Below the pieces are notes generated by a model that was not told the DNA's origin, made no database searches, and worked only from the letters and a program-made list of their open reading frames with translations. Position numbers and translations under genes: made by a program. 64,000 nt of DNA, taken from NCBI GenBank assembly GCA_902778665.1, contig CACYYN010000001.1, positions 82,601 through 146,600 of the forward strand. Reading direction: 5' to 3'. This document shows, in pieces, positions 1-64,000 of this stretch (within the stretch, counting starts at the first letter, position 1; each line of letters begins with the position of its first letter). Origin of the DNA: Oscillospiraceae bacterium. GTDB taxonomy: Bacteria > Bacillota > Clostridia > Oscillospirales > Oscillospiraceae.

Positions 1-549
1 AACAGCAACGCGGCAGGCCCCGGGCTTTTGAGCATTATGGGGATTGCATCCTTTTTCGTGTGCCTGGTGCTGATGGAAAATGCGATTCTGCAGGCATCCG
101 GTAAGGAACGGCTGCCGATGTACGCCCTTGTGACAGGATCGCTGCTGAAGATCCTGATCAACTGGATTATTATTGCCATCCCGTCGGTGAATATTTACGG
201 AGCACCGGTGGGAACGCTCTTCGGTTACTGCTGCATGGCGGTGATGGATTATATCTTTATCCGGAAAGCGCTGGGACAGAAACCGAATCTGGTCAAGGTT
301 TTCGGAAAGCCGATGGTATGCAGCCTTCTGATGGGAGGCGCTGCCTACGGCATCTATGCACTTTGCAGCCGAATCATCGGGACGGCAGGAACAATGCGGA
401 TGCTGGTGTGCATGGCAGCGGCAGTTGTAGCCGGGGTTGTGGTGTATGGCATTGTTGTGATAGCATCCCGGGCAATTACAAACGAGGATATGAAGCTGAT
501 TCCCGGCGGTGAGAAACTGGGGAAAATTCTCCATATGGGAAAAGAATGA
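1..549 (+). CDS. SpoVB/MATE-like polysaccharide flippase, C-terminal part
   Basis: The reading frame is open from base 1, so the gene starts upstream and only the last 182 codons are present. The fragment has about five hydrophobic helices in the pattern of the C-terminal half of the MOP exporter superfamily (SpoVB, MurJ, Wzx), which flip lipid-linked sugars across the membrane. A short charged tail ends the protein. The next gene, an S4-domain protein, starts 11 bases later. In Bacillus the SpoVB-like yabM lies near yabO (rqcP), which supports the SpoVB-like call. Which lipid it moves cannot be told from this part. Confidence 0.75.
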   Translation, partial: NSNAAGPGLLSIMGIASFFVCLVLMENAILQASGKERLPMYALVTGSLLKILINWIIIAIPSVNIYGAPVGTLFGYCCMAVMDYIFIRKALGQKPNLVKVFGKPMVCSLLMGGAAYGIYALCSRIIGTAGTMRMLVCMAAAVVAGVVVYGIVVIASRAITNEDMKLIPGGEKLGKILHMGKE

Positions 550-559
550 GAGGAAATAT

Positions 560-805
560 ATGCGTTTAGATAAATATCTGAAGGTTTCAAGACTGATCAA
601 GCGGCGTACGGTTGCCAATGAGGCCTGTGATGAAGAGTGCATCCTCGTTAACGGCAGGCAGCAGAAGGCCGGATATCAGGTGAAGATCGGGGATGTGATC
701 CAGCTGAATCTGGGCAGACGGGTGCTGAAGGTGGAGGTGCTTTCTACGGAGGACAATGCCAGCAAGGCGACCGCTGCAGCAATGTATCGGGAAATACAGG
801 AATAA
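560..805 (+). CDS. rqcP: S4-domain ribosome-associated quality control protein RqcP
   Basis: An 81-residue protein made almost wholly of an S4 RNA-binding fold: MRLDKYLKVSRLIKRR at the start, then a VNGRQQKAGYQVKIGD segment and a DVIQLNLG strand. This is the size and form of Bacillus YabO/RqcP. That protein binds the 50S subunit with RqcH and helps Ala-tail addition to stalled peptides. ATG 560 is chosen because GAGAGGAAAT precedes it and the S4 motif starts at residue 1; a start at 509 would overlap the flippase. In Bacillus mazG and hup-type genes lie nearby, but here rqcP directly follows the flippase. A strong terminator follows at once. Confidence 0.9.
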   Translation: MRLDKYLKVSRLIKRRTVANEACDEECILVNGRQQKAGYQVKIGDVIQLNLGRRVLKVEVLSTEDNASKATAAAMYREIQE

Positions 806-834
806 AAAAACGGGCCAAACAGGCCCGTTTTTGC
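804..834 (+). terminator. Intrinsic terminator after rqcP
   Basis: The stem is cgggcc/ggcccg with an A-rich left arm and a T5 right arm around a five-base loop. It starts in the rqcP stop codon. The A/T arms could let it act on both strands, so it may also end the P-loop gene that converges from the right. Confidence 0.9.
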
Positions 835-856
835 TTGAACGGTTTAAGATGCGGAT

Positions 857-1270
857 TCAGACAGAAAGCTCTTTCAGAATGGCAGGTGCAGTTTCCTTAT
901 CACAGGTAACACTGACAACAAAGTCAATATGCTCTCTCTCGGCAAAGCCGCAAAGCCAGGTGAAAAAGGTTGTGACGGCTTCATCACTTTTGTCTTTTAC
1001 GAGTTTAAAGAAGTTGTCGATAAAAATATGGGTGATATCGTAGTTGCCGGAATGGATGCCGCAGATAGCGCCTTTCAGGAATTCATAGGAACCGATATCA
1101 TAGACACCTGCATCAATCAGGCGTGCCTGATAGGGAATATCAAAAGTAAGCTTGCGGTCTTTCTCGATTACAACAACGTCTCCGTTGGCCTCGTTCACTG
1201 CCTCGATTACGAGATCAACAAGCTTTTTCGTCTTCCCTGAGCCCTTGTTCCCGATTATTGTTTTTACCAT
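857..1270 (-). CDS. Small P-loop ATPase of unknown role
   Basis: A 137-residue protein opening with MVKTIIGNKGSGKTKKLVD, a clear Walker A P-loop at residues 7-14. A later hydrophobic strand ending in Asp (ITHIFIDNFFKL) fits Walker B. The rest is a compact single-domain Rossmann-like P-loop fold. Proteins of this type in Clostridia are often labelled 'PilT-like' or 'twitching motility', but no pilus feature is visible and I would not use that name. An AAAGGAG site lies 11 bases upstream of ATG 1270. It stands alone between rqcP and mnmA. Confidence 0.7.
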   Translation of the reverse strand: MVKTIIGNKGSGKTKKLVDLVIEAVNEANGDVVVIEKDRKLTFDIPYQARLIDAGVYDIGSYEFLKGAICGIHSGNYDITHIFIDNFFKLVKDKSDEAVTTFFTWLCGFAEREHIDFVVSVTCDKETAPAILKELSV

Positions 1271-1396
1271 GGCATATATACTCCTTTAAATATTTCATTT
1301 TGCCGTGAAAGGCTTTTGCCCTTGTAGCTATATACTACCATTTTTCTCGGGATGATGCAAGGGGAGAAAAGATAACAAGGTTGCTTTTTCTGAGAA

Positions 1397-2401
1397 TTAT
1401 GTGTGAACAATAAATCCGCCGCCGAGAACACGGTCTCCGGAATAGAGAACGGCGCTCTGACCGGCAGCCGGGGCCCGGACCGGTTCTGTGCAGGCAATGA
1501 GAACGGAACCGTCAGAGCAGGGAAGGGCGGTGCAGGGCGGATTTTCCCACTTCGTATGGCGGACACGGACGGTTGCGGATATCTCTCCATCCGGCGTGTC
1601 GCAAAGCCAGTTGAAATCACGGGCATGAACCTCCGTCTGAAAGAGCTCCTCCCAGAGGGCAAGCTCAATGGTGTTGTCAGAGGGGTTGATGCGTGAGATA
1701 TAAACTTTTCTTCCGTCCATCAGGCCGGGGAGACGCTGCCCCACGGTGTAGCAGTGAATCCCTTTGTGCGTCCCTGCTTCCGTGCCGTGGAAAAGAAGCT
1801 TACCGGGAGCGGGGAGGGAAGTGCGGGAGGAAAGCCAGCCGATGTAATCCTTATCCGGAATGAAGCAGATCTCCATGCTGTCAGGCTTGTGGGCGACCGG
1901 AAGATTGAATTCTTCCGCCATTGCCCGTACTTCCCGCTTGGCATATCTGCCGAGGGGAAGAAGAAGCCTGCTCAGTTGGTTGCGGGTAATGCGACAGAGC
2001 ATGTAGCTCTGATCATTTTCAGGATGACCTTTGAATAGAGATCCGCCTTCGGCACGGGCATAGTGCCCGGTGGCAATATAGTCAGCTCCGGTTTTGTCTG
2101 CATATGCCAGAAGATTCCGGAACTTGAGAGCTGGGTTGCAGATAATACAGGGATTCGGCGTCTCTCCCTGCAGATAGGCACGCTGGAAGGGCAGACACAC
2201 CTTCTCCTCCAGCTCCGCCTTTACATCAACGGCATCGAAGGGGATGCCGATGGAAGCCGCTGTACTCTCCGCGCAGGAGAGCGCAGCGGAGTCGGTATTG
2301 TCGAGATAAAGACCAGTTACTTCGTATCCGGCCTTTTTCAGCAGAACGGCCGAAACAGCAGAATCCACACCGCCGGAAAACCCAAGAATCACTTTTTTCA
2401 T
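1397..2401 (-). CDS. mnmA: tRNA-uridine 2-sulfurtransferase MnmA
   Basis: A 334-residue cytoplasmic enzyme that adds sulfur to C2 of U34 in tRNA-Lys, -Glu and -Gln. The ATP-pyrophosphatase loop FSGGVDS is at residues 8-14. The first catalytic cysteine is in [10 protein letters not shown] and the second in MEICFIPD, so both are present. The GHYAR motif and the C-terminal beta-barrel (YTVGQRLPG onward) are intact. It is a little shorter than the usual 350-370 residues. Its ATG overlaps the mnmG stop by four bases (ATGA), which points to translational coupling with mnmG; the two enzymes modify the same base. Confidence 0.95.
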
Positions 2402-4269
2402 GTTCTGTTCTCCAGATAGATCATCAGAACCCCGATATCAGCCGGAGAGACACCGGATATTCTGCTTGCCCGCCCGAAGTTTTCCGGCCGGATTTTCAGG
2501 AGCTTTTCCCGAGCTTCCAGTCGCAGACCGGTGACAGCATTATAATCCAGATCGGCAGGAATCGGTCGGGACTCCAGCTTTGTGAATTCCTCTACCTGCT
2601 TCAGCTGACGCTGAATATAACCCTCGTACTTCAGGCTGATTTCCACCTCATTGATAATCGCTTTGCTGAGTGAGGGGCGATCGGAATCAAAGGGGGAGAG
2701 ATCTGCATAGTGCAGCTGCGGGCGGCGGATGAGTTCCGCCAGGGAGGCACCGCTTTGCATGGGGGTTGTGCCGCGTTCTGTCAAAAGGGCGTTCAGTGCC
2801 TCAGTCGGTGCCGTGTGAGTGTGCTCCAGGCGCTGCAGCTCTCGGGCAACGGCGGCATATTTCGCCTGCACTGCCTGATACTGCTCTTCGGTTACCAGGC
2901 CGATCCTGCGCCCGATTGCACTGAGCCGCTGATCGGCATTGTCCTGCCGATGGAGAAGGCGGTATTCACTGCGGGAGGTCATCATACGGTAGGGCTCATT
3001 AGTGCCCTTGGTGACAAGGTCGTCAATCAGTGTGCCAATGTATCCGTCACTCCGGCGGAGAATCAGAGGCTCTCTGCCCTGCAGCTTCAGCGCGGCATTG
3101 ACACCGGCCACAAAGCCCTGAACGGCGGCCTCCTCATAGCCGGAGGAACCGTTAAACTGGCCTGCCCCGTAAAGCCCGGAGATTTTTTTGTCCTCCAGGG
3201 TGGCTGCAAGCTCCGTAGGATCAATGCAGTCATATTCAATGGCGTAAGCGGGGCGCGTCATCTCGGCGTGCTCCAGACCGGGGATGGTATGCAGCATCTG
3301 AAGCTGCACCTCCTCGGGGAGAGAGGAAGAAAAACCCTGAATATAGAGCTCTTCGGTATTCAGGCCCATGGGCTCAATAAAGAGCTGATGGCGTTTTTTG
3401 TCGGCAAAGGTCATCACCTTGGTCTCGATGCTCGGACAGTAACGGGGGCCGATGCCCTCGATTACCCCGGAATAGATGGGACTGCGGTCGAGATTTGCAC
3501 GAATGATGTTGTGGGTTTCCTCATTGGTATAGGTGAGGTAGCAGACCGCCCGGTTTTTCGGAGGCTCGGCAGTGGAGAAGGAGAAGGGCTCCGTTTCTGC
3601 GTCACCCTCCTGCAGCTCCATCACGGAGAAGTCAACCGATCGGCGATTGATGCGGGGAGGCGTGCCTGTTTTGAAACGGCGCATCCCGAGGCCGAGTTCC
3701 CGGAGCCTGACGGAAAGCGGAATCGCCGGGGAGAGGCCGTCCGGCCCGGAGGAGCGGACCATTTCACCGGTGATGGTTCTCCCGTCCAGATAGGTGCCGG
3801 TGGCGAGAATAACCGCCCGGCAGGAATAGACTGCGCCGGTGGCGGTGGTCACAGAGACAACATGAGCGTCCTCCACACCGAGATCCACCACCTCAGCCTG
3901 CTTGACACGGAGATTTTCCTGAAGCTCCAGTGTGTGCTTCATAACCTCCTGATAACGACGCCTGTCCGCCTGTGCGCGAAGAGAGTGAACCGCGGGACCT
4001 TTTCCGAGATTAAGCATGCGGTATTGAATGCAGGCACGGTCTGCGGCTTTGGCCATTTCGCCTCCGAGAGCGTCGAGCTCGCGAACCAGATGCCCCTTTC
4101 CGGTTCCTCCGATGGCCGGGTTACACGGCATATTACCGACGGCGTCGAGATTGACGGTGAAGCAGATGGTGTCCAGCCCGAGGCGTGCTGCAGCGAGCGC
4201 AGCCTCGATTCCGGCATGGCCTGCACCGACAACGGCAATATCACATTTTCCAGCATTGAAAAGTATCAT
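2398..4269 (-). CDS. mnmG: tRNA carboxymethylaminomethyl-uridine synthase subunit MnmG (GidA)
   Basis: With MnmE this FAD enzyme builds the cmnm5 group on U34 of tRNA. The FAD-binding [17 protein letters not shown] motif is near residue 15, and [22 protein letters not shown] and the C-terminal NADH-binding and tRNA domains follow. An upstream in-frame ATG at 4311 is possible. I choose ATG 4269 because family members have about eight residues before the FAD strand and because a TTGATT-N17-TATAAT promoter lies only 7 bases before it, on top of the longer version. That geometry leaves almost no 5' leader and no Shine-Dalgarno. In many Firmicutes mnmG sits in the rpmH-mnmE operon; here it pairs with mnmA instead. 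Confidence 0.95.
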
Positions 4270-4276
4270 GAAAAGG

Positions 4277-4305
4277 ATTATAATTTCTTGACGGAGAGAA
4301 ATCAA
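4277..4305 (-). promoter_or_regulatory. mnmG-mnmA promoter, leaderless geometry
   Basis: On the minus strand: TTGATT at 4305-4300, 17-base spacer, TATAAT at 4282-4277. Only seven bases separate the -10 box from ATG 4269, so transcription should begin at or next to the start codon. It overlaps a divergent plus-strand promoter. Confidence 0.7.
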
Positions 4306-4316
4306 GATCATATACT
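4288..4316 (+). promoter_or_regulatory. Promoter of the Thr-Pro surface protein
   Basis: TTGACG at 4288-4293, a 17-base spacer and TATACT at 4311-4316 on the plus strand. It interleaves with the minus-strand mnmG promoter, so polymerase should be able to occupy only one at a time. The expected start near 4323 leaves a leader of about 70 bases before ATG 4393. Confidence 0.65.
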
Positions 4317-4392
4317 GTGGAAAAGTAATTATTTTTTTGCGTTGCTCCGATGTTATTCCAAACCGGATACTCCGCGGAGGTGTTTTTGCGGC

Positions 4393-5622
4393 ATGAAGAA
4401 GATAGCTGTTTGTTTACTGATTATTTCATTGCTCCTGACGGTACTGCCGACGGCAGGGGCAGAGCTGGTTGTTGACAGGGTTCTCTGCCAGACACTGCCG
4501 GGGAACGGGTCGGTTGATCTGCCCAGCGTCGGGCAGGATTACTCGGCCTTTTCCTGTAGAGCGTCGATTGACGGCATCCATGTGGAGTCATGGGCACTGG
4601 TGGACGGCAGCGGCGTGCCATGCACGGGTATGATCGAGAATAAGCCTTATACGCTCTATATCAATGTTGCAACCAACGATCCCAATTATGTGTTCACACT
4701 GGATTCGAGAGCATTTGTTAACAACGAGGCTTCGTCTCTGACGATTGCGGATGACTGGCACTATGCCACCATCACCCGACAGATCAAGCCTCACTATCTG
4801 GCACCGACCGTATGGCACAACCCGACGGACGAGGCCCATAACAGGGGCGATTTGTTTGCGTTTCTGGCCTCGGCACAGCCCGGATACACTTCCTTTGAGT
4901 GGTATCTCCGGTCGCCGGACAACAGGGAAATCCGCGCGGAAAACATCACAGAGATTTATCCGGAAGTGCGCGTCAGCATTGAAGATCTGGGAAAAGGCAC
5001 CGGTGTCCGGTGCAACTTCAACAAGGTGCCGGCAGGGCTGGACGGTTGGGCGGTTTACTGTATCTTCCGGCTCTATGAGCAGAAGGCCGTGACGAAGGAT
5101 GCCTATATCCGTGTGCTGGATGCTGCATCCGCGACGCCCACACCGGCTCCCACCCCCGAACCTACACCGACACCTGCACCTACTCCCATGCCCACACCAT
5201 CACCCACGCCGGCTCCTACACCGGAGCCGACCCCGGAGCCAGAAGAAGAACTGCCGGAGGGCATCTATATTACACCGGAGGACTGGGATTTGAACTGGTC
5301 CTACGATGAGGATTATCACTGGCACGAGAGCCTCAACCCGGACAGCAATGAAACCAGCGACCGGGGCACCCATGATTTGGAATGGACGGAAGTAACACCT
5401 GCCACCAAGCAGAAGGAAGGAACGGAAGAAGGGGTCTGCGCTGTGTGCGGTTATAAGACAACGCGTCCGGTTGCCTATGTCTCCCCGACGGGGGCTTCGC
5501 CCGATATCGTCATGTATGCGATCTACGGTGTGGGCGGTGCACTGGCACTCGTCATCCCCATTATCCTGATTGTGAGCCTGGTGCGAAATCACAGCAGAAA
5601 AACAAAAAGACGGAGGAAATAG
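4393..5622 (+). CDS. Membrane-anchored surface protein with Thr-Pro stalk
   Basis: A 409-residue protein of unknown function. It starts with a signal peptide ([19 protein letters not shown], then AGA). Residues about 25-245 form an extracellular domain I do not recognise. Residues 247-283 are a [10 protein letters not shown]-type stalk. Next is a segment with HWHES, a spaced His and VCAVCGYK, like the CxxCG modules found in clostridial cell-surface repeat proteins, where cysteines may bind metal; only one CxxC is seen here. A single membrane helix at about 372-396 and a basic tail (RKTKRRRK) anchor it with the N-terminal part outside. ATG 4393 is chosen because it begins the signal peptide. 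It is monocistronic, with its own promoter. Confidence 0.8.
5131..5241 (+). repeat. Degenerate Thr-Pro codon repeat (surface protein stalk)
   Basis: About 37 codons of tandem ac(n)-cc(n) pairs, interrupted by gct, gaa and atg, encode alternating Thr-Pro with Ala, Glu, Met or Ser. Such low-complexity DNA can change length by slippage, which would change the reach of the stalk. Confidence 0.8.
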
Positions 5623-5669
5623 ATCTTCTGACCCAATCCTCCGACTTGAAGAGACATTAAGAGACAATA

Positions 5670-7715
5670 TTACAGCGCTGCATCTCCGAAGAGAACGGTA
5701 ATCTCTTTCGGAGCTGCGGCGTTTTTAATTTTACCGTTGCAGACTTCGCAGGTGAGATGCCCGTAAGGCGTCGGCACAGTGATCAGAGAGGGCTCAGGCG
5801 TCTTCAGCCGGGGTGAAAGACGAATGACACGAAAGCCCGGTTCAAGAATGTCCAGCCCGATCAGAGCTCTCGGCAACCAGTATCGCGGGCAGCCGCCCCA
5901 GGCGTGACTGTGGTCGAAAACATACCCGTCGCAGGGAGGAATCCAACCCTCCGCCAGCCCTTTGCTGCATTTTTCAACCATGGGGACCCAGCGGCGGAAT
6001 AGCGGCATTGCCAGGTCTCCGAAGAGCCCGGTCTTCCAGAGGGCAAGAGAAACGAAATGGGCAAAATAGGGCTGATAATCCGGGAGAGAGGTGTCAGAAA
6101 GAATCTTCAGCATCACGGCACGGGCGGTTTCGCCTTCACAGACACCGCAGGCGACGGCCATGGCATTGGCGTGAAGCGTGAAGACCACATCCGGAATGTT
6201 CTCAGGCAACCATTCATTTGTGCCTGTGCTGTCCGTCCGGCCGGAAATAAAGAGCTGTGCCTTATCATCCCAGAAGGCAACGCGGAAAGCAGACTTCAGT
6301 TTTTCGGCACGGGAATAATATGCCTCGCTATACAGCAGACGGGAGGCAGTTAGAAGCGCACGGTAATAGAGAGCATTTAGCAGTGTCTGACCGAGGGCTT
6401 TGGGAGGGTGATGCATGGAACAGCCGGCAATCTCCACCCAGTCAGCAAACATATAATTGGGCGGACGATCAAGAATTCCGTCCTCATCCTCATAGGACTG
6501 AAATTTAGCCAGCAGCGTTCGAATTGCATTCTCACATTCCGGAAGAACGGACTGATCCCCAGTATAGAGAATATAGTCCTTCAGCATGGAGATCCACATC
6601 AGGCTGTAACCTGTATGGAACATAACACCGCCGGTGGCCTCCAGAAGACGGGCGGTACGCACAATGTCAAAGCGGGTGAGCCGATGGTCGGAAAAGCAGT
6701 AATACTCCATCAGGCTTTCAATATAGTAGTCTCCGGTGCAGCCGAGGGGCTCCATGTGCCTGGGAGAGTCGAGGTGGATGCTCTGACGGCAGATGCGGAG
6801 CGTATGCTCGCATGTCCGCATCACGAGATCGAGCCCTCTGTCGCCTGTGACGCACTGCCCTTCGAGATCACCGGGGTAGAAGGAGGCGCGGACAGACAGA
6901 TTGCGGATCACCGGATGGCCGCTGAGCACTTCCACCCGGACGCCGCCCACGCTCCGGATGCGAAATCCCTCATAATGCAGGGAGCTACAGCAGGTGATTT
7001 CTTCGGCATCATCCTCCAGATCCCGGGTTTCAAAGGGAATCAGGCGGATCACGCAGGGCTCATCCGTTTCAATGTCAGCACACAGCGTGCCGGTATATAT
7101 TTTGTCCAGTTCACCGGTGAGAGGGATCGGGATCATCTGATATTCACAGGGCGGGATTTCGGACGGCCGCGGGAGCGCTCGCTCCGAAGCCTCGGCACAT
7201 CCCCAATCTTCTGCAGAGGCGGATGCATCATAGCAGAGGTCTGACTTCCAACGGAAGTCAGGGGCACACTGCCAGGTGTCATCGGTGCAGACGGGCAGGA
7301 TTTCTCCGGTTTCCAGCTCCATTATCCCGTCGAGATAAAACCCGCCTCTCCCGTCTGAGATGTCGCACAGCAGGGAGGGAGGAAGCTGGACCTCTGCCTC
7401 CAGCAGCAGAGAGGGGACAGGACCGGAGAGAGAATACCGATCGGCATAACGCTGAGGCATCGTCTCCGTTCTTGCCCAGTCACCGCCGGGAAAGGCGGGC
7501 CCCATGCCGAGAAAGCTGCCGTTGGCATAGAGACGGAAACGGCAGTCACCGGAGGCCAGCAAGGTAACCTTACTGATCGGGGCACCGGGACAAAACTCCT
7601 TTCGAAATCGGACAAGAAGGAAGGGAAGCTCCCGCTTGTCAAAAACCGTGTGTTTGGTCTTCTGAAATGCCGGATAATCCTTTTCCGGCAACCAGATCCA
7701 TTTTGCTGTGTTCAT
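5670..7715 (-). CDS. Glycoside hydrolase family 78-like alpha-L-rhamnosidase
   Basis: A 681-residue protein with the plan of GH78: an N-terminal beta-sandwich (WIWLP, FRKEF, LYANGSFLG), a middle linker, an (alpha/alpha)6 barrel, and a C-terminal beta domain (VIRLSPRL, TPYGHLTCEV). The GH78 signature around the general acid is seen as DSPRHMEPLGCTGD, comparable to the common DCPQRxERLGWTGD. There is no signal peptide, so it should work inside the cell on imported oligosaccharides. An AAGGAAGGA site lies about 8 bases before ATG 7715. It follows the DUF3267 gene by 28 bases in the same direction. Substrate specificity (rhamnose or another deoxysugar) cannot be decided. Confidence 0.82.
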   Translation of the reverse strand: MNTAKWIWLPEKDYPAFQKTKHTVFDKRELPFLLVRFRKEFCPGAPISKVTLLASGDCRFRLYANGSFLGMGPAFPGGDWARTETMPQRYADRYSLSGPVPSLLLEAEVQLPPSLLCDISDGRGGFYLDGIMELETGEILPVCTDDTWQCAPDFRWKSDLCYDASASAEDWGCAEASERALPRPSEIPPCEYQMIPIPLTGELDKIYTGTLCADIETDEPCVIRLIPFETRDLEDDAEEITCCSSLHYEGFRIRSVGGVRVEVLSGHPVIRNLSVRASFYPGDLEGQCVTGDRGLDLVMRTCEHTLRICRQSIHLDSPRHMEPLGCTGDYYIESLMEYYCFSDHRLTRFDIVRTARLLEATGGVMFHTGYSLMWISMLKDYILYTGDQSVLPECENAIRTLLAKFQSYEDEDGILDRPPNYMFADWVEIAGCSMHHPPKALGQTLLNALYYRALLTASRLLYSEAYYSRAEKLKSAFRVAFWDDKAQLFISGRTDSTGTNEWLPENIPDVVFTLHANAMAVACGVCEGETARAVMLKILSDTSLPDYQPYFAHFVSLALWKTGLFGDLAMPLFRRWVPMVEKCSKGLAEGWIPPCDGYVFDHSHAWGGCPRYWLPRALIGLDILEPGFRVIRLSPRLKTPEPSLITVPTPYGHLTCEVCNGKIKNAAAPKEITVLFGDAAL

Positions 7716-7743
7716 TGTCTATATCCTTCCTTGTCAGTCGGAT

Positions 7744-8325
7744 TTATTCTTCCACTGCAGCTGAATACACCAGATAGGTGGGCCCCACGTTTTGCACCAG
7801 TATGTCGGCAGGCATCTGGGTGAAACGGACGCTTGCATAGATGTTCCCAACGGCGAAGCACAGATTGACAATCATCACAATCCAAACCATCCACCGCCAG
7901 GATGAATCCGGCGCGGAAAGCAGCAGAATGATCAGAATGACTGTCAGCAGGAGAATCGGTAATAGGTTGATAATCTGCTCTTTTTTGCGAGGGAAATAAG
8001 CGTCACATCCGGCGTGGAGATAAGCACCTGCAAAGCGCAGGGTAGGTTTCACGCCGCTGAAAAGTCTCATCAGAAGCCCACGTCCCAGCTCATGCACGAC
8101 GGAGACCGAAAGCATCCCCAGCATCAGCGCGACCAGATGTTCAAACGGATCCGGCATATTTGTCAGCTCGGCAGGAGGCATAAAAAGACAACCGGCGGCA
8201 AGCAGCAACACCGCAAGAATGGCCTGGATCGTTTTAATCAACCGGGAGAGAATTTTGCTCCGTTCCAGCTCGATACGGGAAATCTGTTTGCCCTTGTATG
8301 CTTCCGGCAGCTTTTTGTAAACCAT
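7744..8325 (-). CDS. DUF3267-type membrane protein with degenerate zincin motif
   Basis: A 193-residue protein with about four membrane helices, resembling the DUF3267 family of putative membrane metalloproteases. The expected HExxH metal site appears as HELGR (residues about 78-82): the second histidine is replaced by arginine. The downstream GCDAYFPRKKEQIINLLP segment, which in the family carries conserved Tyr, Arg and Pro, is kept. ATG 8325 is preferred over the TTG nine bases earlier because GAGGGA lies about 11 bases before the ATG. It may share a transcript with the GH78 gene. It is probably not an active protease unless another residue supplies the ligand. Confidence 0.7.
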   Translation of the reverse strand: MVYKKLPEAYKGKQISRIELERSKILSRLIKTIQAILAVLLLAAGCLFMPPAELTNMPDPFEHLVALMLGMLSVSVVHELGRGLLMRLFSGVKPTLRFAGAYLHAGCDAYFPRKKEQIINLLPILLLTVILIILLLSAPDSSWRWMVWIVMIVNLCFAVGNIYASVRFTQMPADILVQNVGPTYLVYSAAVEE

Positions 8326-8360
8326 CAAAACCAATTCCCTCTTTCAAAAAATTGTTTTTC

Positions 8361-8389
8361 TTGCATTTTTCAGAAGACTGGGTTATTAT
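8361..8389 (+). promoter_or_regulatory. Promoter of the small-protein/aldolase/TRAP operon
   Basis: TTGCAT at 8361-8366, 17-base spacer, TATTAT at 8384-8389. The start near 8396 gives a short leader to ATG 8442. No separate promoter is evident before the aldolase gene, so the operon probably starts here. Confidence 0.6.
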
Positions 8390-8441
8390 AAAAAAAACTG
8401 ATCTCTCCGTCAAGTATGATCCCCGGCAAAAGGAGCAGTGT

Positions 8442-8621
8442 ATGAAAAAAGACGGCTTTTTCGCCAGCATCCTGCAGGCTGCGGTGGAAGAGGAAAAAAA
8501 GAAATATGCGGCAAAAAAACCAAACTGGTACACCGATCAGAAAAAACAGCTTTGGTATATGCTGATGAACCAGATTGACGGGAATGAGGATGCCGAGGAG
8601 GTATCCCAAAGAGAAAAATGA
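8442..8621 (+). CDS. Small charged protein, 59 residues, unknown
   Basis: The coding case rests on an AGGAGC site about 6 bases before ATG 8442, a promoter just upstream, and a plausible soluble sequence rich in Lys and Glu (VEEEKKKYAAKKPNWY, then QKKQLWYMLMNQIDG). There are no membrane segments or known motifs. It ends 26 bases before the aldolase gene and lies in the same direction, so it is probably the first gene of that operon. I cannot assign a role. Confidence 0.55.
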   Translation: MKKDGFFASILQAAVEEEKKKYAAKKPNWYTDQKKQLWYMLMNQIDGNEDAEEVSQREK

Positions 8622-8647
8622 AAAATTACAATAGATAAGGAGTTCCT

Positions 8648-9613
8648 ATGAAAGAAATTGCCAACGGCGTATGGCCGGTAATGATCACCCCATTTACAGC
8701 GGACAACAAAATTGACTATGAAGCTGTCCAGAGAATTATCGACTGGTATGCCGACCATAAGGTCACCGGTATTTTTGCAGTGTGTCAGTCCAGCGAGATG
8801 TTCTTCCTTACAAAAGAAGAGCGGCTGGAGCTGGCGAAGTATGTTATTGACCATGGCCATGAAAAAGGTATGGGCGTTATCGCTTCCGGTCATGTAGCTG
8901 AATCTGTTGAGGATCAGATTGCCGAGGCACAGGCAATTGTGGACATGGGTGTTGACTCCTATGTGTTTATTTCCAACCAGTTTGCGGCTCCCGATGAGAG
9001 CGAAGAGGTGGTAAAAGAGCGGATTCAGTACCTGATTGACCATGTTAAGGCCGATAGCTTCGGCATTTATGAGTGCCCCTATCCCTATAAGCGCGTCATC
9101 TCTCCGGAGCTTCTGAAATGGATTGCCTCTACCGGTAAATTTGCATTCCTGAAGGATACCTGCTGTGATCTGGATATTCTCAAGGCCAAGTGCGAAGCTG
9201 TGAAGGGCACCTCTCTGAAGATCTTTAACGCCAACGCAGCTACTCTGCTGGAGAGCATGCGAATGGGTGTTGCCGGATATTCTGGTGTTATGGCAAACTT
9301 CCATTCCGATCTCTATGCATGGCTCATTGAGAATTATCAGAACCCTGCCGAGGCTGAGCGAGTGGAAGAGATGATGGCCTTCCTCGGTGCCACCTCCATG
9401 GTGGAGTGCCAGGTTTACCCGGTTAACTGCAAATACCATATGAACCTGATGGGCGTGCCGATGACGCTTGTCACTCGCACCCGCAAGCCGGATGAACTGA
9501 CATGGAATAAGGTCACCACGGCTACGGCAGAACAGTATCCCAGCAGCAAGATTATTGAGATCGACCAGTTCTACGCCTGCGAGCAGATGTTCCGCAAGGC
9601 CTTCTTCGGCTGA
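8648..9613 (+). CDS. DHDPS/N-acetylneuraminate lyase family aldolase
   Basis: A 321-residue TIM-barrel class I aldolase. The Schiff-base lysine is in FAFLKDT (about residue 170) and the catalytic tyrosine in GIYECPYPYKR (about 138). The usual pyruvate-carboxylate loop, written G-(S/T/G)-T-G-E in DapA and NanA, is here AVCQSSEMFFL, so the small polar pair is kept but the glycines are lost. That makes DapA function unlikely and suggests a separate subfamily acting on a 2-keto acid. It has an AAGGAG site and leads directly into a TRAP transporter, as nanA does in sialic acid loci. Cleavage of the imported acid is an inference. It has the C-rich codon bias of well-expressed genes. Confidence 0.85.
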   Translation: MKEIANGVWPVMITPFTADNKIDYEAVQRIIDWYADHKVTGIFAVCQSSEMFFLTKEERLELAKYVIDHGHEKGMGVIASGHVAESVEDQIAEAQAIVDMGVDSYVFISNQFAAPDESEEVVKERIQYLIDHVKADSFGIYECPYPYKRVISPELLKWIASTGKFAFLKDTCCDLDILKAKCEAVKGTSLKIFNANAATLLESMRMGVAGYSGVMANFHSDLYAWLIENYQNPAEAERVEEMMAFLGATSMVECQVYPVNCKYHMNLMGVPMTLVTRTRKPDELTWNKVTTATAEQYPSSKIIEIDQFYACEQMFRKAFFG

Positions 9614-9689
9614 TCTGTCTGATTAAGGCATTCACTCCGACAGGAGTTAATGACATATTTATTCATTTTTTTAACAGGAGGAAAAATCG

Positions 9690-10709
9690 ATGAAAAAGAC
9701 CCTCGCACTTCTTCTTGCACTGGCAATGGTAGTCGCCCTCGGCGCTTCCGCCTTCGCTGAAGATGTCTCCAAAGACCCGAAAGTCAATCTGATTTTCACC
9801 GCAAACGCACTCAGCTCCGACTGGCACGGCAAAGCCATGCAGGTCTTCGCTGACAAAGTTGCCGAACTCTCCGGCGGCTCCGTCACCTGTGATGTTTATT
9901 CCGACTCCACCCTCTTCTCCTCCGAGAATGAGTGGGATGCCATCAACACCGGCGGTATGGCCGGCGGCGCTGACATCGCTTACATCTCCTTCCAGACTCT
10001 TTCCACCCAGCCGGGTCTTGAGTGGTGCGAAATGATTGGCACTGCTTATTTCTGGAACAGCTATGAGCACATGACCTCCACCCTCAACGGTGAAGTCGGC
10101 CAGCAGATCTATGACAAGATCGCAGCAGCAACCGGTGTTACCCCGATCAACGCCTTCTACCTCGGTTCCCGCGTCATCAACACCCGCAATAAGCCCATCA
10201 ATTCCTATGCAGATATGAAGGGCGTTCTCCTCCGTATGCCCGGCAGCGAAGCATGGCAGAATCTCGGCCGCGCTCTCGGCGCTGAGCCCACTCCGCTTGC
10301 TTACTCCGAGCTCTACACCGCTCTCCAGACCGGCGCTGTTGACGGCCAGGACAACCCGCTGCCCTCCGACTGGAACGCAGGCTTCTATGAGGTCGCAAAG
10401 TATTTTGCTATCACCAACCATGTTGTTGACTCCATCCTCCCCTGCATCAACACCGAGACCTGGAACTCCATGACCCCGGCACAGCAGGAGTGCGTGAAGG
10501 AAGCCTTTGAGGCTGCCCGCCAGTACAACGACGAGGAGCGTATCAACCAGGAGAACAGCATCATCGCCGATCTCGAGGCTGCAGGCTGCACCGTCACCTA
10601 TCCTGACATTGCTGACTTCAAAGCCAATGCAACCGCATGGTACGATGCACATCCGGAAGTCACCGGCAACTGGGATATGGATCTCTACGCACTGCTCCAG
10701 GGCGAATAA
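9690..10709 (+). CDS. dctP: TRAP transporter solute-binding protein (DctP family)
   Basis: A 339-residue secreted protein with a signal peptide (MKKTLALLLALAMVVALGAS, then AFA). The family pattern continues with a central segment (GSRVINTRNKPINSYADMKG, about residues 158-177) that holds the conserved Arg known to bind the substrate carboxylate, then RMPGSEAW and QTGAVDGQDNP. It delivers an organic or sugar acid to the DctQM permease below. AGGAGG lies 7 bases upstream. Codon choice is strongly biased to C-ending codons, which suggests high expression. A perfect hairpin separates it from dctQ. Confidence 0.93.
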   Translation: MKKTLALLLALAMVVALGASAFAEDVSKDPKVNLIFTANALSSDWHGKAMQVFADKVAELSGGSVTCDVYSDSTLFSSENEWDAINTGGMAGGADIAYISFQTLSTQPGLEWCEMIGTAYFWNSYEHMTSTLNGEVGQQIYDKIAAATGVTPINAFYLGSRVINTRNKPINSYADMKGVLLRMPGSEAWQNLGRALGAEPTPLAYSELYTALQTGAVDGQDNPLPSDWNAGFYEVAKYFAITNHVVDSILPCINTETWNSMTPAQQECVKEAFEAARQYNDEERINQENSIIADLEAAGCTVTYPDIADFKANATAWYDAHPEVTGNWDMDLYALLQGE

Positions 10710-10747
10710 TTTCTTAGCGAGTTCTTAACACAGAAAGTACCCTTTAC

Positions 10748-10775
10748 CGGGAGCAGATCACCGGATCTGCTCCCG
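10748..10775 (+). promoter_or_regulatory. Perfect intercistronic hairpin between dctP and dctQ (TRAP 1)
   Basis: Twelve base pairs, cgggagcagatc with gatctgctcccg, around a four-base loop, with no T run after it. It should stabilise the 3' end of the dctP message or partly stop transcription, so binding protein exceeds permease. Similar hairpins follow the other two binding-protein genes in the window. Confidence 0.75.
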
Positions 10776-10809
10776 CGCCTTCATTTTCAGACAAAGGGGG
10801 TTTCAAGCC

Positions 10810-11349
10810 TTGAAAAAATTTGGAAAGATCATGAAGCGGATTTCCGACGTCTGGGGCGTGTGGTTTCCGTGCCTGATCTTTGTGGTTCTGTTCCTGTGTT
10901 TCGTAGCGACGATTGTCCTGCGCTATTTCTTCCGTAAATCCCTTTCCTGGGGCAATGAGCTTGCCGTCCTCTGCTATATGTGGATTATGTTCTGGGGCTG
11001 CGGCAAAGCCATGGAAAACGACGAGCACGTGGTTTTCTCCCTTGTCTATGACAAGTGCTCCCCGAAAGTTCAGATGCTTATGAAGGTGGCTTACAACATC
11101 ATTCTCGCGGTGCTGGTGGCTCTCGCCTTCCGGCCCAGCCTTAACCTGATGCTCAAGAGCACCATGAAAACCGGTATTCTGAAGATTCCGTATAAAATCG
11201 CCTTTGCACCGTTCTTCTGGATGCTGGGCGAGATGATTGTACGCTCTCTCATTAATGTGAAAAAAGCAATTGATGAATACAGACACCCGCATCACGTCTC
11301 AGCCGCCGAGGCTGAGCTGAAGGAAGCGGAAGAGGAGGTGACAGCATGA
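10810..11349 (+). CDS. dctQ: TRAP transporter small permease (DctQ family)
   Basis: A 179-residue membrane protein with four helices and the DctQ pattern: FVATIVLRYFFRKSLSWGNELAV in the second helix region and a WG-C-GKAMENDEHVVFSLV segment. DctQ scaffolds the large DctM subunit and docks the binding protein. The start is TTG 10810, with AAAGGGGG 9 bases upstream; no ATG fits the start of the first helix better. Its charged tail (AEAELKEAEEEV) overlaps dctM by four bases (ATGA), which indicates coupled translation. Confidence 0.9.
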   Translation: MKKFGKIMKRISDVWGVWFPCLIFVVLFLCFVATIVLRYFFRKSLSWGNELAVLCYMWIMFWGCGKAMENDEHVVFSLVYDKCSPKVQMLMKVAYNIILAVLVALAFRPSLNLMLKSTMKTGILKIPYKIAFAPFFWMLGEMIVRSLINVKKAIDEYRHPHHVSAAEAELKEAEEEVTA

Positions 11350-12635
11350 ACTGGGGTGTATTTGCACTGTTCGCGTCTCTCGCGATCTTCTTTATCATCC
11401 GCATGCCGATCTCCTTCTCCATGCTGGCATCCTGTATTGTCTATTTCCTGATTGCCCGCCCGGCAAGCATGGGCATGGTCTACTCCGTTATCACGGGCGA
11501 CATGATCACCGGTTTCACCATGCTGGCCGCCCCGCTCTTCGTGTTCATGGCCAACGTGCTCAATGAGGGCGAAGTGACGGATAAGATGTTCAGCTTCTGC
11601 AACGGCCTGCTCGGTCGTCTGAAGGGCGGCACGGCACAGGTCAACGTTTTCATCTCCCTCATTTTCTCCGGGATGAGCGGATCCGCCATCGCGGATGCTT
11701 CCGGTATCGGACTGATGGAGATTGAGCAGATGAAAAAAGAGGGCTATGATGCTGAGTTCAGCTGCGCCATCACGGCGGCATCCGCCACCGTCGGCCCTAT
11801 CTTCCCGCCGTCGATCCCTATGGTCATTTACGCTATGCTTTCCGGCGCATCCGTCGGCAAACTGTTTGCAGGCGGCATGGTGCCCGGCGTGCTGCTGGCG
11901 CTGATGCTGATGGTATATTGCTTCTACATCTCCTATAAGCGCAATTATCCTGCCGGTGTGAAGATGACCCTCAAACAGTTCGGCAGAGCGACTCTGGTAG
12001 CCTTCCCGGCACTGTTTACCGTTATCCTGCTGCTCGGCGGCATCTACTCAGGCGTCTGCACCCCGACAGAAGCCGGCGCTGTTGCATCTGCCTATGCGCT
12101 TCTCATCAGCGCTGTAGTCTACCGCACTCTCGGCTGGAAGCGGCTTGCCACCATCCTGAAAAAGACGGCAGCCAACACCGCAACCCTGGCTGCACTCTGC
12201 GGCACGGCTTATCTCTTCTCCAAGATCATCGCGCTGGAGAAGGTGCCGAATGCGGTTTCCAGCTTTGTAACCGGCATCACCACCAACAAGAATCTGTTTT
12301 TGCTGGTTGTGAACATCGTGTTCCTGCTTCTGGGCTGTGTGCTGGACGTATCCACCATTCAGCTGGTATTTGTGCCGATGGTGCTTCCTATCGTCAAGGC
12401 TTTCGGCATTGACCTGGTCCACTTCGGCGTGGTGATCTGCCTGAATATGATGATCGGCCTCTCCACGCCTCCTTTCGGCATGCTGCTGTTTATCGTCTCC
12501 GGCCTCGGTAAGACGAAGATCGGCGGTGTCATCAAGGAGATTATCCCAATGGTGCTGATTATGATATTGCTCCTGTTTATGTGCACCTACATACCGGACA
12601 TTATCATGTTCATCCCGAACCACATGGCAGGCTGA
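11346..12635 (+). CDS. dctM: TRAP transporter large permease (DctM family)
   Basis: A 429-residue protein with about 12-13 membrane segments. DctM signatures include MAAPLFVFMANVLNEG-like text near residue 60, FSGMSGSAIADASGIG, and PTEAGAVASAYALL near residue 240; the STPPFGMLLF motif is near the end. It forms the sodium-coupled elevator channel that accepts substrate from DctP. It completes an operon of aldolase, DctP, DctQ and DctM, closed by a strong terminator 25 bases after the stop. Confidence 0.94.
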   Translation: MNWGVFALFASLAIFFIIRMPISFSMLASCIVYFLIARPASMGMVYSVITGDMITGFTMLAAPLFVFMANVLNEGEVTDKMFSFCNGLLGRLKGGTAQVNVFISLIFSGMSGSAIADASGIGLMEIEQMKKEGYDAEFSCAITAASATVGPIFPPSIPMVIYAMLSGASVGKLFAGGMVPGVLLALMLMVYCFYISYKRNYPAGVKMTLKQFGRATLVAFPALFTVILLLGGIYSGVCTPTEAGAVASAYALLISAVVYRTLGWKRLATILKKTAANTATLAALCGTAYLFSKIIALEKVPNAVSSFVTGITTNKNLFLLVVNIVFLLLGCVLDVSTIQLVFVPMVLPIVKAFGIDLVHFGVVICLNMMIGLSTPPFGMLLFIVSGLGKTKIGGVIKEIIPMVLIMILLLFMCTYIPDIIMFIPNHMAG

Positions 12636-12659
12636 CGCTAAACCGCTTATACAATCACA

Positions 12660-12696
12660 AAACCCGTGGCTTTTGGTTAAAGCCACGGGTTTTCCG
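12660..12696 (+). terminator. Terminator between TRAP 1 and the FAD oxidoreductase
   Basis: A 13-pair stem (aacccgtggcttt with aaagccacgggtt) closed by a short loop and followed by TTTTCC. It lies between convergent genes and its A/T-rich base would let it work for both strands. Confidence 0.88.
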
Positions 12697-12716
12697 TTGA
12701 ATAAAAGTGAATGAAT

Positions 12717-14102
12717 TTAAGCTTTTTCGGCAATCCTGCGGGCAACATAGACGCCGCTGGCGGAGGCATGGGAGAGAGAGTGGGTTACACCGCTGCCGTC
12801 TCCAATGACATAGAGGCCTTTATGGCGGGTTTCCAGATTTTTGTCAAGCTCGACCTCCATGTTGTAGAACTTCACCTCAACACCGTAGAGAAGGGTGTCA
12901 TCGTTGGCGGTGCCCGGAGCAATCTTGTCGAGAGCGTAAATCATCTCCATAATCCCGTCCAGAATGCGTTTCGGCATGACAAGGGACAGGTCACCCGGGG
13001 TAGCCTTCAAAGTGGGAGTGATGAAGGCGCGGGAGATGCGCTTTTCCGTGCTCCGCTGCCCGCGGATCAGGTCGCCGAAACGCTGCACAATCACGCCGCC
13101 GCCAAGCATGTTTGAGAGCCTTGCGATGCTTTCGCCGTATCCGTTGGAGTCTTTAAAAGGCTCGGTGAAGTGCTTGGAAACCAGCAGAGCAAAGTTGGTG
13201 TTGTCGGTTTTCAGGGCTTCATCTTCGTAGCTGTGACCGTTCACGGTCACGATACCGTTGGTGTTTTCCATAACCACAGCTCCGCGGGGGTTCATGCAGA
13301 AGGTACGGACAAGATCCTGGTATTTCTCGGTCTTATAGACAATTTTGCTCTCATATACCTCGTCGGTGATGTGTTTAAAGATATCTGCCAGAAGCTCCAC
13401 CCGCACGCCGATGTCCACACGGTTGGAGCGGGTGGGAATGTCCAGCGACTTGCAGATCTGCTCCATCCAGCTGCTGCCGCTTCTGCCCACGGAAATAATG
13501 CACTCCGAGCAGGTGAAGTTGCCTTTTGCGGTTTCAATTTTATATCCATCACCGTCTGCTTTGACATCTATAACCGGGGTCAGAAAATGGAAATCCACTT
13601 TATCCTTCAGCTCACTGAAGATATTGGAGAGCACCTTATAATTGATATCTGTGCCGAGATGACGGACAGAGGCGTCCAGCAGGTGCAGATTGTTGCGCAG
13701 GCACTGGGTTTTCAGCTCCAGATCAGCAGAGCAATCGGTGGTGGAATAGAGCTTCGTTTTGGCGCCGCCGTATTTCACATTGATGCCGTCAACATACTGC
13801 ATCAGCTCCAGAGCCTTTTTCTTGCCGATGAATTCATGGAGTGTGCCACCGAATTCGTTGGTGATATTGTATTTTCCGTCGGAAAAAGCGCCGGCTCCAC
13901 CGAACCCTGTCATAATGGAGCACTGCGGGCAGTTGATACATTTTGTGATCTTCTCCCCATCAATGGGGCAATGGCGCTGCTCCAGCGGTTTGCCGGATTC
14001 AAAAACGGCTATTTTCAGTTCCGGACGCAGGGCAGAGAGCTCGTAGGCGGAAAAAATGCCGCCGGGCCCCGCTCCGATAATAATTACATCATAATGACTC
14101 AC
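12717..14102 (-). CDS. NAD(P)/FAD-dependent oxidoreductase
   Basis: A 461-residue flavoprotein. It opens with a dinucleotide-binding strand and glycine motif (HYDVIIIGAGPGGIFSAYEL) and ends with a second FAD contact (GLYVIGDGSGVTHSLSHA). A CINCPQC cluster near residue 55 could be redox-active or bind metal. The family is the broad 'uncharacterised FAD-dependent dehydrogenase' group common in Clostridia; its substrate is unknown. GTG 14102 is chosen because GAGGG lies 7-8 bases before it and the Rossmann fold begins four residues later; longer starts at 14138 or 14174 lack a site. It is monocistronic. Confidence 0.8.
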   Translation of the reverse strand: MSHYDVIIIGAGPGGIFSAYELSALRPELKIAVFESGKPLEQRHCPIDGEKITKCINCPQCSIMTGFGGAGAFSDGKYNITNEFGGTLHEFIGKKKALELMQYVDGINVKYGGAKTKLYSTTDCSADLELKTQCLRNNLHLLDASVRHLGTDINYKVLSNIFSELKDKVDFHFLTPVIDVKADGDGYKIETAKGNFTCSECIISVGRSGSSWMEQICKSLDIPTRSNRVDIGVRVELLADIFKHITDEVYESKIVYKTEKYQDLVRTFCMNPRGAVVMENTNGIVTVNGHSYEDEALKTDNTNFALLVSKHFTEPFKDSNGYGESIARLSNMLGGGVIVQRFGDLIRGQRSTEKRISRAFITPTLKATPGDLSLVMPKRILDGIMEMIYALDKIAPGTANDDTLLYGVEVKFYNMEVELDKNLETRHKGLYVIGDGSGVTHSLSHASASGVYVARRIAEKA

Positions 14103-14243
14103 AGGGATCCCTCTTTTCGTAAACTGCCCGCCTATCATAGCAAAAATGCAGAAAAGATGCAAGCATGAAAGCACAGCATGGCAACGGATTCAAAATAAAT
14201 ATAAACAAACTGGAAAGATTAGCAGGGAAGAGGTTCCCCTTTC

Positions 14244-14272
14244 TTGCCAATGAAAGCGGAAGCTGATATAAT
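14244..14272 (+). promoter_or_regulatory. Promoter of the MoxR-DUF58-transglutaminase operon
   Basis: TTGCCA at 14244-14249, a 17-base spacer and a perfect TATAAT at 14267-14272. The start near 14279 leaves about 30 bases before ATG 14309. Confidence 0.75.
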
Positions 14273-14308
14273 CATGTTTTGGAAAGAAACGGAAACGGAG
14301 AGAAGCTT

Positions 14309-15256
14309 ATGGAAGTGAATGCAAACAGCAATAACAGTGCCAGGGAGATTATCCGCGAGGTCAGCCGTGTGATTGCAGGGAAGGATGCCGTCATTGTGAA
14401 GGTGCTTCTGGCAATTCTGGCGGGCGGCCATATTCTGATGGAGGATATCCCCGGGGTGGGAAAAACCACGCTTGCGGTTTCCATGTCGAGGGCGCTGGGA
14501 CTGGAATATAACCGGGTTCAGTTTACTCCGGACGTGCTTCCGTCTGACATCACGGGCTATTCTCTCTATGATAAAAACTCCGGCACCATGCTCTACCAGA
14601 AGGGAGCTATTCTCTGCAACCTGTTTCTCGCCGATGAGCTCAACCGCGCCACCAGCCGCACCCAGTCTGCGCTTCTGCAGGCAATGGAGGAGGGCGAGGT
14701 GACAGTGGATAACCGCACTTACCCGGTGCCGCAGCCCTTTGTCGTCATCGCCACCCAGAATCCCACCGGGGCAAAAGGAACCCAGATGCTGCCCGACTCC
14801 CAGATGGACCGGTTTATGATCCGGCTGACCATGGGATATCCCGAGCATGCGGATGAGATCGAGATGGTGCGCAGAAAACAGAACGGCATCAGCGCCGAGT
14901 CTGTCCGGCAGATTGTCACCCGGGAGCAACTGATCGCCCTCCGTCAGGAGGTGGATCAGGTATATGTGAAGGATTCAATGATTGACTATATTGTGAGTCT
15001 CTGTGAGAAGACCCGTTCCCATCCGCGGATTCTGCAGGGGGCAAGCCCGCGGGCGTCTCTTGCACTGACTTCGCTGGCAAAGGCAGCGGCTTGGCTTCAG
15101 AAGCGGGACTATGTGCTGCCCCAGGATGTGCGCTTTAACTTCTATGACTGCATCGACCATCGGATGATCTGGAGGCAGGAGACAGCAGACCCGTCTGCCC
15201 GGGCGGAGGTTCTGTCGGAGATTCTGCGCACGGTCAAGGCTCCGGCTATTGTGTAG
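14309..15256 (+). CDS. MoxR-type AAA+ ATPase
   Basis: A 315-residue AAA+ protein of the MoxR group. Walker A is DIPGVGKTT (residues 47-54), Walker B is LFLADELNRA, and sensor motifs ATQNPTG and DRFMIRL follow. MoxR proteins act as chaperone-like ATPases for protein complexes or surface proteins encoded beside them. ATG 14309 is preferred to a TTG ten codons earlier because GGAG lies at the right distance. The next gene, of the DUF58 family, starts 3 bases after the stop, and a transglutaminase follows. That trio is a widely conserved but poorly understood operon. Confidence 0.93.
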   Translation: MEVNANSNNSAREIIREVSRVIAGKDAVIVKVLLAILAGGHILMEDIPGVGKTTLAVSMSRALGLEYNRVQFTPDVLPSDITGYSLYDKNSGTMLYQKGAILCNLFLADELNRATSRTQSALLQAMEEGEVTVDNRTYPVPQPFVVIATQNPTGAKGTQMLPDSQMDRFMIRLTMGYPEHADEIEMVRRKQNGISAESVRQIVTREQLIALRQEVDQVYVKDSMIDYIVSLCEKTRSHPRILQGASPRASLALTSLAKAAAWLQKRDYVLPQDVRFNFYDCIDHRMIWRQETADPSARAEVLSEILRTVKAPAIV

Positions 15257-15259
15257 ATT

Positions 15260-16207
15260 ATGCCGACCTTTACCTGTGTTTTCTATATATTCTGCATCGG
15301 AGCGCTGTATCTCTTTCGTGCAGTGTATCAGGGCTGGGCAATTTCCTACCTGATGCTGGCGATGGCGGCTGCACCGGTGCTGATTTTGCTTCTTTCCCTC
15401 CCGGCGATGCTTTCTCTCGGGCTTCATATGGAGGGAAAACGTTATGTGATGAAGGGCGAGCCGGGAGACATCATCCTGTCCTTTCGCTCCCGCCGGATTC
15501 TCCCCGTGGGGAGAGTACGGGTGACGCTTCTGTTTGAGAATGCCTATACCGGAGAGAGCTTTCACACGGCGGAGATTTTTCATCAGGTTTCCGGTGGGGA
15601 AGGCCGTCTCCTCGCTTTTCCGACCGACACCTGCGGGACGGTCAGCTTTCGTGTTTTACGATGGGAATGCCGGGATCTGCTTGGCTTTTTCTCCATCCGG
15701 AGGAAGTGCAGCGAGATGTTCACCTGCACGGTGCTGCCTGCCGCCGTTGCCCCGGAAGAAAAGCCGAATCTGGATGCTGTCTTCCGCCGGGAGATGCGGC
15801 TGAAGCCGAAATACGGCGGAGGCTTTGCCGAGGATTATGACCTGAGAGACTATCGCCCCGGCGACATGGGCAACAGCATCCACTGGAAGCTGAGCTCCAA
15901 GGCGGACCGGCTGATCGTACGGGAGGCACTGGTGCCGGAGAATGACAAAATATTTCTCGTCCTGTCTGACGCAGGGGAGAAGCAGCGGGGGCTCGAGGTC
16001 CTGCGCTGGCTGTCTGACGAGCTCTGGCGGCGGGAGCTGCCCCATCTGATTGTCTCGGGGAATGTAGCTGTTGTTGACAACGAGGAAGCCTGCCTGGGCG
16101 CACTTGCCGAACTTCTCTCTTCTCCCGCTTCTGCCCCTGCTGCGTTTGATGACTCCCATGCCCGGTGCATCTTCTTCATCTCCGGAGAGGAGGTGACGGT
16201 GAAGTGA
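15260..16207 (+). CDS. DUF58 membrane-associated protein
   Basis: A 315-residue protein with two N-terminal membrane helices, a beta-rich domain and then the DUF58 signature LRDYRPGDMGNSIHWKLS at about residues 194-211, followed by a vWA-like fold (KIFLVLSDAGEKQRGLEVLR). DUF58 proteins accompany MoxR ATPases and TgpA-type transglutaminases. The vWA-like part probably docks the MoxR ring. It is very tightly spaced: 3 bases after moxR, and its stop overlaps the next GTG start by three bases (GTG-A). Confidence 0.9.
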   Translation: MPTFTCVFYIFCIGALYLFRAVYQGWAISYLMLAMAAAPVLILLLSLPAMLSLGLHMEGKRYVMKGEPGDIILSFRSRRILPVGRVRVTLLFENAYTGESFHTAEIFHQVSGGEGRLLAFPTDTCGTVSFRVLRWECRDLLGFFSIRRKCSEMFTCTVLPAAVAPEEKPNLDAVFRREMRLKPKYGGGFAEDYDLRDYRPGDMGNSIHWKLSSKADRLIVREALVPENDKIFLVLSDAGEKQRGLEVLRWLSDELWRRELPHLIVSGNVAVVDNEEACLGALAELLSSPASAPAAFDDSHARCIFFISGEEVTVK

Positions 16208-18570
16208 AGAAAAACGCCAACCGCGTTGTCAACCTACTTCTCCTTATGACAGGGACGATCGCACAGCTTTATCTTCTTTCCGATACGGTAGGATGCAGAC
16301 TCTCCCGCCGTTTCCCGCTTTGGATGGTGCTGCTGTGTCTTGTGATCTGGTTCAGCGCCCACATCAGGCACGGTGCCCTGATCGGAATCCCGGTTTTCGG
16401 GGTGCTGGCAGCCCTGGCTGTGCGAAACGCCGGGCCTGAACTCCTTTTGGAATTCCAGGATTTCTTTGACCGGCTCACCGGAACATTTTACGAGAATATT
16501 CTTTACCGTGGCAGAACCTATCCGTTTCTCAATCTGGTGCAGGATCACACCTTGCTCTTTCTGATCATCGGCGTGCTGGTGGCAGGGTATCTGGCAATGG
16601 CGCTGTCATCCAGGGGAGCCCGCACCAGTCTGGTGCTGATCGGTGCTTTGCCCATGACGGCTGCCTGCATCCTGATCAATGAGACTCCTCCCGCGGCAGC
16701 TTTGCTGGCCATTGTGCTGTTCCTTTTTCTCACTGCGGTCGGCGGCAGCTTCTACCGGGATAATTCCGGCAGCTTTGCTGCAGTGTTGGGCACCCTTGCC
16801 CCGCTGGCGTTGCTGCTGAGCCTGCTTTTGCTTGCGGTGGATCCCCAAAACTATGTTTACGAACCTCCCAAGGTGGATCTGCGGGAAGAAATGAAAAACT
16901 TCCTCCAGGCAGCGGATGAATGGGCGGACGACCTGCTGAACGATCATGACATCTCCGTGCCGGAATTCCTTACCGCGCCGCGGGATAATGCTTCTTCCGG
17001 TCAGAACCCCTCTGCCGGGGCACTGCCTCCGTCAGATCCCTCCCTGATTTCACCGGAGGAACTGCCGGAGGGGATAACGCCTGATCTGATCTGGCAGAGT
17101 GTTGACGGCGCGCTGGACCTGACGCAGAATGCTTCCCCCGAGGATCTGGAACTGGTAGTGCTCCGGGTGAAGTCTGATACGGGAGGCAGAATCTACCTGC
17201 GCGGCTCCTCCTTCGGCGATTACACCGGCACCGGATGGAAGCGGGTGGAGCAGGAGGTGGAAGTATCGTCTCTGCCTTTTACCGCCCGGGCTCTGGCGAC
17301 GACCGGGGCAGGGGAACAGAAGCTCTCCGTGCGGGTGCAATCTGCTTCGGGGATACGCTTTCTGCCTTATTTCAGCGAGGAACAGCAGGGGCTGGACAGC
17401 TATGTCCCTTCAAATGGGGAAGACCGCTATGAGGCCCTTTTCCGGAGCGCCCCTTCCATTGCCGGTATTTCTGCTCCGGCTGAGCAGGACGAGCTGGAAG
17501 CACAATATCGCACTTATGCCCATTCCTTCTACACCCGTCTTCCGGAGGAAACCCGTACAGCTATGCTCAACCTGTGTTCGTCGGAAGGTCTGGACCCTGC
17601 CTCCGGAAACCTGATTGCCGAGGTCGCTTCCTTTGTGCGCTCCTCCGGTGAGTATGACCTGAACACGCCCGCCTATCCCGGCAATGACTACGCGCTCTAC
17701 TTTCTAACTACTGCTCATCAGGGCTACTGCATCCACTTTGCCACGGCGGCCACGGTGCTGTACAGGGCCCTCGGCATCCCGGCCAGAATGACGGCCGGCT
17801 TTGTGGCGGAGACGGAGGCGGGCCGCTATACCGATGTGAAGGCTGCCGACGCTCACGCCTGGGTGGAGGTTTATCAGGACGGGATCGGGTGGATCCCTGT
17901 GGAGGTGACCGGCAGGAGCGGCCTGAACGAGGGCATCCCGGGTCCACAGGATGAGACGCAGCCGGAAAACGCTTCCCCGGAAGAGGAATTGCCGGAAGGT
18001 GCCCTGCAGGAGGAGCCCCTGACCGAACAGCCCGCGGAAACTGGCTCTGTGCAAAATAGCGGTGATCTCTCGCCGACAGAGGGGCAGACAGCTGCAGACG
18101 GCGCTCAGACCCTTCAGCCTACCCCCGTTCCCACGCCTCAGCCCTCTGCTTCTCTGCCGGTCGGCCCGGTGACGCAGCCGGTTCAGACCCCACAGAGCGA
18201 AGCGGCCCGGCACAGCCGCACCCTTCAGCGCATTGTGCTGGCGGTTCTCTGTGCCCTCCTGCCTCCGGCGGCAATTCTGCTGCGGCGTGCGGCCGTACTC
18301 TCCCTTCGGCGGCGCAGATTGCAGCAGGCCGACGCAAATAAGGCCGTTGCAACAGTGTTTCGCACAGCGGAGCTGGCTGCCCGCTACGGAGAAGAAATCC
18401 CGCGTGAAATCCGCACGGCGGCGGAAAAGGCCGCCTTCAGCCGAAACGGTGTCTCTGAGACTGAGGCCGAAGCCTCCAGGGCCCACCTGCATCTTCTGCT
18501 GCAGCGGGTTTATCAGAAACAGAATCTCTGGAACAAGTTCCGTTACAAATACCTCTCCGCTTTGATCTGA
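16204..18570 (+). CDS. TgpA-like membrane transglutaminase
   Basis: A 788-residue protein with six or so N-terminal helices, a large extracellular part and a transglutaminase core. The catalytic Cys is in HQGYCIHFATA (about residue 509) and the His in DAHAWVEVY (about 550). The third acidic position appears as Glu in GWIPVEVTG where many relatives have Asp. A Pro/Gln/Thr-rich spacer (about 600-665), a last helix and a cytoplasmic helical tail of DUF4129 type follow. Start GTG 16204 overlaps the DUF58 stop; GGAGG lies 11 bases upstream. It may cross-link or trim surface proteins with MoxR and DUF58; that role is inferred from the operon. Confidence 0.88.
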   Translation: MKKNANRVVNLLLLMTGTIAQLYLLSDTVGCRLSRRFPLWMVLLCLVIWFSAHIRHGALIGIPVFGVLAALAVRNAGPELLLEFQDFFDRLTGTFYENILYRGRTYPFLNLVQDHTLLFLIIGVLVAGYLAMALSSRGARTSLVLIGALPMTAACILINETPPAAALLAIVLFLFLTAVGGSFYRDNSGSFAAVLGTLAPLALLLSLLLLAVDPQNYVYEPPKVDLREEMKNFLQAADEWADDLLNDHDISVPEFLTAPRDNASSGQNPSAGALPPSDPSLISPEELPEGITPDLIWQSVDGALDLTQNASPEDLELVVLRVKSDTGGRIYLRGSSFGDYTGTGWKRVEQEVEVSSLPFTARALATTGAGEQKLSVRVQSASGIRFLPYFSEEQQGLDSYVPSNGEDRYEALFRSAPSIAGISAPAEQDELEAQYRTYAHSFYTRLPEETRTAMLNLCSSEGLDPASGNLIAEVASFVRSSGEYDLNTPAYPGNDYALYFLTTAHQGYCIHFATAATVLYRALGIPARMTAGFVAETEAGRYTDVKAADAHAWVEVYQDGIGWIPVEVTGRSGLNEGIPGPQDETQPENASPEEELPEGALQEEPLTEQPAETGSVQNSGDLSPTEGQTAADGAQTLQPTPVPTPQPSASLPVGPVTQPVQTPQSEAARHSRTLQRIVLAVLCALLPPAAILLRRAAVLSLRRRRLQQADANKAVATVFRTAELAARYGEEIPREIRTAAEKAAFSRNGVSETEAEASRAHLHLLLQRVYQKQNLWNKFRYKYLSALI

Positions 18571-18579
18571 CAAAAGAAC

Positions 18580-18618
18580 AATACCGCTGCGGTGATTGAT
18601 TGTCACCTCGGCGGTATT
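18580..18618. terminator. Hairpin between convergent transglutaminase and ecfT
   Basis: Outer arms aataccgc and gcggtatt, inner arms ggtga and tcacc, around a seven-base loop. Reading on the minus strand the stem is followed by TTCTTTTG, so it fits best as the ECF operon terminator, possibly used in both directions. Confidence 0.7.
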
Positions 18619-18633
18619 GCTGTACTTGGGGGT

Positions 18634-19464
18634 TCAGGCAAGAAACGGATTCCAGAATCTTCCGCCGTTTCGGGCGTTGAGCCAGACGGAAGCGGCCAGA
18701 AGCAGCGCACACAGCATCATTGCCAGAATGTCCCACTTCCGGAAGGGCCTGCCCATATACCAGGTCCTTTTTTTATTCTTTCCAAACCCACGCAGAAGCA
18801 TGGCATTGGAGATCACCTCAATCCTGTCCATGCTGGAGAGAATCAGCGGAATCAGAATTGCACCGGCGCTTTTCAGACGCTTGACCAGAGACTGCTTTTT
18901 GCTCATCTCAATGCCTCTGGCCTGCTGGGCCTGGGAGATCTCATGAAACTCCCGCTGGATATCCGGGATATAGCGCAGCGCCAGAGAGACCGAGTAAGCG
19001 ATAGAATAGCTCACGCCGATTCTGTTGAGCGAGGCGGCGAATTCGCTGGGCTGGGTGGTACAGACAAACAGCAGCACAATCGGGATGGTTGCGAGATACT
19101 TCAGCACCAGGTTCAGGTGATAGAAAAGCTGTTCCTTCGTCACAACATAGTTCCCGCCCAACGAGAAGAGCACGTGCTTCGTCCCGTAAAGGCTCACTCC
19201 GTGCTGTGGCGCAAACAGAAACACCAGCACGTTGTTCAGCACCATAAAGACCAGCGTGAAGCCCAGCATAAACCGGACGTCCCTTAAGCGAATTTTCGAC
19301 ACAATGAACAGCACAATGCTGATGACCGGCAGCACGGCAAGAAGCCTGGTGTCATAGGTCATCATGGCGGCGAAGCTCCACAGCAGCAGGCACACAAGCT
19401 TGGTGGCGCCGGTAAGGCGATGGATGGGGGATTCCCGGTCAATATAATTGAATATTCCGTTCAT
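18634..19464 (-). CDS. ecfT: ECF transporter transmembrane T component
   Basis: A 276-residue membrane protein with about six helices of the EcfT/CbiQ family. The two cytoplasmic Ala-Arg-Gly-type coupling motifs that contact the ATPases are visible as QQARGIEM and LLRGFG. The T component transmits ATPase movement to the vitamin- or metal-binding S component. Its start overlaps the end of the ATPase gene by four bases (ATGA). It is the last gene of the S-A-T operon, and a hairpin follows 16 bases after its stop. Confidence 0.92.
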   Translation of the reverse strand: MNGIFNYIDRESPIHRLTGATKLVCLLLWSFAAMMTYDTRLLAVLPVISIVLFIVSKIRLRDVRFMLGFTLVFMVLNNVLVFLFAPQHGVSLYGTKHVLFSLGGNYVVTKEQLFYHLNLVLKYLATIPIVLLFVCTTQPSEFAASLNRIGVSYSIAYSVSLALRYIPDIQREFHEISQAQQARGIEMSKKQSLVKRLKSAGAILIPLILSSMDRIEVISNAMLLRGFGKNKKRTWYMGRPFRKWDILAMMLCALLLAASVWLNARNGGRFWNPFLA

Positions 19465-21167
19465 TCTGCCCGCCGCCCCCTCTCACAGTCGATAAACCGC
19501 TGAACGAAAGCCTGCCCGTCCTCTATGCTGCAGAGGAGTGCAAGGTCGTAAAGGCTGGTCTCCTTCAGGTTTGCGGTTTTAACGATCTCGGGATTTGTCA
19601 GAATGGCTGCGCTGCTGTCGTCGGCAATCAGTCTTCCGTCGTGAAACACCAGAGCCCGCTCGGCGTACTCCAGCATCAGATGCATGTCGTGTGTGATCAT
19701 CAGCACGGTGATTCCCCGCTTCTTCAGCTGCTCGAGAAACTGCATGATCTCGGTATAATGCCGGTAGTCCTGTCCGGCCGTCGGCTCATCGAGGATGATC
19801 AGCTTCGGCTCCAGCACCAGGATGGATGCAATCGTCACGCGTTTTTTCTGCCCGTAGCTCAGAGCGGAAACCGGCCAGGACCGGAATGGCCACAGCCCGC
19901 AGACCTTCAACGTGTCTTCCACCCGAGGTTTTATTTCCCCCTCCGCCACACCTCGGGTCCGAAGCCCGAGAGCAACCTCGTCAAAAATCATGGTCTTGGA
20001 GATCATCTGGTTGGGGTTCTGCATCACGTAGCCGATTTTATCTGCCCGTTCCTTGATGCTGAGCGTGTCCAGGCTCTCATCGGCGAAACGCAGTGTGCCT
20101 TTCTGCTGCCGCTCAAACCCGCATATCACCTTGGAGAAGCTGGTTTTGCCTGCGCCGTTGGTTCCGACGATGGCCGTCAGCTCTCCCTCGCGGATGCTTA
20201 CTGTCAGATCCTTCACAGCAGTGAATCCGTTTGGATAGGTAAAGGTGATGGCATCCGCCGTCAGCAGGGGAGGGCGTACCGTTCCGGCTTCATTTTTCTG
20301 TCCCCGCTGCCAGGTGCGTACCCGTTCCTTGTCCGCCTCCGTCAGGGTAAGCGTGCGGAGACTGTGGGGGTTCATCTCCGGCGTGAGACGGACGCCGGCG
20401 AATTTCAGCGCCGTCAGATACAGGGGCTCTCGGATGCCGTTTTTCTCCAGCAGGTTGCTGCAGAGCAGCTCATCCGGAGCACAGTCGGCAAGAATCCGCC
20501 CCTCTGCCATCAGTACAATCCGGTCTACATCCCGGTGGAGCGCATCCTCAAGCCGGTGCTCAATGATCACAACCGCTGCCCCGGTCTGCTGATGAATCTC
20601 ATCGATCAGCTCCATGGCATATTTTCCAGTGGCGGGGTCCAGGTTGGCAAGCGGCTCGTCAAACAGCAGCAGATCCACGTCATTCACCATGATCCCCGCG
20701 AGAGCCACTCGCTGCTTCTGCCCGCCGGACAGCTCATTGGGGGCGTGGTGCAGATGCGACTCCACCGAGACCAATCCCGCCGTCTTTCGCACTCTCTCGT
20801 GCATCTCCTCATTACCCACGCAGTCATTTTCCAGTGCGAAGGCGATGTCCTCCGCCACGGTCAGCCCGATAAACTGGCCGTCCGAGTCCTGCAGCACGGT
20901 GCCTACATGGCGGGAGATCTCAAACAGCCCCAGCTCCCGTGTCTCCTTGCCGCAAACCGTTACGCTCCCTTGCATCTCCCCGTGATAGGAAAAGGGAATC
21001 AGCCCGTTAATGCAGTGGGCAAGGCTGCTCTTTCCGCAGCCCGAAGGGCCCGCAATCAGCACCTTTTCCCCCTTGCGGATCGTCAGGCAGATGTCGTGCA
21101 GGGTAGGCTCCGCCTGCGCGTTATATTGAAAGCTGAAATGATCAAACCGAATGATACAATCGTCCAT
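19461..21167 (-). CDS. ECF transporter fused dual ATPase (A-A' component)
   Basis: A 568-residue protein with two complete ABC ATPase domains in tandem, equal to EcfA1 and EcfA2 joined. The first has Walker A GPSGCGKSS (40-48), signature LSGGQKQRV and LLLFDEPLANLD. The second has Walker A GTNGAGKTS, signature LSYGQKKRV and LIILDEPTAGQD. ATG 21167 is chosen because GGAGAG lies about 5 bases before it and the preceding 14 codons look non-coding. Single-chain ATPases of this kind usually serve one dedicated S component, here the UPF0397 gene 63 bases upstream. Confidence 0.93.
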   Translation of the reverse strand: MDDCIIRFDHFSFQYNAQAEPTLHDICLTIRKGEKVLIAGPSGCGKSSLAHCINGLIPFSYHGEMQGSVTVCGKETRELGLFEISRHVGTVLQDSDGQFIGLTVAEDIAFALENDCVGNEEMHERVRKTAGLVSVESHLHHAPNELSGGQKQRVALAGIMVNDVDLLLFDEPLANLDPATGKYAMELIDEIHQQTGAAVVIIEHRLEDALHRDVDRIVLMAEGRILADCAPDELLCSNLLEKNGIREPLYLTALKFAGVRLTPEMNPHSLRTLTLTEADKERVRTWQRGQKNEAGTVRPPLLTADAITFTYPNGFTAVKDLTVSIREGELTAIVGTNGAGKTSFSKVICGFERQQKGTLRFADESLDTLSIKERADKIGYVMQNPNQMISKTMIFDEVALGLRTRGVAEGEIKPRVEDTLKVCGLWPFRSWPVSALSYGQKKRVTIASILVLEPKLIILDEPTAGQDYRHYTEIMQFLEQLKKRGITVLMITHDMHLMLEYAERALVFHDGRLIADDSSAAILTNPEIVKTANLKETSLYDLALLCSIEDGQAFVQRFIDCERGRRAE

Positions 21168-21230
21168 ATTCTCTCCGAAAAGAAAAGACGGGACGGTCTC
21201 GTCTCTCAAAACCGTTCCCGTCAGGCTGTG

Positions 21231-21782
21231 TTATTTTTCTTCCTTCAGGCTGCCTTTTTTCGGCTTCGTGGCCGCATAAGCAACGCACAGCAATGTGCCG
21301 ATGATGGCCGTCGTCACAATGTTGGCCAGCCCGCCGACAAGCCCCTGCACAAACACCTTGTTGGCCGGCTCTGCATACATCACAATGTCCAGCACCGGGG
21401 CAAACAGACCCCATGCAAGAACGTGGCCGATGACCTGCGCAACGTTAAAGGTGAGGATTTCCTTTGTGCTGAACTCACCGTCAGCCAGGTTGATGCGTTT
21501 GGACGCAAGGCCCATGATAATGCCGAAAATCGCGGAGGCGATAACCCAGCTCCACCAAATGCCCCAGCCGTAGCTGAAGTCAATCAGTGCATGGCCGATC
21601 AGGCCGATCAGCGCACCGGCAACCGGACCAAACAGTGCCGCCATGAAGGCCAGCAGACCGTACTGGGTGGAGATGTTGGTGTTGGGTACCGGGCTCGGGA
21701 TTGCCACAAAACGGCCGAGCACAAAAAACAGTGCCGCTCCGATACCGACTGCCACAATGGTTCTGACAGAATTGTTTTTCAT
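21231..21782 (-). CDS. ECF transporter S component, UPF0397 family
   Basis: A 183-residue protein with about five helices. The start (VRTIVAVGIGAALFFVLGRF, then PSPVPNT) and the GLIGHALIDF and WWSWVIASAIFG segments match UPF0397, a family of ECF substrate-binding subunits. Some databases call it a riboflavin S component, but the ligand is not established and riboflavin should not be assumed. It leads the operon and has a strong promoter and a structured 5' leader whose identity may name the ligand. Confidence 0.87.
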   Translation of the reverse strand: MKNNSVRTIVAVGIGAALFFVLGRFVAIPSPVPNTNISTQYGLLAFMAALFGPVAGALIGLIGHALIDFSYGWGIWWSWVIASAIFGIIMGLASKRINLADGEFSTKEILTFNVAQVIGHVLAWGLFAPVLDIVMYAEPANKVFVQGLVGGLANIVTTAIIGTLLCVAYAATKPKKGSLKEEK

Positions 21783-21810
21783 GGTTTGTTCCTTCCTTAC
21801 ACAGTCGCAC

Positions 21811-21864
21811 CTGATAAGGCGGAAAGCACTCCGGGGCCTCCGGAGTGCGTGCCGCTCTTGTCAG
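21811..21864 (-). promoter_or_regulatory. Structured 5' leader of the ECF operon, possible riboswitch
   Basis: On the minus strand, outer arms ctgacaagagcgg and ccgccttatcag enclose a perfect nine-pair inner stem (gcactccgg with ccggagtgc). The whole lies between the promoter and the S-component gene. There is no T run, so it is not a plain terminator. I did not match it to TPP, FMN, cobalamin or preQ1 elements. It could be a regulatory RNA or only an mRNA-stabilising stem. Confidence 0.5.
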
Positions 21865-21882
21865 CGTGTTCAATTGCCTCAA

Positions 21883-21910
21883 ATTATATCAGCAAAACGC
21901 CATTTGTCAA
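21883..21910 (-). promoter_or_regulatory. Promoter of the ECF operon
   Basis: TTGACA at 21910-21905, a 16-base spacer and TATAAT at 21888-21883: both boxes are perfect. Transcription should begin near 21876, just before the folded leader. Confidence 0.8.
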
Positions 21911-21973
21911 CGAATTTTTAACTTTTTGACAAGCATGTTGTATTTGTGGTCAACTGTAGTGCTGTTCAAAAAC

Positions 21974-22570
21974 TTAAAGGTGCTCCGGTTCGCTGTTTCT
22001 GCTGTCAAGCCACATGCGCAGGCGGCGGATGGGGGTCAGGCGGCGGATGAATTTTTTCCCGGTTTTGCTCTGTACAAAGTTTCGGAAGGCTTCTTCCTGC
22101 TCACCCAGCTCTGCCTTAGGAATCATATACCCGCCGTACTGATCACGGAAAAGGTAATAGGCCTTCATGTCCTCACCAAGCTGCAGCACTTTGCTGTAGG
22201 GGAGGGGCTCCAGCTCCTCGCCGTCCGGAAGGGTGATGATGCGCATTCCATCCTGCCCGAAGATATACCGGGAGGCAGGGAAGGGGAGATTTGCCGCTTT
22301 GAGCTGCTCTGAGAGCTTATGGGCCGTGCGGTTGGAGGAAGCGTAGGTGCTGGTCGTCAGATAACACGCGTAGGCGATGATCAGCAGACTCCACCAGCTG
22401 CCGCCGCCATAAAGCAGCGCAAGGATTACCAACAGCACGCTCAGCACCGACCGGGCTACCCGGTTTCTGGTGCAGAACAGGTCGTACTGCATATGGGAGA
22501 GCGAGACGAGTGTGTCCTCGTCGTGCTGCATTTTTACTTCGAATGTCCCGGTCTGTTCGCGTTTCGACAT
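21974..22570 (-). CDS. YcxB-like membrane protein
   Basis: A 198-residue protein: a short N-terminal domain (GTFEVKMQHDEDTLVSLSHMQYDLF), two adjacent membrane helices at about 45-85, then a C-terminal domain with YYLFRDQYGGYMIPKAEL, the usual core of the YcxB-like family. No biochemical role is known for the family. ATG 22570 is chosen because AAGGCG lies upstream and the earlier 35 codons read poorly. It stands alone between the ECF and TRAP operons. Confidence 0.65.
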   Translation of the reverse strand: MSKREQTGTFEVKMQHDEDTLVSLSHMQYDLFCTRNRVARSVLSVLLVILALLYGGGSWWSLLIIAYACYLTTSTYASSNRTAHKLSEQLKAANLPFPASRYIFGQDGMRIITLPDGEELEPLPYSKVLQLGEDMKAYYLFRDQYGGYMIPKAELGEQEEAFRNFVQSKTGKKFIRRLTPIRRLRMWLDSRNSEPEHL

Positions 22571-22768
22571 CGCTTTTCGCCTTCTTTCTGTCCTCCGCAA
22601 TCCTATCATATCCACATGAAAAATACAAGGGAACATTTTCGCGTAACGGAAGCAAAATTTCGTAAAAATTAGCAAAAACTGACAACATTTGGAGATTGTT
22701 AAAAACTAAAAACTTCATTGCATTATGCAAAGCGCTCAAAAAATTTTGATTTGATTCAATGCATTTCA

Positions 22769-22798
22769 TTGACATTCCCACTGCCGGTATGGTACAAT
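22769..22798 (+). promoter_or_regulatory. Promoter of the second TRAP operon
   Basis: TTGACA at 22769-22774, an 18-base spacer and TACAAT at 22793-22798. The predicted start near 22805 lies immediately before an inverted repeat. Confidence 0.65.
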
Positions 22799-22808
22799 AA
22801 ACCCACAG

Positions 22809-22830
22809 GTTGACATTGTTTTGTGTCAAC
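22809..22830 (+). promoter_or_regulatory. Inverted repeat at the TRAP 2 transcription start, candidate operator
   Basis: Perfect seven-base arms gttgaca and tgtcaac around an eight-base centre. It covers about +4 to +25 of the predicted transcript, a usual place for a repressor. Palindromes of this kind suit GntR/FadR-type regulators, but no regulator gene is adjacent. It may instead be a 5' mRNA hairpin. Confidence 0.5.
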
Positions 22831-22864
22831 GGAAAAATAATTGAATAAAGGAGAAAAACCGAAA

Positions 22865-23917
22865 ATGAAAAAGTTCCTGGCAGTGATTCTTGCATTGGCC
22901 ATGGTCTTCGCTCTGGCTGCCGCAGCAAGTGCTGACTACACAGCCGAAGAGGAAGCTGAAGCCGAAGCCTACCACATTGATCTCATCTATTCCAACGTGT
23001 TCAACCCGAAAGAATGGAACTACAAAGCAGCCGAAAAGTTCGCTGAAATGGTTACTGAGCGGACTGAAGGCCATGTAAAAGTCGAGTTCCATGGCCTCAA
23101 CGAGCTGGACTGCTACCGTGACTCCGTTGTTCATGCTGTCAACGGCGACAAATGGATCGGCCTGGAAGAGCCCTCCCTCTTTGCTGACTGGGTTGGTGAC
23201 TGTGCTGTTCTCGTCGGCCCGATGCTCTACAACAACGACGAAGAGTACAACTATGTTATGGACTCTGACATTGTGAAGGACGTTCTGGACCGCCTCGCAG
23301 AGGAGAATATCCACATCCTCGACACTCACTACTCCTTCGGTTACCGTTCTGTCGTCACCAATGCCGACATTTACAAGCCCGAAGACCTCAAGGGCATGAA
23401 GCTCCGCTCCACCACCGCAGCCCTCTTCATCAAGACCATCGAGTGCCTCGGCGCAACCCCGGTTCCCATGTCCTTCACCGAATGCCTCTCCTCCATCTCC
23501 TCCGGTGTTGTTGACGGTTTTGAAGGCTCCACCTCCACCCTCGCCGGTGCAGGCGCACCGTACGAGCTGGTGAAGAAGGTCGCTCTCACCAACCACTTCA
23601 TCGCAACCCGCTGGCTGTTCATGGCACAGGATGTCTATGAAGAGATGCCTGTGAAGTGGAGAGATATCCTCGACCAGTGCGCAGTTGAGTGCGGCGAATG
23701 GGAACAGACCATGTGTGCTGAAGACGAGTCTGTCCAGATCGAGAAGATGAAGACCGAAGCCGGTGTCACCTGGAATGAGGTTGACATCGATGCCTTCACC
23801 GAGGCGTGCGCACCGGTTTATGACTGGATCGTCGAAGAGTACGGCGCAACGCCCGAGCTGCACCAGCAGCTGGTCGACCTGATCAACGCCTTCCGCGCTG
23901 AGAAGGCCGCTGCCTGA
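22865..23917 (+). CDS. TRAP transporter solute-binding protein (DctP family), second system
   Basis: A 350-residue secreted protein with a signal peptide (MKKFLAVILALAMVFALAAA, then ASA). It has the DctP landmarks: a VTNADIYKPEDLKGMKLRS stretch holding the substrate Arg, TPVPMSFTECLSSISSGVVDG and a CAPVYDWIVEEYG end. An acidic segment (EEEAEAEA) follows the signal peptide. ATG 22865 is chosen because it begins the signal peptide; AAAGGAG lies 11 bases upstream. It is clearly different in sequence from the first TRAP binding protein, so a different ligand is likely. Codons are highly biased. A hairpin separates it from dctQ. Confidence 0.93.
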   Translation: MKKFLAVILALAMVFALAAAASADYTAEEEAEAEAYHIDLIYSNVFNPKEWNYKAAEKFAEMVTERTEGHVKVEFHGLNELDCYRDSVVHAVNGDKWIGLEEPSLFADWVGDCAVLVGPMLYNNDEEYNYVMDSDIVKDVLDRLAEENIHILDTHYSFGYRSVVTNADIYKPEDLKGMKLRSTTAALFIKTIECLGATPVPMSFTECLSSISSGVVDGFEGSTSTLAGAGAPYELVKKVALTNHFIATRWLFMAQDVYEEMPVKWRDILDQCAVECGEWEQTMCAEDESVQIEKMKTEAGVTWNEVDIDAFTEACAPVYDWIVEEYGATPELHQQLVDLINAFRAEKAAA

Positions 23918-23955
23918 TTTCAGGTTCTGACGGTTTTAAACAGTTTCTAAATGGC

Positions 23956-23983
23956 TGGACTGCCCGTTAACCCGGGCAGTCCA
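23956..23983 (+). promoter_or_regulatory. Perfect intercistronic hairpin (TRAP 2)
   Basis: Eleven pairs, tggactgcccg with cgggcagtcca, around a six-base loop and without a T run. It sits between the binding-protein and small-permease genes, as in TRAP 1, and likely lets the binding protein be made in excess. Confidence 0.75.
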
Positions 23984-24035
23984 TGTCAGATGTACAGCAT
24001 TGCTGCACTTCAGTTGATTTTGTTAAGGATTGCCT

Positions 24036-24626
24036 ATGAAAAAGAAAATTACGCCAAAACTCATTCTCACCAACCTTGACGCAATCATCTGCGGTGTCAC
24101 GTTGACTCTCTGTGTCATCCTGGTCAACGTGAATGTAATTTTCCGCTACTTCCTGAGCAGCCCCATAAAATGGACGGACGAGATTGTGACCTCTCTCTTC
24201 GTCTGGACGGTGTTTATGGGCAGTGCCTATGCCCACCGCAGGCATGCACATCTCGGCGTTGACATCGTGGTCAACCTGATCCACGGCAAGTCCAAGGATG
24301 TGATTGCTCTTGTCGTAAGCATTCTGGAGATGGCCATTCTGCTGCTGCTGACCTATATCAGCGCCCAGTATGTGGCCAATCTGATCTGGAAGCGTGGAAT
24401 TATCTTCAAAACCGTAGACGGCGTCTTCCGATATGCAGGGCAGATCAAACTGACCTATACCGACACGCTGCGTCTCCCCAAATGGTGGACCGGCATTGCG
24501 GTGCCCCTCGGCTTCGGCCTGTCCTTCTGCTACTCGGTATATTTCTTCCTGAGAGACAGGCTGCATCTGATCAAGTCCAAAACGCCGGAAACGGTGGATG
24601 AAATTCCGGAAGGAGGGGTATTCTGA
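24036..24626 (+). CDS. TRAP transporter small permease (DctQ family), second system
   Basis: A 196-residue membrane protein with four helices. DctQ pattern: VNVIFRYFLSSPIKWTDEIVTSLFVW followed by MGSAYAHRRHAHLGVDIVV. The gap between helices three and four is longer than usual (GIIFKTVDGVFRYAGQIK), so this subunit is a little larger than the first. ATG 24036 is preferred to the TTG two codons earlier because AAGGA lies 6 bases before the ATG. Its stop shares a base with the dctM start (TGATG). Confidence 0.88.
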   Translation: MKKKITPKLILTNLDAIICGVTLTLCVILVNVNVIFRYFLSSPIKWTDEIVTSLFVWTVFMGSAYAHRRHAHLGVDIVVNLIHGKSKDVIALVVSILEMAILLLLTYISAQYVANLIWKRGIIFKTVDGVFRYAGQIKLTYTDTLRLPKWWTGIAVPLGFGLSFCYSVYFFLRDRLHLIKSKTPETVDEIPEGGVF

Positions 24627-25957
24627 TGGGTTCTCTGACTTTCGTGAATCTGATTCCTGTTTTCCTGGTATTCATTCTGTACTTCCTGGGTATGCCCATT
24701 GTGTATGCCCTGTTCGGCTCCACATTCGTCTATTTCTACTTCATCAACACCGGTGTTCAGCCCTGGACAATCTTGCAGAAGGTTATGAACTCCACACAAT
24801 CCTTCTCCATGCTGGCCATCCCGTTCTTTGTCATGTCCGGTTCGGTCATGAACTACGGCGGCATCAGCGACAAGATGATGGACTTCTGTGAGTGTGTCAC
24901 CGGGCATATGAAGGGCGGCCTTGCCCAGGTCAACGTCCTTCTCAGTATGCTGATGGGCGGATGCTCCGGCTCTGCCAATGCCGACTGCGCCATGCAGTCC
25001 AAAATGCTGGTTCCCGAGATGGAGAAGCGCGGCTACTCCAAGGCCTTCTCCGCCGCCATCACGGCGGCTTCCTCTGCGGCGACCCCGGTCATTCCTCCCG
25101 GCGTCAACCTGATTGTCTACTCCCTCATCGCCCAGGCCTCCCTCGGCCGCATCTTCGCAGCGGGCTATGTGCCCGGCATTCTGATGTCGGTCAGTATGAT
25201 GATCGTGGTTACGATTATCGCCCACCGGAGAAACTACCCCACCACGAGAGACAAGTTCCCCCCGATGAAGACGGTTCTCAAGCAGGCGTTCATCTCATTC
25301 TGGGGGCTGTTCTTCCCCTTCGGCATCATTCTGGGAATGCGTTTCGGCCTCTTCACCCCGGCGGAAGGCGGCGCAGTCGCCGTGCTGTATTGCTTCATTA
25401 TCGGCAAGTTCGTCTATAAGAAGCTCAGCTTCAGAAAGCACTTTATTCCGATCCTGCTCGATACCATCGCCGGCACATCCAGCGTCGTGCTGATCATGGT
25501 CTCCGCCAGCACCTTCGGCAACTACATGAGCTATATCAACCTGCCGAAGATTGTTGCGGCCTCCATCACCACTATGACGAGCAACAAATACGTCTTCCTG
25601 ATGCTGGTCAATGTGGTTCTGCTGATCATGGGCATGTTCCTGGAGGGCGGCGCGGCGCTGATGATCGCCACTCCGCTGCTCCTGCCGGTCGCCCAGAATC
25701 TCGGCGTGGATACCATCCACTTCGGTCTTGTCTGCATTGTCAATATCATGATCGGCGGCATCACACCTCCGTTCGGTTCCATGATGTTCACAACCTGCGG
25801 CATCACGGGTTGCCGTGTGGGTGACTTTATCAAGGAAGTCTGGCCGTTTATCCTGTGTCTGTTCATTGTCCTGCTGCTCATCACCTTTGTCCCGTTCCTG
25901 GTGACGGTGGTTCCGGACCTGATCTACGGACCAATCAACGGCTCCATCTCCATGTAG
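24626..25957 (+). CDS. TRAP transporter large permease (DctM family), second system
   Basis: A 443-residue, 12-13 helix protein. Landmarks: SMLAIPFFVMSGSVMNYGG, GGCSGSANADCAMQSKML, PVIPPGVNLIVYSLIAQASLG, FTPAEGGAVAVLYCFI and GGITPPFGSMMF. It forms the sodium-driven channel of the second TRAP transporter. The operon has only binding protein, small and large subunits, with no enzyme, so the substrate cannot be guessed. A terminator follows 22 bases after the stop. Confidence 0.94.
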   Translation: MGSLTFVNLIPVFLVFILYFLGMPIVYALFGSTFVYFYFINTGVQPWTILQKVMNSTQSFSMLAIPFFVMSGSVMNYGGISDKMMDFCECVTGHMKGGLAQVNVLLSMLMGGCSGSANADCAMQSKMLVPEMEKRGYSKAFSAAITAASSAATPVIPPGVNLIVYSLIAQASLGRIFAAGYVPGILMSVSMMIVVTIIAHRRNYPTTRDKFPPMKTVLKQAFISFWGLFFPFGIILGMRFGLFTPAEGGAVAVLYCFIIGKFVYKKLSFRKHFIPILLDTIAGTSSVVLIMVSASTFGNYMSYINLPKIVAASITTMTSNKYVFLMLVNVVLLIMGMFLEGGAALMIATPLLLPVAQNLGVDTIHFGLVCIVNIMIGGITPPFGSMMFTTCGITGCRVGDFIKEVWPFILCLFIVLLLITFVPFLVTVVPDLIYGPINGSISM

Positions 25958-25978
25958 CGAATCCGCTGACGTGCGGTT

Positions 25979-26016
25979 TGTCCCTGTGTATGGATATGCA
26001 CAGGGACATTTTTGTC
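25979..26016 (+). terminator. Terminator of the second TRAP operon
   Basis: A ten-pair stem (tgtccctgtg with cacagggaca) around a ten-base loop, followed by TTTTTG. Confidence 0.88.
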
Positions 26017-26071
26017 GTGCAGCGCTCAGGCTGGAGTGATTTAAAATGCACTTTCCCTGTATAAACTGTTC

Positions 26072-26100
26072 TTGCAGGGAAGAAATTGGTATGGTATAAT
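26072..26100 (+). promoter_or_regulatory. Promoter of the FbpABC-type ABC transporter operon
   Basis: TTGCAG at 26072-26077, 17-base spacer, TATAAT at 26095-26100. The leader to ATG 26131 is about 24 bases and holds a GGAGG site. Confidence 0.72.
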
Positions 26101-26130
26101 TTCACAAGATTTACTATGGAGGAATGCAAA

Positions 26131-27213
26131 ATGAAAAAAATACTCGCACTTATTCTTGCAGCGGTTATGCTGACCGGCGCTTTTGCCGTCAGTGCTTCGG
26201 CAGTCAACGAGGACGTGGAGGGCACCGTCGGGATTTATTCCTCCATGTATCAGTTTGTCATCGACATGATGGACGAAGCCATTAAAAAAGAGTTTCCCAA
26301 TCTGACGCCCGCCTATGACGGCAGCTTCTTCTTCTACGGTGGCACCTCCTCCCTGATCACCAAGATCTACGGGGAAATGGAGACCGGTGTGCTCGGCTGT
26401 GACATGATGCTGGTTGCCGAGCCAGCCTTCTCCCTGGAGCTGAAGGAAGCCGGCTATCTCGAGCCCATCGAGGTGGAGGGTGCTGACACCCTGCTCCGCT
26501 TCCCCTATGATGAGGAAGGCTACTGGTATCCGGTCCGCGTTTGCAACATGGTGCTTGCCTATAACCCCGAGATGGTGGATGAGTGGGCAGCAAAGGGCGT
26601 AACCATTCCGAAGACGTTTCAGGATTTCGCCAATGACCCGTCTCTGAAAGGCTATATCTCCATGGGTAACCCCCTCACCTCCGGCACTACCTTTGCTGCC
26701 GTGGCCTCCCTCACGCAGGATAATCATTACGGTGAATCTTATCTGGACGGCCTTGCTGCCAATGAAGTGATGATTGAGTCCGGTTCAACCGCCATCACCA
26801 AGCTGCAGACGGGCGAGTGCGCAGCCATCATGATTCTCGAAGAGTCCATCCTCAAGGTCCTGAAGGAGGCCGAGGATGCAGGCACGCCCATCACCAACCT
26901 GGAAGTAATCTATCCGGAGGACGGCGTGGTTCTCATCCCCTCCACCGTGATGACCGTTGCGGAAGATCACTCTGCCAACGTCAATACCGAGGCCTGTGAG
27001 GCACTTGAGCAGTGGCTTCTCAGTGAAGAGGCGCAGAAGCTCATCCTTCAGGGCTATATGCACTCCGTGTTTGCCGGGATGGAAGAGATCCCCTATGGCT
27101 CCGTGGACACCGATGGCTTGATTGCAAAGGACCTTGGTGTCGACTGGGAGAATGCCTACCGCAACCGCGAGGAGATCAACACTCTCTGGACGGAAAAGGT
27201 TACCACGAAGTAA
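26131..27213 (+). CDS. ABC transporter extracellular solute-binding protein (FbpA/PhnS type)
   Basis: A 360-residue secreted protein of solute-binding family 1. It has a signal peptide (MKKILALILAAVMLTGAFAV, then SASA) and the two-lobe pattern of ferric-ion or phosphonate binders: VGIYSSMYQF, an early FYGGTSSLITKIYGEMETG, CDMMLVAEPAF, and GNPLTSGTTFAAVASL. No lipobox cysteine is present, so it may be anchored only through the permease. ATG 26131 is chosen because it starts the signal peptide and GGAGG lies 8 bases upstream. Iron, phosphonate and thiamine relatives look alike, so the ligand is open. Confidence 0.88.
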   Translation: MKKILALILAAVMLTGAFAVSASAVNEDVEGTVGIYSSMYQFVIDMMDEAIKKEFPNLTPAYDGSFFFYGGTSSLITKIYGEMETGVLGCDMMLVAEPAFSLELKEAGYLEPIEVEGADTLLRFPYDEEGYWYPVRVCNMVLAYNPEMVDEWAAKGVTIPKTFQDFANDPSLKGYISMGNPLTSGTTFAAVASLTQDNHYGESYLDGLAANEVMIESGSTAITKLQTGECAAIMILEESILKVLKEAEDAGTPITNLEVIYPEDGVVLIPSTVMTVAEDHSANVNTEACEALEQWLLSEEAQKLILQGYMHSVFAGMEEIPYGSVDTDGLIAKDLGVDWENAYRNREEINTLWTEKVTTK

Positions 27214-27233
27214 TTTTTACACAAGAAATAACG

Positions 27234-27260
27234 AAGGGAAGCCGCAAAGCGGCTTCCCTT
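27234..27260 (+). promoter_or_regulatory. Perfect intercistronic hairpin between binding protein and permease
   Basis: Eleven pairs, aagggaagccg with cggcttccctt, around a five-base loop, followed by TCC rather than a T run. It is the third hairpin in the same position relative to a binding-protein gene in this window. Confidence 0.78.
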
Positions 27261-27293
27261 TCCAACCTGATGCTTTCGTAAAGGGGAATGCAG

Positions 27294-29786
27294 GTGAGTT
27301 CGATCAAAGCACCCGGGCGGGATGTTTCTGCCCTTATCACAAAAATAGCCGTGTTTCTGGTCTTCCTTCTCGGAACGGGCATGGTGGTTTTCGGCCTGTC
27401 CGGGCTGAAGACCTCCGGAGAATCGGGTTTCAGTTCCGAGGCCGCCTATCAGGCGGTCTATGTCCTGTCCGGTGAAGTTCGCTCTGACTGGGACGATTTT
27501 CTCTCCCTCTTCCTGCAGTCGCTGGACGACGGACAGCGGCAGGCTTTTGACGCCGTTGCGGAGCAGCTGTTGCACTCTGCCTGGGAGGATCAGAAAAAAG
27601 ACTCCGGGGAGGAGCTTTCCGCCCTTCTGGATGATGCGGGGGAAAATGACCGGGAGGCATTATTGCATCGCCTGCTCTATTGCACCTATCAGGTGAACGG
27701 GCCAAAGGTATCTACCTCTGTGAAAAAGTCTCTTGCTGCCGTGCCGGAAGGTGAGAGGGACACCTTCTGTCTCGCCCTTCTCTCTGCTCTGCTGGACGGG
27801 GAGGCAGAGGTACCTCAGGCGGCTGCCGACGCATTGAAAAAGACGGACGAGGCTGACAGACCTGCCATGCTGCTGCAGCTCCTCTACACCAAGCTCACAG
27901 AAAACGGCCGTGTGAATTCGGAGGATATCTCCGCACTGAAAAAGAACATCCGCGACAAGGGCATGCAGCTCACCGCCTTCCGGATGATCGCCCTGCAGGA
28001 GATGAACTGGTTTACCCAGTTGGTGATCGGCAACGGGAAGACGGTTGTCCTCGCCGGCATTCTGCTGGCGCTTGACGCGCTCCTTCTCGGGCTGCTTATG
28101 GCCTCGGGGAGGAACTGGCACTTTGATATAAAATGGATCATTATCCTTGCTATTGTTGATTTTCTGCTGCTTTTCCAGATGCTGCCCCTTGTCTATATGC
28201 TTATCAAGGCCTTTTTCCCGGACAGCAGCTTCTCCCTCGAGACCGTCCGCCGCCTGTATACTTATCCCCTGAATCTGGATGCCCTTAGTAACACTATTAT
28301 CGCCGCCTTCTCCACCATGGTGATCGGTACGCTCCTGGCCTTTCCGCTGGCGTGGCTTGTGGGGAGGACGAATCTGTACGGCAGGCGGTTTTTCCGCTCC
28401 CTCTTTGTGCTGACGTATATGGTTCCGCCTTATGTGGGGGCTATGGCCTGGCTGCGCCTTTTAAACCCCAATGTGGGCACCATCAATCAGTGGATGCGTG
28501 CTCTTTTGCATTTACCGGATACCCCAGGACCCATGAATGTCTATTCTCTCCCGGGGCTCATCTGGGTGCTCACCACCTTTTATTATCCCTACGCCTTCAT
28601 CACCATCAGCCGTGCCATGGAGAAGATGGACCCGTCTCTGGAGGAGGCCAGCCGAATTTCCGGGGCGTCCCCGGTGAGGACGGTTGCAAGGGTCACGCTG
28701 CCGCTGATGATGCCTTCGCTGGTTTCCGGTGCACTGCTTGTTTTTGTCAGTGCCGCCAGCTGCTACGGCATTCCCTCGATCATTGGCTCTCCCGGCCGTG
28801 TCCACACGGTGACCACAAGAATCGTGGAGTACGTGGGTCTCGGCCAGCAGGGCATGAATGACGCCACCGGCATGGCGGTCTTCCTGCTGACGGTGGCTGT
28901 GCTGATTCTTTTCCTCTCGGATGTGGTGCTGGCGAAAAAGCAGTACATCACGGTCTCCGGTAAATCCGTCAGCCCCGCCGTAGTGGATCTGCGCTTCTGG
29001 CGTGTCCCTTTGACGGTCCTGGTCTCCCTCTTTGCCGTGGTGGTTATTCTCATCCCCTTTGCCACCATTTTTGCCACCTCTTTCAAAGTGGATGTGGGCA
29101 AGAGCATGCTCCGGCCAGGTAACTTCACCCTCTCCAACTGGCAGACGGTTTTCGGGCGGACGGAGACGATCAATTGTTTGAAAAATTCTCTTCTCTTCGC
29201 CTCTGTGGCGGCTTCCATCGGCATCATTATTGCCTGCACCATGAGCTACCTCCTGCAGCGTACCTCCATCCGCGGCCGCAAAATTCCTGATTTTCTCATC
29301 ACGCTGGGCAGCGGGACGCCCTCTGTCGTTATTGCTCTCGGCCTGATCATGACCATGAAGGGAAATTTCGGCATCAATATTTATAACACTGCCTATATTA
29401 TGATCATCGCCTATCTCATCAAATATCTGATGATGGGCATGCGCACGGTAGTTTCCGCCATGTCGCAGATACATGTCTCTCTGGAGGAGTGTTCCCAGAT
29501 TGCAGGTGCTTCCTGGCTCAGAACCATGTTCCGCATCACCGGCAGACTGATTTTTCCGTCTATTGCCGCAGGCTGGTTTCTCATTTTTATCCCCAGCTTC
29601 TATGAGCTCTCCATGACCACTTTGCTCTATTCCAGCACCACCAAAACCATCGGCTTCCAGCTCTATGAATACTGGACGTTTACCAGCCAGCCTATGGCAT
29701 GTGCCATGGCCTTCGGCATTCTGATGATCGTCGTTCTGCTGAATTTTGTGCTGAACCGCCTTACGAAGGGGCAGTTCTCTATCTGA
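27294..29786 (+). CDS. ABC transporter fused permease (two MetI domains) with extra N-terminal domain
   Basis: About 830 residues. Two BPD/MetI permease units are present; the coupling loops EEASRISGASPVRTVARVTLP and LEECSQIAGASWLRTMFRI contact the ATPase. Fused FbpB-type permeases normally have about 550 residues. The surplus lies between helix 1 and helix 2 (about residues 40-240): a soluble acidic helical segment with three loosely similar units around FLSLFLQSLDDG, ELSALLDDAGEND and SLAAVPEGERDTF. By topology it should lie outside the membrane. GTG 27294 is preferred because AAGGGG lies 7 bases before it; ATG 27288 has almost no spacing. Its stop is 29 bases before the ATPase start. Confidence 0.88.
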   Translation: MSSIKAPGRDVSALITKIAVFLVFLLGTGMVVFGLSGLKTSGESGFSSEAAYQAVYVLSGEVRSDWDDFLSLFLQSLDDGQRQAFDAVAEQLLHSAWEDQKKDSGEELSALLDDAGENDREALLHRLLYCTYQVNGPKVSTSVKKSLAAVPEGERDTFCLALLSALLDGEAEVPQAAADALKKTDEADRPAMLLQLLYTKLTENGRVNSEDISALKKNIRDKGMQLTAFRMIALQEMNWFTQLVIGNGKTVVLAGILLALDALLLGLLMASGRNWHFDIKWIIILAIVDFLLLFQMLPLVYMLIKAFFPDSSFSLETVRRLYTYPLNLDALSNTIIAAFSTMVIGTLLAFPLAWLVGRTNLYGRRFFRSLFVLTYMVPPYVGAMAWLRLLNPNVGTINQWMRALLHLPDTPGPMNVYSLPGLIWVLTTFYYPYAFITISRAMEKMDPSLEEASRISGASPVRTVARVTLPLMMPSLVSGALLVFVSAASCYGIPSIIGSPGRVHTVTTRIVEYVGLGQQGMNDATGMAVFLLTVAVLILFLSDVVLAKKQYITVSGKSVSPAVVDLRFWRVPLTVLVSLFAVVVILIPFATIFATSFKVDVGKSMLRPGNFTLSNWQTVFGRTETINCLKNSLLFASVAASIGIIIACTMSYLLQRTSIRGRKIPDFLITLGSGTPSVVIALGLIMTMKGNFGINIYNTAYIMIIAYLIKYLMMGMRTVVSAMSQIHVSLEECSQIAGASWLRTMFRITGRLIFPSIAAGWFLIFIPSFYELSMTTLLYSSTTKTIGFQLYEYWTFTSQPMACAMAFGILMIVVLLNFVLNRLTKGQFSI

Positions 29787-29815
29787 CAGCACTGCCGGAA
29801 AGGGAAGAAAAAAAT

Positions 29816-30892
29816 ATGTCTGAAATTATCATAAAAAACCTGACAAAGAGCTTCGGTTCCAGCCTGGTATTGAAAGAATTCAATGAGGTTTTCCGTGACG
29901 GGGAATTTGTAACGCTTTTAGGCCCTTCGGGCTGCGGCAAAACCACGATACTGCGCATGATAGCCGGTTTTGAGACGCCTACCACAGGTGAGATCTGGAT
30001 CGGTGACAGGCTTGTCTCCGGCGGCAAAACTTTTGTTCCGCCGGAAAAGCGGAATATCGGAATGGTATTCCAGTCCTACGCGGTATGGCCCCATATGAAT
30101 GTGTTTGATAATGTGGCCTATCCGCTGACTATCCAGCATGTGGGCAAGGATGAAATCCACACCAGAGTCTCGAAGATTTTGGAGACGGTTCATCTCTCAC
30201 AATATGCCAAGCGCCTGCCGAGCCAGCTCTCCGGCGGCCAGCAGCAGCGTATTGCACTGGCACGTGCTCTTGTGGCGGAGCCCAAACTCCTCCTGCTGGA
30301 TGAGCCACTGTCAAATCTGGATGCCAAACTACGGGAATCCATGCGTTTCGAGATCAAGGATGTGACAAAGACGCTCGGCATTTCGGTGGTCTACGTCACC
30401 CATGACCAGGCAGAGGCCATGGCCATGAGCGACAGGATTTTCCTCATCAATGACGGCGTGGTGCAGCAGTCCGGCACACCGGATGAGATCTACAACCACC
30501 CCGCCAATCCCTTCGTGGCAGACTTCCTCGGAAAGGTGGATTTCTTCCCGGGAACGGCGGAGGAAGGGGAAATAATCCTCCCGGGCTGGGGTGTTGCCGT
30601 GCCTTACCCCGAGATGGCACTGACCGGGAAAGTTCTTCTGGCCGTGCGGCCCGAGAATATCCGCATTGCCAGAGAGGGAGGCAGCATCCCCGGCAAAGTG
30701 GAGCGGATGTACTATCTGGGTGATGTTACAGATTACCGCGTCCGAGTCGGGCAGACACTGGTGCGGGTAATCGGCGATGGCATCAGCCATCTGGATTATC
30801 GGGAGGGCGACACGGTGTCTCTGGAGATCCGGTCCTTTATGGTCTTCCCGGACGACGGCAGTGCAGAAGAACAGCTCCGCATCCTCACCTGA
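29816..30892 (+). CDS. ABC transporter ATPase (FbpC/PotA type)
   Basis: A 358-residue ATPase. Walker A GPSGCGKTT is at about residues 37-45, then the Q-loop VFQSYAVWPHM, signature LSGGQQQRIALARAL, Walker B LLLLDEPLSNLD and switch VYVTHDQAEAMAMSD. A C-terminal TOBE-like beta domain (LLAVRPENIRIA) may serve regulation. Sequence type is that of iron, polyamine and phosphonate importers. ATG 29816 is chosen because AAGGGAAG lies upstream and residue 1 starts the ATPase fold. It pairs with the fused permease and FbpA-like binding protein above. Confidence 0.93.
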   Translation: MSEIIIKNLTKSFGSSLVLKEFNEVFRDGEFVTLLGPSGCGKTTILRMIAGFETPTTGEIWIGDRLVSGGKTFVPPEKRNIGMVFQSYAVWPHMNVFDNVAYPLTIQHVGKDEIHTRVSKILETVHLSQYAKRLPSQLSGGQQQRIALARALVAEPKLLLLDEPLSNLDAKLRESMRFEIKDVTKTLGISVVYVTHDQAEAMAMSDRIFLINDGVVQQSGTPDEIYNHPANPFVADFLGKVDFFPGTAEEGEIILPGWGVAVPYPEMALTGKVLLAVRPENIRIAREGGSIPGKVERMYYLGDVTDYRVRVGQTLVRVIGDGISHLDYREGDTVSLEIRSFMVFPDDGSAEEQLRILT

Positions 30893-30947
30893 TGAAGAAG
30901 ACGTTGGATTTCCTGCCTTTTTTGATACACGTAAGGAGTACGAACAC

Positions 30948-31592
30948 ATGAAGTGGACAACGGTGTTATTTGATTTTGACGGTACAGTGTTTGATACTGT
31001 GGAGGGAATCACCAAAAGCGTGCAGTATGCACTCCGGAAGCACGGCATGGAGGCACCACTGGAATCTCTCCGCTGCTTTGCCGGACCTCCGCTGGTGGAT
31101 AAATTTATGGAAGTTTTCGGAGTGAATCAGCCGGAAGCCGAGCAGCTGGTAACGGATTTTCGCGAGCGATACCGGCCTACAGGCGTCTATGAGAGCAGCC
31201 CCTTCCCGGGCATACGCGATCTGCTCCTGCACCTGAAAAGTTCCGGGCTCACGCTCGGCATAGCAACGTCCAAGCCTCAGCCCATGGCGGAGCTGCTGCT
31301 GGACCGATCCAATCTGCGAGAGCTCTTCGATGTTGTGGTGGGCAGCACCCCCGGCATTAACAACGACAGGAAGAGCGATATAGTAAAGCGTGCCATGGCC
31401 TGCGCCGGATCCGATCCGGAAAACACCATCCTCATCGGCGATACAAAATACGATGTTTCCGGTGCCCATGCCTGCTCCATCCACTGTGCGGGCGTCCGCT
31501 GGGGCTACGCCTCAGACGGGGAGTTGGAGGCTGCCGGGGCTGACTATATCGCAGCTGATATGCCTGAGTTGGAAGCTTTCCTTCTTGCATAG
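30948..31592 (+). CDS. HAD-family phosphatase (phosphoglycolate phosphatase-like)
   Basis: A 214-residue HAD hydrolase. Motif I is LFDFDGTVFDT (residues 7-17, nucleophile Asp), motif II is in LGIATSKPQP, the motif III lysine is near NNDRKSDIVKRAM, and motif IV is ILIGDTKYDV. The cap is the four-helix type seen in PGP and pyrophosphatase relatives. GTAAGGAG lies 9 bases before ATG 30948. It is the last gene of the ABC operon, 55 bases after the ATPase; a phosphatase beside an FbpA/PhnS-type importer could act on an imported phosphorylated compound, but that is a guess. Confidence 0.85.
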   Translation: MKWTTVLFDFDGTVFDTVEGITKSVQYALRKHGMEAPLESLRCFAGPPLVDKFMEVFGVNQPEAEQLVTDFRERYRPTGVYESSPFPGIRDLLLHLKSSGLTLGIATSKPQPMAELLLDRSNLRELFDVVVGSTPGINNDRKSDIVKRAMACAGSDPENTILIGDTKYDVSGAHACSIHCAGVRWGYASDGELEAAGADYIAADMPELEAFLLA

Positions 31593-31632
31593 AAAAAACC
31601 TCCTGTGAGCAGATGCTCACGGGAGGTTTTTC
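31593..31632. terminator. Bidirectional terminator between HAD phosphatase and acpP
   Basis: Stem arms aaaacctcctgtgagc and gctcacgggaggtttt around a four-base loop, with A6 before and T5 after. It serves both converging operons. Confidence 0.9.
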
Positions 31633-31657
31633 AACAGATTAATGGTTTTCAGGACCC

Positions 31658-31885
31658 TTACTGCATTCTTTCAATATAATCCACGATTTTGCGGACGGTC
31701 ACAAGCTCTGCCGCATCCTCATCGGAGATGGTAATGCCGTAATTGTCCTCAAGGGACATAATGAGTTCAACAACATCGAGAGAATCTGCACCAATGTCGT
31801 CGATGAGATTGGTATCCATCGTAATTTCGGAAGGATCAATTTCAAACTGTTCTGCAAGAGTGTCTCTGACGGTTTCGAAAGTCAT
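31658..31885 (-). CDS. acpP: Acyl carrier protein
   Basis: A 75-residue acidic four-helix protein. The phosphopantetheine serine is in GADSLDVVELIM (Ser about 35). Length and sequence are those of fatty-acid synthesis AcpP. It starts 38 bases after khpB in the same direction, and I see no promoter of its own, so it looks like the last gene of the rpmH operon. That place is not usual, since acpP is normally beside fab genes or rnc. An AAAGGAG site precedes it. Confidence 0.94.
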   Translation of the reverse strand: MTFETVRDTLAEQFEIDPSEITMDTNLIDDIGADSLDVVELIMSLEDNYGITISDEDAAELVTVRKIVDYIERMQ

Positions 31886-31923
31886 ATTAATCTCCTTTTA
31901 CCTGCGAACTTTCCGGGGTGCTT

Positions 31924-32778
31924 TTAAGCCCATTCACGGAACTTTGGTTTCTTGGCGGCGGGTTCTTCCTCGCCTTCGGGTTTGACATAGCTGACAACAA
32001 CACGGCGGTTGGGCTCCTCACCGGTGGATGCGGTGGTCACGCCCTCGTAATTCTGCAATGCCGTGTGAATGACATGCCGCTCATAGGAATTCATCGGCTC
32101 GAGAGACATGCTGCGCTTATATTTGATGGCTTTTTCTGCCATTTTCTCAGCCAGATGGGTGAGGGCATCTTCCCGCTTGGCGCGATAGGATTCCGCATCA
32201 ATGTTGATGTGTGCCCGCTTTTCACTGCCGCGGTTGATCACATAGTTGGTCAGGTGCTGAATGGCGTCGAGGGTTTCGCCGCGGCGCCCGATAATAGCGC
32301 CCATACCATTTCCGGAGAGGTTCACATCGATCCCGCCGTTCGGGCGTTCGCTGATCTCGATCTCAGCCTCAATATCCATCTTGTCCAGAAGCCCGGAGAG
32401 GAAAGAGCGGATAGCGGCATACTTTGGATTCTCGTCCGGTGCAACGGCTTTTGCTTCTGCTGTCGGAGCAGCCTCAGTCACTGCCTTTGCAGCTTCAGGC
32501 TCTGCCTTTTTTACCGGCTCTGCAGGTTTCTTTGCGCTCACCGGTGCTGCTTCTGCTTTCGGAGCAGGGTGGACTTCTTCTTTCCGGACTTCCGGTGCAT
32601 CCTGGCATTCATAGGTGATGCGCACGACAGCCTGCGTCGCGCCGATTCCGAAAAAGCCGGATTTCGCACGTTCCAGAATCTCTACCGAAACATCGTCACG
32701 TTCCAGACCCAACTCTTTCAGTGCGGCTTGGATGGCGTCTTCTTCCGTGCGGCCTGACTTTTCAAGAGTTTTAATCAT
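31924..32778 (-). CDS. khpB: RNA-binding protein KhpB (Jag, SpoIIIJ-associated)
   Basis: A 284-residue protein with three parts: Jag_N (MIKTLEKSGRTEEDAIQAAL through FFGIGATQA, residues 1-50), a long Ala/Lys/Glu/Pro linker (about 60-145), then KH (GNGMGAIIGRRGETLDAIQ) and R3H (YERHVIHTAL) domains. It binds RNA and, with KhpA, influences cell length and division in Firmicutes. The linker is longer than in Bacillus. It starts within the end of yidC (four-base overlap). Confidence 0.93.
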   Translation of the reverse strand: MIKTLEKSGRTEEDAIQAALKELGLERDDVSVEILERAKSGFFGIGATQAVVRITYECQDAPEVRKEEVHPAPKAEAAPVSAKKPAEPVKKAEPEAAKAVTEAAPTAEAKAVAPDENPKYAAIRSFLSGLLDKMDIEAEIEISERPNGGIDVNLSGNGMGAIIGRRGETLDAIQHLTNYVINRGSEKRAHINIDAESYRAKREDALTHLAEKMAEKAIKYKRSMSLEPMNSYERHVIHTALQNYEGVTTASTGEEPNRRVVVSYVKPEGEEEPAAKKPKFREWA

Positions 32779-34163
32779 GTTTCATCCTTACTTTCGTTTG
32801 TTGTTTCATTCTGCTCGGGGGTGTTGTTTGCAGCGGTGTTTTCCGGAGCCTTTACGGCTTCAGCTTCAGCCTCAACGGTTTCCGGTGCTGCTGAACCGTC
32901 CGCTGGTGTTTTATCAGCGCCTTCAGAGGCTTTTTCAGCTGCTGCACTCTTATCTTCCGGATTCTTGAAGCGGTCCGGATCGTAAGCACGCCCTCTTGCA
33001 TAACGGCGGGTGCCCACCTGGGAAGCAGGAACTTCCGCTTCCTCTATGCCGAGCATTTCTCTGCGGGCGGCGCGGTCTTCTCTGTCGAGAGCGGCCTTCC
33101 GCTCGTTGCTCTTTTGTTTTTCACTTGCCTGAATTTTCTTCTTACTGGTATTGGCATTCTTCTCGCTGGTGCCTTCGGCATGCTTCCGCTCGGTTTCGAG
33201 GCGTTTGAGCTCGATGTCACGGTCACGCTCTTTGCGTGCGGCAATTCGCTCGGCATCTTCCTTATCCAGCTGCTTTTTAAAGATTTTGGTCATGACATAG
33301 TCACGCACCATGCCGAACACGCTGTTGGAAATCCAGTAAATACCCATTGCAGCCGGCATAATAAAGCAGAACCAGAGAGACATGAGCGGCATGGTCATCT
33401 GCATGGTTTTCATGGAGGCTGCTGCCTGATTGTCCTGCTGGGGGGTCGACATCTTGCCGACTTTCATCTGCAGCCAGGACAGAAGCGTGGAGATTACCGG
33501 GATCATGAAGAGGCCAACAGCCGGAAGCCACTTCTCAGCGGAGCTGAAATCAAAATTCCAGATCCGGAAGTCGGGGACACTTCCCATATCCATTCCGAGG
33601 AAGTGGAAGTCGATGTCTTTCAGTCTGGTCAGATCGACCTTGGAGAGAACCTCCTCACCGGAGGCAATGGCACTTTGAATATCTGCCCAGTGCTCATGCA
33701 CGATGCCTGCCAGTTTGATCTCAAAATAGGCATCTGCCCGCTCGGGAATGGTATACCAGCCGCTGTTTACAAAAAACTCCTGCAGAGCAGAAACGGCTTC
33801 GTTGGTCACGAACATCATTCTTGTGAGCGGCTGGCGGATTACGCTGTACAGCGCAATCAGAATCGGGAAGGGGATCAGAGACCAGAGACAGCCGGACATA
33901 GGGTTGATGCCCTCTTCCCGGTAAAGCTTCTGCATCTCTTCGTTGAGCTTTTGCTGGTTCCCTGCGTGTCTGGTCTGCAGTTCCTGAATTTTTGGCTGGA
34001 GCCGGGTTGTCTGCATGGAGCTTTTTTTGCTCTTTGCCATAAACGGAGTCAGAATCAGGTTGACCGCCAAGGCAAAGAGAATCAGCGCAACGCCATAATT
34101 CCCTGTCCACTCATAGAGCTGGAGCATCAGCCATGCGAAGGGTCTGGTAATGGTAGCCCACAT
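32775..34163 (-). CDS. yidC: Membrane protein insertase YidC/SpoIIIJ
   Basis: A 462-residue insertase. It starts without a lipoprotein signal; the first helix is ALILFALAVNLILTPFMAK, which holds no obvious hydrophilic-groove Arg in my reading. A cytoplasmic coiled hairpin (LQPKIQELQTRHAGNQQKLNEEMQ) and the four remaining helices follow. The C-terminal 150 residues are a charged, low-complexity tail rich in Lys, Glu, Ala and Thr, far longer than in Bacillus SpoIIIJ and possibly used to bind ribosomes. It is in the conserved place after rnpA and yidD and is coupled to khpB. Confidence 0.94.
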   Translation of the reverse strand: MWATITRPFAWLMLQLYEWTGNYGVALILFALAVNLILTPFMAKSKKSSMQTTRLQPKIQELQTRHAGNQQKLNEEMQKLYREEGINPMSGCLWSLIPFPILIALYSVIRQPLTRMMFVTNEAVSALQEFFVNSGWYTIPERADAYFEIKLAGIVHEHWADIQSAIASGEEVLSKVDLTRLKDIDFHFLGMDMGSVPDFRIWNFDFSSAEKWLPAVGLFMIPVISTLLSWLQMKVGKMSTPQQDNQAAASMKTMQMTMPLMSLWFCFIMPAAMGIYWISNSVFGMVRDYVMTKIFKKQLDKEDAERIAARKERDRDIELKRLETERKHAEGTSEKNANTSKKKIQASEKQKSNERKAALDREDRAARREMLGIEEAEVPASQVGTRRYARGRAYDPDRFKNPEDKSAAAEKASEGADKTPADGSAAPETVEAEAEAVKAPENTAANNTPEQNETTNESKDET

Positions 34164-34195
34164 AGGAAACTCCTCAAATAGATAAGATATTCCCG

Positions 34196-34414
34196 CTACG
34201 GTACGGGATCGTAAATGTCGTAATCACGCCCATGAAAGGGGTGACAGCGACAAATGCGCCTGAATGCAAGCCATCCGCCCTTTAAGGCTCCGTACTTTTC
34301 GATGGCTTCCAGCGCATACTGGGAGCAAGTGGGAATGAAGCGGCAGCAGGCGGGTCTCGCAGGAGATATTGAGCGCTGGTAAAACCGGATACAGGCGAGC
34401 AGAAATCTTTTCAT
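34196..34414 (-). CDS. yidD: Membrane protein insertion efficiency factor YidD
   Basis: A 72-residue protein matching the YidD family through [22 protein letters not shown] and [18 protein letters not shown]. Its membrane-surface helix and Cys-rich turn are typical, and the Pro-Val-Pro end is kept. It helps YidC, whose gene follows 32 bases later. The start overlaps the rnpA stop by four bases. Confidence 0.94.
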
Positions 34415-34839
34415 CTGTCCTCCTTTCCCGTCATCAGGCCGGGATTTCCGTTTTCATCTCCGCCAGGCATCGGCTCAGGCTTTTCGTTTTTTTCACCGCT
34501 AAGCATCAGACCGAGTTTTCTGCAGGCTGAGAGAAAAGCATTCTCCATTTTCCCGTAATCCCCATGAATACAGCGGGATCTTGCCACCAGAACAATATCC
34601 CATCCGGTTTTCATTTCCCGGCTGTTCAGCCGATAGATCTCCCGGAGCTGTCTTCTGATCCTGTTTCGGGTAACGGCATTACCGAGCTTGGCAGATACGG
34701 TAAAACCCGATCTGTTCCTGTCTTTTCTGTTCCTTCGGCAGTATACCACGAGATAGGGGGTTACGGCACTTTTCCCTTTGGCGTAAAGGCGTCTGAAATC
34801 GCTGTTCTTTTTTACGGTATAACGCGGATCCAAACTCAA
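34411..34839 (-). CDS. rnpA: Ribonuclease P protein component
   Basis: A 142-residue basic protein that helps the RNase P RNA cut tRNA 5' leaders. The RNR motif is visible in [17 protein letters not shown], and the start ([17 protein letters not shown]) is typical. The last 25 residues ([18 protein letters not shown]) go beyond the normal end and look unstructured. AGGTGATT is the likely ribosome site. It lies 158 bases after rpmH, in the usual order. Confidence 0.94.
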
Positions 34840-34997
34840 TCACCTCCGGAAAAATCCTGTGAAATACCACAGGGTGGATCCCATCACCTTCCTGTGAAAC
34901 CTCTGAGACGGTTTACCCACCCTCAGGGGGAAACTCACAGGGAGGAATTGCTCCACCCTAAAACTGCTGTTACATATTCCCGGTAGTGAAAGCAAAC
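34840..34997 (-). other. rpmH-rnpA spacer with short repeats
   Basis: A 158-base gap with no gene. It holds several copies of cctgtga and cacaggg in both directions, which can pair into alternative stems. An mRNA processing or attenuation element between L34 and RnpA is possible, but I see no clear terminator. Confidence 0.35.
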
Positions 34998-35138
34998 TCA
35001 GGCGCTGAGTGTTGCTCTGCCCTTTGCTCTGCGTGCAGACAGAACTTTGCGGCCGTTTGCAGTCTTCATTCTTGCACGGAAACCGTGAACCTTGCTGCGC
35101 TGGCGCTTTTTCGGGTGATAAGTACGTACTGTTGCCAT
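34998..35138 (-). CDS. rpmH: 50S ribosomal protein L34
   Basis: A 46-residue, very basic protein: [20 protein letters not shown], then [20 protein letters not shown]. All L34 landmarks are present. AAGGAG lies 7-8 bases before the ATG. It begins the rpmH-rnpA-yidD-yidC-khpB order. No dnaA gene or DnaA-box cluster is found upstream, so this rpmH operon is not next to the replication origin as in many bacteria; a tRNA gene lies there instead. Confidence 0.96.
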
Positions 35139-35298
35139 AATAGAACTCCTTTCTTTCTTACCGGGAACTCCTGAATGTTCTGTCAGGAATTACCAATACA
35201 ATAATACTCAACATCGGGATGTCTCCCGAAGTAGTTGACTGACTATTTCGGCATTGCAGGTCATGGCAAAACTGTGCCCCCTACACTGCCGAGTGTTG

Positions 35299-35328
35299 AT
35301 TATACATTATAGAAAGGAAGCTTGTCAA
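35299..35328 (-). promoter_or_regulatory. rpmH operon promoter
   Basis: On the minus strand TTGACA (35328-35323), an 18-base spacer and TATAAT (35304-35299). The leader to the rpmH ATG is about 155 bases and could fold, but I see no defined element. Confidence 0.7.
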
Positions 35329-35362
35329 CAGTAATTTCTTACGAAGATTTTGAAAAAAACTA

Positions 35363-35391
35363 TTGCATTTCACCGCGACCTGTGCTAATAT
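35363..35391 (+). promoter_or_regulatory. tRNA-Arg promoter
   Basis: TTGCAT, a 17-base spacer and TAATAT, ending 20 bases before the tRNA. The rpmH promoter points the other way 35 bases to the left. Confidence 0.65.
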
Positions 35392-35411
35392 ACTCGGGCA
35401 GAAAAAAATAA

Positions 35412-35485
35412 GCGTTGTTAGCTCAGCTGGATAGAGCGTCTGGCTACGGACCAGAAGGTCGGGGGTTCGAATCCCTCACAGCGTG
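35412..35485 (+). tRNA. tRNA-Arg, anticodon ACG
   Basis: A 74-base cloverleaf. Acceptor gcgttgt pairs with acagcgt, including a G-T first pair. The D arm is gctcagctggatagagc, the anticodon stem tctgg/ccaga holds loop ctacgga with anticodon ACG, and the T arm is gggggttcgaatccctc. The 3' CCA is not encoded. A34 would be edited to inosine by TadA to read CGU, CGC and CGA. It has its own promoter and terminator, and no integrase is near. Confidence 0.95.
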
Positions 35486-35492
35486 CTTACAA

Positions 35493-35527
35493 AGATCCTC
35501 GAAACTGAAAGGTTTCGGGGATTTTTG
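35493..35527 (+). terminator. Terminator after tRNA-Arg
   Basis: Arms atcctcgaaac and gtttcggggat around a short loop, followed by TTTTTGCTTTTT. Confidence 0.85.
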
Positions 35528-35534
35528 CTTTTTC

Positions 35535-35563
35535 TTGCATTTGAAGCAACGGCAGGTTATAAT
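35535..35563 (+). promoter_or_regulatory. Promoter of the membrane redox operon
   Basis: TTGCAT at 35535-35540, 17-base spacer, TATAAT at 35558-35563. The leader to ATG 35653 is about 83 bases. Confidence 0.7.
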
Positions 35564-35652
35564 ATATTTTATTAAAGTTTGTTGTGGGGTTGCGGTTCTT
35601 TTTAGTGGACGGGACAGATGTAGAAAGTCTGTTCATAATGGAGAAAGGATGT

Positions 35653-36426
35653 ATGATGTCAAAAAGCAAAATCTATCTGGTGCTTCAAACTGTGCTCTGT
35701 ATTCTTCTTGTGGCACTGCTTTGTGCATCGGCTGTCAGTATTTATCTGGAAGGAAGCGAACGTAAGGCAGCCAATCCACTGGAGTGGATTTATACACGCG
35801 ATGAAGCCGCTAAACGGTTTGCACCCATAGCTCCATTGTTTTTTGCCTCCATCGGCTTGATGTTGGCGGGGCTGATTCTTGAAATCAGGGATGAGAATCA
35901 GGATAAACCAGTCAAGGATGCCGAGATCAGTCGGGATCTTCTGGTTGCCCGTGTTTCGGAGCCCAGTGACGCAATGAAAAAGGAACAGGCTCTGCAGAAA
36001 AAATATCTGCTGGGCGGTTGGGCAGCATTCGGAGTTTGTATGATACCGATTCTGCTCTATATTACCAACGGAAACCATTTCCCTGATGGCAATCTGGAGC
36101 CGATGTTTTATTCTCTTCTGACTGTTTTCCTCCCGTGGACTACCGTGGGACTGGGGTGCCTGATGGTGACTTCTGTTCTTCGGGAAAAAAGCATGGTACG
36201 TGAAACGGAAGCGGCAAAAGAGCAGATGAAAACGGCAAAAGCGGCAGGGAACCAAGAGAAGAGCAAAACAGTTGATAAAACAGACCAGAAGCCGAGAAAA
36301 ATCCTGTGTGCAGTACTTCTTGTTGTTGCGGTGCTTTTGATTGTTGCGGGCGTTTTCAACGGCAGCGCGGATGATGTTCATCATAAAGCCGTTAATATCT
36401 GTACGGAGTGTGTTGGCCTTGGATAA
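35653..36426 (+). CDS. Membrane protein with CD1871A-like C-terminal CxxC motif
   Basis: A 257-residue protein with about five helices: one at residues 7-30, one near 60-78, two at about 123-140 and 150-175, and one near 222-240. It ends in HHKAVNICTECVGLG. That end is the hallmark of the small CD1871A family of CxxC proteins, which are normally only about 50 residues long; the rest is unrelated to it in my reading. The CxxC should be outside the last helix. ATG 35653 (or 35656) is chosen because AAAGGAT lies 4-7 bases upstream. Its end overlaps the next gene, a NapH-like protein with thioredoxin domains, so the pair likely exchanges electrons or disulfides. Confidence 0.65.
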   Translation: MMSKSKIYLVLQTVLCILLVALLCASAVSIYLEGSERKAANPLEWIYTRDEAAKRFAPIAPLFFASIGLMLAGLILEIRDENQDKPVKDAEISRDLLVARVSEPSDAMKKEQALQKKYLLGGWAAFGVCMIPILLYITNGNHFPDGNLEPMFYSLLTVFLPWTTVGLGCLMVTSVLREKSMVRETEAAKEQMKTAKAAGNQEKSKTVDKTDQKPRKILCAVLLVVAVLLIVAGVFNGSADDVHHKAVNICTECVGLG

Positions 36427-38509
36427 TGTTAAAACAACATGGTGGCAAAGCCACCGTCCTACAACCCGGAGACTTGCACAGCTTTACAGTGCCCTTTTGT
36501 ATAACGCTCATCTGAGAGGCTTTATCGACGGTGAGATTTATCAGGGGGCGGCAAAATATGCCTGTGTCCCCGGCTTTAACTGCTATTCATGCCCCGGAGC
36601 GGTGGGAGCCTGCCCTCTAGGGTCTATACAGAATGCTCTCGCATCTACCGGGCATCGCGCAGGGTGGTATGTACTTGGCATCATTCTTCTCTTCGGGCTG
36701 ATACTGGGGCGTACAATTTGCGGATGGTTCTGTCCGCTTGGCCTTATTCAGGAGCTTCTTCATAAGATTCCAACACCGAAGCTGAAAAAGAGCCGCATCA
36801 CACGTGCGCTTTCTTATCTGAAATACGTAATACTTGCTGTATTTGTAATAGCAATTCCACTCTGGTATGGGCTTGCGCATGATATGCCTTTGCCCGGATT
36901 CTGCAAATATATCTGTCCCGCAGGTACTTTTGAGGGAGCAATGGGACTCCTCTCCAATCCGAATAACACAAACATGTTCAGCATGCTGGGAATTCTCTTT
37001 ACGAGAAAGTTTGTAATCATGCTGATTATCGGACTGGCCTGTATTTTCTGCTACCGTTCATTCTGCAGATTTATCTGTCCGCTCGGCGCTATTTACGGCC
37101 TTTTCAATCGGTTTAATGTGATCGGCGTCAAGGTTGATTCCAACCGCTGCAATCATTGCGGAAACTGTGTCCGAAACTGCGGGATGGATGTACGGCACGT
37201 GGGTGACCATGAGTGCATCAATTGTGCCAAGTGCATGGAAGTGTGCAATCAAAAGGCTATTTCGCTAAAAGCAGGCACGATCACATTGAGAGCTCCGGCA
37301 GGCGGTTGTGCCGATGATAAAGCGGATTCCGAAGCAAAGCGCAGGTCGTTAAGCCGCGTTATCTGGGGTGTTGCCCTTGCAGTGTTGTGCTTTGCGCTGA
37401 TCTGGTTTAACTGGCTGGATCCTGCATTGCCCAAAACGCTACAACCGAAGGAAAGTGCTGTTCCTTCTGCTTCTGCCCCTGTTGAAACAGTGCCGACACA
37501 GACGGAAGCTCCGGTATCTGCAACAACAGAAACCTATGAAAGCGAGGCACCTGTCGGCTATGACATAGGCAATCAGCTGGCAGATTTCACGATAACATGT
37601 CTGGACGGGTCGGAATTCCACCTGGCAGATACACGCGGCAAGGTAACATTCATCAACCTCTGGGCAACATACTGCACACCGTGTGTGCAGGAACTGCCCC
37701 ACTTCATTGACCTTTATAAAGAACACGAAGGGGATATCGCTATGATAGCGGTACATTCCTCATTGGTAACGGATGACCCGGCGGAGTATGTTAAATCCAA
37801 GGAGTGGACAGATATCTCCTTTGCGGTAGACACAGACGATGATCTTGTTTTTGGCATTGTAAACGGATCGTCTACACTTCCGCAGACAATCGTGCTGAAC
37901 CGCTCGGGAGAGGTGATATACAACCAGAAAGGATCCGTGACGCCTGAGATGCTGGAAGCCCTCTATGAGCAGGCATCGGGAGGAACCCCGATTTCCGCTG
38001 TTGAATCCGGAACAGCTCCTGCGAATGAATCCAGAACAGCTCCTGCAGAAGTGACATCATATTCCAGCGAGGCACCTGTCGGCTATGACATAGGCAATCA
38101 GCTGGCAGATTTTACGATAACATGTCTGGATGGTTCGGAATTCCATCTGGCAGATACACGCGGCAAAGTGACATTCGTCAATCTCTGGGCAACATACTGC
38201 ACACCGTGTGTACAGGAATTGCCCCACTTCATTGACCTTTATAAAGAACACGAAGGGGATATCGCTATGATAGCGGTACACTCTTCGCTGGTAACAGATG
38301 ACCCGGCGGAGTATGTTAAATCCAAGGAGTGGACAGATATCTCCTTTGCAGTAGACACAGATGATGATCTTGTTTTTGGCATCGTAAACGGATCGTCTAC
38401 ACTTCCGCAGACAATCGTGCTGAACCGTTCGGGAGAAGTAATATACAACCAGAAAGGATCCGTGACGCCTGAGATGCTGGAAGCCCTCTATGAGCAAGCG
38501 AAAGGCTGA
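36419..38509 (+). CDS. NapH-like 4Fe-4S membrane protein fused to two TlpA thioredoxin domains
   Basis: About 696 residues. The N-terminal half has NapH/CcoG-type helices with cysteine groups CGWFCPL, CKYICPAG and CRFICPLG, then two ferredoxin clusters (CNHCGNCVRNCG and CINCAKCMEVC). After one more helix and a Ser/Thr/Pro linker come two TlpA-type thioredoxin domains, each with WATYCTPCVQELP. The domains should be outside, so the protein can carry electrons from the inside through Fe-S centres to reduce external disulfides. The start is uncertain: TTG 36419, TTG 36413 or GTG 36410 lie after a GGAG. It overlaps the CD1871A-like gene. Confidence 0.82.
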   Translation: MDNVKTTWWQSHRPTTRRLAQLYSALLYNAHLRGFIDGEIYQGAAKYACVPGFNCYSCPGAVGACPLGSIQNALASTGHRAGWYVLGIILLFGLILGRTICGWFCPLGLIQELLHKIPTPKLKKSRITRALSYLKYVILAVFVIAIPLWYGLAHDMPLPGFCKYICPAGTFEGAMGLLSNPNNTNMFSMLGILFTRKFVIMLIIGLACIFCYRSFCRFICPLGAIYGLFNRFNVIGVKVDSNRCNHCGNCVRNCGMDVRHVGDHECINCAKCMEVCNQKAISLKAGTITLRAPAGGCADDKADSEAKRRSLSRVIWGVALAVLCFALIWFNWLDPALPKTLQPKESAVPSASAPVETVPTQTEAPVSATTETYESEAPVGYDIGNQLADFTITCLDGSEFHLADTRGKVTFINLWATYCTPCVQELPHFIDLYKEHEGDIAMIAVHSSLVTDDPAEYVKSKEWTDISFAVDTDDDLVFGIVNGSSTLPQTIVLNRSGEVIYNQKGSVTPEMLEALYEQASGGTPISAVESGTAPANESRTAPAEVTSYSSEAPVGYDIGNQLADFTITCLDGSEFHLADTRGKVTFVNLWATYCTPCVQELPHFIDLYKEHEGDIAMIAVHSSLVTDDPAEYVKSKEWTDISFAVDTDDDLVFGIVNGSSTLPQTIVLNRSGEVIYNQKGSVTPEMLEALYEQAKG
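37541..37974 (+). repeat. TlpA domain duplication, copy 1
   Basis: First of two direct repeats of about 434 bases, 525 bases apart, inside one reading frame. Hand alignment gives about 23 base differences to copy 2 and one residue change (Ile to Val in VTFINLW). Confidence 0.9.
38066..38499 (+). repeat. TlpA domain duplication, copy 2
   Basis: Second copy of the repeat. Nearly all differences from copy 1 are at third codon positions. A 91-base linker coding for Ala, Ser, Thr and Glu-rich sequence separates the copies. Confidence 0.9.
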
Positions 38510-38520
38510 AAAAATAAAGA

Positions 38521-39447
38521 ATGGAAAACAGAAGCCTTATGAAAAGAATTCTTATAATCGGTTTATGTGTTATTATGCTTTTTCAGAGCGTTCCTGCTGT
38601 TTTCGCGGCCGGCGAATCAGAAGAAGCGATAGCCAATCTTTCTTTAGAGAATATTGATGTCTCTTTAGCAGAACCGGAAGAAAAAGACGATAATGTGGTT
38701 AATATTCTTCTTCTAGGGACGGATGAAAAACTTGCATATACGCATGATGTCGGCAGATCAGACTGCACGATGCTTGCGTCTTTGAATGTTAAGACCGGTG
38801 CTGTCAAGCTGGTTTCATTCGAACGCGGGATAATGGTTGAGGTGCCCCCTGAACAGGCTGAAGGAAGAACATCAGATCTTCTGACGCATGCTTTTCACTG
38901 GTGTGGCGCAGATTATATGGTGCAGATCATAGAGAATAATTTTGGTGTTGATATTGACGGCTACGCTCAGGTTGATTTCTTTGAGTTTGAGAAAATAATA
39001 GATGCTATCGGCGGAATAGATGTTGACATCGAATATATGGAAGCAATAATGATGAATTATGCCCCCCCTGTCCAGACACAGGAGCACATGCTGCTGGGAA
39101 AAAATCATCTCAACGGCCATGATGCAATGGTTTACTGTCGCCTGCGATCTTCTGATGATGATTGGGGCCGACAGGCACGGCAGAGGAAAGCTGTACAGGC
39201 AGTAATCAAAAAGCTGAGTTCAATGGGTGTGATAGAGGCAGTTTCTGCTATGGACAGGGTCTTACCTCTGATTCATATGGATATTTCTCCAATTGTACTG
39301 GCAAAGATTGCATTACATGCAGGGCAATTCCTGAATACGGAAATACAACAGCTCCAGGTCCCTGAAAAGAATCAGGATGAAGACGGATATATTGCCTGTG
39401 ACTTTATGAAAGAGTCTGAGCGGATAAGTGAATTCCTGGCGGAGTGA
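38521..39447 (+). CDS. LytR-CpsA-Psr (LCP) family cell-wall glycopolymer ligase
   Basis: A 308-residue extracytoplasmic protein with one N-terminal hydrophobic segment (ILIIGLCVIMLFQSVPAVFA). LCP features: NILLLGTDE, GRSDCTMLASLN with the phosphate-contact Arg-Ser-Asp, a GGIDVDIEYM strand, and the RLRSSDDDWGRQARQRK signature rich in Arg. LCP enzymes attach teichoic acids or capsules from undecaprenyl carriers to peptidoglycan. The hydrophobic segment ends in AFA-like text, so it might be cleaved rather than kept as an anchor. ATG 38521 is used; ATG 38539 is possible. It lies 11 bases after the redox gene. It may serve the glycan cluster 9 kb away. Confidence 0.85.
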   Translation: MENRSLMKRILIIGLCVIMLFQSVPAVFAAGESEEAIANLSLENIDVSLAEPEEKDDNVVNILLLGTDEKLAYTHDVGRSDCTMLASLNVKTGAVKLVSFERGIMVEVPPEQAEGRTSDLLTHAFHWCGADYMVQIIENNFGVDIDGYAQVDFFEFEKIIDAIGGIDVDIEYMEAIMMNYAPPVQTQEHMLLGKNHLNGHDAMVYCRLRSSDDDWGRQARQRKAVQAVIKKLSSMGVIEAVSAMDRVLPLIHMDISPIVLAKIALHAGQFLNTEIQQLQVPEKNQDEDGYIACDFMKESERISEFLAE

Positions 39448-39508
39448 TGCTACTCTTACAGTTCGGCAGGCACCGGCGATATATTTCTAAGAGTTTGCGG
39501 GAGAATTC

Positions 39509-41710
39509 ATGAAAAAAATCAGAAATATTGTTCTCGGGGGGATTCAGCAGAAGGTTTTTAATCTGGTGCTGATTACAATTCTTCTCGTGGTAGCAGCATA
39601 CACAGCGGTGATCCTCTATCAGGCAGGATATATCAATACTCTGGTGACGGATACCAACAACCAGCAGAAACAGTCTATTATTGCAACTTCCCGGGAGACA
39701 ATGGATGCTGTTATTCAAAACAGCCTTGGTACCGATACGCAGATGGAAGCCATGATTGCGGATAACCTGTTCAAGAATCTGGCAGGTGCAGTATCCATGC
39801 TCGGAGATTATGCCGAAAAAATCCTGGATAATCCGGAGGCCTATACTGAGCGTCCGGTCGAAGCTCCGGATCCTTCGACGGAAGGTGTAATAACAGCACA
39901 GCTTTTGACAGAGAATGGCACGGATGCAGAGGATCCTCGGCTTTCCTACAAGCTTGGGCTTTTGGGAAATATGTCTGAAATGATGACGGCTCTGTATCGT
40001 ACTTCGCGGATCAGTTCCTGTTACGTCGCACTTCCGGACGGAGCAATGATTATGGTGGATGATCATGCTGCTGCAAGATTCTCAGAGGACGGGAATCTGA
40101 TTTCCATCCCCATCCGTGAAAGACCGTGGTATACCGGGGCAGTTGAAACCGGCAGCCTCTTTTTTACTGATGTGGTGACAGATGTTTTCAGCGGCCAGAT
40201 CGGCATTATGTGTGCAATGCCTGTTTACCATGACGGGGAGCTGGGTGCAGTTGTAGGTGCGGATCTGTTTCTGGACACTATGGCGAATGCGGTCAACGCT
40301 ACAGGTGAAAACGGTAGATTTGTATGTATTATTAATGATAAAGGGCATGTGGTCTTCTCGCCGAGAGCAGACGGCGAATTTCGGGTGAGACCTCCGGAAG
40401 AAGCAGAAGATCTCCGCGAGGCAGAAAACAGCGAACTGGCATCCTTTGTGAAAGAGGCAATCGGCAAAGCGACGGATGTACAGATAATTCCTCTGGACGG
40501 AGAAGAGTACTATGCGGCGGGCGCACCCATTGGGACGGTTGGCTGGGCTGTGATCTCCGGTGTGAGCAGGGCAGTGGCAGATCAGCCGACAGTAAGAATG
40601 GAGCGGGAGTATGAAGACACGCTGAATAATGCTCTGTTATCATTCAGGCGTAATCTTTCGGCTTCAAAAAGCACAATTCTCGTTCTCCTGGCGGTAGTAA
40701 CGATCCTCGGGCTGGCGGCGGCGCTTATTCTTTCAAAAAGAATCGTAAAGCCTCTGAACACCATAACAGAAAGGGTGCAGTCACTGGGCGGTAACAGGCT
40801 TCAGTTCCAGATGGAAAAAACCTATCGTACCGGGGATGAGATTGAAGTGCTGGCGGAGTCTTTTGCAAAACTGTCCGCAAAGACGCTGCAGTACGTAGAA
40901 CAGGTGAAGACAGTTACGGCTGAGAAAGAACGGATCAGCGCAGAGCTCAATATGGCAACTGCGATTCAGGCAAGCCAGCTGCCGCGTCTTTTCCCTGCCT
41001 TTCCGGACAGGCCGGAATTTGATGTTTATGCTACCATGATACCGGCCAAGGAAGTAGGCGGAGATTTTTATGACTTCTTCCTGGTGGATGAAGATCACAT
41101 CGCACTGGTTATGGCGGACGTGTCCGGAAAAGGTGTTCCGGCGGCTTTGTTCATGATGGTATCCCGTGTGTTGATAAAATCCAGAGTTCAGAACGGTGAG
41201 AGTCCCGGAGAGGCTCTTGCCAATGTGAATATTCAGCTTTGCGAAGGGAATGAACCGGGCTTTTTTGTGACGGTCTGGCTGGGCATCCTTGAGATCTCCA
41301 CCGGAAAAGGCATCGCGGCGAATGCGGGGCATGAGCATCCTGCAATCTGTCGCAGGAACGGTAGCTATGAACTGTCCACTTATCGCCATTCTCCTGCAGT
41401 TGCAGCAATGGAGAATATTCGCTTTCGGGAACACGAGTTTGAATTGAATCCCGGCGACCGCCTTTTCGTATACACGGATGGAGTTACGGAAGCGACCAAT
41501 CAGGAAAATGAACTCTTCGGAACAGCACGGATGCTGGAGGCACTGAACAGCAAGGCGGATGCGAATCCGAAAGAGACCATTGAAAACGTGATGAATGGAA
41601 TTCATGGTTTTGTTGCCGATGCAGAGCAGTTTGACGATATAACAATGTTGTCGCTGAAATATCTCGGCCCGCAAAATAACAGCAGGAAAAAAACTGATAA
41701 AAACAAGTAA
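39509..41710 (+). CDS. Membrane sensor with SpoIIE/RsbU-type PP2C phosphatase
   Basis: A 733-residue protein. Helix 1 is at about 14-36, followed by an extracellular Cache-like sensor (about 40-385: RPWYTGAVETGSLFFTDVV and VGADLFLDTMANAV are Cache-type). Helix 2 is near 388-410, then a HAMP segment (SKRIVKPLNTITERV), and a SpoIIE phosphatase domain from about 475. The metal-binding Asp residues are in EVGGDFYDFF, MADVSGKGVPAALFMM and DGVTEATNQENELFG. Such proteins dephosphorylate anti-anti-sigma factors in response to an external signal. No partner-switching genes are adjacent, so its target is elsewhere. GGGAG precedes ATG 39509. Confidence 0.92.
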   Translation: MKKIRNIVLGGIQQKVFNLVLITILLVVAAYTAVILYQAGYINTLVTDTNNQQKQSIIATSRETMDAVIQNSLGTDTQMEAMIADNLFKNLAGAVSMLGDYAEKILDNPEAYTERPVEAPDPSTEGVITAQLLTENGTDAEDPRLSYKLGLLGNMSEMMTALYRTSRISSCYVALPDGAMIMVDDHAAARFSEDGNLISIPIRERPWYTGAVETGSLFFTDVVTDVFSGQIGIMCAMPVYHDGELGAVVGADLFLDTMANAVNATGENGRFVCIINDKGHVVFSPRADGEFRVRPPEEAEDLREAENSELASFVKEAIGKATDVQIIPLDGEEYYAAGAPIGTVGWAVISGVSRAVADQPTVRMEREYEDTLNNALLSFRRNLSASKSTILVLLAVVTILGLAAALILSKRIVKPLNTITERVQSLGGNRLQFQMEKTYRTGDEIEVLAESFAKLSAKTLQYVEQVKTVTAEKERISAELNMATAIQASQLPRLFPAFPDRPEFDVYATMIPAKEVGGDFYDFFLVDEDHIALVMADVSGKGVPAALFMMVSRVLIKSRVQNGESPGEALANVNIQLCEGNEPGFFVTVWLGILEISTGKGIAANAGHEHPAICRRNGSYELSTYRHSPAVAAMENIRFREHEFELNPGDRLFVYTDGVTEATNQENELFGTARMLEALNSKADANPKETIENVMNGIHGFVADAEQFDDITMLSLKYLGPQNNSRKKTDKNK

Positions 41711-41730
41711 AGCGAACAGAGATAGAATAG

Positions 41731-41790
41731 CCCATAAAATAACGATAACGGAGCACAGGAAACCCCTGTGCTTCCTGCTTTTTATGGGGA
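41731..41790 (+). terminator. Two-tier terminator hairpin after the phosphatase gene
   Basis: An inner stem gcacagg/cctgtgc and an outer stem cccataaaa/ttttatggg, with TTTTT inside the right arm. Confidence 0.7.
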
Positions 41791-41846
41791 GATCTGTGCT
41801 GAAGATAGAAAATTGCTGACTTTTTTGGGCTTTTTCCGGGTTTTAG

Positions 41847-41875
41847 TTGAATTCCGGAGGAAAAAACGATATAAT
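41847..41875 (+). promoter_or_regulatory. ymdB operon promoter
   Basis: TTGAAT at 41847-41852, 17-base spacer, TATAAT at 41870-41875. Transcription should start near 41882, 25 bases before ATG 41907. Confidence 0.75.
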
Positions 41876-41906
41876 ATAAAGGTTAATAAGATGTAGGGAG
41901 ACTGTT

Positions 41907-42674
41907 ATGAAAATTCTGGCAGTTGGGGATGTTTGCGGCCAGCCCGGTCTGGCTTTCCTGAATAATCACCTGAAGGAATTCAGGGAAGCGCAGCACATTG
42001 ATTTCTGTGTAATAAACGGAGAAAACGCGAATGTGGTCGGAATAACGCCGAAACAGGCGGATCTGATATTCAAAGCCGGTGCGGATGTGATTACGCTGGG
42101 GAATCACACATGGACACGAACGGAACTGAAGCCGTATCTGGAGGAGCGGAAAAGAATACTCCGCCCTGCAAATTACGGTCCACAGTGCCCGGGGAGAGGC
42201 ATAAGCACTTTTCATACGCCGGTTGCAGATATCTGTGTTTTAAACCTTCTGGGCCGTTTTACGCTGGATAACAATACAGACAATCCTTTCGTTATAGCGG
42301 ATGGCTACATGCGGGAAATCCGTGAAAAAGTCATTCTGGTGGATTTTCATGCGGAAGGAACCAGTGAGAAGCAGGCGATGGGTTATTTGCTGGACGGGAA
42401 GGCGAGTGCCGTCTGGGGGACGCATACCCATGTGCAGACGTCAGATGCCAGAGTTCTGCCAAAAGGGACCGGTTTTATTACGGATCTCGGAATGACGGGA
42501 CCGATGGAATCTGTGCTGGGAATTGACCCGGAGCAGAGTATCGGGAAATTCATGGGAGATCCTCCGATGCGGTACCAATCTGCCGGCGGCCCCTGCAAGA
42601 TGGAGGGCTGCATATTTGAGATTGATCCGGATACGGGCAAGTGTCTTCATGCGGAGGGAATCAGAATTCAATGA
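41907..42674 (+). CDS. ymdB: YmdB-family metallophosphoesterase
   Basis: A 255-residue di-metal phosphodiesterase of the TIGR00282/YmdB family, which in Bacillus hydrolyses 2',3'-cyclic nucleotides and affects biofilm and motility. Metal ligands are seen in VGDVCGQPG, VINGENAN, TLGNHTWTR and WGTHTHVQTSD. Relatives usually start KILFIGDIVGKPGR; here the first motif is VGDVCGQPG, with the Arg missing. Its stop overlaps the next start (ATGA). In many Firmicutes ymdB follows rny; here it leads a DNA-repair-like pair. Confidence 0.93.
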   Translation: MKILAVGDVCGQPGLAFLNNHLKEFREAQHIDFCVINGENANVVGITPKQADLIFKAGADVITLGNHTWTRTELKPYLEERKRILRPANYGPQCPGRGISTFHTPVADICVLNLLGRFTLDNNTDNPFVIADGYMREIREKVILVDFHAEGTSEKQAMGYLLDGKASAVWGTHTHVQTSDARVLPKGTGFITDLGMTGPMESVLGIDPEQSIGKFMGDPPMRYQSAGGPCKMEGCIFEIDPDTGKCLHAEGIRIQ

Positions 42675-43786
42675 GCAGAATTAAAATCCTGCATACAGCT
42701 GACCTGCATATGGATTCTCCCTTTGAAATGCTTTCCCCCGGGAAGGCTGCCGTCAGGAGAGAAGAGCTTCGTGCACTGCCGAAAAAAATAGCGGCACTGG
42801 CAGTGAGAGAAAAGGTTGATCTGGTTCTGCTGAGCGGAGACCTTCTGGACGGGGAGAGTGCCTACAAGGAAACTGCGGACGAGCTGTGCCGGGCGCTGCG
42901 AAGAATACCTGCACCTGTGTTTATAGCACCCGGAAACCATGACTACTATACCGATAAATCAGTATATGCACGTATGGAACTGCCTGATAATGTGTTCCTC
43001 TTTAATAAAAACACCATTGAGCATTTCGACTTTCCAGAAAAAGGATTCCGGGTGTACGGAGCAGCCTTTACTGACAAAAGCTCTCGACCGCTGCTGGAGC
43101 GGTTCCATGCTGAGAGAACAGATGGAATGTTCAACCTGATGTGTATCCATGGGGAGACCGATGCTCCGGAATCAGCGTATAATCCGATCACAACCGGTCA
43201 GATTGCCGAGAGCGGGCTGGATTATCTTGCACTTGGGCATGTCCACAAAGCCAGCGGCCTTCAGAGGGCGGGTAATACCCGTTATTCCCAGCCGGGATGT
43301 CCGGAAGGAAGAGGATTCGACGAGATGGGAAAGAAGACGGTCAATCTTGTCGAGGCCTGTGACGGAAAGTGGACACTGAAAACAGTTCGGATTGCGGCCA
43401 GGTTTTATGAGCAGCTCACCGTTGATATAACAGACACGGAACCTCTTTTTGCCATCCAGATGGCCCTGCCGGACGAAACAGTGCGTGATATCTACAGGAT
43501 TATTCTCAGAGGTGAGTCGGAGGGTCCCGTAAATACGAAACTGCTTGCGGAGCAGCTTGCAGAGTATTTCTTTGAAGTCCAGGTGAAAGATGAAACAAAT
43601 CTGAAGGAAGATATCTGGGCGAAAACGGGAAAAGATACACTGCGTGGGCTGTTTTTCACAAAAATGAAACAGCAATATGATGCGGCAGAATCGGAGGAAG
43701 CGAAGAGAAAGATTGAACAGGCTGTAAGATGGGGGCTGGCTGCTCTGGATAACCGTGAGGAGATCATTCGCCATGAAGATCAATAA
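42671..43786 (+). CDS. SbcD/YhaO-like DNA exonuclease
   Basis: A 371-residue metallophosphoesterase of the Mre11/SbcD group. Metal motifs: LHTADLHMDSPF, LLSGDLLDGE, APGNHDYYT, CIHGETD and LALGHVHKAS. The C-terminal part is short and poorly conserved, as in YhaO. It is overlapped by 14 bases by the AAA gene that follows, which is the usual YhaO-YhaN pair. The pair probably processes DNA ends. ATG 42671 is chosen because it overlaps the ymdB stop and GGAGGG lies upstream. Confidence 0.9.
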   Translation: MSRIKILHTADLHMDSPFEMLSPGKAAVRREELRALPKKIAALAVREKVDLVLLSGDLLDGESAYKETADELCRALRRIPAPVFIAPGNHDYYTDKSVYARMELPDNVFLFNKNTIEHFDFPEKGFRVYGAAFTDKSSRPLLERFHAERTDGMFNLMCIHGETDAPESAYNPITTGQIAESGLDYLALGHVHKASGLQRAGNTRYSQPGCPEGRGFDEMGKKTVNLVEACDGKWTLKTVRIAARFYEQLTVDITDTEPLFAIQMALPDETVRDIYRIILRGESEGPVNTKLLAEQLAEYFFEVQVKDETNLKEDIWAKTGKDTLRGLFFTKMKQQYDAAESEEAKRKIEQAVRWGLAALDNREEIIRHEDQ

Positions 43787-45677
43787 ACTGACAGCAACCT
43801 TTGGAAAATTTAACAATGAATCCATCAGTTTTCATGGCGGCCTGAATATAATTGAAGCACCAAATGAAAGCGGCAAAACAACGTGGTGTGCCTTTATTAT
43901 GGCAATGCTTTACGGGGTGGACAGTGCGGAGCGAACTAAAGCCGGCTCTCTCCCGGTCAGGCAGCGGTATGCACCGTGGTCTGGGGCTCCGATGGAGGGT
44001 ACTGCAGAGCTGACGGCAGACAATTGTGATATTACGATCATGCGTTCTACCAGGCTTAAAAATGCTCCGATGCGGGAGTTTTCTGCTTTTTATACGGGAA
44101 CCGGGATCCCGGTGGAAAAACTATCCGGAAGCAACGCCGGAGAGCTGCTGACAGGTGTTTCGCGGGATGTTTTTGCCAGAAGTGCTTTCGTGGGTCAAGG
44201 TGCTGCCGCAGTGACCGGCAGCCCGGAAATGGAAAAACGAATTCAGGCGATTTTTTCAACCGGCGAAGAAGAGACGTCCTATTCCGAGGCAATGGAAAGA
44301 CTTGGCGGGTGGCAGAGAAAAAGAGTATATCGCCAGCATGGACTGATTCCGGAGATCGAGGCACAGATCGGGGAACTGCAGAATAATATCAGCGAGGCGG
44401 AGAAAACAGCCGAGACGATCAGAACTTCAGAAGAGCAGCTGAATCAATGTGAAGCTGATTGCAGCACGCTGGAAGCTGAGGTGATTCAGGCCCGAAAGGA
44501 ACACCGAAACCGGCTTTTTCGTGAGATTAATTCTACAAGAACCGAAGCCCGGCAGCTGGCAGATGAGCAGAATGCCGCTTTGGAGGAGTTAAGTGACAGA
44601 AGAGATGATCTCCGTCAGAGCCTGTTCGGCAGACGAAAAGCCGAGCTTGTAGAAGCAGAGGCGGAAGAGGATATCCGCAGGCTGGAGGCGCTGAAAGAAG
44701 AAAACCGTACGAACTTTTTCTGGATTCCGACGTTTCTGCTCTTCCTTTGTGCTTTTGCAGGTGTGGTCCTCTATCAGCAGCTTTTCCCGTATACGGCAGT
44801 CATTATAGCTGCTGCAGCCATGTGCCTGGGGGCAATCGTGTTCCTTTCTCTGTATGTACGGCGAAGAGCGGCAATCAATGAAGCACAAGGGGAGATAGAC
44901 CGGATCCTCCGAAAATATAAGGCTGAAAATGCGCAGGATATTACATTGCGCCTGGACGATCACCATGCCAGATATGTGGCTGCCAGAAGAGCGGAAGACA
45001 AAGCACGCAGTGCCTCCGCAGCAGCAGACGCTGCTTATGAAAAGCTTTCCAAACTGGAGAGTCGTGTCTCGGAAGAGCTTGAGGGCAATTCCGGAAATGC
45101 GGAAGAGATCAGCTTCGGCAGGGAACTGGCGGAAAAACGAAATGAAGCCGCCCGCCTTTCCTCGCAGATTGCAATGGAAAAGGGGAGGCTTGCCGTAATC
45201 GGTGACCCTGTCATAATGAAGAGTGATCTGGAGAGACTGGAGAAAGAGCAGGCACAGCTGCAGGAAGAAGCTGAAGCAATTGAAATGGCCAAAGCTGTGC
45301 TGAAGGATGCCGATGACGAAATTCAAAGCCGCTTCTCCCCGGAGCTCGGGAAAATTGCAGCAGAGTATATGTCATTTGTCACCGGAGGGCGCTATGAAGG
45401 AGTCCTGCTGAACAGAGATTTTTCCGCTATGGCCAAGACAACGGATGACACTGTTGCACGAAAATCGGAGTATCTCAGCGCGGGAACTGTAGATCTGTTG
45501 TATCTTGCCGTGCGGCTTGCCGTCTGCGAACTTGCACTTCCGGACGGAGAGACGTGCCCGCTGATTATAGACGATGCGCTGGTAAACATGGATGAGACCC
45601 GCTATGCCCAGGCGCTGAAACTGCTGGGCGAAATCGCAAAAGAAAGGCAGGTAATTTTGTTTACCTGCCGGAGATAA
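43773..45677 (+). CDS. YhaN-like SMC/Rad50-type AAA ATPase
   Basis: A 634-residue ATPase. Walker A APNESGKTT is at residues 29-37 and the C-terminal Walker B and signature lie in SEYLSAGTVDLLYLAVRLA and LIIDDALVNMD. The centre is coiled coil (about 195-300 and 375-500), broken by a pair of membrane helices (about 317-365: WIPTFLLFLCAFAGVVLY). Membrane anchoring in the coil is typical of YhaN and not of SbcC. It should work with the overlapping SbcD-like nuclease. It is shorter than YhaN of Bacillus. GAGGAG lies about 10 bases before ATG 43773. Confidence 0.9.
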   Translation: MKINKLTATFGKFNNESISFHGGLNIIEAPNESGKTTWCAFIMAMLYGVDSAERTKAGSLPVRQRYAPWSGAPMEGTAELTADNCDITIMRSTRLKNAPMREFSAFYTGTGIPVEKLSGSNAGELLTGVSRDVFARSAFVGQGAAAVTGSPEMEKRIQAIFSTGEEETSYSEAMERLGGWQRKRVYRQHGLIPEIEAQIGELQNNISEAEKTAETIRTSEEQLNQCEADCSTLEAEVIQARKEHRNRLFREINSTRTEARQLADEQNAALEELSDRRDDLRQSLFGRRKAELVEAEAEEDIRRLEALKEENRTNFFWIPTFLLFLCAFAGVVLYQQLFPYTAVIIAAAAMCLGAIVFLSLYVRRRAAINEAQGEIDRILRKYKAENAQDITLRLDDHHARYVAARRAEDKARSASAAADAAYEKLSKLESRVSEELEGNSGNAEEISFGRELAEKRNEAARLSSQIAMEKGRLAVIGDPVIMKSDLERLEKEQAQLQEEAEAIEMAKAVLKDADDEIQSRFSPELGKIAAEYMSFVTGGRYEGVLLNRDFSAMAKTTDDTVARKSEYLSAGTVDLLYLAVRLAVCELALPDGETCPLIIDDALVNMDETRYAQALKLLGEIAKERQVILFTCRR

Positions 45678-45706
45678 TGCCTGATAAAAATTTCTGGCTG
45701 CTGTTT

Positions 45707-46192
45707 TTATAGATTTAAAAAGATGGAATCATCATTTTCAATCCAGTCGGAGACGGGAATGGTCCGGTATTCCGAAGTACCGGTACGGATAATAACCGTT
45801 TCAATCCCGGCATTGATGATATGCCTTTTGCACATGGAGCAGGACATGGCATCGCCAAGAAGCTCATTTGTTTTGGCATCTCGGCCGACGAGATAGAGCG
45901 TTGCACCGATCATGTCTCGCCGGGAGGCGGAAATGATGGCGTTTGCCTCTGCGTGTACGCTTCGGCAGAGTTCATAACGCTCACCGGAAGGAATTTTAAG
46001 TGTTTCCCGGGTGCATACGCCGAGATCGGAGCAGTTTTTTCTGCCGCGAGGGGCTCCGTTATATCCTGTGGAGATGATTTCATCATTGCGAACAATGATT
46101 GCACCGTATTTCCTCCTCAGGCATGTGGAACGAACAAGTACGGAATCTGCGATGTCGAGATAATAGTTCTCCTTGCTGGTTCTGCTGTCCAT
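45707..46192 (-). CDS. dCMP deaminase (ComEB-like)
   Basis: A 161-residue zinc deaminase. The zinc site is made of HAEANAI (His and catalytic Glu) and SCSMCKRHI (PCxxC-type, with Ser in place of Pro). An extra Cys/His group near NCSDLGVC is typical of dCMP deaminases. It makes dUMP for dTMP synthesis. AAGGAG lies 8 bases before ATG 46192, which rules out the longer frame. It is monocistronic and converges with the yhaN-like gene. Confidence 0.93.
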   Translation of the reverse strand: MDSRTSKENYYLDIADSVLVRSTCLRRKYGAIIVRNDEIISTGYNGAPRGRKNCSDLGVCTRETLKIPSGERYELCRSVHAEANAIISASRRDMIGATLYLVGRDAKTNELLGDAMSCSMCKRHIINAGIETVIIRTGTSEYRTIPVSDWIENDDSIFLNL

Positions 46193-46222
46193 AATGCTGT
46201 CTCCTTGTTCCGTGATAAGAAG

Positions 46223-46251
46223 ATTATAGTATCGGATGGGATTGATGTCAA
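46223..46251 (-). promoter_or_regulatory. dCMP deaminase promoter
   Basis: TTGACA (46251-46246), 17-base spacer and TATAAT (46228-46223) on the minus strand. Confidence 0.78.
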
Positions 46252-46309
46252 TATGATCCCAAAATAGAAATATATGGCTTTTTGAAGGCCAAAGTGGTAG
46301 AATCAGCGT

Positions 46310-46969
46310 ATGAACAGAAGAAACTATCAGAAAGAACTGGAAAGAATAATAGAACAAAATGGAGAAAAGAAGCCCTCCGTTCTATTGCATAGCTGCTGCG
46401 GGCCGTGCTCCAGCAGTGTATTGGAATACCTGACCCGGTATTTTCGGGTAACCGTGCTATGGTATAACCCGAACCTTTACCCGGAGGAAGAATATTTCAG
46501 AAGGCTGGAAACGCAGAAAGAGCTTCTCTGTAAAATGGGGCTTTCCGAGCAGGTCGGTCTGCTGGTTATACCCTGGCAAAGTGAGAAGTATTATAAAGCT
46601 GTTGCAGGCTATGAAAATGAGCCTGAGGGAGGCAGACGGTGTGAGAAATGTTTTGAGCTTCGTCTGCAGGAATGTGCGAGAATTGCAAAATCCGGTAATT
46701 TTGATTATTTCTGTTCGACACTGACGGTTTCCAGACATAAAAATGCTGTTCTGATCAATCGGATCGGGGAGAATGAAGGGGAAAAAGAGGAGATCTGCTG
46801 GCTTCCGTCAGATTTTAAAAAGCATAACGGTGAAAACAGATCAGTTGAACTGAGTGAGAAATACGGTATTTACAGACAGGTATATTGCGGATGTGAGTTC
46901 TCCCTGAAGGCGCGGATGCAGCAGAAAAAACAGGAACTGGCGGAACGAAAGGATACTGAGAATGAATAA
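46310..46969 (+). CDS. queH: Epoxyqueuosine reductase QueH
   Basis: A 219-residue protein of the former DUF208 family, now known as the non-orthologous replacement of QueG that makes queuosine in tRNA from epoxyqueuosine. The iron-sulfur and metal cysteines are in LLHSCCGPCSSS, GGRRCEKCFELRL and QVYCGCEFS; all are present. It is the start of the long plus-strand run that leads into the glycan genes: the next gene's ATG lies inside its last codons. Confidence 0.92.
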   Translation: MNRRNYQKELERIIEQNGEKKPSVLLHSCCGPCSSSVLEYLTRYFRVTVLWYNPNLYPEEEYFRRLETQKELLCKMGLSEQVGLLVIPWQSEKYYKAVAGYENEPEGGRRCEKCFELRLQECARIAKSGNFDYFCSTLTVSRHKNAVLINRIGENEGEKEEICWLPSDFKKHNGENRSVELSEKYGIYRQVYCGCEFSLKARMQQKKQELAERKDTENE

Positions 46970-47564
46970 CGCGACAATCGAACTGTCAGATCTTCTTCGA
47001 AGACTGGCCAAAAAATGGAAACTGCTTCTTTGCTTTATGCTGGTTGCTGCAGTCATTGCCGGCGCTTATGGCTATCGTAATGCCCAGAGAAGTTTTGAAA
47101 ATGCACAGGCGCAGCATATCCGCTATGCTGAAGCGGCGGAGAATCTGCCGGGGTACTTTTCCGAGGAACTGTATAATGTCCGGGAAAGTGTACGGGATCC
47201 GAAGCGGATTGCCTTTGCGGAGGCCTTTGCAGGGCTCTATCGCAGTTTTATTGCAGAGTATGGCGGTGAAAACATGTTCTATCCCGAAAAGGAGAACATG
47301 CAGGCATATATGATGTTTCTGGATTCTTATAAAGATGTGATCTCGGTAATGAGCGGCCCTGAGAGAACCTATTTTGAGATGCTTGCATCTCTGAATCTTG
47401 AAAATAATGAGCTTGCCCATCCCGTTGTTAACGATTTTTCAGCACCGGCTCCCTCTGTCCTGCAAATGAAGTGGATTGGCATCGGCCTTTTTCTCGGCCT
47501 GCTAGCAGGCTGCTTTGTTGTGATGGTATCGTGGAAGCCTGAAAAAAAGAATGAGCGGAGGTAG
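46962..47564 (+). CDS. Short Wzz-like membrane protein, putative chain-length or kinase-adaptor protein
   Basis: A 200-residue protein with the two-helix plan of chain-length determinants: an N-terminal helix at about 20-38 (LLLCFMLVAAVIAGAYGY), an extracellular alpha-helical segment of about 130 residues and a C-terminal helix near 170-190. The start (IELSDLLRRLAKKWKLL) is typical of Wzz/YveK proteins, and a Pro-rich PAPSVLQMKW lies just before helix 2. It lacks a kinase domain. It overlaps queH by eight bases and ends 3 bases before the sugar transferase, so it opens the glycan cluster. Confidence 0.65.
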   Translation: MNNATIELSDLLRRLAKKWKLLLCFMLVAAVIAGAYGYRNAQRSFENAQAQHIRYAEAAENLPGYFSEELYNVRESVRDPKRIAFAEAFAGLYRSFIAEYGGENMFYPEKENMQAYMMFLDSYKDVISVMSGPERTYFEMLASLNLENNELAHPVVNDFSAPAPSVLQMKWIGIGLFLGLLAGCFVVMVSWKPEKKNERR

Positions 47565-47567
47565 CTT

Positions 47568-48182
47568 ATGCTCTATAAAAAAGTGATAAAACGCCTTCTG
47601 GATATTGTCCTGTCACTTCTTGGGCTGATTGTAACGGCAATTCCTATGGCAGTGATTTCTCTTGTTATTAAAAGAGAAGACCCCGGACCTGTTATTTTTA
47701 AACAGAAGCGTTTCGGAATCCATAAGTCTTTTTTTACCCTGTATAAGTTTCGCAGCATGAAAATGTCCACGCCGCACGACGTGCCGACGCATCAGCTGGA
47801 AGATCCGGAGCAGTATCTTCTGAAAAGCGGGAAGTTTATCCGGAAATACAGCCTGGATGAACTGCCGCAGCTGCTGAATATTTTCAAGGGTGATATGAGT
47901 GTAATCGGCCCCAGACCTGCTCTTTGGAATCAGGATGACCTGATAGCAGAACGGGATAAGTACGGAGCCAATGATGTGAGACCCGGTCTTACGGGCTGGG
48001 CACAGATTAATGGACGGGATGAACTGGAAATCCCGGTTAAAGCGAAGCTTGACGGGGAATATGCCCGGAAACAGAGCTTCCTTTTCGATTGTCGCTGCTT
48101 TTTCGGGACTTTCCTGAAGGTCCTGAGACATGAGGGCGTGGTAGAAGGCGGCACGGGAGAAATGTCGAAAGCGTCAAAATAA
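47568..48182 (+). CDS. Undecaprenyl-phosphate sugar phosphotransferase (initiating)
   Basis: A 204-residue bacterial sugar transferase with the one N-terminal helix hairpin and the catalytic parts GPVIFKQKRFG, LYKFRSMKM, KYSLDELPQLLNI, GDMSVIGPRPAL and RPGLTGWAQINGRD. It lacks the large N-terminal domain of WbaP, so it is PglC/EpsL size. It moves a sugar 1-phosphate to undecaprenyl phosphate and so starts the repeat unit. GGAGGT lies 5 bases before its ATG. Confidence 0.93.
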   Translation: MLYKKVIKRLLDIVLSLLGLIVTAIPMAVISLVIKREDPGPVIFKQKRFGIHKSFFTLYKFRSMKMSTPHDVPTHQLEDPEQYLLKSGKFIRKYSLDELPQLLNIFKGDMSVIGPRPALWNQDDLIAERDKYGANDVRPGLTGWAQINGRDELEIPVKAKLDGEYARKQSFLFDCRCFFGTFLKVLRHEGVVEGGTGEMSKASK

Positions 48183-48204
48183 GAAAGGCGGGAAGGAAGA
48201 GAAT

Positions 48205-49545
48205 ATGCGGATAAGCAGATGCGCCATATATGAGATTCTTCTCTTCCACCTGTTCCTGGTATTCTATGCGCTTTCTTTTCCGTTCAAGGATGATTGGGGA
48301 GCAACGGCTCTTCTGCTTCTTCTTGTCTGCATTCTTCTTTTTCTGGAATATCAGCGGACGAGACTTTTCGTGTCGCCTCTGTTTTTCTGGTTTGCCTTCT
48401 GGTTGGGAGCAATTGTGCTGGGAAGAATGTATCTGACGGATGCATATCCGATTTACCAGGAGTGGGGCATGCCGCTTTTACGTCTTGTTACGATAAATAC
48501 CGGCGTGTTTTTCTGGATGTATATTCTGGGAGAACGATGCCGGGGAGATGTTGTCTGCCTGCCGGAGGACAATACAGGTTCAGGGTTCAGAAGCACTCTT
48601 CTGGCAGATCTTGTGATTATAATGCTTTCGCTGGCAACGGCGGCTTTCGTGGTAAATGTGCTGCATGCAGGCGTAATACCCCAGCTTTCCGGAGACGCGA
48701 ATGCCTATCGGGAACCGTTTATCGCCACCCGGTATTATCAGATTGTGAGTCTGATGCGGTTTTCACTTCTTTTTGTTCCGCCTGTTCTCATGGGTGATGC
48801 ACCTTTCGGGAAAAAGGCATGTGTGCTCTGTCTGGCGGCCTTATATCTGCTGGAAGAGATGCTGAGCGGATGGAGAGGTTTTACACTGCAGGCGGTGATT
48901 CTTCTTGCAACATCCTGGTTCCTGTTTTCGGACGTCAGGAGCGGCGTTGTGAGAAGAAGAAATCTTCTGCTTGGCCTTGCGGCGGCACTGGCGGTTCTGG
49001 CGTTTATTGTGTATATTACCGTTACGCGCGACAGTACTTTTGATTCTTTTGAGAGACGGGTTCGCTATGCGATAGAAAACTTCTATCTCTATGTGGCACC
49101 TAATTTCCTGAATGTACAGACCGCTATGGAGAAGGTGCAGCCGAAAGGATATTTCCTGTATACAACGGAAGTTTTCTGGGGTATGTTCCGAAAGCCGTGG
49201 GAGATCCCCCAGTATATCTATTCAGATATAGAATACAGCATAGGTGCATACAATGTCTGCACCTATCTCCTGGAGCCTTACTGTGATCTCGGAACATTGG
49301 GAACGATCTGCTGGTCGGCACTGATAGCATTCCTTTCCGGGGAGGCATTTGCCGGATGCAGAAAGCATCCCGGCGGATTTTCACTGGTTTTGCTGGGAAT
49401 TATGAATATTACCATATTCTACCTCCACAATAATTTCTTCCTGCGTTCTTCTTCGCTTTTGCTTTGGCTTGCTGCGGGGGGACTGATCGGGCTGCTGATA
49501 TCAAAGAAAAAGGAAACCGATAAACATGGCAGCAAAATCCTATAA
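48205..49545 (+). CDS. Wzy-like O-antigen/capsule polymerase
   Basis: A 446-residue protein with about 11-12 membrane helices and a large outside loop (about 265-350) with several Arg and aromatic residues, the usual plan of Wzy polymerases; sequence identity within this family is low. No catalytic motif can be named. It lies between the initiating transferase and the flippase, and its end overlaps the flippase start by 20 bases. The role is inferred from topology and position. Confidence 0.75.
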   Translation: MRISRCAIYEILLFHLFLVFYALSFPFKDDWGATALLLLLVCILLFLEYQRTRLFVSPLFFWFAFWLGAIVLGRMYLTDAYPIYQEWGMPLLRLVTINTGVFFWMYILGERCRGDVVCLPEDNTGSGFRSTLLADLVIIMLSLATAAFVVNVLHAGVIPQLSGDANAYREPFIATRYYQIVSLMRFSLLFVPPVLMGDAPFGKKACVLCLAALYLLEEMLSGWRGFTLQAVILLATSWFLFSDVRSGVVRRRNLLLGLAAALAVLAFIVYITVTRDSTFDSFERRVRYAIENFYLYVAPNFLNVQTAMEKVQPKGYFLYTTEVFWGMFRKPWEIPQYIYSDIEYSIGAYNVCTYLLEPYCDLGTLGTICWSALIAFLSGEAFAGCRKHPGGFSLVLLGIMNITIFYLHNNFFLRSSSLLLWLAAGGLIGLLISKKKETDKHGSKIL

Positions 49546-50974
49546 GAAAAATATTATCTACAATTCGGTTTACCGCTGTGTTGTCGTGATCATGCCTCTG
49601 ATCACTTCTCCTTACCTGACGCGGGTACTCGGAGCGGAAAAACTCGGAATTTACTCATCGGCTAACGCCTTTGCCACTTATTTTGTTATTTTCACTCTTT
49701 TAGGGGTGAATGATTACGGCAACCGCACCATCGCTCAGGTACGTGACAACAGAGATAAGCTGTCTGACAGCTTCTGGCAGATCTACTACCTGCAGTTTTT
49801 CCTGACATTCCTCTTCCTGGCGGTATATCTTTGCAGCATCTTCCTGCATAAAAAGCATTTTACCATCCAGCTGATTCTGGCAATTTACGTTTTGTCATCT
49901 GTTTTTGAAATAAACTGGTTTGCTTTCGGGCTGGAGGAATTCAAACTGACCAGTATTCGCAGCATTATTACACGGTTGGGGATTGTTGCGTGTATTTTCC
50001 TGTTTGTGAGAAAACCGGAAGACCTCTGGAAGTATACGCTGATTATCACTGTGGGAAATCTGATTTCACTGGTTATTATTCTCCCATTGATTTCCCGGTA
50101 TACTGATTTCCGGAAGCCGGACTTTAAGAAGATCGTTTCTCACGTACGGCCGAACCTGATCCTGTTTCTCCCGATTATTGCCACGAGCGTTTATCAGTAT
50201 CTGAGCAAAATCATGCTGGATTCCTGGTCAACGGAAGCCGAAGTAGGATTTTATCAGAATGCGGAAAATATAATAACCTTGCCGTCCTTTATCACAACGG
50301 CAATAGAAACGGTTCTGATGCCCTATGCCTCCAACCTTGTGGCGAAAGGGGATAATGATGAGGTGCTGTTCCGATCCACACTGAAATACACTTCCGTTAT
50401 GAGCATTGCCATGGCATTCGGAATGTTTGCCATTGCCCGTGATTTTATCCCATGGTATCTCGGCAGCGGGTTCGGGCGGTCCGCCACGCTGGTAATGATG
50501 ATGGCTCCGATTGTGTTCTTCAACAGCTTTTCCACCATTGTGCGCTATCAGTATATCATTCCGCACGAGATGGACAAGGAGAACCTGATTGCCATGTTCA
50601 GCGGAGCAGGCACGGATATTATTCTTAATCTGATTCTGATCCCTTCCTACGGGGCTGCGGGGGCAGCTGCAGCAACGGTTGCTTCCTATTTTGTGACGCT
50701 GCTGATCCAGTCCTTCTACGTGGGAAAACGAATGGAGTTTCTTTCAGCAGTAAAATCCTTTCTGCCGAGTGTCCTGTTCGGGGCTGTTATGACAGGTTGC
50801 GTCATGCTGGTGTCAAAACTACCGATCAATGTGATCCTGAAAGTCGGTCTGGAACTGATCGTCGGAGCTTCGGTGTTCCTGGCATGTACTTTTGTATGGC
50901 TCTCCAGAACGGGAGATCCTGTTTTTTCAAATCTGTTCTCTGATATCAGAAAAAGGATGAACAATAAAAACTGA
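49526..50974 (+). CDS. Wzx-type polysaccharide flippase
   Basis: A 482-residue MOP-superfamily exporter with about 12-14 helices. The start (KKNIIYNSVYRCVVVIMPLI, then TSPYLTRVLG) is typical of Wzx proteins in Firmicutes capsule loci. It moves the lipid-linked repeat unit across the membrane to the polymerase. It is a different gene from the partial SpoVB-like flippase at the left edge. Confidence 0.92.
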   Translation: MAAKSYKKNIIYNSVYRCVVVIMPLITSPYLTRVLGAEKLGIYSSANAFATYFVIFTLLGVNDYGNRTIAQVRDNRDKLSDSFWQIYYLQFFLTFLFLAVYLCSIFLHKKHFTIQLILAIYVLSSVFEINWFAFGLEEFKLTSIRSIITRLGIVACIFLFVRKPEDLWKYTLIITVGNLISLVIILPLISRYTDFRKPDFKKIVSHVRPNLILFLPIIATSVYQYLSKIMLDSWSTEAEVGFYQNAENIITLPSFITTAIETVLMPYASNLVAKGDNDEVLFRSTLKYTSVMSIAMAFGMFAIARDFIPWYLGSGFGRSATLVMMMAPIVFFNSFSTIVRYQYIIPHEMDKENLIAMFSGAGTDIILNLILIPSYGAAGAAAATVASYFVTLLIQSFYVGKRMEFLSAVKSFLPSVLFGAVMTGCVMLVSKLPINVILKVGLELIVGASVFLACTFVWLSRTGDPVFSNLFSDIRKRMNNKN

Positions 50975-50995
50975 TTCGACGATGGAGGAATTCCG

Positions 50996-52333
50996 GTGCA
51001 CAGAAAAAAGGTCGTTATCGTAATAGAGGTAGCAAACAGAGAGCTGGATAATGCCCTGCTCCTGAAGGCAGAGCTGGAAAAGCGCGGCTATGATGTCAGT
51101 ATCATGAGCAAAACGGAACAGCTTCGTATGCAGGAGACGGATATTCTGATAACACCAAACTGCTATATCAAACCAAATTATGATTTCTATCGGTATCGGT
51201 TTAACTGCAAGAGCGGAAAAATTGTGAACCTGCAGTACGAACAGGTCTTGTCACCGATCGAAGAGGACAACGAGCTCTACAGTCTGGACGAAACGACAAA
51301 AAAAATTACGCATCTATGTTGGGGCAGGCACACGGTAGATCGCCTCAGAGGGAAAGGCGTGGAACCATCGCTGCTTCCGGTTACCGGAGCCATTCAGCTG
51401 GATACCACACGCCCTCAATTTGACGAATACTGGAAGAGCAGAGAGGCACTGGCGGAAGAGTTCGCTCTGCCGACAGATAAGAAGTGGATTCTTTATATTT
51501 CGAGTTTTGCCTGCTTCATCGGCAGCAAGATCAACGAAGTACAGAAGGAGACGCATACAAAAGACAATGTGGAGCGCTTTGCGATAGTAACAGACCGTTC
51601 GCAGAAGGCAACGCTCTCCTGGTTTGATCAGTTTCTTGAAAAGAACAAGGATTATATTGTCATCTACAGGCCGCATCCCGTGGAGCTCAGCAGCCCTCAG
51701 GTACGGGAAGTGGTTGAAAAACATCCTCAGAGCTTCCGCTGCATTCAGGATTATGAAGTGAAGCAATGGCTGAAAGTAGCTGATATCCCCTGCACATGGC
51801 TCAGCACCGCAATTTCTGAGAGCTATTTTGTAGGAAAGAATTGCCTGGTGTTTCGGCCCTGTGAAATTCCGGAGGATGTGGACTGTGTTTTGTATCAGGG
51901 GGTACAGGCGGCACGGTCTTATGATGAATTTGAGCATCAGATTCTGAATTATCATTCTTCCACAGCGTATTTCCCAATCAGCCGGGATCTGATTGAGTAT
52001 TATTATGATTTCAGCCAAGTGCCTGCATATCGGAAAATTGCGGATGTTGTGGACGGACAGCTTCCGGAAGCGGAAGATACCCAATCCTATGAGAAGGATC
52101 GGATAGAATATCTTCTCAGGAACCATCTTATTCTGAAACTATCTGTAAAAAAAGCTTATCGCGGCTGGTATCGCCTGACCGGGCGCAAAATTAAAAACAG
52201 AAAATTCCGGGAAAAGTTTTTTGTGGAAGAATGGGAAAAAACCGTGGATAACCGGATCAATAACAGTGAAGGAATCCATCGGAAAGAGCAGAAGTTCAAA
52301 GAAATATTGGAAAGAAAAGAGATTTCAACATGA
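50996..52333 (+). CDS. Surface-glycan biosynthesis protein, GT-B-like
   Basis: A 445-residue soluble protein. The N-terminal half has strands like those of two-domain glycosyltransferases (KKVVIVIEVANRELDNALL, DILITPN) and the C-terminal half carries YIVIYRPHPVEL, where the Arg-Pro-His is common in CDP-glycerol transferases and polysaccharide (KpsC/LipB-like) enzymes. The end is a basic coiled helix that may bind the membrane. It resembles 'surface carbohydrate biosynthesis' proteins from nonulosonate clusters. GTG 50996 is used with GGAGGAA 6 bases upstream. Its stop overlaps legB by four bases. It may be the nonulosonate or kinase-like transferase of this cluster. Confidence 0.6.
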   Translation: MHRKKVVIVIEVANRELDNALLLKAELEKRGYDVSIMSKTEQLRMQETDILITPNCYIKPNYDFYRYRFNCKSGKIVNLQYEQVLSPIEEDNELYSLDETTKKITHLCWGRHTVDRLRGKGVEPSLLPVTGAIQLDTTRPQFDEYWKSREALAEEFALPTDKKWILYISSFACFIGSKINEVQKETHTKDNVERFAIVTDRSQKATLSWFDQFLEKNKDYIVIYRPHPVELSSPQVREVVEKHPQSFRCIQDYEVKQWLKVADIPCTWLSTAISESYFVGKNCLVFRPCEIPEDVDCVLYQGVQAARSYDEFEHQILNYHSSTAYFPISRDLIEYYYDFSQVPAYRKIADVVDGQLPEAEDTQSYEKDRIEYLLRNHLILKLSVKKAYRGWYRLTGRKIKNRKFREKFFVEEWEKTVDNRINNSEGIHRKEQKFKEILERKEIST

Positions 52334-53310
52334 GTAAAATCCTTGTGACCGGTGCAGGCGGATTTATCGGCAGCCATCTGACGGAGCTCCTTGTTCGTGA
52401 AGGGCTTGATGTCAGGGCGTTTGTCCACTATAATTCTCTGGGAAGCTGGGGATGGATCGATTCCTTTCCGGAGGAAGAAAAAAAGAATATTGAAGTCTTT
52501 TCCGGGGATATCCGGGATCCGAACGGCGTCAGGGATGCATTGCGGGGCTGTGATGCGGTTTTCCATCTGGCGGCACTGATTGCGATTCCCTTCAGCTATC
52601 ATTCACCGGATACCTATGTAGACACGAATATCAAGGGCACATTAAATGTCCTTCAGGCGGCAAGAGACCTGGGTACGTCCCGTGTGCTGGTTACGTCCAC
52701 ATCGGAGGTTTACGGCACGGCACAGTATGTGCCGATTGATGAAAAGCATCCCTATCAGGGACAGTCTCCTTATTCTGCTACCAAAATTGGAGCAGACAGG
52801 CTGGCAGAGTCATTCTATCGCAGCTTTGATCTTCCGGTGACGATTGTGCGGCCGTTTAACACCTACGGTCCGCGTCAGTCAGCGAGAGCCGTCATTCCGA
52901 CGATTATTACCCAGCTCCTCGCAGGCAGACAGGAGATCCGGCTCGGTGCACTGTCACCGACGAGAGATTTCAATTTCGTCAGGGATACTGCCAACGGGTT
53001 TTATCAGATATTCCGCTCGGAGAAAACAATCGGGCAGGAGATCAATATAGCGACCCAGAAAGAAATCTCTATAGGAGATTTGGCAAAGGAGCTGATTCGC
53101 CAGATCAATCCGGAAGCGCAGATCGTCTGTGAAGAGCAGCGCCTCCGCCCGGAAAAGAGCGAAGTGAACAGGCTGCTCGGCTGCAATGAGAAAATCATGC
53201 GCCTGACAGACTGGAAACCGCAGGTATCCTTTGAACAGGGACTTGCGGAGACAATCGAGTTCCTGCGCAATAACCTTGACCGATACAGAACTGACATCTA
53301 TAACCTTTGA
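52330..53310 (+). CDS. legB: NAD-dependent 4,6-dehydratase, LegB-like
   Basis: A 326-residue extended SDR. The NAD motif is VTGAGGFIGSH (residues 5-15), the Ser/Thr site is VTSTSEVYGTA, and the active Tyr-Lys is SPYSATKIGAD. It matches LegB, which in legionaminic acid synthesis forms the 4-keto-6-deoxy sugar from GDP- or UDP-GlcNAc. The HYNSLGSWGWID text near residue 37 is typical for LegB and close GDP-mannose dehydratase-like enzymes. It starts the nonulosonate section and overlaps the previous gene. Confidence 0.88.
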   Translation: MSKILVTGAGGFIGSHLTELLVREGLDVRAFVHYNSLGSWGWIDSFPEEEKKNIEVFSGDIRDPNGVRDALRGCDAVFHLAALIAIPFSYHSPDTYVDTNIKGTLNVLQAARDLGTSRVLVTSTSEVYGTAQYVPIDEKHPYQGQSPYSATKIGADRLAESFYRSFDLPVTIVRPFNTYGPRQSARAVIPTIITQLLAGRQEIRLGALSPTRDFNFVRDTANGFYQIFRSEKTIGQEINIATQKEISIGDLAKELIRQINPEAQIVCEEQRLRPEKSEVNRLLGCNEKIMRLTDWKPQVSFEQGLAETIEFLRNNLDRYRTDIYNL

Positions 53311-53325
53311 GAGGAATCATCATTT

Positions 53326-54441
53326 ATGAAGTACTGCAAAAAATGTGTTATGCCGGATACAAGACCGGGAATAACATTTAATGAAGAAGGTATCTGCTCA
53401 GGCTGCCAGTCTTTTGAAAGAAGAAAAGATATAGACTGGGACGCAAGATTTAAAGAGCTGGAGGCTATCTGTGATAAATACCGCGGCATGAATGGGGACG
53501 GGTATGACTGTGCCATTGCGGTTTCCGGCGGGAAGGATTCCCATTATCAGGTTTACCTGATGAAGGAAGTCATGCATATGAATCCCATTCTCTTCAGCGT
53601 GGAAGATAACTTCCCCATGACGGAAGCCGGAAAGCATAATATCCGCAATATTTCGGAAGAATTCGGCTGCAATATTATCAGCATGAAGCCGGACATTCGG
53701 GCACAGAAAAAGCTGATGCGCTATATGTTTGAACAGTACGGCAAGCCGACCTGGTATGTGGACAGACTGATCTACACCTATCCCCTCTATATGGCAGCAA
53801 AATTCAATACCCCGCTGCTGGTTTACGGTGAAAATGTAAGCTATGAGTACGGCGGAGCGGACCGGAAGGAAACCTACAGCGCAAAAGAGCAGCTCAACAA
53901 CGGCGTCGCATCCGGCGTGGATGAAGAGGAGCTGATCGCCAATGCAGGCGTAACGGCAAAGGATCTGTATCTGACCCGTGCTCCCGAGCAAAGCATTCTT
54001 GACTCGCTCGACCCGATTTATATCTCCTACTTTGTTCCTTGGAACAGTGTGAAGAATGCAGTGTTTGCAAAAACTCGCGGTTTCCATGATCTCACGCACG
54101 AATGGCGCAGGACCCTTTGCATTGAAGACTTTGACCAGGTTGACAGCCGGGCTTATCTGGTGCATCCTTGGCTGAAATATCCCAAATTCGGGCATACAAG
54201 CGCAACGGACTATGCCTCGCGCTTTGTACGCTACGGGCTTATTGACCGGGAAACTGCCGTTCAGCTTGTAAAAGAACATGACAGCAAGCTGGATCCGCTC
54301 TGTGTCCGGGATTTCTGTGAATTCTGCGGTTATTCGGAATCTGAGTTCTGGGCGATTGTGGATAAATTCTACAACAAAGATCTTTTTGAGAAAAATGAAC
54401 TGGGAGAATGGGTGCTGAAGCACCCCGTCTGGGAAACTTAA
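53326..54441 (+). CDS. N-acetyl sugar amidotransferase (WbpG/PseA/LegA-type)
   Basis: A 371-residue PP-loop enzyme. It begins with two CxxC-type pairs (YCKKCVMPD and GICSGCQSF) and carries the ATP-pyrophosphatase motif AVSGGKDSHYQ. CEFCGYSESEF lies near the end. The family turns a sugar acetamido group into an acetamidino group, using ammonia from a partner glutaminase such as HisH/HisF-like proteins. No such partner is in the window. The presence suggests an acetamidino-nonulosonate or precursor. Confidence 0.88.
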   Translation: MKYCKKCVMPDTRPGITFNEEGICSGCQSFERRKDIDWDARFKELEAICDKYRGMNGDGYDCAIAVSGGKDSHYQVYLMKEVMHMNPILFSVEDNFPMTEAGKHNIRNISEEFGCNIISMKPDIRAQKKLMRYMFEQYGKPTWYVDRLIYTYPLYMAAKFNTPLLVYGENVSYEYGGADRKETYSAKEQLNNGVASGVDEEELIANAGVTAKDLYLTRAPEQSILDSLDPIYISYFVPWNSVKNAVFAKTRGFHDLTHEWRRTLCIEDFDQVDSRAYLVHPWLKYPKFGHTSATDYASRFVRYGLIDRETAVQLVKEHDSKLDPLCVRDFCEFCGYSESEFWAIVDKFYNKDLFEKNELGEWVLKHPVWET

Positions 54442-54474
54442 GAGCCTTTTTATCATCAGTGCAGGGGAAGCGGT

Positions 54475-55512
54475 ATGGATTATTCAAATCTGATCATTGA
54501 TCTTCAGACAAGTATATGCGATGCGATGCGCATCATTGACAGAAGCGACCTGAAAATACTCTTTGTTGCGGATGGAAGGAAGCTGGTCGGGTCTCTAACC
54601 GATGGAGATATTCGTCGCTTTCTTTTTAACGGCGGCACGCTCCAGGACAATGCGGAAAAGGCTGCAAACCACAATCCGAGAGTAGCCAAAAGCCTGAAAC
54701 ATGCATCTGAACTTTATAACAGATTATACTACATAGCGATTCCCGTGATTGATCAGGATGGGAACATAACAGGAATCTATGTGGGAGAGGAGCTCCAGCA
54801 GAAAAAGCAGAGTCCGCTCCACGTGCCGGTTGTGATCAACGCCGGAGGGAAAGGGACAAGGCTTGATCCTTATACGAGAGTTCTCCCCAAACCCCTGATC
54901 CCGGTGGGTGAGCTTCCCATTATCGAACATATCATGCAGCAGTTTCAGAAGATGGGCTGCGATGATTTCAGCGTGATTGTCAATTATAAAAAAGAACTGA
55001 TTAAAACCTATTTCCGGGAAAGTGAGAATCAGTACCGGGTTACCTGGTATGATGAGATCTCTCCCCTGGGCACAGGTGGAGGCCTGAGCCTTCTGAAGGG
55101 GAAAATCAACAGCACGTTTTTCTTCACCAGCTGTGACACGCTTCTTCTTTCGGATTATGAGACCATGCTGCGTTTCCATAAAGAAAACAGGAATATGGTT
55201 ACGATGATTTGTGCATGGAAGAACCTCACCATTCCCTACGGAATCGTGGAAATGGGCAAAAACGGCATTATCGAGCAGATGCGGGAGAAACCGGAGCTTT
55301 CCTTCCTGACCAACACCAGCATCTATATAGTGGAGCCGGAGGTCATAGAGAAGATTCCCGACAACACTTCAATTACCTTCCCGGAAGTGATTCAGGCACT
55401 GATGGACAGAGGAGAGAAGGCGGCTGTTTTCCCGGTCAATGAAAGTGAATGGTTGGATATGGGACAGCTATCCGAACTGGAAAAAATGAGAGAGAGGCTA
55501 TACGGAAAATGA
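54475..55512 (+). CDS. CBS-domain sugar-1-phosphate nucleotidyltransferase, PtmE-like
   Basis: A 345-residue fusion. Residues 1-115 form a CBS pair (LKILFVADGRKLVGSLTDGD and YYIAIPVIDQDG). From residue 118 comes a nucleotidyltransferase of the RfbA/GlmU type with INAGGKGTRLDPYTRVLPKP, then TGGGLSL and FFTSCDTLLL. The same domain order is known in Campylobacter PtmE, which makes GDP-glucosamine for the legionaminic acid route, so GDP rather than UDP sugars may be used. It overlaps the CMP-transferase start by four bases. Confidence 0.85.
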   Translation: MDYSNLIIDLQTSICDAMRIIDRSDLKILFVADGRKLVGSLTDGDIRRFLFNGGTLQDNAEKAANHNPRVAKSLKHASELYNRLYYIAIPVIDQDGNITGIYVGEELQQKKQSPLHVPVVINAGGKGTRLDPYTRVLPKPLIPVGELPIIEHIMQQFQKMGCDDFSVIVNYKKELIKTYFRESENQYRVTWYDEISPLGTGGGLSLLKGKINSTFFFTSCDTLLLSDYETMLRFHKENRNMVTMICAWKNLTIPYGIVEMGKNGIIEQMREKPELSFLTNTSIYIVEPEVIEKIPDNTSITFPEVIQALMDRGEKAAVFPVNESEWLDMGQLSELEKMRERLYGK

Positions 55513-56210
55513 AAAATATTGCAATCATTCCAGCCCGAAGCGGTTCCAAGGGACTGCCGGATAAGAATATCAGGCTCCTTGGCGGAAAGCCTCTGCTGGC
55601 CTATACCATCGAGGCGGCAATTCAGTCGGGCTGTTTTGATACCGTCCATGTGTCCACAGATTCTGAGCATTATGCTGAGATTGCCCGGCAGTACGGGGCA
55701 GATGTGCCGTTTTTGCGGAGTGCCGCACTGGCAACAGACACAGCCTCGACATGGGATGCGGTCCGTGAGGCGCTTTGCCGTTATGCTGAGCTGGGAAAGA
55801 CGTTTGACACCATGATGCTGATGCAGCCCACCACACCGCTCAGAACCGGAGAGGATGTAAAGAGAGCATACGCTCTGCTGAAAGAAAAGCAGGCAAAATC
55901 GATTATCGCCGTGTGTGAGGTGGATCATTCTCCGCTCTGGTGTGACACCATCCCCGATAGCGGCAGCATGAAAGGTTTCGGCCATAAGGAGCTCGCCTGG
56001 GTGAACCGGCAGGATCTGCGGCCCTATTACCGGGTGAACGGAGCAATGTATCTGCTCAGTGTAAACGGCGTTGACATTCCGCCGGATGATGATATTTATG
56101 AGGATAACTGCTACGCATTCTTTATGGATCGAAAGAAGAGTGTTGATATAGACAGCGAGGACGACCTCGCTATGGCGGAATTCCTTCTTTCAAGGAGAAA
56201 AAATGGCTAA
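55509..56210 (+). CDS. CMP-nonulosonate cytidylyltransferase (NeuA/LegF-like)
   Basis: A 233-residue enzyme: IIPARSGSKGLPDKNIRLLGG is cut here to its core IPARSGSKGLPDKNIR (residues 6-21), which binds CTP. LMQPTTPLRTGEDV and the acidic metal motif DSEDDL follow. It activates a sialic-acid-like sugar with CMP. It is the NeuA catalytic domain only, with no extra C-terminal domain. ATG 55509 overlaps the previous stop, and the next gene begins eight bases before its end. Confidence 0.92.
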   Translation: MKNIAIIPARSGSKGLPDKNIRLLGGKPLLAYTIEAAIQSGCFDTVHVSTDSEHYAEIARQYGADVPFLRSAALATDTASTWDAVREALCRYAELGKTFDTMMLMQPTTPLRTGEDVKRAYALLKEKQAKSIIAVCEVDHSPLWCDTIPDSGSMKGFGHKELAWVNRQDLRPYYRVNGAMYLLSVNGVDIPPDDDIYEDNCYAFFMDRKKSVDIDSEDDLAMAEFLLSRRKNG

Positions 56211-57213
56211 AAAGATTACAATTATCGCAGAAGCAGGTGTAAACTATAACGGAGATATCCGGATTGCCAAGGAAATGGTAAAGGCCGCTGCGGCTTCCGG
56301 AGCAGACTATGTCAAGTTCCAGACCGGGGTACCTAAATTCGATGTCTCGGTTTTTGCAGAGAAAGCGGAGTATCAGAAGCATAATACGGATGATGATGCC
56401 GGCTCGGAAAGCCAGCTGGAGATGTGCTCCAAGCTGATGCTCCCCTTTGAGGTATATCCGGAGCTGATCGAATGCTGCAGGGAGAACAATATTGCGTTTC
56501 TTTCCTCACCCTTTGATCCTCCCTGTGCCAGATTTCTCCACGAGATGGGCATGCATATCTGGAAAATCCCATCCGGAGAAATTACCCATTTCCCGATGCT
56601 GAAAGTAATCGCTTCCTACGGGGAACCGATTATTATGTCAACCGGAATGGCCACACTGGAAGAGATCGAGACAACGCTTGCCTATCTCCGGCAAAACGGA
56701 GCAGGGGAGATCACGCTTCTTCACTGCAACTCTGAATATCCCACACCGTATCCGGATGCCAATATCCGGGCTATGTTTGACCTGAAAATGCATTTCGGGC
56801 TTGAAGTCGGTTATTCGGATCACACGCTCGGCATTGAGGTCCCGATTGCAGCGGCAGCCCTCGGAGCGACGGTAATTGAAAAGCACTTTACCCTTGACCG
56901 GACTATGGAAGGGCCGGACCAGATTTCAAGTATTGAGCCGGATGAGCTGAAGCAGCTGGTGGATTCGATCCGGCATGTGGAGGCAGCTCTCGGATCCGGC
57001 ATGAAAGTTCCTACGGAGTCAGAACGTAAGAATATCAATGTAGTGCGTAAAAGCATTGTGGCTGCGCGGGCAATCCGAAAGGGCGAGGTTTATACGGAAG
57101 AAAATCTTGCCTGCAAACGCCCGGGCGGAGGCATCTCCCCGATGGAGTGGGACAATGTCCTCGGCCTCACTGCCGTGCGGGATTTTGCACCGGATGAGAT
57201 GATTGAACTGTAA
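56203..57213 (+). CDS. N-acetylneuraminate/legionaminate synthase (NeuB/LegI-like)
   Basis: A 336-residue synthase. The TIM-barrel part has IIAEAGVNYNGD, ADYVKFQTG, FLSSPFD, KIPSGEI and LLHCNSEYPTP, and EVGYSDHT with the metal His. A C-terminal antifreeze-like SAF domain (SIVAARAIRKGEVYTEENL, then KRPGGGISP) is kept. It joins phosphoenolpyruvate with an N-acyl amino sugar to make the nine-carbon acid. NeuB and LegI are hard to tell apart by eye; the neighbours favour LegI. Confidence 0.93.
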   Translation: MAKKITIIAEAGVNYNGDIRIAKEMVKAAAASGADYVKFQTGVPKFDVSVFAEKAEYQKHNTDDDAGSESQLEMCSKLMLPFEVYPELIECCRENNIAFLSSPFDPPCARFLHEMGMHIWKIPSGEITHFPMLKVIASYGEPIIMSTGMATLEEIETTLAYLRQNGAGEITLLHCNSEYPTPYPDANIRAMFDLKMHFGLEVGYSDHTLGIEVPIAAAALGATVIEKHFTLDRTMEGPDQISSIEPDELKQLVDSIRHVEAALGSGMKVPTESERKNINVVRKSIVAARAIRKGEVYTEENLACKRPGGGISPMEWDNVLGLTAVRDFAPDEMIEL

Positions 57214-57225
57214 AGGAGCATCAGT

Positions 57226-58512
57226 ATGGTTAATCCGAACGGGGAATACTTTGGAAAGAGGCTTCTGTTTGTCGGAGCTTCAGGTCATTTTGAACCTGCC
57301 ATCAAAAAAGCCCAGGAAATGGGTGCTTATGCAATTGTGATCAACAACAATCCCAATGCGAAGGGAAAACAGTTTGCTGACCTGGCTGCTGATGTGGACA
57401 CCTATGTGGTGGACGACATTGTCAATTTTGCAAAAGAGCAGAAGGTTGACGGGCTTTTTACATCCTGGAATGATATGAATCTTTTTCACACCCAGGAAGC
57501 TGCAGAACGGCTGAATCTGCCTTTTTTTGCAACCCGGGAACAGCTGGATGCCCTTGTGTTTAAATATGATTTCAAGGTAACCTGCAGAAAATACGGCGTT
57601 CCGGTAACACCTGAATACTATGTCGGCGGCAATCTGACCGAGCAGGATGTTGCCGCTTTCCGGTATCCGGTTATCTTCAAGCCGATTGACAGCGGCGGCA
57701 CCCGCGGAATGACAGTGCTGCATTCTCCGGAGGGCGTCTGGGAGGCCTATGAAAAAGCGCTTGCTCCCTCTGCGGCTAAAAAAGTGGTGGTGGAGAAGTA
57801 TCTCCGCAACGGCCATCTGGTTGTTTTCGATCTGGCCATACAGAATGATCAGGTTTATCTCGCCTGTGCGATGGACCGCTGTATTGTGCGCACCTCGGAA
57901 AGTGCCGTTCCTCTGGCGATTTCCTATATGTATCCGTCTAAGTATATTGATGTGATTGAAGAGCAGGTTATGCAGCCCATCACAGACATGATTCACGGGC
58001 TGGGTATTCACAACGGGATCATTTCATTTGACGGAATGATCAGCGAGGGTCAGCTGTACCTGATCGAGACGCAGTTCCGCTGGGGCGGCACGCATTTCTA
58101 CAAGTTTGTGGAGCAGGAAAGCGGAGTAGATCTGCTTGCGATGATGATCGACTACGCCCTTACAGGGACATATGACCGCTACTCCTTCGAGGGAAAACTG
58201 AATGCCCGCTTTAAACGGCATTATGCCTGCCAGAACCTGCAGGCATTTCCCGGAAGAATTAAAGATGTACAGAATGTGGATAAGGTGCTCGCAATTCCGG
58301 GTGTCGACTGGCTGATTCAGATTAAGAATCTTGGCGACATCATCCCGGATGACGGTTCCACGGCGGAAAACTTTGCGAAGATCGGGCTTTCCGCAGATAC
58401 GGAGAAAGAGATCTATCATCTGATGGATCAGGTTCAGAAGACTTTGGTCGTGCTGGATGAAAACGGCAGAAATCTGATCAAAAACAATGTGCCGGCTGAA
58501 CTTCTCGGATAA
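57226..58512 (+). CDS. ATP-grasp ligase in the nonulosonate cluster (paralog 1)
   Basis: A 428-residue protein with the carbamoyl-phosphate-synthase/PurK-like ATP-grasp plan. It has a Rossmann-type start (RLLFVGASGHFEPAIKKA), a YPVIFKPIDSGGTRGM ATP-lysine strand with glycine-rich loop, VVEKYL, and an acidic metal strand (LYLIETQFRWGGTH). ATP-grasp enzymes join a carboxylate to an amine or thiol through an acyl phosphate. About 5 kb on lies a paralog of almost the same length. It starts 12 bases after the synthase. Substrates are unknown; N-acylation of an amino sugar is a reasonable guess. Confidence 0.82.
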   Translation: MVNPNGEYFGKRLLFVGASGHFEPAIKKAQEMGAYAIVINNNPNAKGKQFADLAADVDTYVVDDIVNFAKEQKVDGLFTSWNDMNLFHTQEAAERLNLPFFATREQLDALVFKYDFKVTCRKYGVPVTPEYYVGGNLTEQDVAAFRYPVIFKPIDSGGTRGMTVLHSPEGVWEAYEKALAPSAAKKVVVEKYLRNGHLVVFDLAIQNDQVYLACAMDRCIVRTSESAVPLAISYMYPSKYIDVIEEQVMQPITDMIHGLGIHNGIISFDGMISEGQLYLIETQFRWGGTHFYKFVEQESGVDLLAMMIDYALTGTYDRYSFEGKLNARFKRHYACQNLQAFPGRIKDVQNVDKVLAIPGVDWLIQIKNLGDIIPDDGSTAENFAKIGLSADTEKEIYHLMDQVQKTLVVLDENGRNLIKNNVPAELLG

Positions 58513-58516
58513 GAAC

Positions 58517-59311
58517 ATGATGTGTGACTATCATCTTCACTCGGAGTTTTCTTTTGACTCTTCAGAGAAAATTGAAGCGATCTGTGAAAAAGCGGTTCAG
58601 TCGGGAATACGCGAGATTGCCATTACCGATCATGCAGAGTTTCCCGTGCGAGACAGTGCACCCTGGCCGGACTTCAGGAGACGTGCAGAGGTGTTGGATT
58701 TCTGCCGTACCCGTTTCGGAGAGAATCTTATCATTCGTTCGGGAGTAGAAGCCGGTCAGCCCTGGCACTGCGATTGCCCGGGCAAGGAATGGTCCGGGGA
58801 GAATCTGGATTTTGTCCTTGCCTCTGTCCATGAGCTGGATGGATACCCGGATCCGAGAACCTATGCCTATACACCGGAGAATACCTCCAATTTTATCCAT
58901 ACCTATCTGATGCAGATGACCGCTATGGCGGAAAAATGCGATTATGATGTGCTGGGGCATGTCACCTATCTTTTCCGTTTTATTCCCGAGGAGATTGTGC
59001 GGGCTATTCCGCCGGAGTCATTCATGGAGGAGTATGAGGCTCTCTTTCGCACGGTCCTGTCCAGAGGGAAGGGAATTGAGGTCAATTGCAGCGGGTTGCG
59101 GATGCCTTCCATCGGGAAGACGCTCCCGTCCCTTGAGCTGCTGCGGCTTTACCGGGAGCTGGGCGGAGAGATTGTTACCGTCGGTTCAGACGGGCATTCC
59201 TGCCGCAGCGCGTTTACCGGGCTTGAAACGGGCTATCAGGTGCTGCGGGATGCAGGCTTTTCCTACGCTACTTCCTTCGAGAAACGGATTCCCGCTTTTT
59301 ATAAAATATAA
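58517..59311 (+). CDS. PHP-domain phosphatase/hydrolase
   Basis: A 264-residue PHP protein like histidinol-phosphatase HisK. Metal ligands: MCDYHLHSEFS (HxH near residue 5), ITDHAEFP, ASVHELDG, LGHVTYLFRF and GSDGHSCR. It may be a phosphatase of a phosphorylated sugar or acid. There are no his genes, so a histidine role is unlikely. The start is ATG 58517 or 58520, 5 or 8 bases after the ATP-grasp stop; no strong ribosome site is seen, so it may depend on coupling. Confidence 0.85.
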   Translation: MMCDYHLHSEFSFDSSEKIEAICEKAVQSGIREIAITDHAEFPVRDSAPWPDFRRRAEVLDFCRTRFGENLIIRSGVEAGQPWHCDCPGKEWSGENLDFVLASVHELDGYPDPRTYAYTPENTSNFIHTYLMQMTAMAEKCDYDVLGHVTYLFRFIPEEIVRAIPPESFMEEYEALFRTVLSRGKGIEVNCSGLRMPSIGKTLPSLELLRLYRELGGEIVTVGSDGHSCRSAFTGLETGYQVLRDAGFSYATSFEKRIPAFYKI

Positions 59312-59326
59312 CCCAGGAGCTGACTG

Positions 59327-60487
59327 ATGAAAAAGCTTGCTGTTCTCACCGGAACCAGGGCTGATTTTGGCCTGCTTGCACCGATTATAAAAAAACTCCG
59401 CACCTTTCCGGATCTGGATGTACGCCTTGCAGTGACGGGAGCACATCTTTCGCCGGAATTCGGCCTGACGGTTTCGGAAATTGAGGCGGAAGGAATTCCG
59501 GTGGATCGAAAAATAGAAATTCTTCTTTCCTCCGATACACCTTCGGCAATTTCAAAATCTATGGGCCTTGCAATGATCGGGTTTGGCGATTATTTCCAGG
59601 ATTCGGCCCCGGACGCCCTGCTGGTTCTCGGTGACCGGTATGAGACGCTGGCGGCAGCCTGTGCTGCTGTGAATGCACGCATCCCGATTTTTCACCTTTA
59701 CGGCGGAGAAACGACGGAAGGGGCGGTGGATGAAGGGTTTCGCCATGCGCTTACCAAGCTGTCCTGCATTCATTTTGTGGCCAATGGAGAATTTGAGAAG
59801 CGTGTGATTCAACTCGGAGAAGCTCCGGAGCGGGTTTTTCGCGTCGGGGCTATGGGGCCGGAGAATGCCATTCATATGCCCAAGCTTTCTCTTTGTGAGC
59901 TGGAAGAGAGCCTTGGGGTTAAACTGGGGGAAAAATACGCCGTTCTGACGTTTCACCCGGTTACGCTGGAAAACCATACCGCGCATGCTCAGGCCGATGA
60001 ACTTGTGAAAGCTCTTGAATGGTTTCCGGAAATCACCTTTCTCTGTACCAAGGCAAATGCGGATGCTGACGGAAGGATCATCAATGAGGTTCTGGAGGCA
60101 TTTGCATGTAAGCGCAATAATGTATTTCTGGTGGATTCTCTGGGAGCAAAACGCTATCTGAGCGCATTGAATTATGCCCTCTTTGCCATCGGCAATTCTT
60201 CCAGCGGGCTGGCAGAAGTGCCCAGCTTCCATATCCCGACGGTCAACATCGGAGACCGCCAGAAGGGGAGAATGCAGGGAGAGAGCATTATCAACTGTGC
60301 TCCCGAGGCTGACAGCATCGCAGCGGCGATTGAAAAAGCATTATCTCCCGCATTCCGGGAGACAGCCGCAAAAGCTGAAAATCCCTATGGTGACGGGCAT
60401 GCATCTTCCAAAATCGCGGAGATTGTGCATGATCACCTGATCCATAACAAAATGATCTTGAAAAAGAAGTTCTACGATCTGGAGTAA
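59327..60487 (+). CDS. Hydrolysing UDP-GlcNAc-type 2-epimerase (NeuC/LegG-like)
   Basis: A 386-residue GT-B-fold epimerase. Motifs: LTGTRADFGLLAP, LVLGDRYETLAAA, HLYGGETTEGAVDEGFRHA and IGNSSSGLAEVP. It releases UDP or GDP and inverts C2 to give the free amino sugar used by the NeuB/LegI synthase. The presence of LegB suggests the diacetamido-trideoxy sugar (LegG) rather than ManNAc. It lies 15 bases after the PHP gene. Confidence 0.92.
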   Translation: MKKLAVLTGTRADFGLLAPIIKKLRTFPDLDVRLAVTGAHLSPEFGLTVSEIEAEGIPVDRKIEILLSSDTPSAISKSMGLAMIGFGDYFQDSAPDALLVLGDRYETLAAACAAVNARIPIFHLYGGETTEGAVDEGFRHALTKLSCIHFVANGEFEKRVIQLGEAPERVFRVGAMGPENAIHMPKLSLCELEESLGVKLGEKYAVLTFHPVTLENHTAHAQADELVKALEWFPEITFLCTKANADADGRIINEVLEAFACKRNNVFLVDSLGAKRYLSALNYALFAIGNSSSGLAEVPSFHIPTVNIGDRQKGRMQGESIINCAPEADSIAAAIEKALSPAFRETAAKAENPYGDGHASSKIAEIVHDHLIHNKMILKKKFYDLE

Positions 60488-60497
60488 CGGAAGGTCC

Positions 60498-61667
60498 ATG
60501 AAGATTCTTGTAGCGACAGGCTCTTTTAAAGATGTGTTCAGCCCGCTGGAGGCGGCGGATGTAATCTGCTCCGCTTTGGACAGAGAGAAAAATGAGGTGA
60601 CTTCGGTCCCTTTCTGTGACGGAGGGGAATATACCTATGAGGTGCTCAGGCACTGCTTCGGCTATGAAGAGCATCCGGTAGAGCAGGTCGTCAATCCCTA
60701 CGGCAGGGCATGTGCCTGCAGCTATCTGGTTCAGGGCGACGAGGCCCATATCGTCTCCTCGAGCATTCTCAGGCTTTATCCGGAGGAGGATGTGTATAAA
60801 AATCCTCTGAACCTGACAGATTACGGCTATGGGCAGCTGATAGCGGATGCACTGAAACGCGGCTGCCGGAAGCTTACGCTGTACTTCGGAGGAACCTCAA
60901 CCGTCTCCTGCGGAATGGGAGCCCTCCAGGCTCTGGGTGCCCGCCTTTTTGATGCGGAAGGGAACCTGATGTCGGAGCCATGTTCGGGAGCAGATCTCAA
61001 CCGCATCGCACACATCGAATCTCCGGAGACGGATTATTCCGGCATCGATGTGCACATCGTGGCAGACGGGAATTCTAAGGTGGACGCGCTGCCCGGAATC
61101 ACCGGTCTGAAAGTCGGCAGGCACTGGTCAGAGGAGAGGGAGCAGATCGTCTCTTCCTCCATGGAAGGAATCCGCAATGTCCTGAAGTTGACCGGAATCT
61201 CACCGCAGAAGGACTTTACCGGCGCGGCCGGCGGCCTTCTTTTTGGCTTGGAGCAGATCTTCCCCCATATCCGTTACACGCTGGGCGGGCTCTATTTTAA
61301 TAAAGTGCTCGGTGTGGAGAAGAAAATCTCGGACTGTGACCTCGTGATTACAGGGGAAGGCAGATATGACAACACCGCTGACGGGAAGGCCCCGTCTGTT
61401 ATAGCCATGCTGGCAAAAAAGCATGCGAAAAAGGCGATTCTGGTCTGCGGCCAGATTGATAAAAAGGCAGTCGGAAGCTACAGGGGCGGGATTATCCATT
61501 GTGAAGATGAACCTCAGTTCTTCCGGCAGGGAATTGAACAGGTGCTGACCTGCCAGGAATATTTTGATTCTGTTTCTTTGCCTGATTCTTATGAAGCGTG
61601 CATCCGGCTTTTCCGGGAGCAGACGCCTCAATTGATCCGGGAGTTATTCAGAAAAGCCGGACTCTGA
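60498..61667 (+). CDS. Glycerate kinase (GlxK/GarK family)
   Basis: A 389-residue glycerate kinase of the GlxK type: starts KILVATGSFKDVFSPLEAA, then VPFCDGGEYTYE, where the family has PxADGGEGT; FGGTSTVSCGMGALQALG; TGAAGGLLFGLE and VITGEGRYDNTADGKAP. Several catalytic-loop residues are kept, but the first motif is changed (DGGEYT for DGGEGT) and the start shifts from KDSL to KDVF. It may phosphorylate glycerate or a similar acid. Position inside a nonulosonate operon is odd for central metabolism. It is 10 bases after the epimerase gene. Confidence 0.83.
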   Translation: MKILVATGSFKDVFSPLEAADVICSALDREKNEVTSVPFCDGGEYTYEVLRHCFGYEEHPVEQVVNPYGRACACSYLVQGDEAHIVSSSILRLYPEEDVYKNPLNLTDYGYGQLIADALKRGCRKLTLYFGGTSTVSCGMGALQALGARLFDAEGNLMSEPCSGADLNRIAHIESPETDYSGIDVHIVADGNSKVDALPGITGLKVGRHWSEEREQIVSSSMEGIRNVLKLTGISPQKDFTGAAGGLLFGLEQIFPHIRYTLGGLYFNKVLGVEKKISDCDLVITGEGRYDNTADGKAPSVIAMLAKKHAKKAILVCGQIDKKAVGSYRGGIIHCEDEPQFFRQGIEQVLTCQEYFDSVSLPDSYEACIRLFREQTPQLIRELFRKAGL

Positions 61668-61687
61668 ACCGGCAGAAAGGTCGTGCA

Positions 61688-62467
61688 ATGAACGAGTTTG
61701 CAATCCGTATTCTGTCTGCTTCGCAGGGAAAGACGCATCTCTTCTCCGCCGGGCAGGCAGGATTTATTCTGAAAAGCAAGTCGGGGCAGACCCTTGCATG
61801 GGATCTGTATCTCTCCGAGTGCGGAGAACGGCTGGAGGGCAATGACGGTTTTAAACGCCTGCTTCCGAAGCTTCTGTACCCGGAGGAAGTATGTTTTGAT
61901 GTGGTTGTGGCATCTCATTTTCACTTTGATCATTTTGATCCGGACGCAATGCCGGCTCTTGTCTCCAACGGGCATACAAAACTTCTTGCTGCTACTGACT
62001 GCGCAGATCTTGTCAGGCAACTGAGAATGGAGAGCTGCGATGTCTCTTTTGTGAAGCCCGGAGATCTGGTCAGAGCGGGAGATTTCTCCATCCGGTTTGT
62101 CAACTGCGACCACGGAACTCTTGCGCCGGAAGCTGTCGGTGCGGTGATCACAGTGGACGGGAAGAGAATCTTTTTCGCAGGGGATACCTGCCTGAGACTT
62201 GACAGAGCGGGAGAGATCCTTTCGGAAGGCAAGATTGATGTGATGATTGCGGCGATCAACGGGGCATACGGCAACCTGAATGAGCATGACTGTGCCATCC
62301 TCAGCAAGGAGATCAAGCCGGGTCTCACAATTCCCTGCCATTATGGGATGTTTGCCTCCCACGGAGGAAATCCCGGGCTTTTCCGCCGGTATATGCAGGA
62401 GGAATGCCCGGAGAATCGCTATCTCATGATGCGGATGGGTGAGGAAACTATTTTGTCGGAGGAATAA
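61688..62467 (+). CDS. Metallo-beta-lactamase-fold hydrolase (UlaG-like)
   Basis: A 259-residue MBL protein. The metal site is ASHFHFDHFDPDAM (HxHxDH), with VNCDHGT, FFAGDTC and IPCHYGMF giving the other ligands. UlaG, its better-known relative, opens a lactone of ascorbate phosphate. Here a lactone, ester or phosphodiester of the cluster's sugar is possible. ATG 61688 has AAAGG 7 bases before it. It ends 3 bases before the second ATP-grasp gene. Confidence 0.85.
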   Translation: MNEFAIRILSASQGKTHLFSAGQAGFILKSKSGQTLAWDLYLSECGERLEGNDGFKRLLPKLLYPEEVCFDVVVASHFHFDHFDPDAMPALVSNGHTKLLAATDCADLVRQLRMESCDVSFVKPGDLVRAGDFSIRFVNCDHGTLAPEAVGAVITVDGKRIFFAGDTCLRLDRAGEILSEGKIDVMIAAINGAYGNLNEHDCAILSKEIKPGLTIPCHYGMFASHGGNPGLFRRYMQEECPENRYLMMRMGEETILSEE

Positions 62468-62470
62468 GAA

Positions 62471-63742
62471 ATGAAACCTTATGAAAATAAGAAGCTTCTC
62501 TTTCTGGGGGGAAACACAGAAACCGTCCCTCTGGTGAAGATTGCAAATGAACTGGGTGCAACAACAATTGTCTCCAGTTCCAATCCGGAATCAATGGCGA
62601 AAGCATGCGCTGCAATAAAGTATGATACCGATGCGACCGATGTCGCGGCTATGGTCGCGCTTGCCAAAGCTGAAAATGTATCCGGGGTTCTGCCCGGAAC
62701 CGACGATATTTTCATCCCGGCCTACTGCAAGGTTTGTGATGTTCTCGGGTTGCCCTGCTACGCCAATGAAGAAATCATCGAGGTTTTCGGATATAAAGAT
62801 ATGTTTAAAGCCACCTGCGAGCGCTACGGCATTCACGGTGTGCCGGAGTATTATCTGGATGCATCAATGAATCCCCGGGATCTCGCCAGAATTCAGTATC
62901 CTGTGATGGTGAAGCCGGTTGACTGCTATTCCGGAATCGGTATGACAGCCTGCTATTCGGAAGATGAGCTTCGCCCGGCGGTGGAAAAAGCGATTGCCGC
63001 CTCTAAATCGGGACGTTTCATCGTGGAAAAGCTGATGAAATGCGACGATGTAGGCCTTTACTATACGTTTAAAGACGGTGTATGCAGCCTGTCCTGCATT
63101 TTTGACCGTTATACCGGAGACGGACGTGTTGCACTGGGCAATATCTATCCCTCCAGGCATATCGACCACTACTATGAACGCATGCATGCCAATGCTTTGC
63201 GCCTGTTTAAGGCAATGGGGATTAAAAACGGCGTCCTCCTGGTGCAGGCATTTTATGAGAATGAGGAATTCTATGTCTATGACACGGGATTCCGGCTTCA
63301 GGGTGAGGCATCCAATCTTCTCATTGAGAAGCTCTGCGGATATGACCAGCGTGAATTGCTGATTCATTTTGCCCTCACCGGTTCGGAAGGAGACCTTGAT
63401 CTCTGCGCAGCCGATGATCCGACACTTCACGGCCGGGCGGCGGCATCCGTCTGGTTCCTGCTGAAGGAGGGGACTGTCGGCAAAATTGAAGGGCTGGAAC
63501 GGGCAAAGAATGACGGCCGTGTTGCTGCCCTTGTGCAGAGGCTTTATGAAGGGGATGAAATCCCGTCTTCCTGGATCGGTACGGAGCAGCAGGTAATGCT
63601 GAGGCTGTTCCTCGTCTGCGATACGAAGAAGGAACTGGCTGAAGCAATAGCAGAATACCAGACCGGAATCCGTGTGTCTGATATCCATGGCGGCAATATG
63701 CTGGTAGACGGGTTTGATGCCGCCGCAGCACTGGAGGTGTAA
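62471..63742 (+). CDS. ATP-grasp ligase in the nonulosonate cluster (paralog 2)
   Basis: A 423-residue ATP-grasp protein with the same plan as paralog 1: Rossmann start (KLLFLGGNTETVPLVKIA), VLPGTDDIF, YPVMVKPVDCYSGIGMTA as ATP-lysine and loop, and FIVEKLM. The metal strand ends VYDTGFRLQGEAS, where paralog 1 has IETQFRWGGTH: an Asp replaces Glu and an Arg is kept. The two proteins probably arose by duplication and act on different donors or acceptors. It is coupled closely to the MBL gene. Confidence 0.82.
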   Translation: MKPYENKKLLFLGGNTETVPLVKIANELGATTIVSSSNPESMAKACAAIKYDTDATDVAAMVALAKAENVSGVLPGTDDIFIPAYCKVCDVLGLPCYANEEIIEVFGYKDMFKATCERYGIHGVPEYYLDASMNPRDLARIQYPVMVKPVDCYSGIGMTACYSEDELRPAVEKAIAASKSGRFIVEKLMKCDDVGLYYTFKDGVCSLSCIFDRYTGDGRVALGNIYPSRHIDHYYERMHANALRLFKAMGIKNGVLLVQAFYENEEFYVYDTGFRLQGEASNLLIEKLCGYDQRELLIHFALTGSEGDLDLCAADDPTLHGRAAASVWFLLKEGTVGKIEGLERAKNDGRVAALVQRLYEGDEIPSSWIGTEQQVMLRLFLVCDTKKELAEAIAEYQTGIRVSDIHGGNMLVDGFDAAAALEV

Positions 63743-63746
63743 GGAC

Positions 63747-64000
63747 ATGGCGGATAAAAGACTGGAAGGAAAAGTAATTGTTATTTCCGGCGGTACTTCG
63801 GGCGTCGGAAAAACGGCAGCCGAAGAATTTGCAGCACAGGGTGCCAAAATCGTGATCGGCGGACGGAATGAGGAGGCTGCACTGCGGTCTCTCCGAGTGA
63901 TCCGTACCTACGGGTCTGAGGGAATATTTGTCCATACAGAGCTTGAAAATGTGGAAGACTGCAAAAAGCTTTTTGATGAGGCAGCTGCAGAATACGGCAA
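63747..64000 (+). CDS. SDR-family oxidoreductase, 5' part
   Basis: The first 84 codons of a short-chain dehydrogenase; the gene runs past the window end. The cofactor motif SGGTSGVGKTAAEEFAAQG is at residues 14-32, and IVIGGRNEE follows at the NADP-type position. It starts 4 bases after the second ATP-grasp stop, so the operon continues. The catalytic Tyr-Lys part is outside the window. Confidence 0.85.
   Translation, partial: MADKRLEGKVIVISGGTSGVGKTAAEEFAAQGAKIVIGGRNEEAALRSLRVIRTYGSEGIFVHTELENVEDCKKLFDEAAAEYG

Follow-up and report, generated by a model that had tools for sequence, protein, structure and literature searches.

Results

Gene content of the locus

The stretch of DNA analysed here, referred to as the window (64,000 nucleotides), comes from an 84% complete genome and ends where its contig ends. 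An operon at positions 52330-64000 encodes, in order, LegB, the amidotransferase WbuX, a PtmE-like protein, NeuA, NeuB, a first ATP-grasp protein (ATP-grasp 1), a PHP phosphoesterase, NeuC, a glycerate-kinase-family protein, a metallo-beta-lactamase-fold (MBL) hydrolase, a second ATP-grasp protein (ATP-grasp 2) and a truncated SDR oxidoreductase. All were named in the original prediction and are open frames in the places assigned to them, on the + strand (as are all features below) and with intergenic gaps of -26 to +33 bases. Three further genomes carry this set, which is thus not a chance assembly. Two corrections concern its extent: tight same-strand spacing starts upstream, already at 46962, and the downstream limit is only the end of the contig.

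Genes of polysaccharide-export type precede the operon. A set of four surface-polysaccharide genes (46962..50974) comprises a sugar-1-phosphate transferase (PF02397), a Wzx-type flippase (PF01943) and two membrane proteins without a Pfam match, one Wzz-like and one polymerase-like, which are so named by position alone. These are followed by the gene for a glycosyltransferase-like surface carbohydrate biosynthesis protein (50996..52333; over the TIGR04396 cut-off, orthologues 68-84% identical). Comparable genes stand upstream of the operon in loci L042 and L085.

For the legionaminic acid pathway, LegB, NeuC and NeuB score over NCBIfam cut-offs and NeuA over a Pfam cut-off only. LegB, an NDP-GlcNAc 4,6-dehydratase (52330..53310), matches TIGR04180 with 512 bits (cut-off 475) and has orthologues at 86-90% identity; the WbuX/PseA-type N-acetyl sugar amidotransferase (53326..54441) matches TIGR03573 with 347 bits (cut-off 203; orthologues 85-95%). 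The PtmE-like sugar-1-phosphate nucleotidyltransferase (54475..55512) has CBS and NTP_transferase domains, passes no NCBIfam cut-off among 25 of 34 models listed, and is 55-59% identical to proteins that adjoin NeuD-NeuB in loci L039 and L040. The NeuA-type CMP-nonulosonate cytidylyltransferase (55509..56210) is assigned by PF02348, its best NCBIfam model being PseF at 177 bits, below the cut-off of 206. Both the NeuB-type nonulosonate synthase (56203..57213; TIGR03569, 440 against 400) and the NeuC/LegG-type hydrolysing 2-epimerase (59327..60487; TIGR03568, 445 against 236) pass their cut-offs.

The accessory genes

ATP-grasp 1 (57226..58512; orthologues 82-91%), which we propose to be an N-acyl ligase substituting for LegH, passes no NCBIfam cut-off. 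Its predicted structure (pLDDT 90.8) has as its best Foldseek matches in the PDB 4dim and the L-amino acid ligase 3vot (BL00235), with TM-scores of 0.73-0.82, yet at 17-19% identity in the structural alignment; phmmer E-values are 5e-16 for 4dim and 8e-7 for 3vot. Lys113, Lys152, Glu190 and Arg285 are invariant across the 28 aligned sequences. The protein has an ATP-grasp fold with what we take to be the ATP-binding lysines and the functional acidic residues. ATP-grasp 2 (62471..63742), which is over the PF02786 cut-off and has orthologues at 77-88%, is 28% identical to ATP-grasp 1.

Of 26 loci holding distant ATP-grasp relatives, 18 have a sugar aminotransferase gene no more than about 6 kb away, a count that carries no control for how often an aminotransferase lies near any capsule gene. 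Three aminotransferases from loci of further relatives (L030, L033 and L034) have DesI as best model, below its cut-off. The fold and these neighbours fit the originally proposed acyl-ligation role. No match to NeuA, NeuB or NeuC was found at E 1e-8 in the loci of 27 distant relatives, several of them on short contigs, and judged by these searches the ATP-grasp 1 family as a whole appears to occur mostly without nonulosonate genes.

The PHP phosphoesterase of the HisJ family (58487..59311, with the start at 58487 or at 58517-58520) passes the subfamily cut-off of TIGR01856 (113 against 90) and reaches no equivalog cut-off; motifs presumed to hold the metal ligands are retained in four copies. 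The divergent glycerate-kinase-family protein (60498..61667) matches PF02595 (Gly_kinase; 181 against 23) and falls just under the TIGR00045 cut-off (161 against 168). The A(T/S)NDGG motif is lost, and DGGEGT and other motifs are altered, in the three full-length operon copies examined (window, L043 and L084), whereas both named motifs are kept in the four family members compared (3cwc, 1to6, L097 and L098). Because these motifs common to the compared glycerate kinases are lost, the substrate is probably not plain glycerate, which speaks against glycerate as the acid proposed originally. The MBL-fold hydrolase (61688..62467) is UPF0173/UlaG-like, matching PF13483 (Lactamase_B_3) at 46 against 24; it contains the HxHxDH motif, UPF0173 and UlaG are its PDB matches, and the PRK00685 and UlaG models fall below cut-off.

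Since the window stops at the contig end, only the first 84 residues of the SDR are present (63747..64000). L084 has a full-length orthologue, and in both L043 and L084 the SDR gene is followed by one for a GT2 glycosyltransferase. PtmA is itself an SDR. Six accessory genes had been considered foreign to the known nonulosonate routes; for the SDR this may not hold, given the presence of PtmA, alongside LegC and LegH, in the Plesiomonas legionaminate cluster as excerpted from PMC4481668, but no PtmA label occurs among the best 25 of 210 NCBIfam models for the full-length orthologue. An excerpted account ties PtmA weakly to a predicted 3-oxoacyl-ACP reductase.

Conservation and distribution

The set is present in four genomes, the window genome (G000) included. 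In the genomes from goat and yak gut the visible gene order is kept, with 69-95% protein identity (SDR fragment aside). The fourth genome, G931, is rearranged: NeuC, kinase, MBL, ATP-grasp 2, SDR and GT2 are still contiguous, and PHP lies about 12 kb away. In both orders NeuC lies between accessory genes, and ATP-grasp 1 adjoins NeuA or NeuB upstream of NeuC. Proteins of the other operons share 62-95% identity with their window counterparts, PHP less (47-71%). Between the window and G931, ATP-grasp 1 has 82.5% identity, above NeuA (67%), NeuB (62%) and NeuC (75%) and below LegB and WbuX (about 85% each). Synonymous sites approach saturation (pS 0.62-0.88); the dN/dS values of 0.014-0.089, where computable, are rough at such saturation and point to purifying selection on the operon genes.

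Within the genus sample, the kinase orthologue occurs in three of 61 genomes, each with the operon. A close PHP orthologue is present in all four operon genomes, even where unlinked, and in none of five other genomes searched. Kinase and PHP orthologues were therefore found only in genomes with a neuB/neuC operon, among those searched, and not mostly away from neuB; this bears out the claimed association of accessory and nonulosonate genes. The expected co-occurrence with neuB does not extend to the ATP-grasp family overall, and PHP, though always co-present, is not strictly linked.

LegC and LegH

Neither LegC nor LegH is encoded in the operon. This was overlooked in the original prediction and is the best clue to the role of the ligase. 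LegC is over cut-off in two of the four operon genomes (G000 and G929), unlinked to the operon and with similar neighbours in both. It was not found over cut-off in the draft G930 (72% complete, if this genome is G950), and in G931 (95% complete, also a draft) the top LegC-family match is 317 bits, below the cut-off of 420. Within the 61-genome genus sample LegC is over cut-off in G000 alone; no genome among the 58 that lack a kinase orthologue reaches it.

A search of three operon genomes (G000, G929 and G930, all drafts) gave no NeuD/LegH gene (TIGR03570) over cut-off. Of the three other NeuC-bearing genomes of the family, G131, G122 and G138 (33%), the first two were put to this search, and in both the model is over cut-off next to neuB. 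Hexapeptide acyltransferases under the NeuD cut-off are present in 8/8 genomes searched and 14/14 controls, and could acetylate instead. All four operon genomes are drafts, with the G000 contig stopping inside the operon.

Discussion

Our preferred explanation, to which as a whole we give a probability of about 0.5, is that this conserved set works as one biosynthetic unit within a surface-polysaccharide locus of Wzx/Wzy type, where ATP-grasp 1 stands in for LegH and couples the 4-amino sugar to a carboxylic acid that the other genes make or extend. Which reactions take place, what the acid is and where it is attached are all inferences here. LegB, NeuC, NeuB, NeuA and the PtmE-like protein, with an aminotransferase from outside the operon (LegC in genomes that have it), would yield a CMP-activated legionaminate-type nonulosonate, and WbuX would convert an acetamido to an acetamidino group. 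In place of LegH, which usually acetylates the 4-amino-4,6-dideoxy intermediate at the nitrogen that ends up on C7, ATP-grasp 1 would ligate a carboxylic acid to that amine. The divergent kinase, MBL, ATP-grasp 2 and SDR, together with the PHP phosphatase, may prepare the acyl group, protect it by phosphorylation or extend it, the phosphate being removed last. More tentatively, the operon could stand for a new class of nonulosonate pathway, with ATP-grasp ligation replacing the acetyl-CoA-dependent LegH, and with two ATP-grasps, in series with a repurposed glycerate-kinase-type enzyme, MBL and SDR, assembling on the sugar a peptide-like acyl chain of two parts; gut Clostridia would then have a capsule nonulosonate not described so far.

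Nonulosonate acyl variants such as glyceroyl (PMC3068675) and N-methyl-glutamyl (PMC5207245) are known chemically, according to excerpts of these papers, and the genes generating unusual pseudaminate structures were, in the 2010 account excerpted from PMC3068675, not characterized. The operon offers a compact, conserved candidate set with one swap, an ATP-grasp ligase for LegH. A few uncultured gut bacteria carry a cluster that seemingly builds a sialic-acid-like surface sugar with an unusual group attached by a ligase, where related clusters encode an acetyl-adding enzyme instead. If so, sialic-acid-like sugar chemistry would come to include acyl groups put on by ligases in the capsules of gut commensals, enzymes would be at hand for test-tube synthesis of such sugars, and a possible function would emerge for an ATP-grasp protein family of capsule-type loci.

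The accessory genes might instead decorate the sugar elsewhere, adding a hydroxyacyl group such as glyceroyl to N5 or to an oxygen, or turning the C1 carboxylate into an amide, with N7 acetylated by an unrelated acetyltransferase. Precedents at C5 are described in parts of the literature, namely di-O-methylglyceroyl pseudaminate in Campylobacter jejuni (PMC3068675) and N-methyl-glutamyl legionaminate on Clostridium botulinum flagellin (PMC5207245), and the hexapeptide acyltransferases under the NeuD cut-off could supply the acetylation. The altered kinase motifs argue against it, as does NeuD standing beside neuB in the two other nonulosonate operons tested and not here, and we regard this explanation as unlikely, though the least so of the alternatives. 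It is close to the idea of the original prediction. Slightly less probable still is that kinase, MBL, ATP-grasp 2, SDR and GT2 make and attach another building block of the same repeat unit, sharing only a transcript with the nonulosonate genes. The intactness of the block from NeuC to GT2 in G931, where NeuB and PHP are placed differently from the window, would suit this, as would the distant ATP-grasp loci devoid of nonulosonate gene matches; the flanking of NeuC by accessory genes and the position of ATP-grasp 1 beside NeuA or NeuB, each in both gene orders, would not.

That LegC is over cut-off in neither G931 nor G930, and that the SDR is conserved (87% identity between the L043 and G931 copies), could mean that C4 is never aminated: the LegB product would undergo reduction, for which the SDR is a candidate, or some other conversion to give a deoxy-sialic-type acid, and the ATP-grasps would act on another group. 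We consider this improbable, given that LegC is over cut-off in both G000 and G929 but not in any of the 58 genus genomes lacking the kinase orthologue, and given a PtmE-like protein and WbuX that suit a legionaminate or acetamidino type. Each gene does come from a large family with other known roles, but an insertion of unrelated metabolic genes beside a nonulosonate operon is in effect already refuted by the set's presence in four diverged genomes, its purifying selection and its co-distribution.

The locus can be set beside several known systems. The CMP-legionaminic acid route of Campylobacter and Plesiomonas (LegB, LegC, LegH, LegG, LegI, LegF, PtmA/E/F; gene list of the Plesiomonas cluster from PMC4481668) is alike in LegB, NeuC (LegG), NeuB (LegI), NeuA (LegF) and a PtmE-like protein, which here share one operon; the window operon differs in having neither LegC nor LegH, in its additional two ATP-grasps, PHP, divergent kinase and MBL, and in its association with sugar-transferase and flippase genes rather than flagellar ones. 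In the Clostridium difficile type B flagellin peptidylamido-glycan locus, parts of PMC5207246 and PMC5207245 describe amino acids amide-linked to an amino sugar and an ATP-grasp protein (CDR20291_0245, with the FdtB-like 0247) predicted to be a carboxylate-amine ligase, as here; the likeness is one of description, the role of 0245 is itself a prediction, and the sugar is Fuc3N and not a nonulosonate. The C. jejuni capsule amidoligase Cj1438C likewise forms amides by ATP-grasp chemistry in capsule building, but is described in an excerpt of PMC11800379 as TupA-like, acting on the glucuronate carboxylate and hence of another subfamily; a HAD phosphatase of its pathway is the subject of a paper cited there.

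Also comparable is the G122-type operon (L040), with the order WbuX-PtmE-NeuD-NeuB-formyltransferase-PIG-L-NeuC-NeuA and identities to the window of 73% (WbuX), 55% (PtmE), 55% (NeuB), 50% (NeuC) and 54% (NeuA). It too has extra genes between neuB and neuC, but this slot holds the acyl-swapping genes for a formyltransferase and a PIG-L deacetylase where the window has ATP-grasp and PHP, and NeuD is present.

Gene content of the operon

The region at 52330-64000 is a real, conserved and unusual nonulosonate operon of gut Clostridia. It belongs to a run of genes on a single strand that starts at 46962, with intergenic gaps of -26 to +33 bases, and follows genes in that run that encode, in order, a membrane protein, a PF02397 sugar-phosphate transferase, a second membrane protein whose position suggests a polymerase, a PF01943 flippase and a TIGR04396 glycosyltransferase-like protein. 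The window spans bases 82601-146600 of contig C1, and its right end is also the end of that contig (146600 bases), which comes from a genome of 2.73 Mb that is 84.4% complete and whose closest named relatives are ruminant-gut assemblies of Oscillospiraceae (Clostridia). The gene names given in the original prediction were borne out, with LegB, WbuX, NeuB and NeuC scoring over curated cut-offs and NeuA and the PtmE-like protein assigned by domain. Homologues of the latter, 55 and 59% identical, adjoin NeuD-NeuB in two further family genomes. The accessory genes encode ATP-grasp 1, a PHP protein of the HisJ family, a glycerate-kinase-family protein (hereafter the kinase), an MBL hydrolase, ATP-grasp 2, which is 28% identical to ATP-grasp 1, and the N-terminal 84 residues of an SDR.

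A second copy of the WbuX amidotransferase gene (83% DNA identity) is found in the same genome at C28:27720-28829 (locus L004), beside a guaA-like gene and away from nonulosonate genes. Elsewhere in the window, the protein encoded at 36341-38509 carries, from its translation, two near-identical tandem C-terminal domains, which we take to be TlpA/thioredoxin-like.

Conservation and distribution

The genome_contigs collection was searched with a query that aligned ATP-grasp 1 with three distant relatives, giving at least 29 loci (at least 586 stretches) among the matches listed; L044 and L045 are on the same contigs as two members of the search alignment. Two of the listed matches, in Oscillospiraceae from goat and yak duodenum (loci L042 and L043, 90 and 91% identity), contain the same operon, with the gene order of the window as far as each contig extends, and further operon genomes are possible beyond the matches listed. 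Past the point where the window is cut, the yak locus continues with the SDR and then a GT2 glycosyltransferase. The yak SDR frame (L043:13796-14581) is interrupted close to its start by an in-frame stop, compatible with either sequencing error or decay, and the copy in a further operon genome, G931, is intact.

An orthologue of the kinase is present in 3 of 61 genomes of the window's genus, namely the window's own genome, G950 (presumably the yak genome that carries L043, to which it corresponds in contig number and coordinates) and G931, which is 95% complete. G931 has the whole set in rearranged form, in the order GT, LegB, WbuX, an extra membrane protein, PtmE, NeuA, ATP-grasp 1, NeuC, kinase, MBL, ATP-grasp 2, SDR, GT2 and NeuB, with PHP (48% identical) on the same contig about 12 kb off. 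Synonymous sites are close to saturated (pS 0.62-0.88), protein identity to the window is 62-95% (PHP 47-71%), and dN/dS is 0.014-0.089 where computable. The G931 copy of ATP-grasp 1 is 82.5% identical to that of the window, a higher value than for NeuA, NeuB and NeuC and a slightly lower one than for LegB and WbuX. Judged from their sequences, the genes form a conserved functional set. The G931 contig also carries a second, pseudaminate-like set with NeuB, NeuA, aminotransferase and dehydratase homologues (L086, C74:1-16000).

Relatives of ATP-grasp 1 were found in 11 of 200 family genomes at E 1e-30 and in 6 of 391 class genomes at E 1e-55, own genome counted in each case, and apart from the window's own copy none in these samples was more than 33% identical. 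The kinase was found at E 1e-60 in only 1 of 394 order genomes, its own, and at E 1e-35 in 3 of 398 phylum genomes, the other two being 34-36% identical with ordinary motifs. Viral contigs gave no relative of ATP-grasp 1, and in the plasmid collection the kinase, ATP-grasp 1 and MBL reached at most 33.1% identity among the matches listed. Within the limits of sampling and among the matches listed, the set looks confined to the window's genus and near kin.

Proposed amination and acylation of the sugar

LegB and LegC together yield a 4-amino-4,6-dideoxy sugar. In excerpts of its published description, the legionaminate cluster of Plesiomonas includes the aminotransferase LegC and the acetyltransferase LegH (PMC4481668). 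The operon has neither, a point overlooked by the original prediction. LegC scores over the TIGR04181 cut-off elsewhere in two of the four operon genomes, those of the window and the goat, and the unlinked genes (L006/L029 on contig C5 and L088 on contig C7, respectively) have, by reading, similar neighbours in both, a solute-binding-like lipoprotein upstream and a MurA-like gene downstream. The yak genome gave no LegC at E 1e-60, and the best LegC-family match in G931 reached 317 bits, short of the 420-bit cut-off. Among the 58 genomes of the 61-genome genus sample without a kinase orthologue, none had LegC over the cut-off.

NeuD was over its cut-off in none of the three operon genomes searched, those of the window, goat and yak. 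It adjoins neuB, over cut-off, in G131 and G122, which are the two that the search covered of three other NeuC-bearing relatives (the third being G138, 33%). Only matches passing the NeuD cut-off were counted because weaker ones occur in all eight genomes and all 14 controls. In G122 (L040, C135:1-16000), genes for a formyltransferase and a PIG-L deacetylase lie between neuB and neuC, and that operon may direct synthesis of an N-formyl nonulosonate. In the window, ATP-grasp 1 and PHP occupy the corresponding position. On the simplest reading, it is the ATP-grasp ligase that performs the acylation in this operon.

The structure model of ATP-grasp 1 is confident (pLDDT 90.8). Among PDB structures, 4dim and the L-amino acid ligase 3vot match it best, with biotin carboxylases next. 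Residues Lys113, Lys152, Glu190 and Arg285 are invariant in 28 aligned sequences. Decorated nonulosonates have precedents in the available portions of published reports, with an N-methyl-glutamyl group in C. botulinum (PMC5207245) and a di-O-methylglyceroyl group in C. jejuni (PMC3068675). Excerpts likewise describe an ATP-grasp gene in the type B flagellin locus of C. difficile, whose glycan has amide-linked amino acids (PMC5207246, PMC5207245), and a C. jejuni capsule ATP-grasp domain that forms an amide (PMC11800379). A search of open-licence PMC literature found nothing linking glycerate kinase with ATP-grasp and NeuB, or with legionaminic acid, and the portions retrieved on ATP-grasp with nonulosonic or legionaminic acid describe no such operon.

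Possible roles of the remaining accessory genes

The kinase has lost motifs that 3cwc, 1to6 and two ordinary relatives have in common, and all three of the full-length operon copies that were compared show this change; from these motifs, the protein is likely to be a kinase with another substrate. The original prediction was of a nonulosonate decorated with an acyl group, perhaps glycerate. That the nonulosonate carries an added decoration is plausible and now stands on firmer ground, but the motif changes in the kinase weaken the case for glycerate. The kinase and PHP would both be explained if a small acid were phosphorylated, ligated and later dephosphorylated.

Motifs that we take to be HisJ-type metal motifs are kept in all four PHP copies. 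A merely generic HisJ was rejected as the sole reading, since among nine genomes searched a close orthologue occurs in all four operon genomes and in none of the five others, whose matches were of 29% in G122 and 23% in G174, with nothing at E 1e-5 in G004, G109 or G131. The MBL protein, in which the HxHxDH motif is preserved, resembles UPF0173 and UlaG. Of the 210 models matched by the full-length SDR orthologue, the best 25 carry no label of PtmA; the SDR may still be PtmA.

Distant relatives of ATP-grasp 1

Loci of 27 distant ATP-grasp 1 relatives, among the matches listed, had nothing matching NeuA, NeuB or NeuC at E 1e-8. In G131, by contrast, a relative lies 10-15 kb from nonulosonate genes. 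A DegT-type sugar aminotransferase was found within about 6 kb in 18 of 26 distant loci among the matches listed, using a profile of seven aminotransferases, three of them from loci of other ATP-grasp relatives. The count covers 26 of the 27 loci, L070 (a 22% match) having been dropped as no frame in it matched, and six of the eight loci lacking an aminotransferase are contigs of at most 10.5 kb. From these neighbours, the family keeps company with makers of amino sugars, which would be consistent with amide ligation to a sugar amine, unless such neighbours are common in capsule loci generally.

In three loci outside these 26 (L030, L033 and L034), paired distant ATP-grasp genes flank a gene for an uncharacterised protein of about 315 residues, near a DesI-like aminotransferase and RmlA/RmlB-like genes. 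One copy of this protein was checked and had no NCBIfam match at E 1e-20. For all three aminotransferases the best model was DesI (dTDP-4-dehydro-6-deoxyglucose aminotransferase), under its cut-off, and one neighbour in L033 is RmlB over cut-off. These loci may represent a family of amide-decorated 4-amino sugars.
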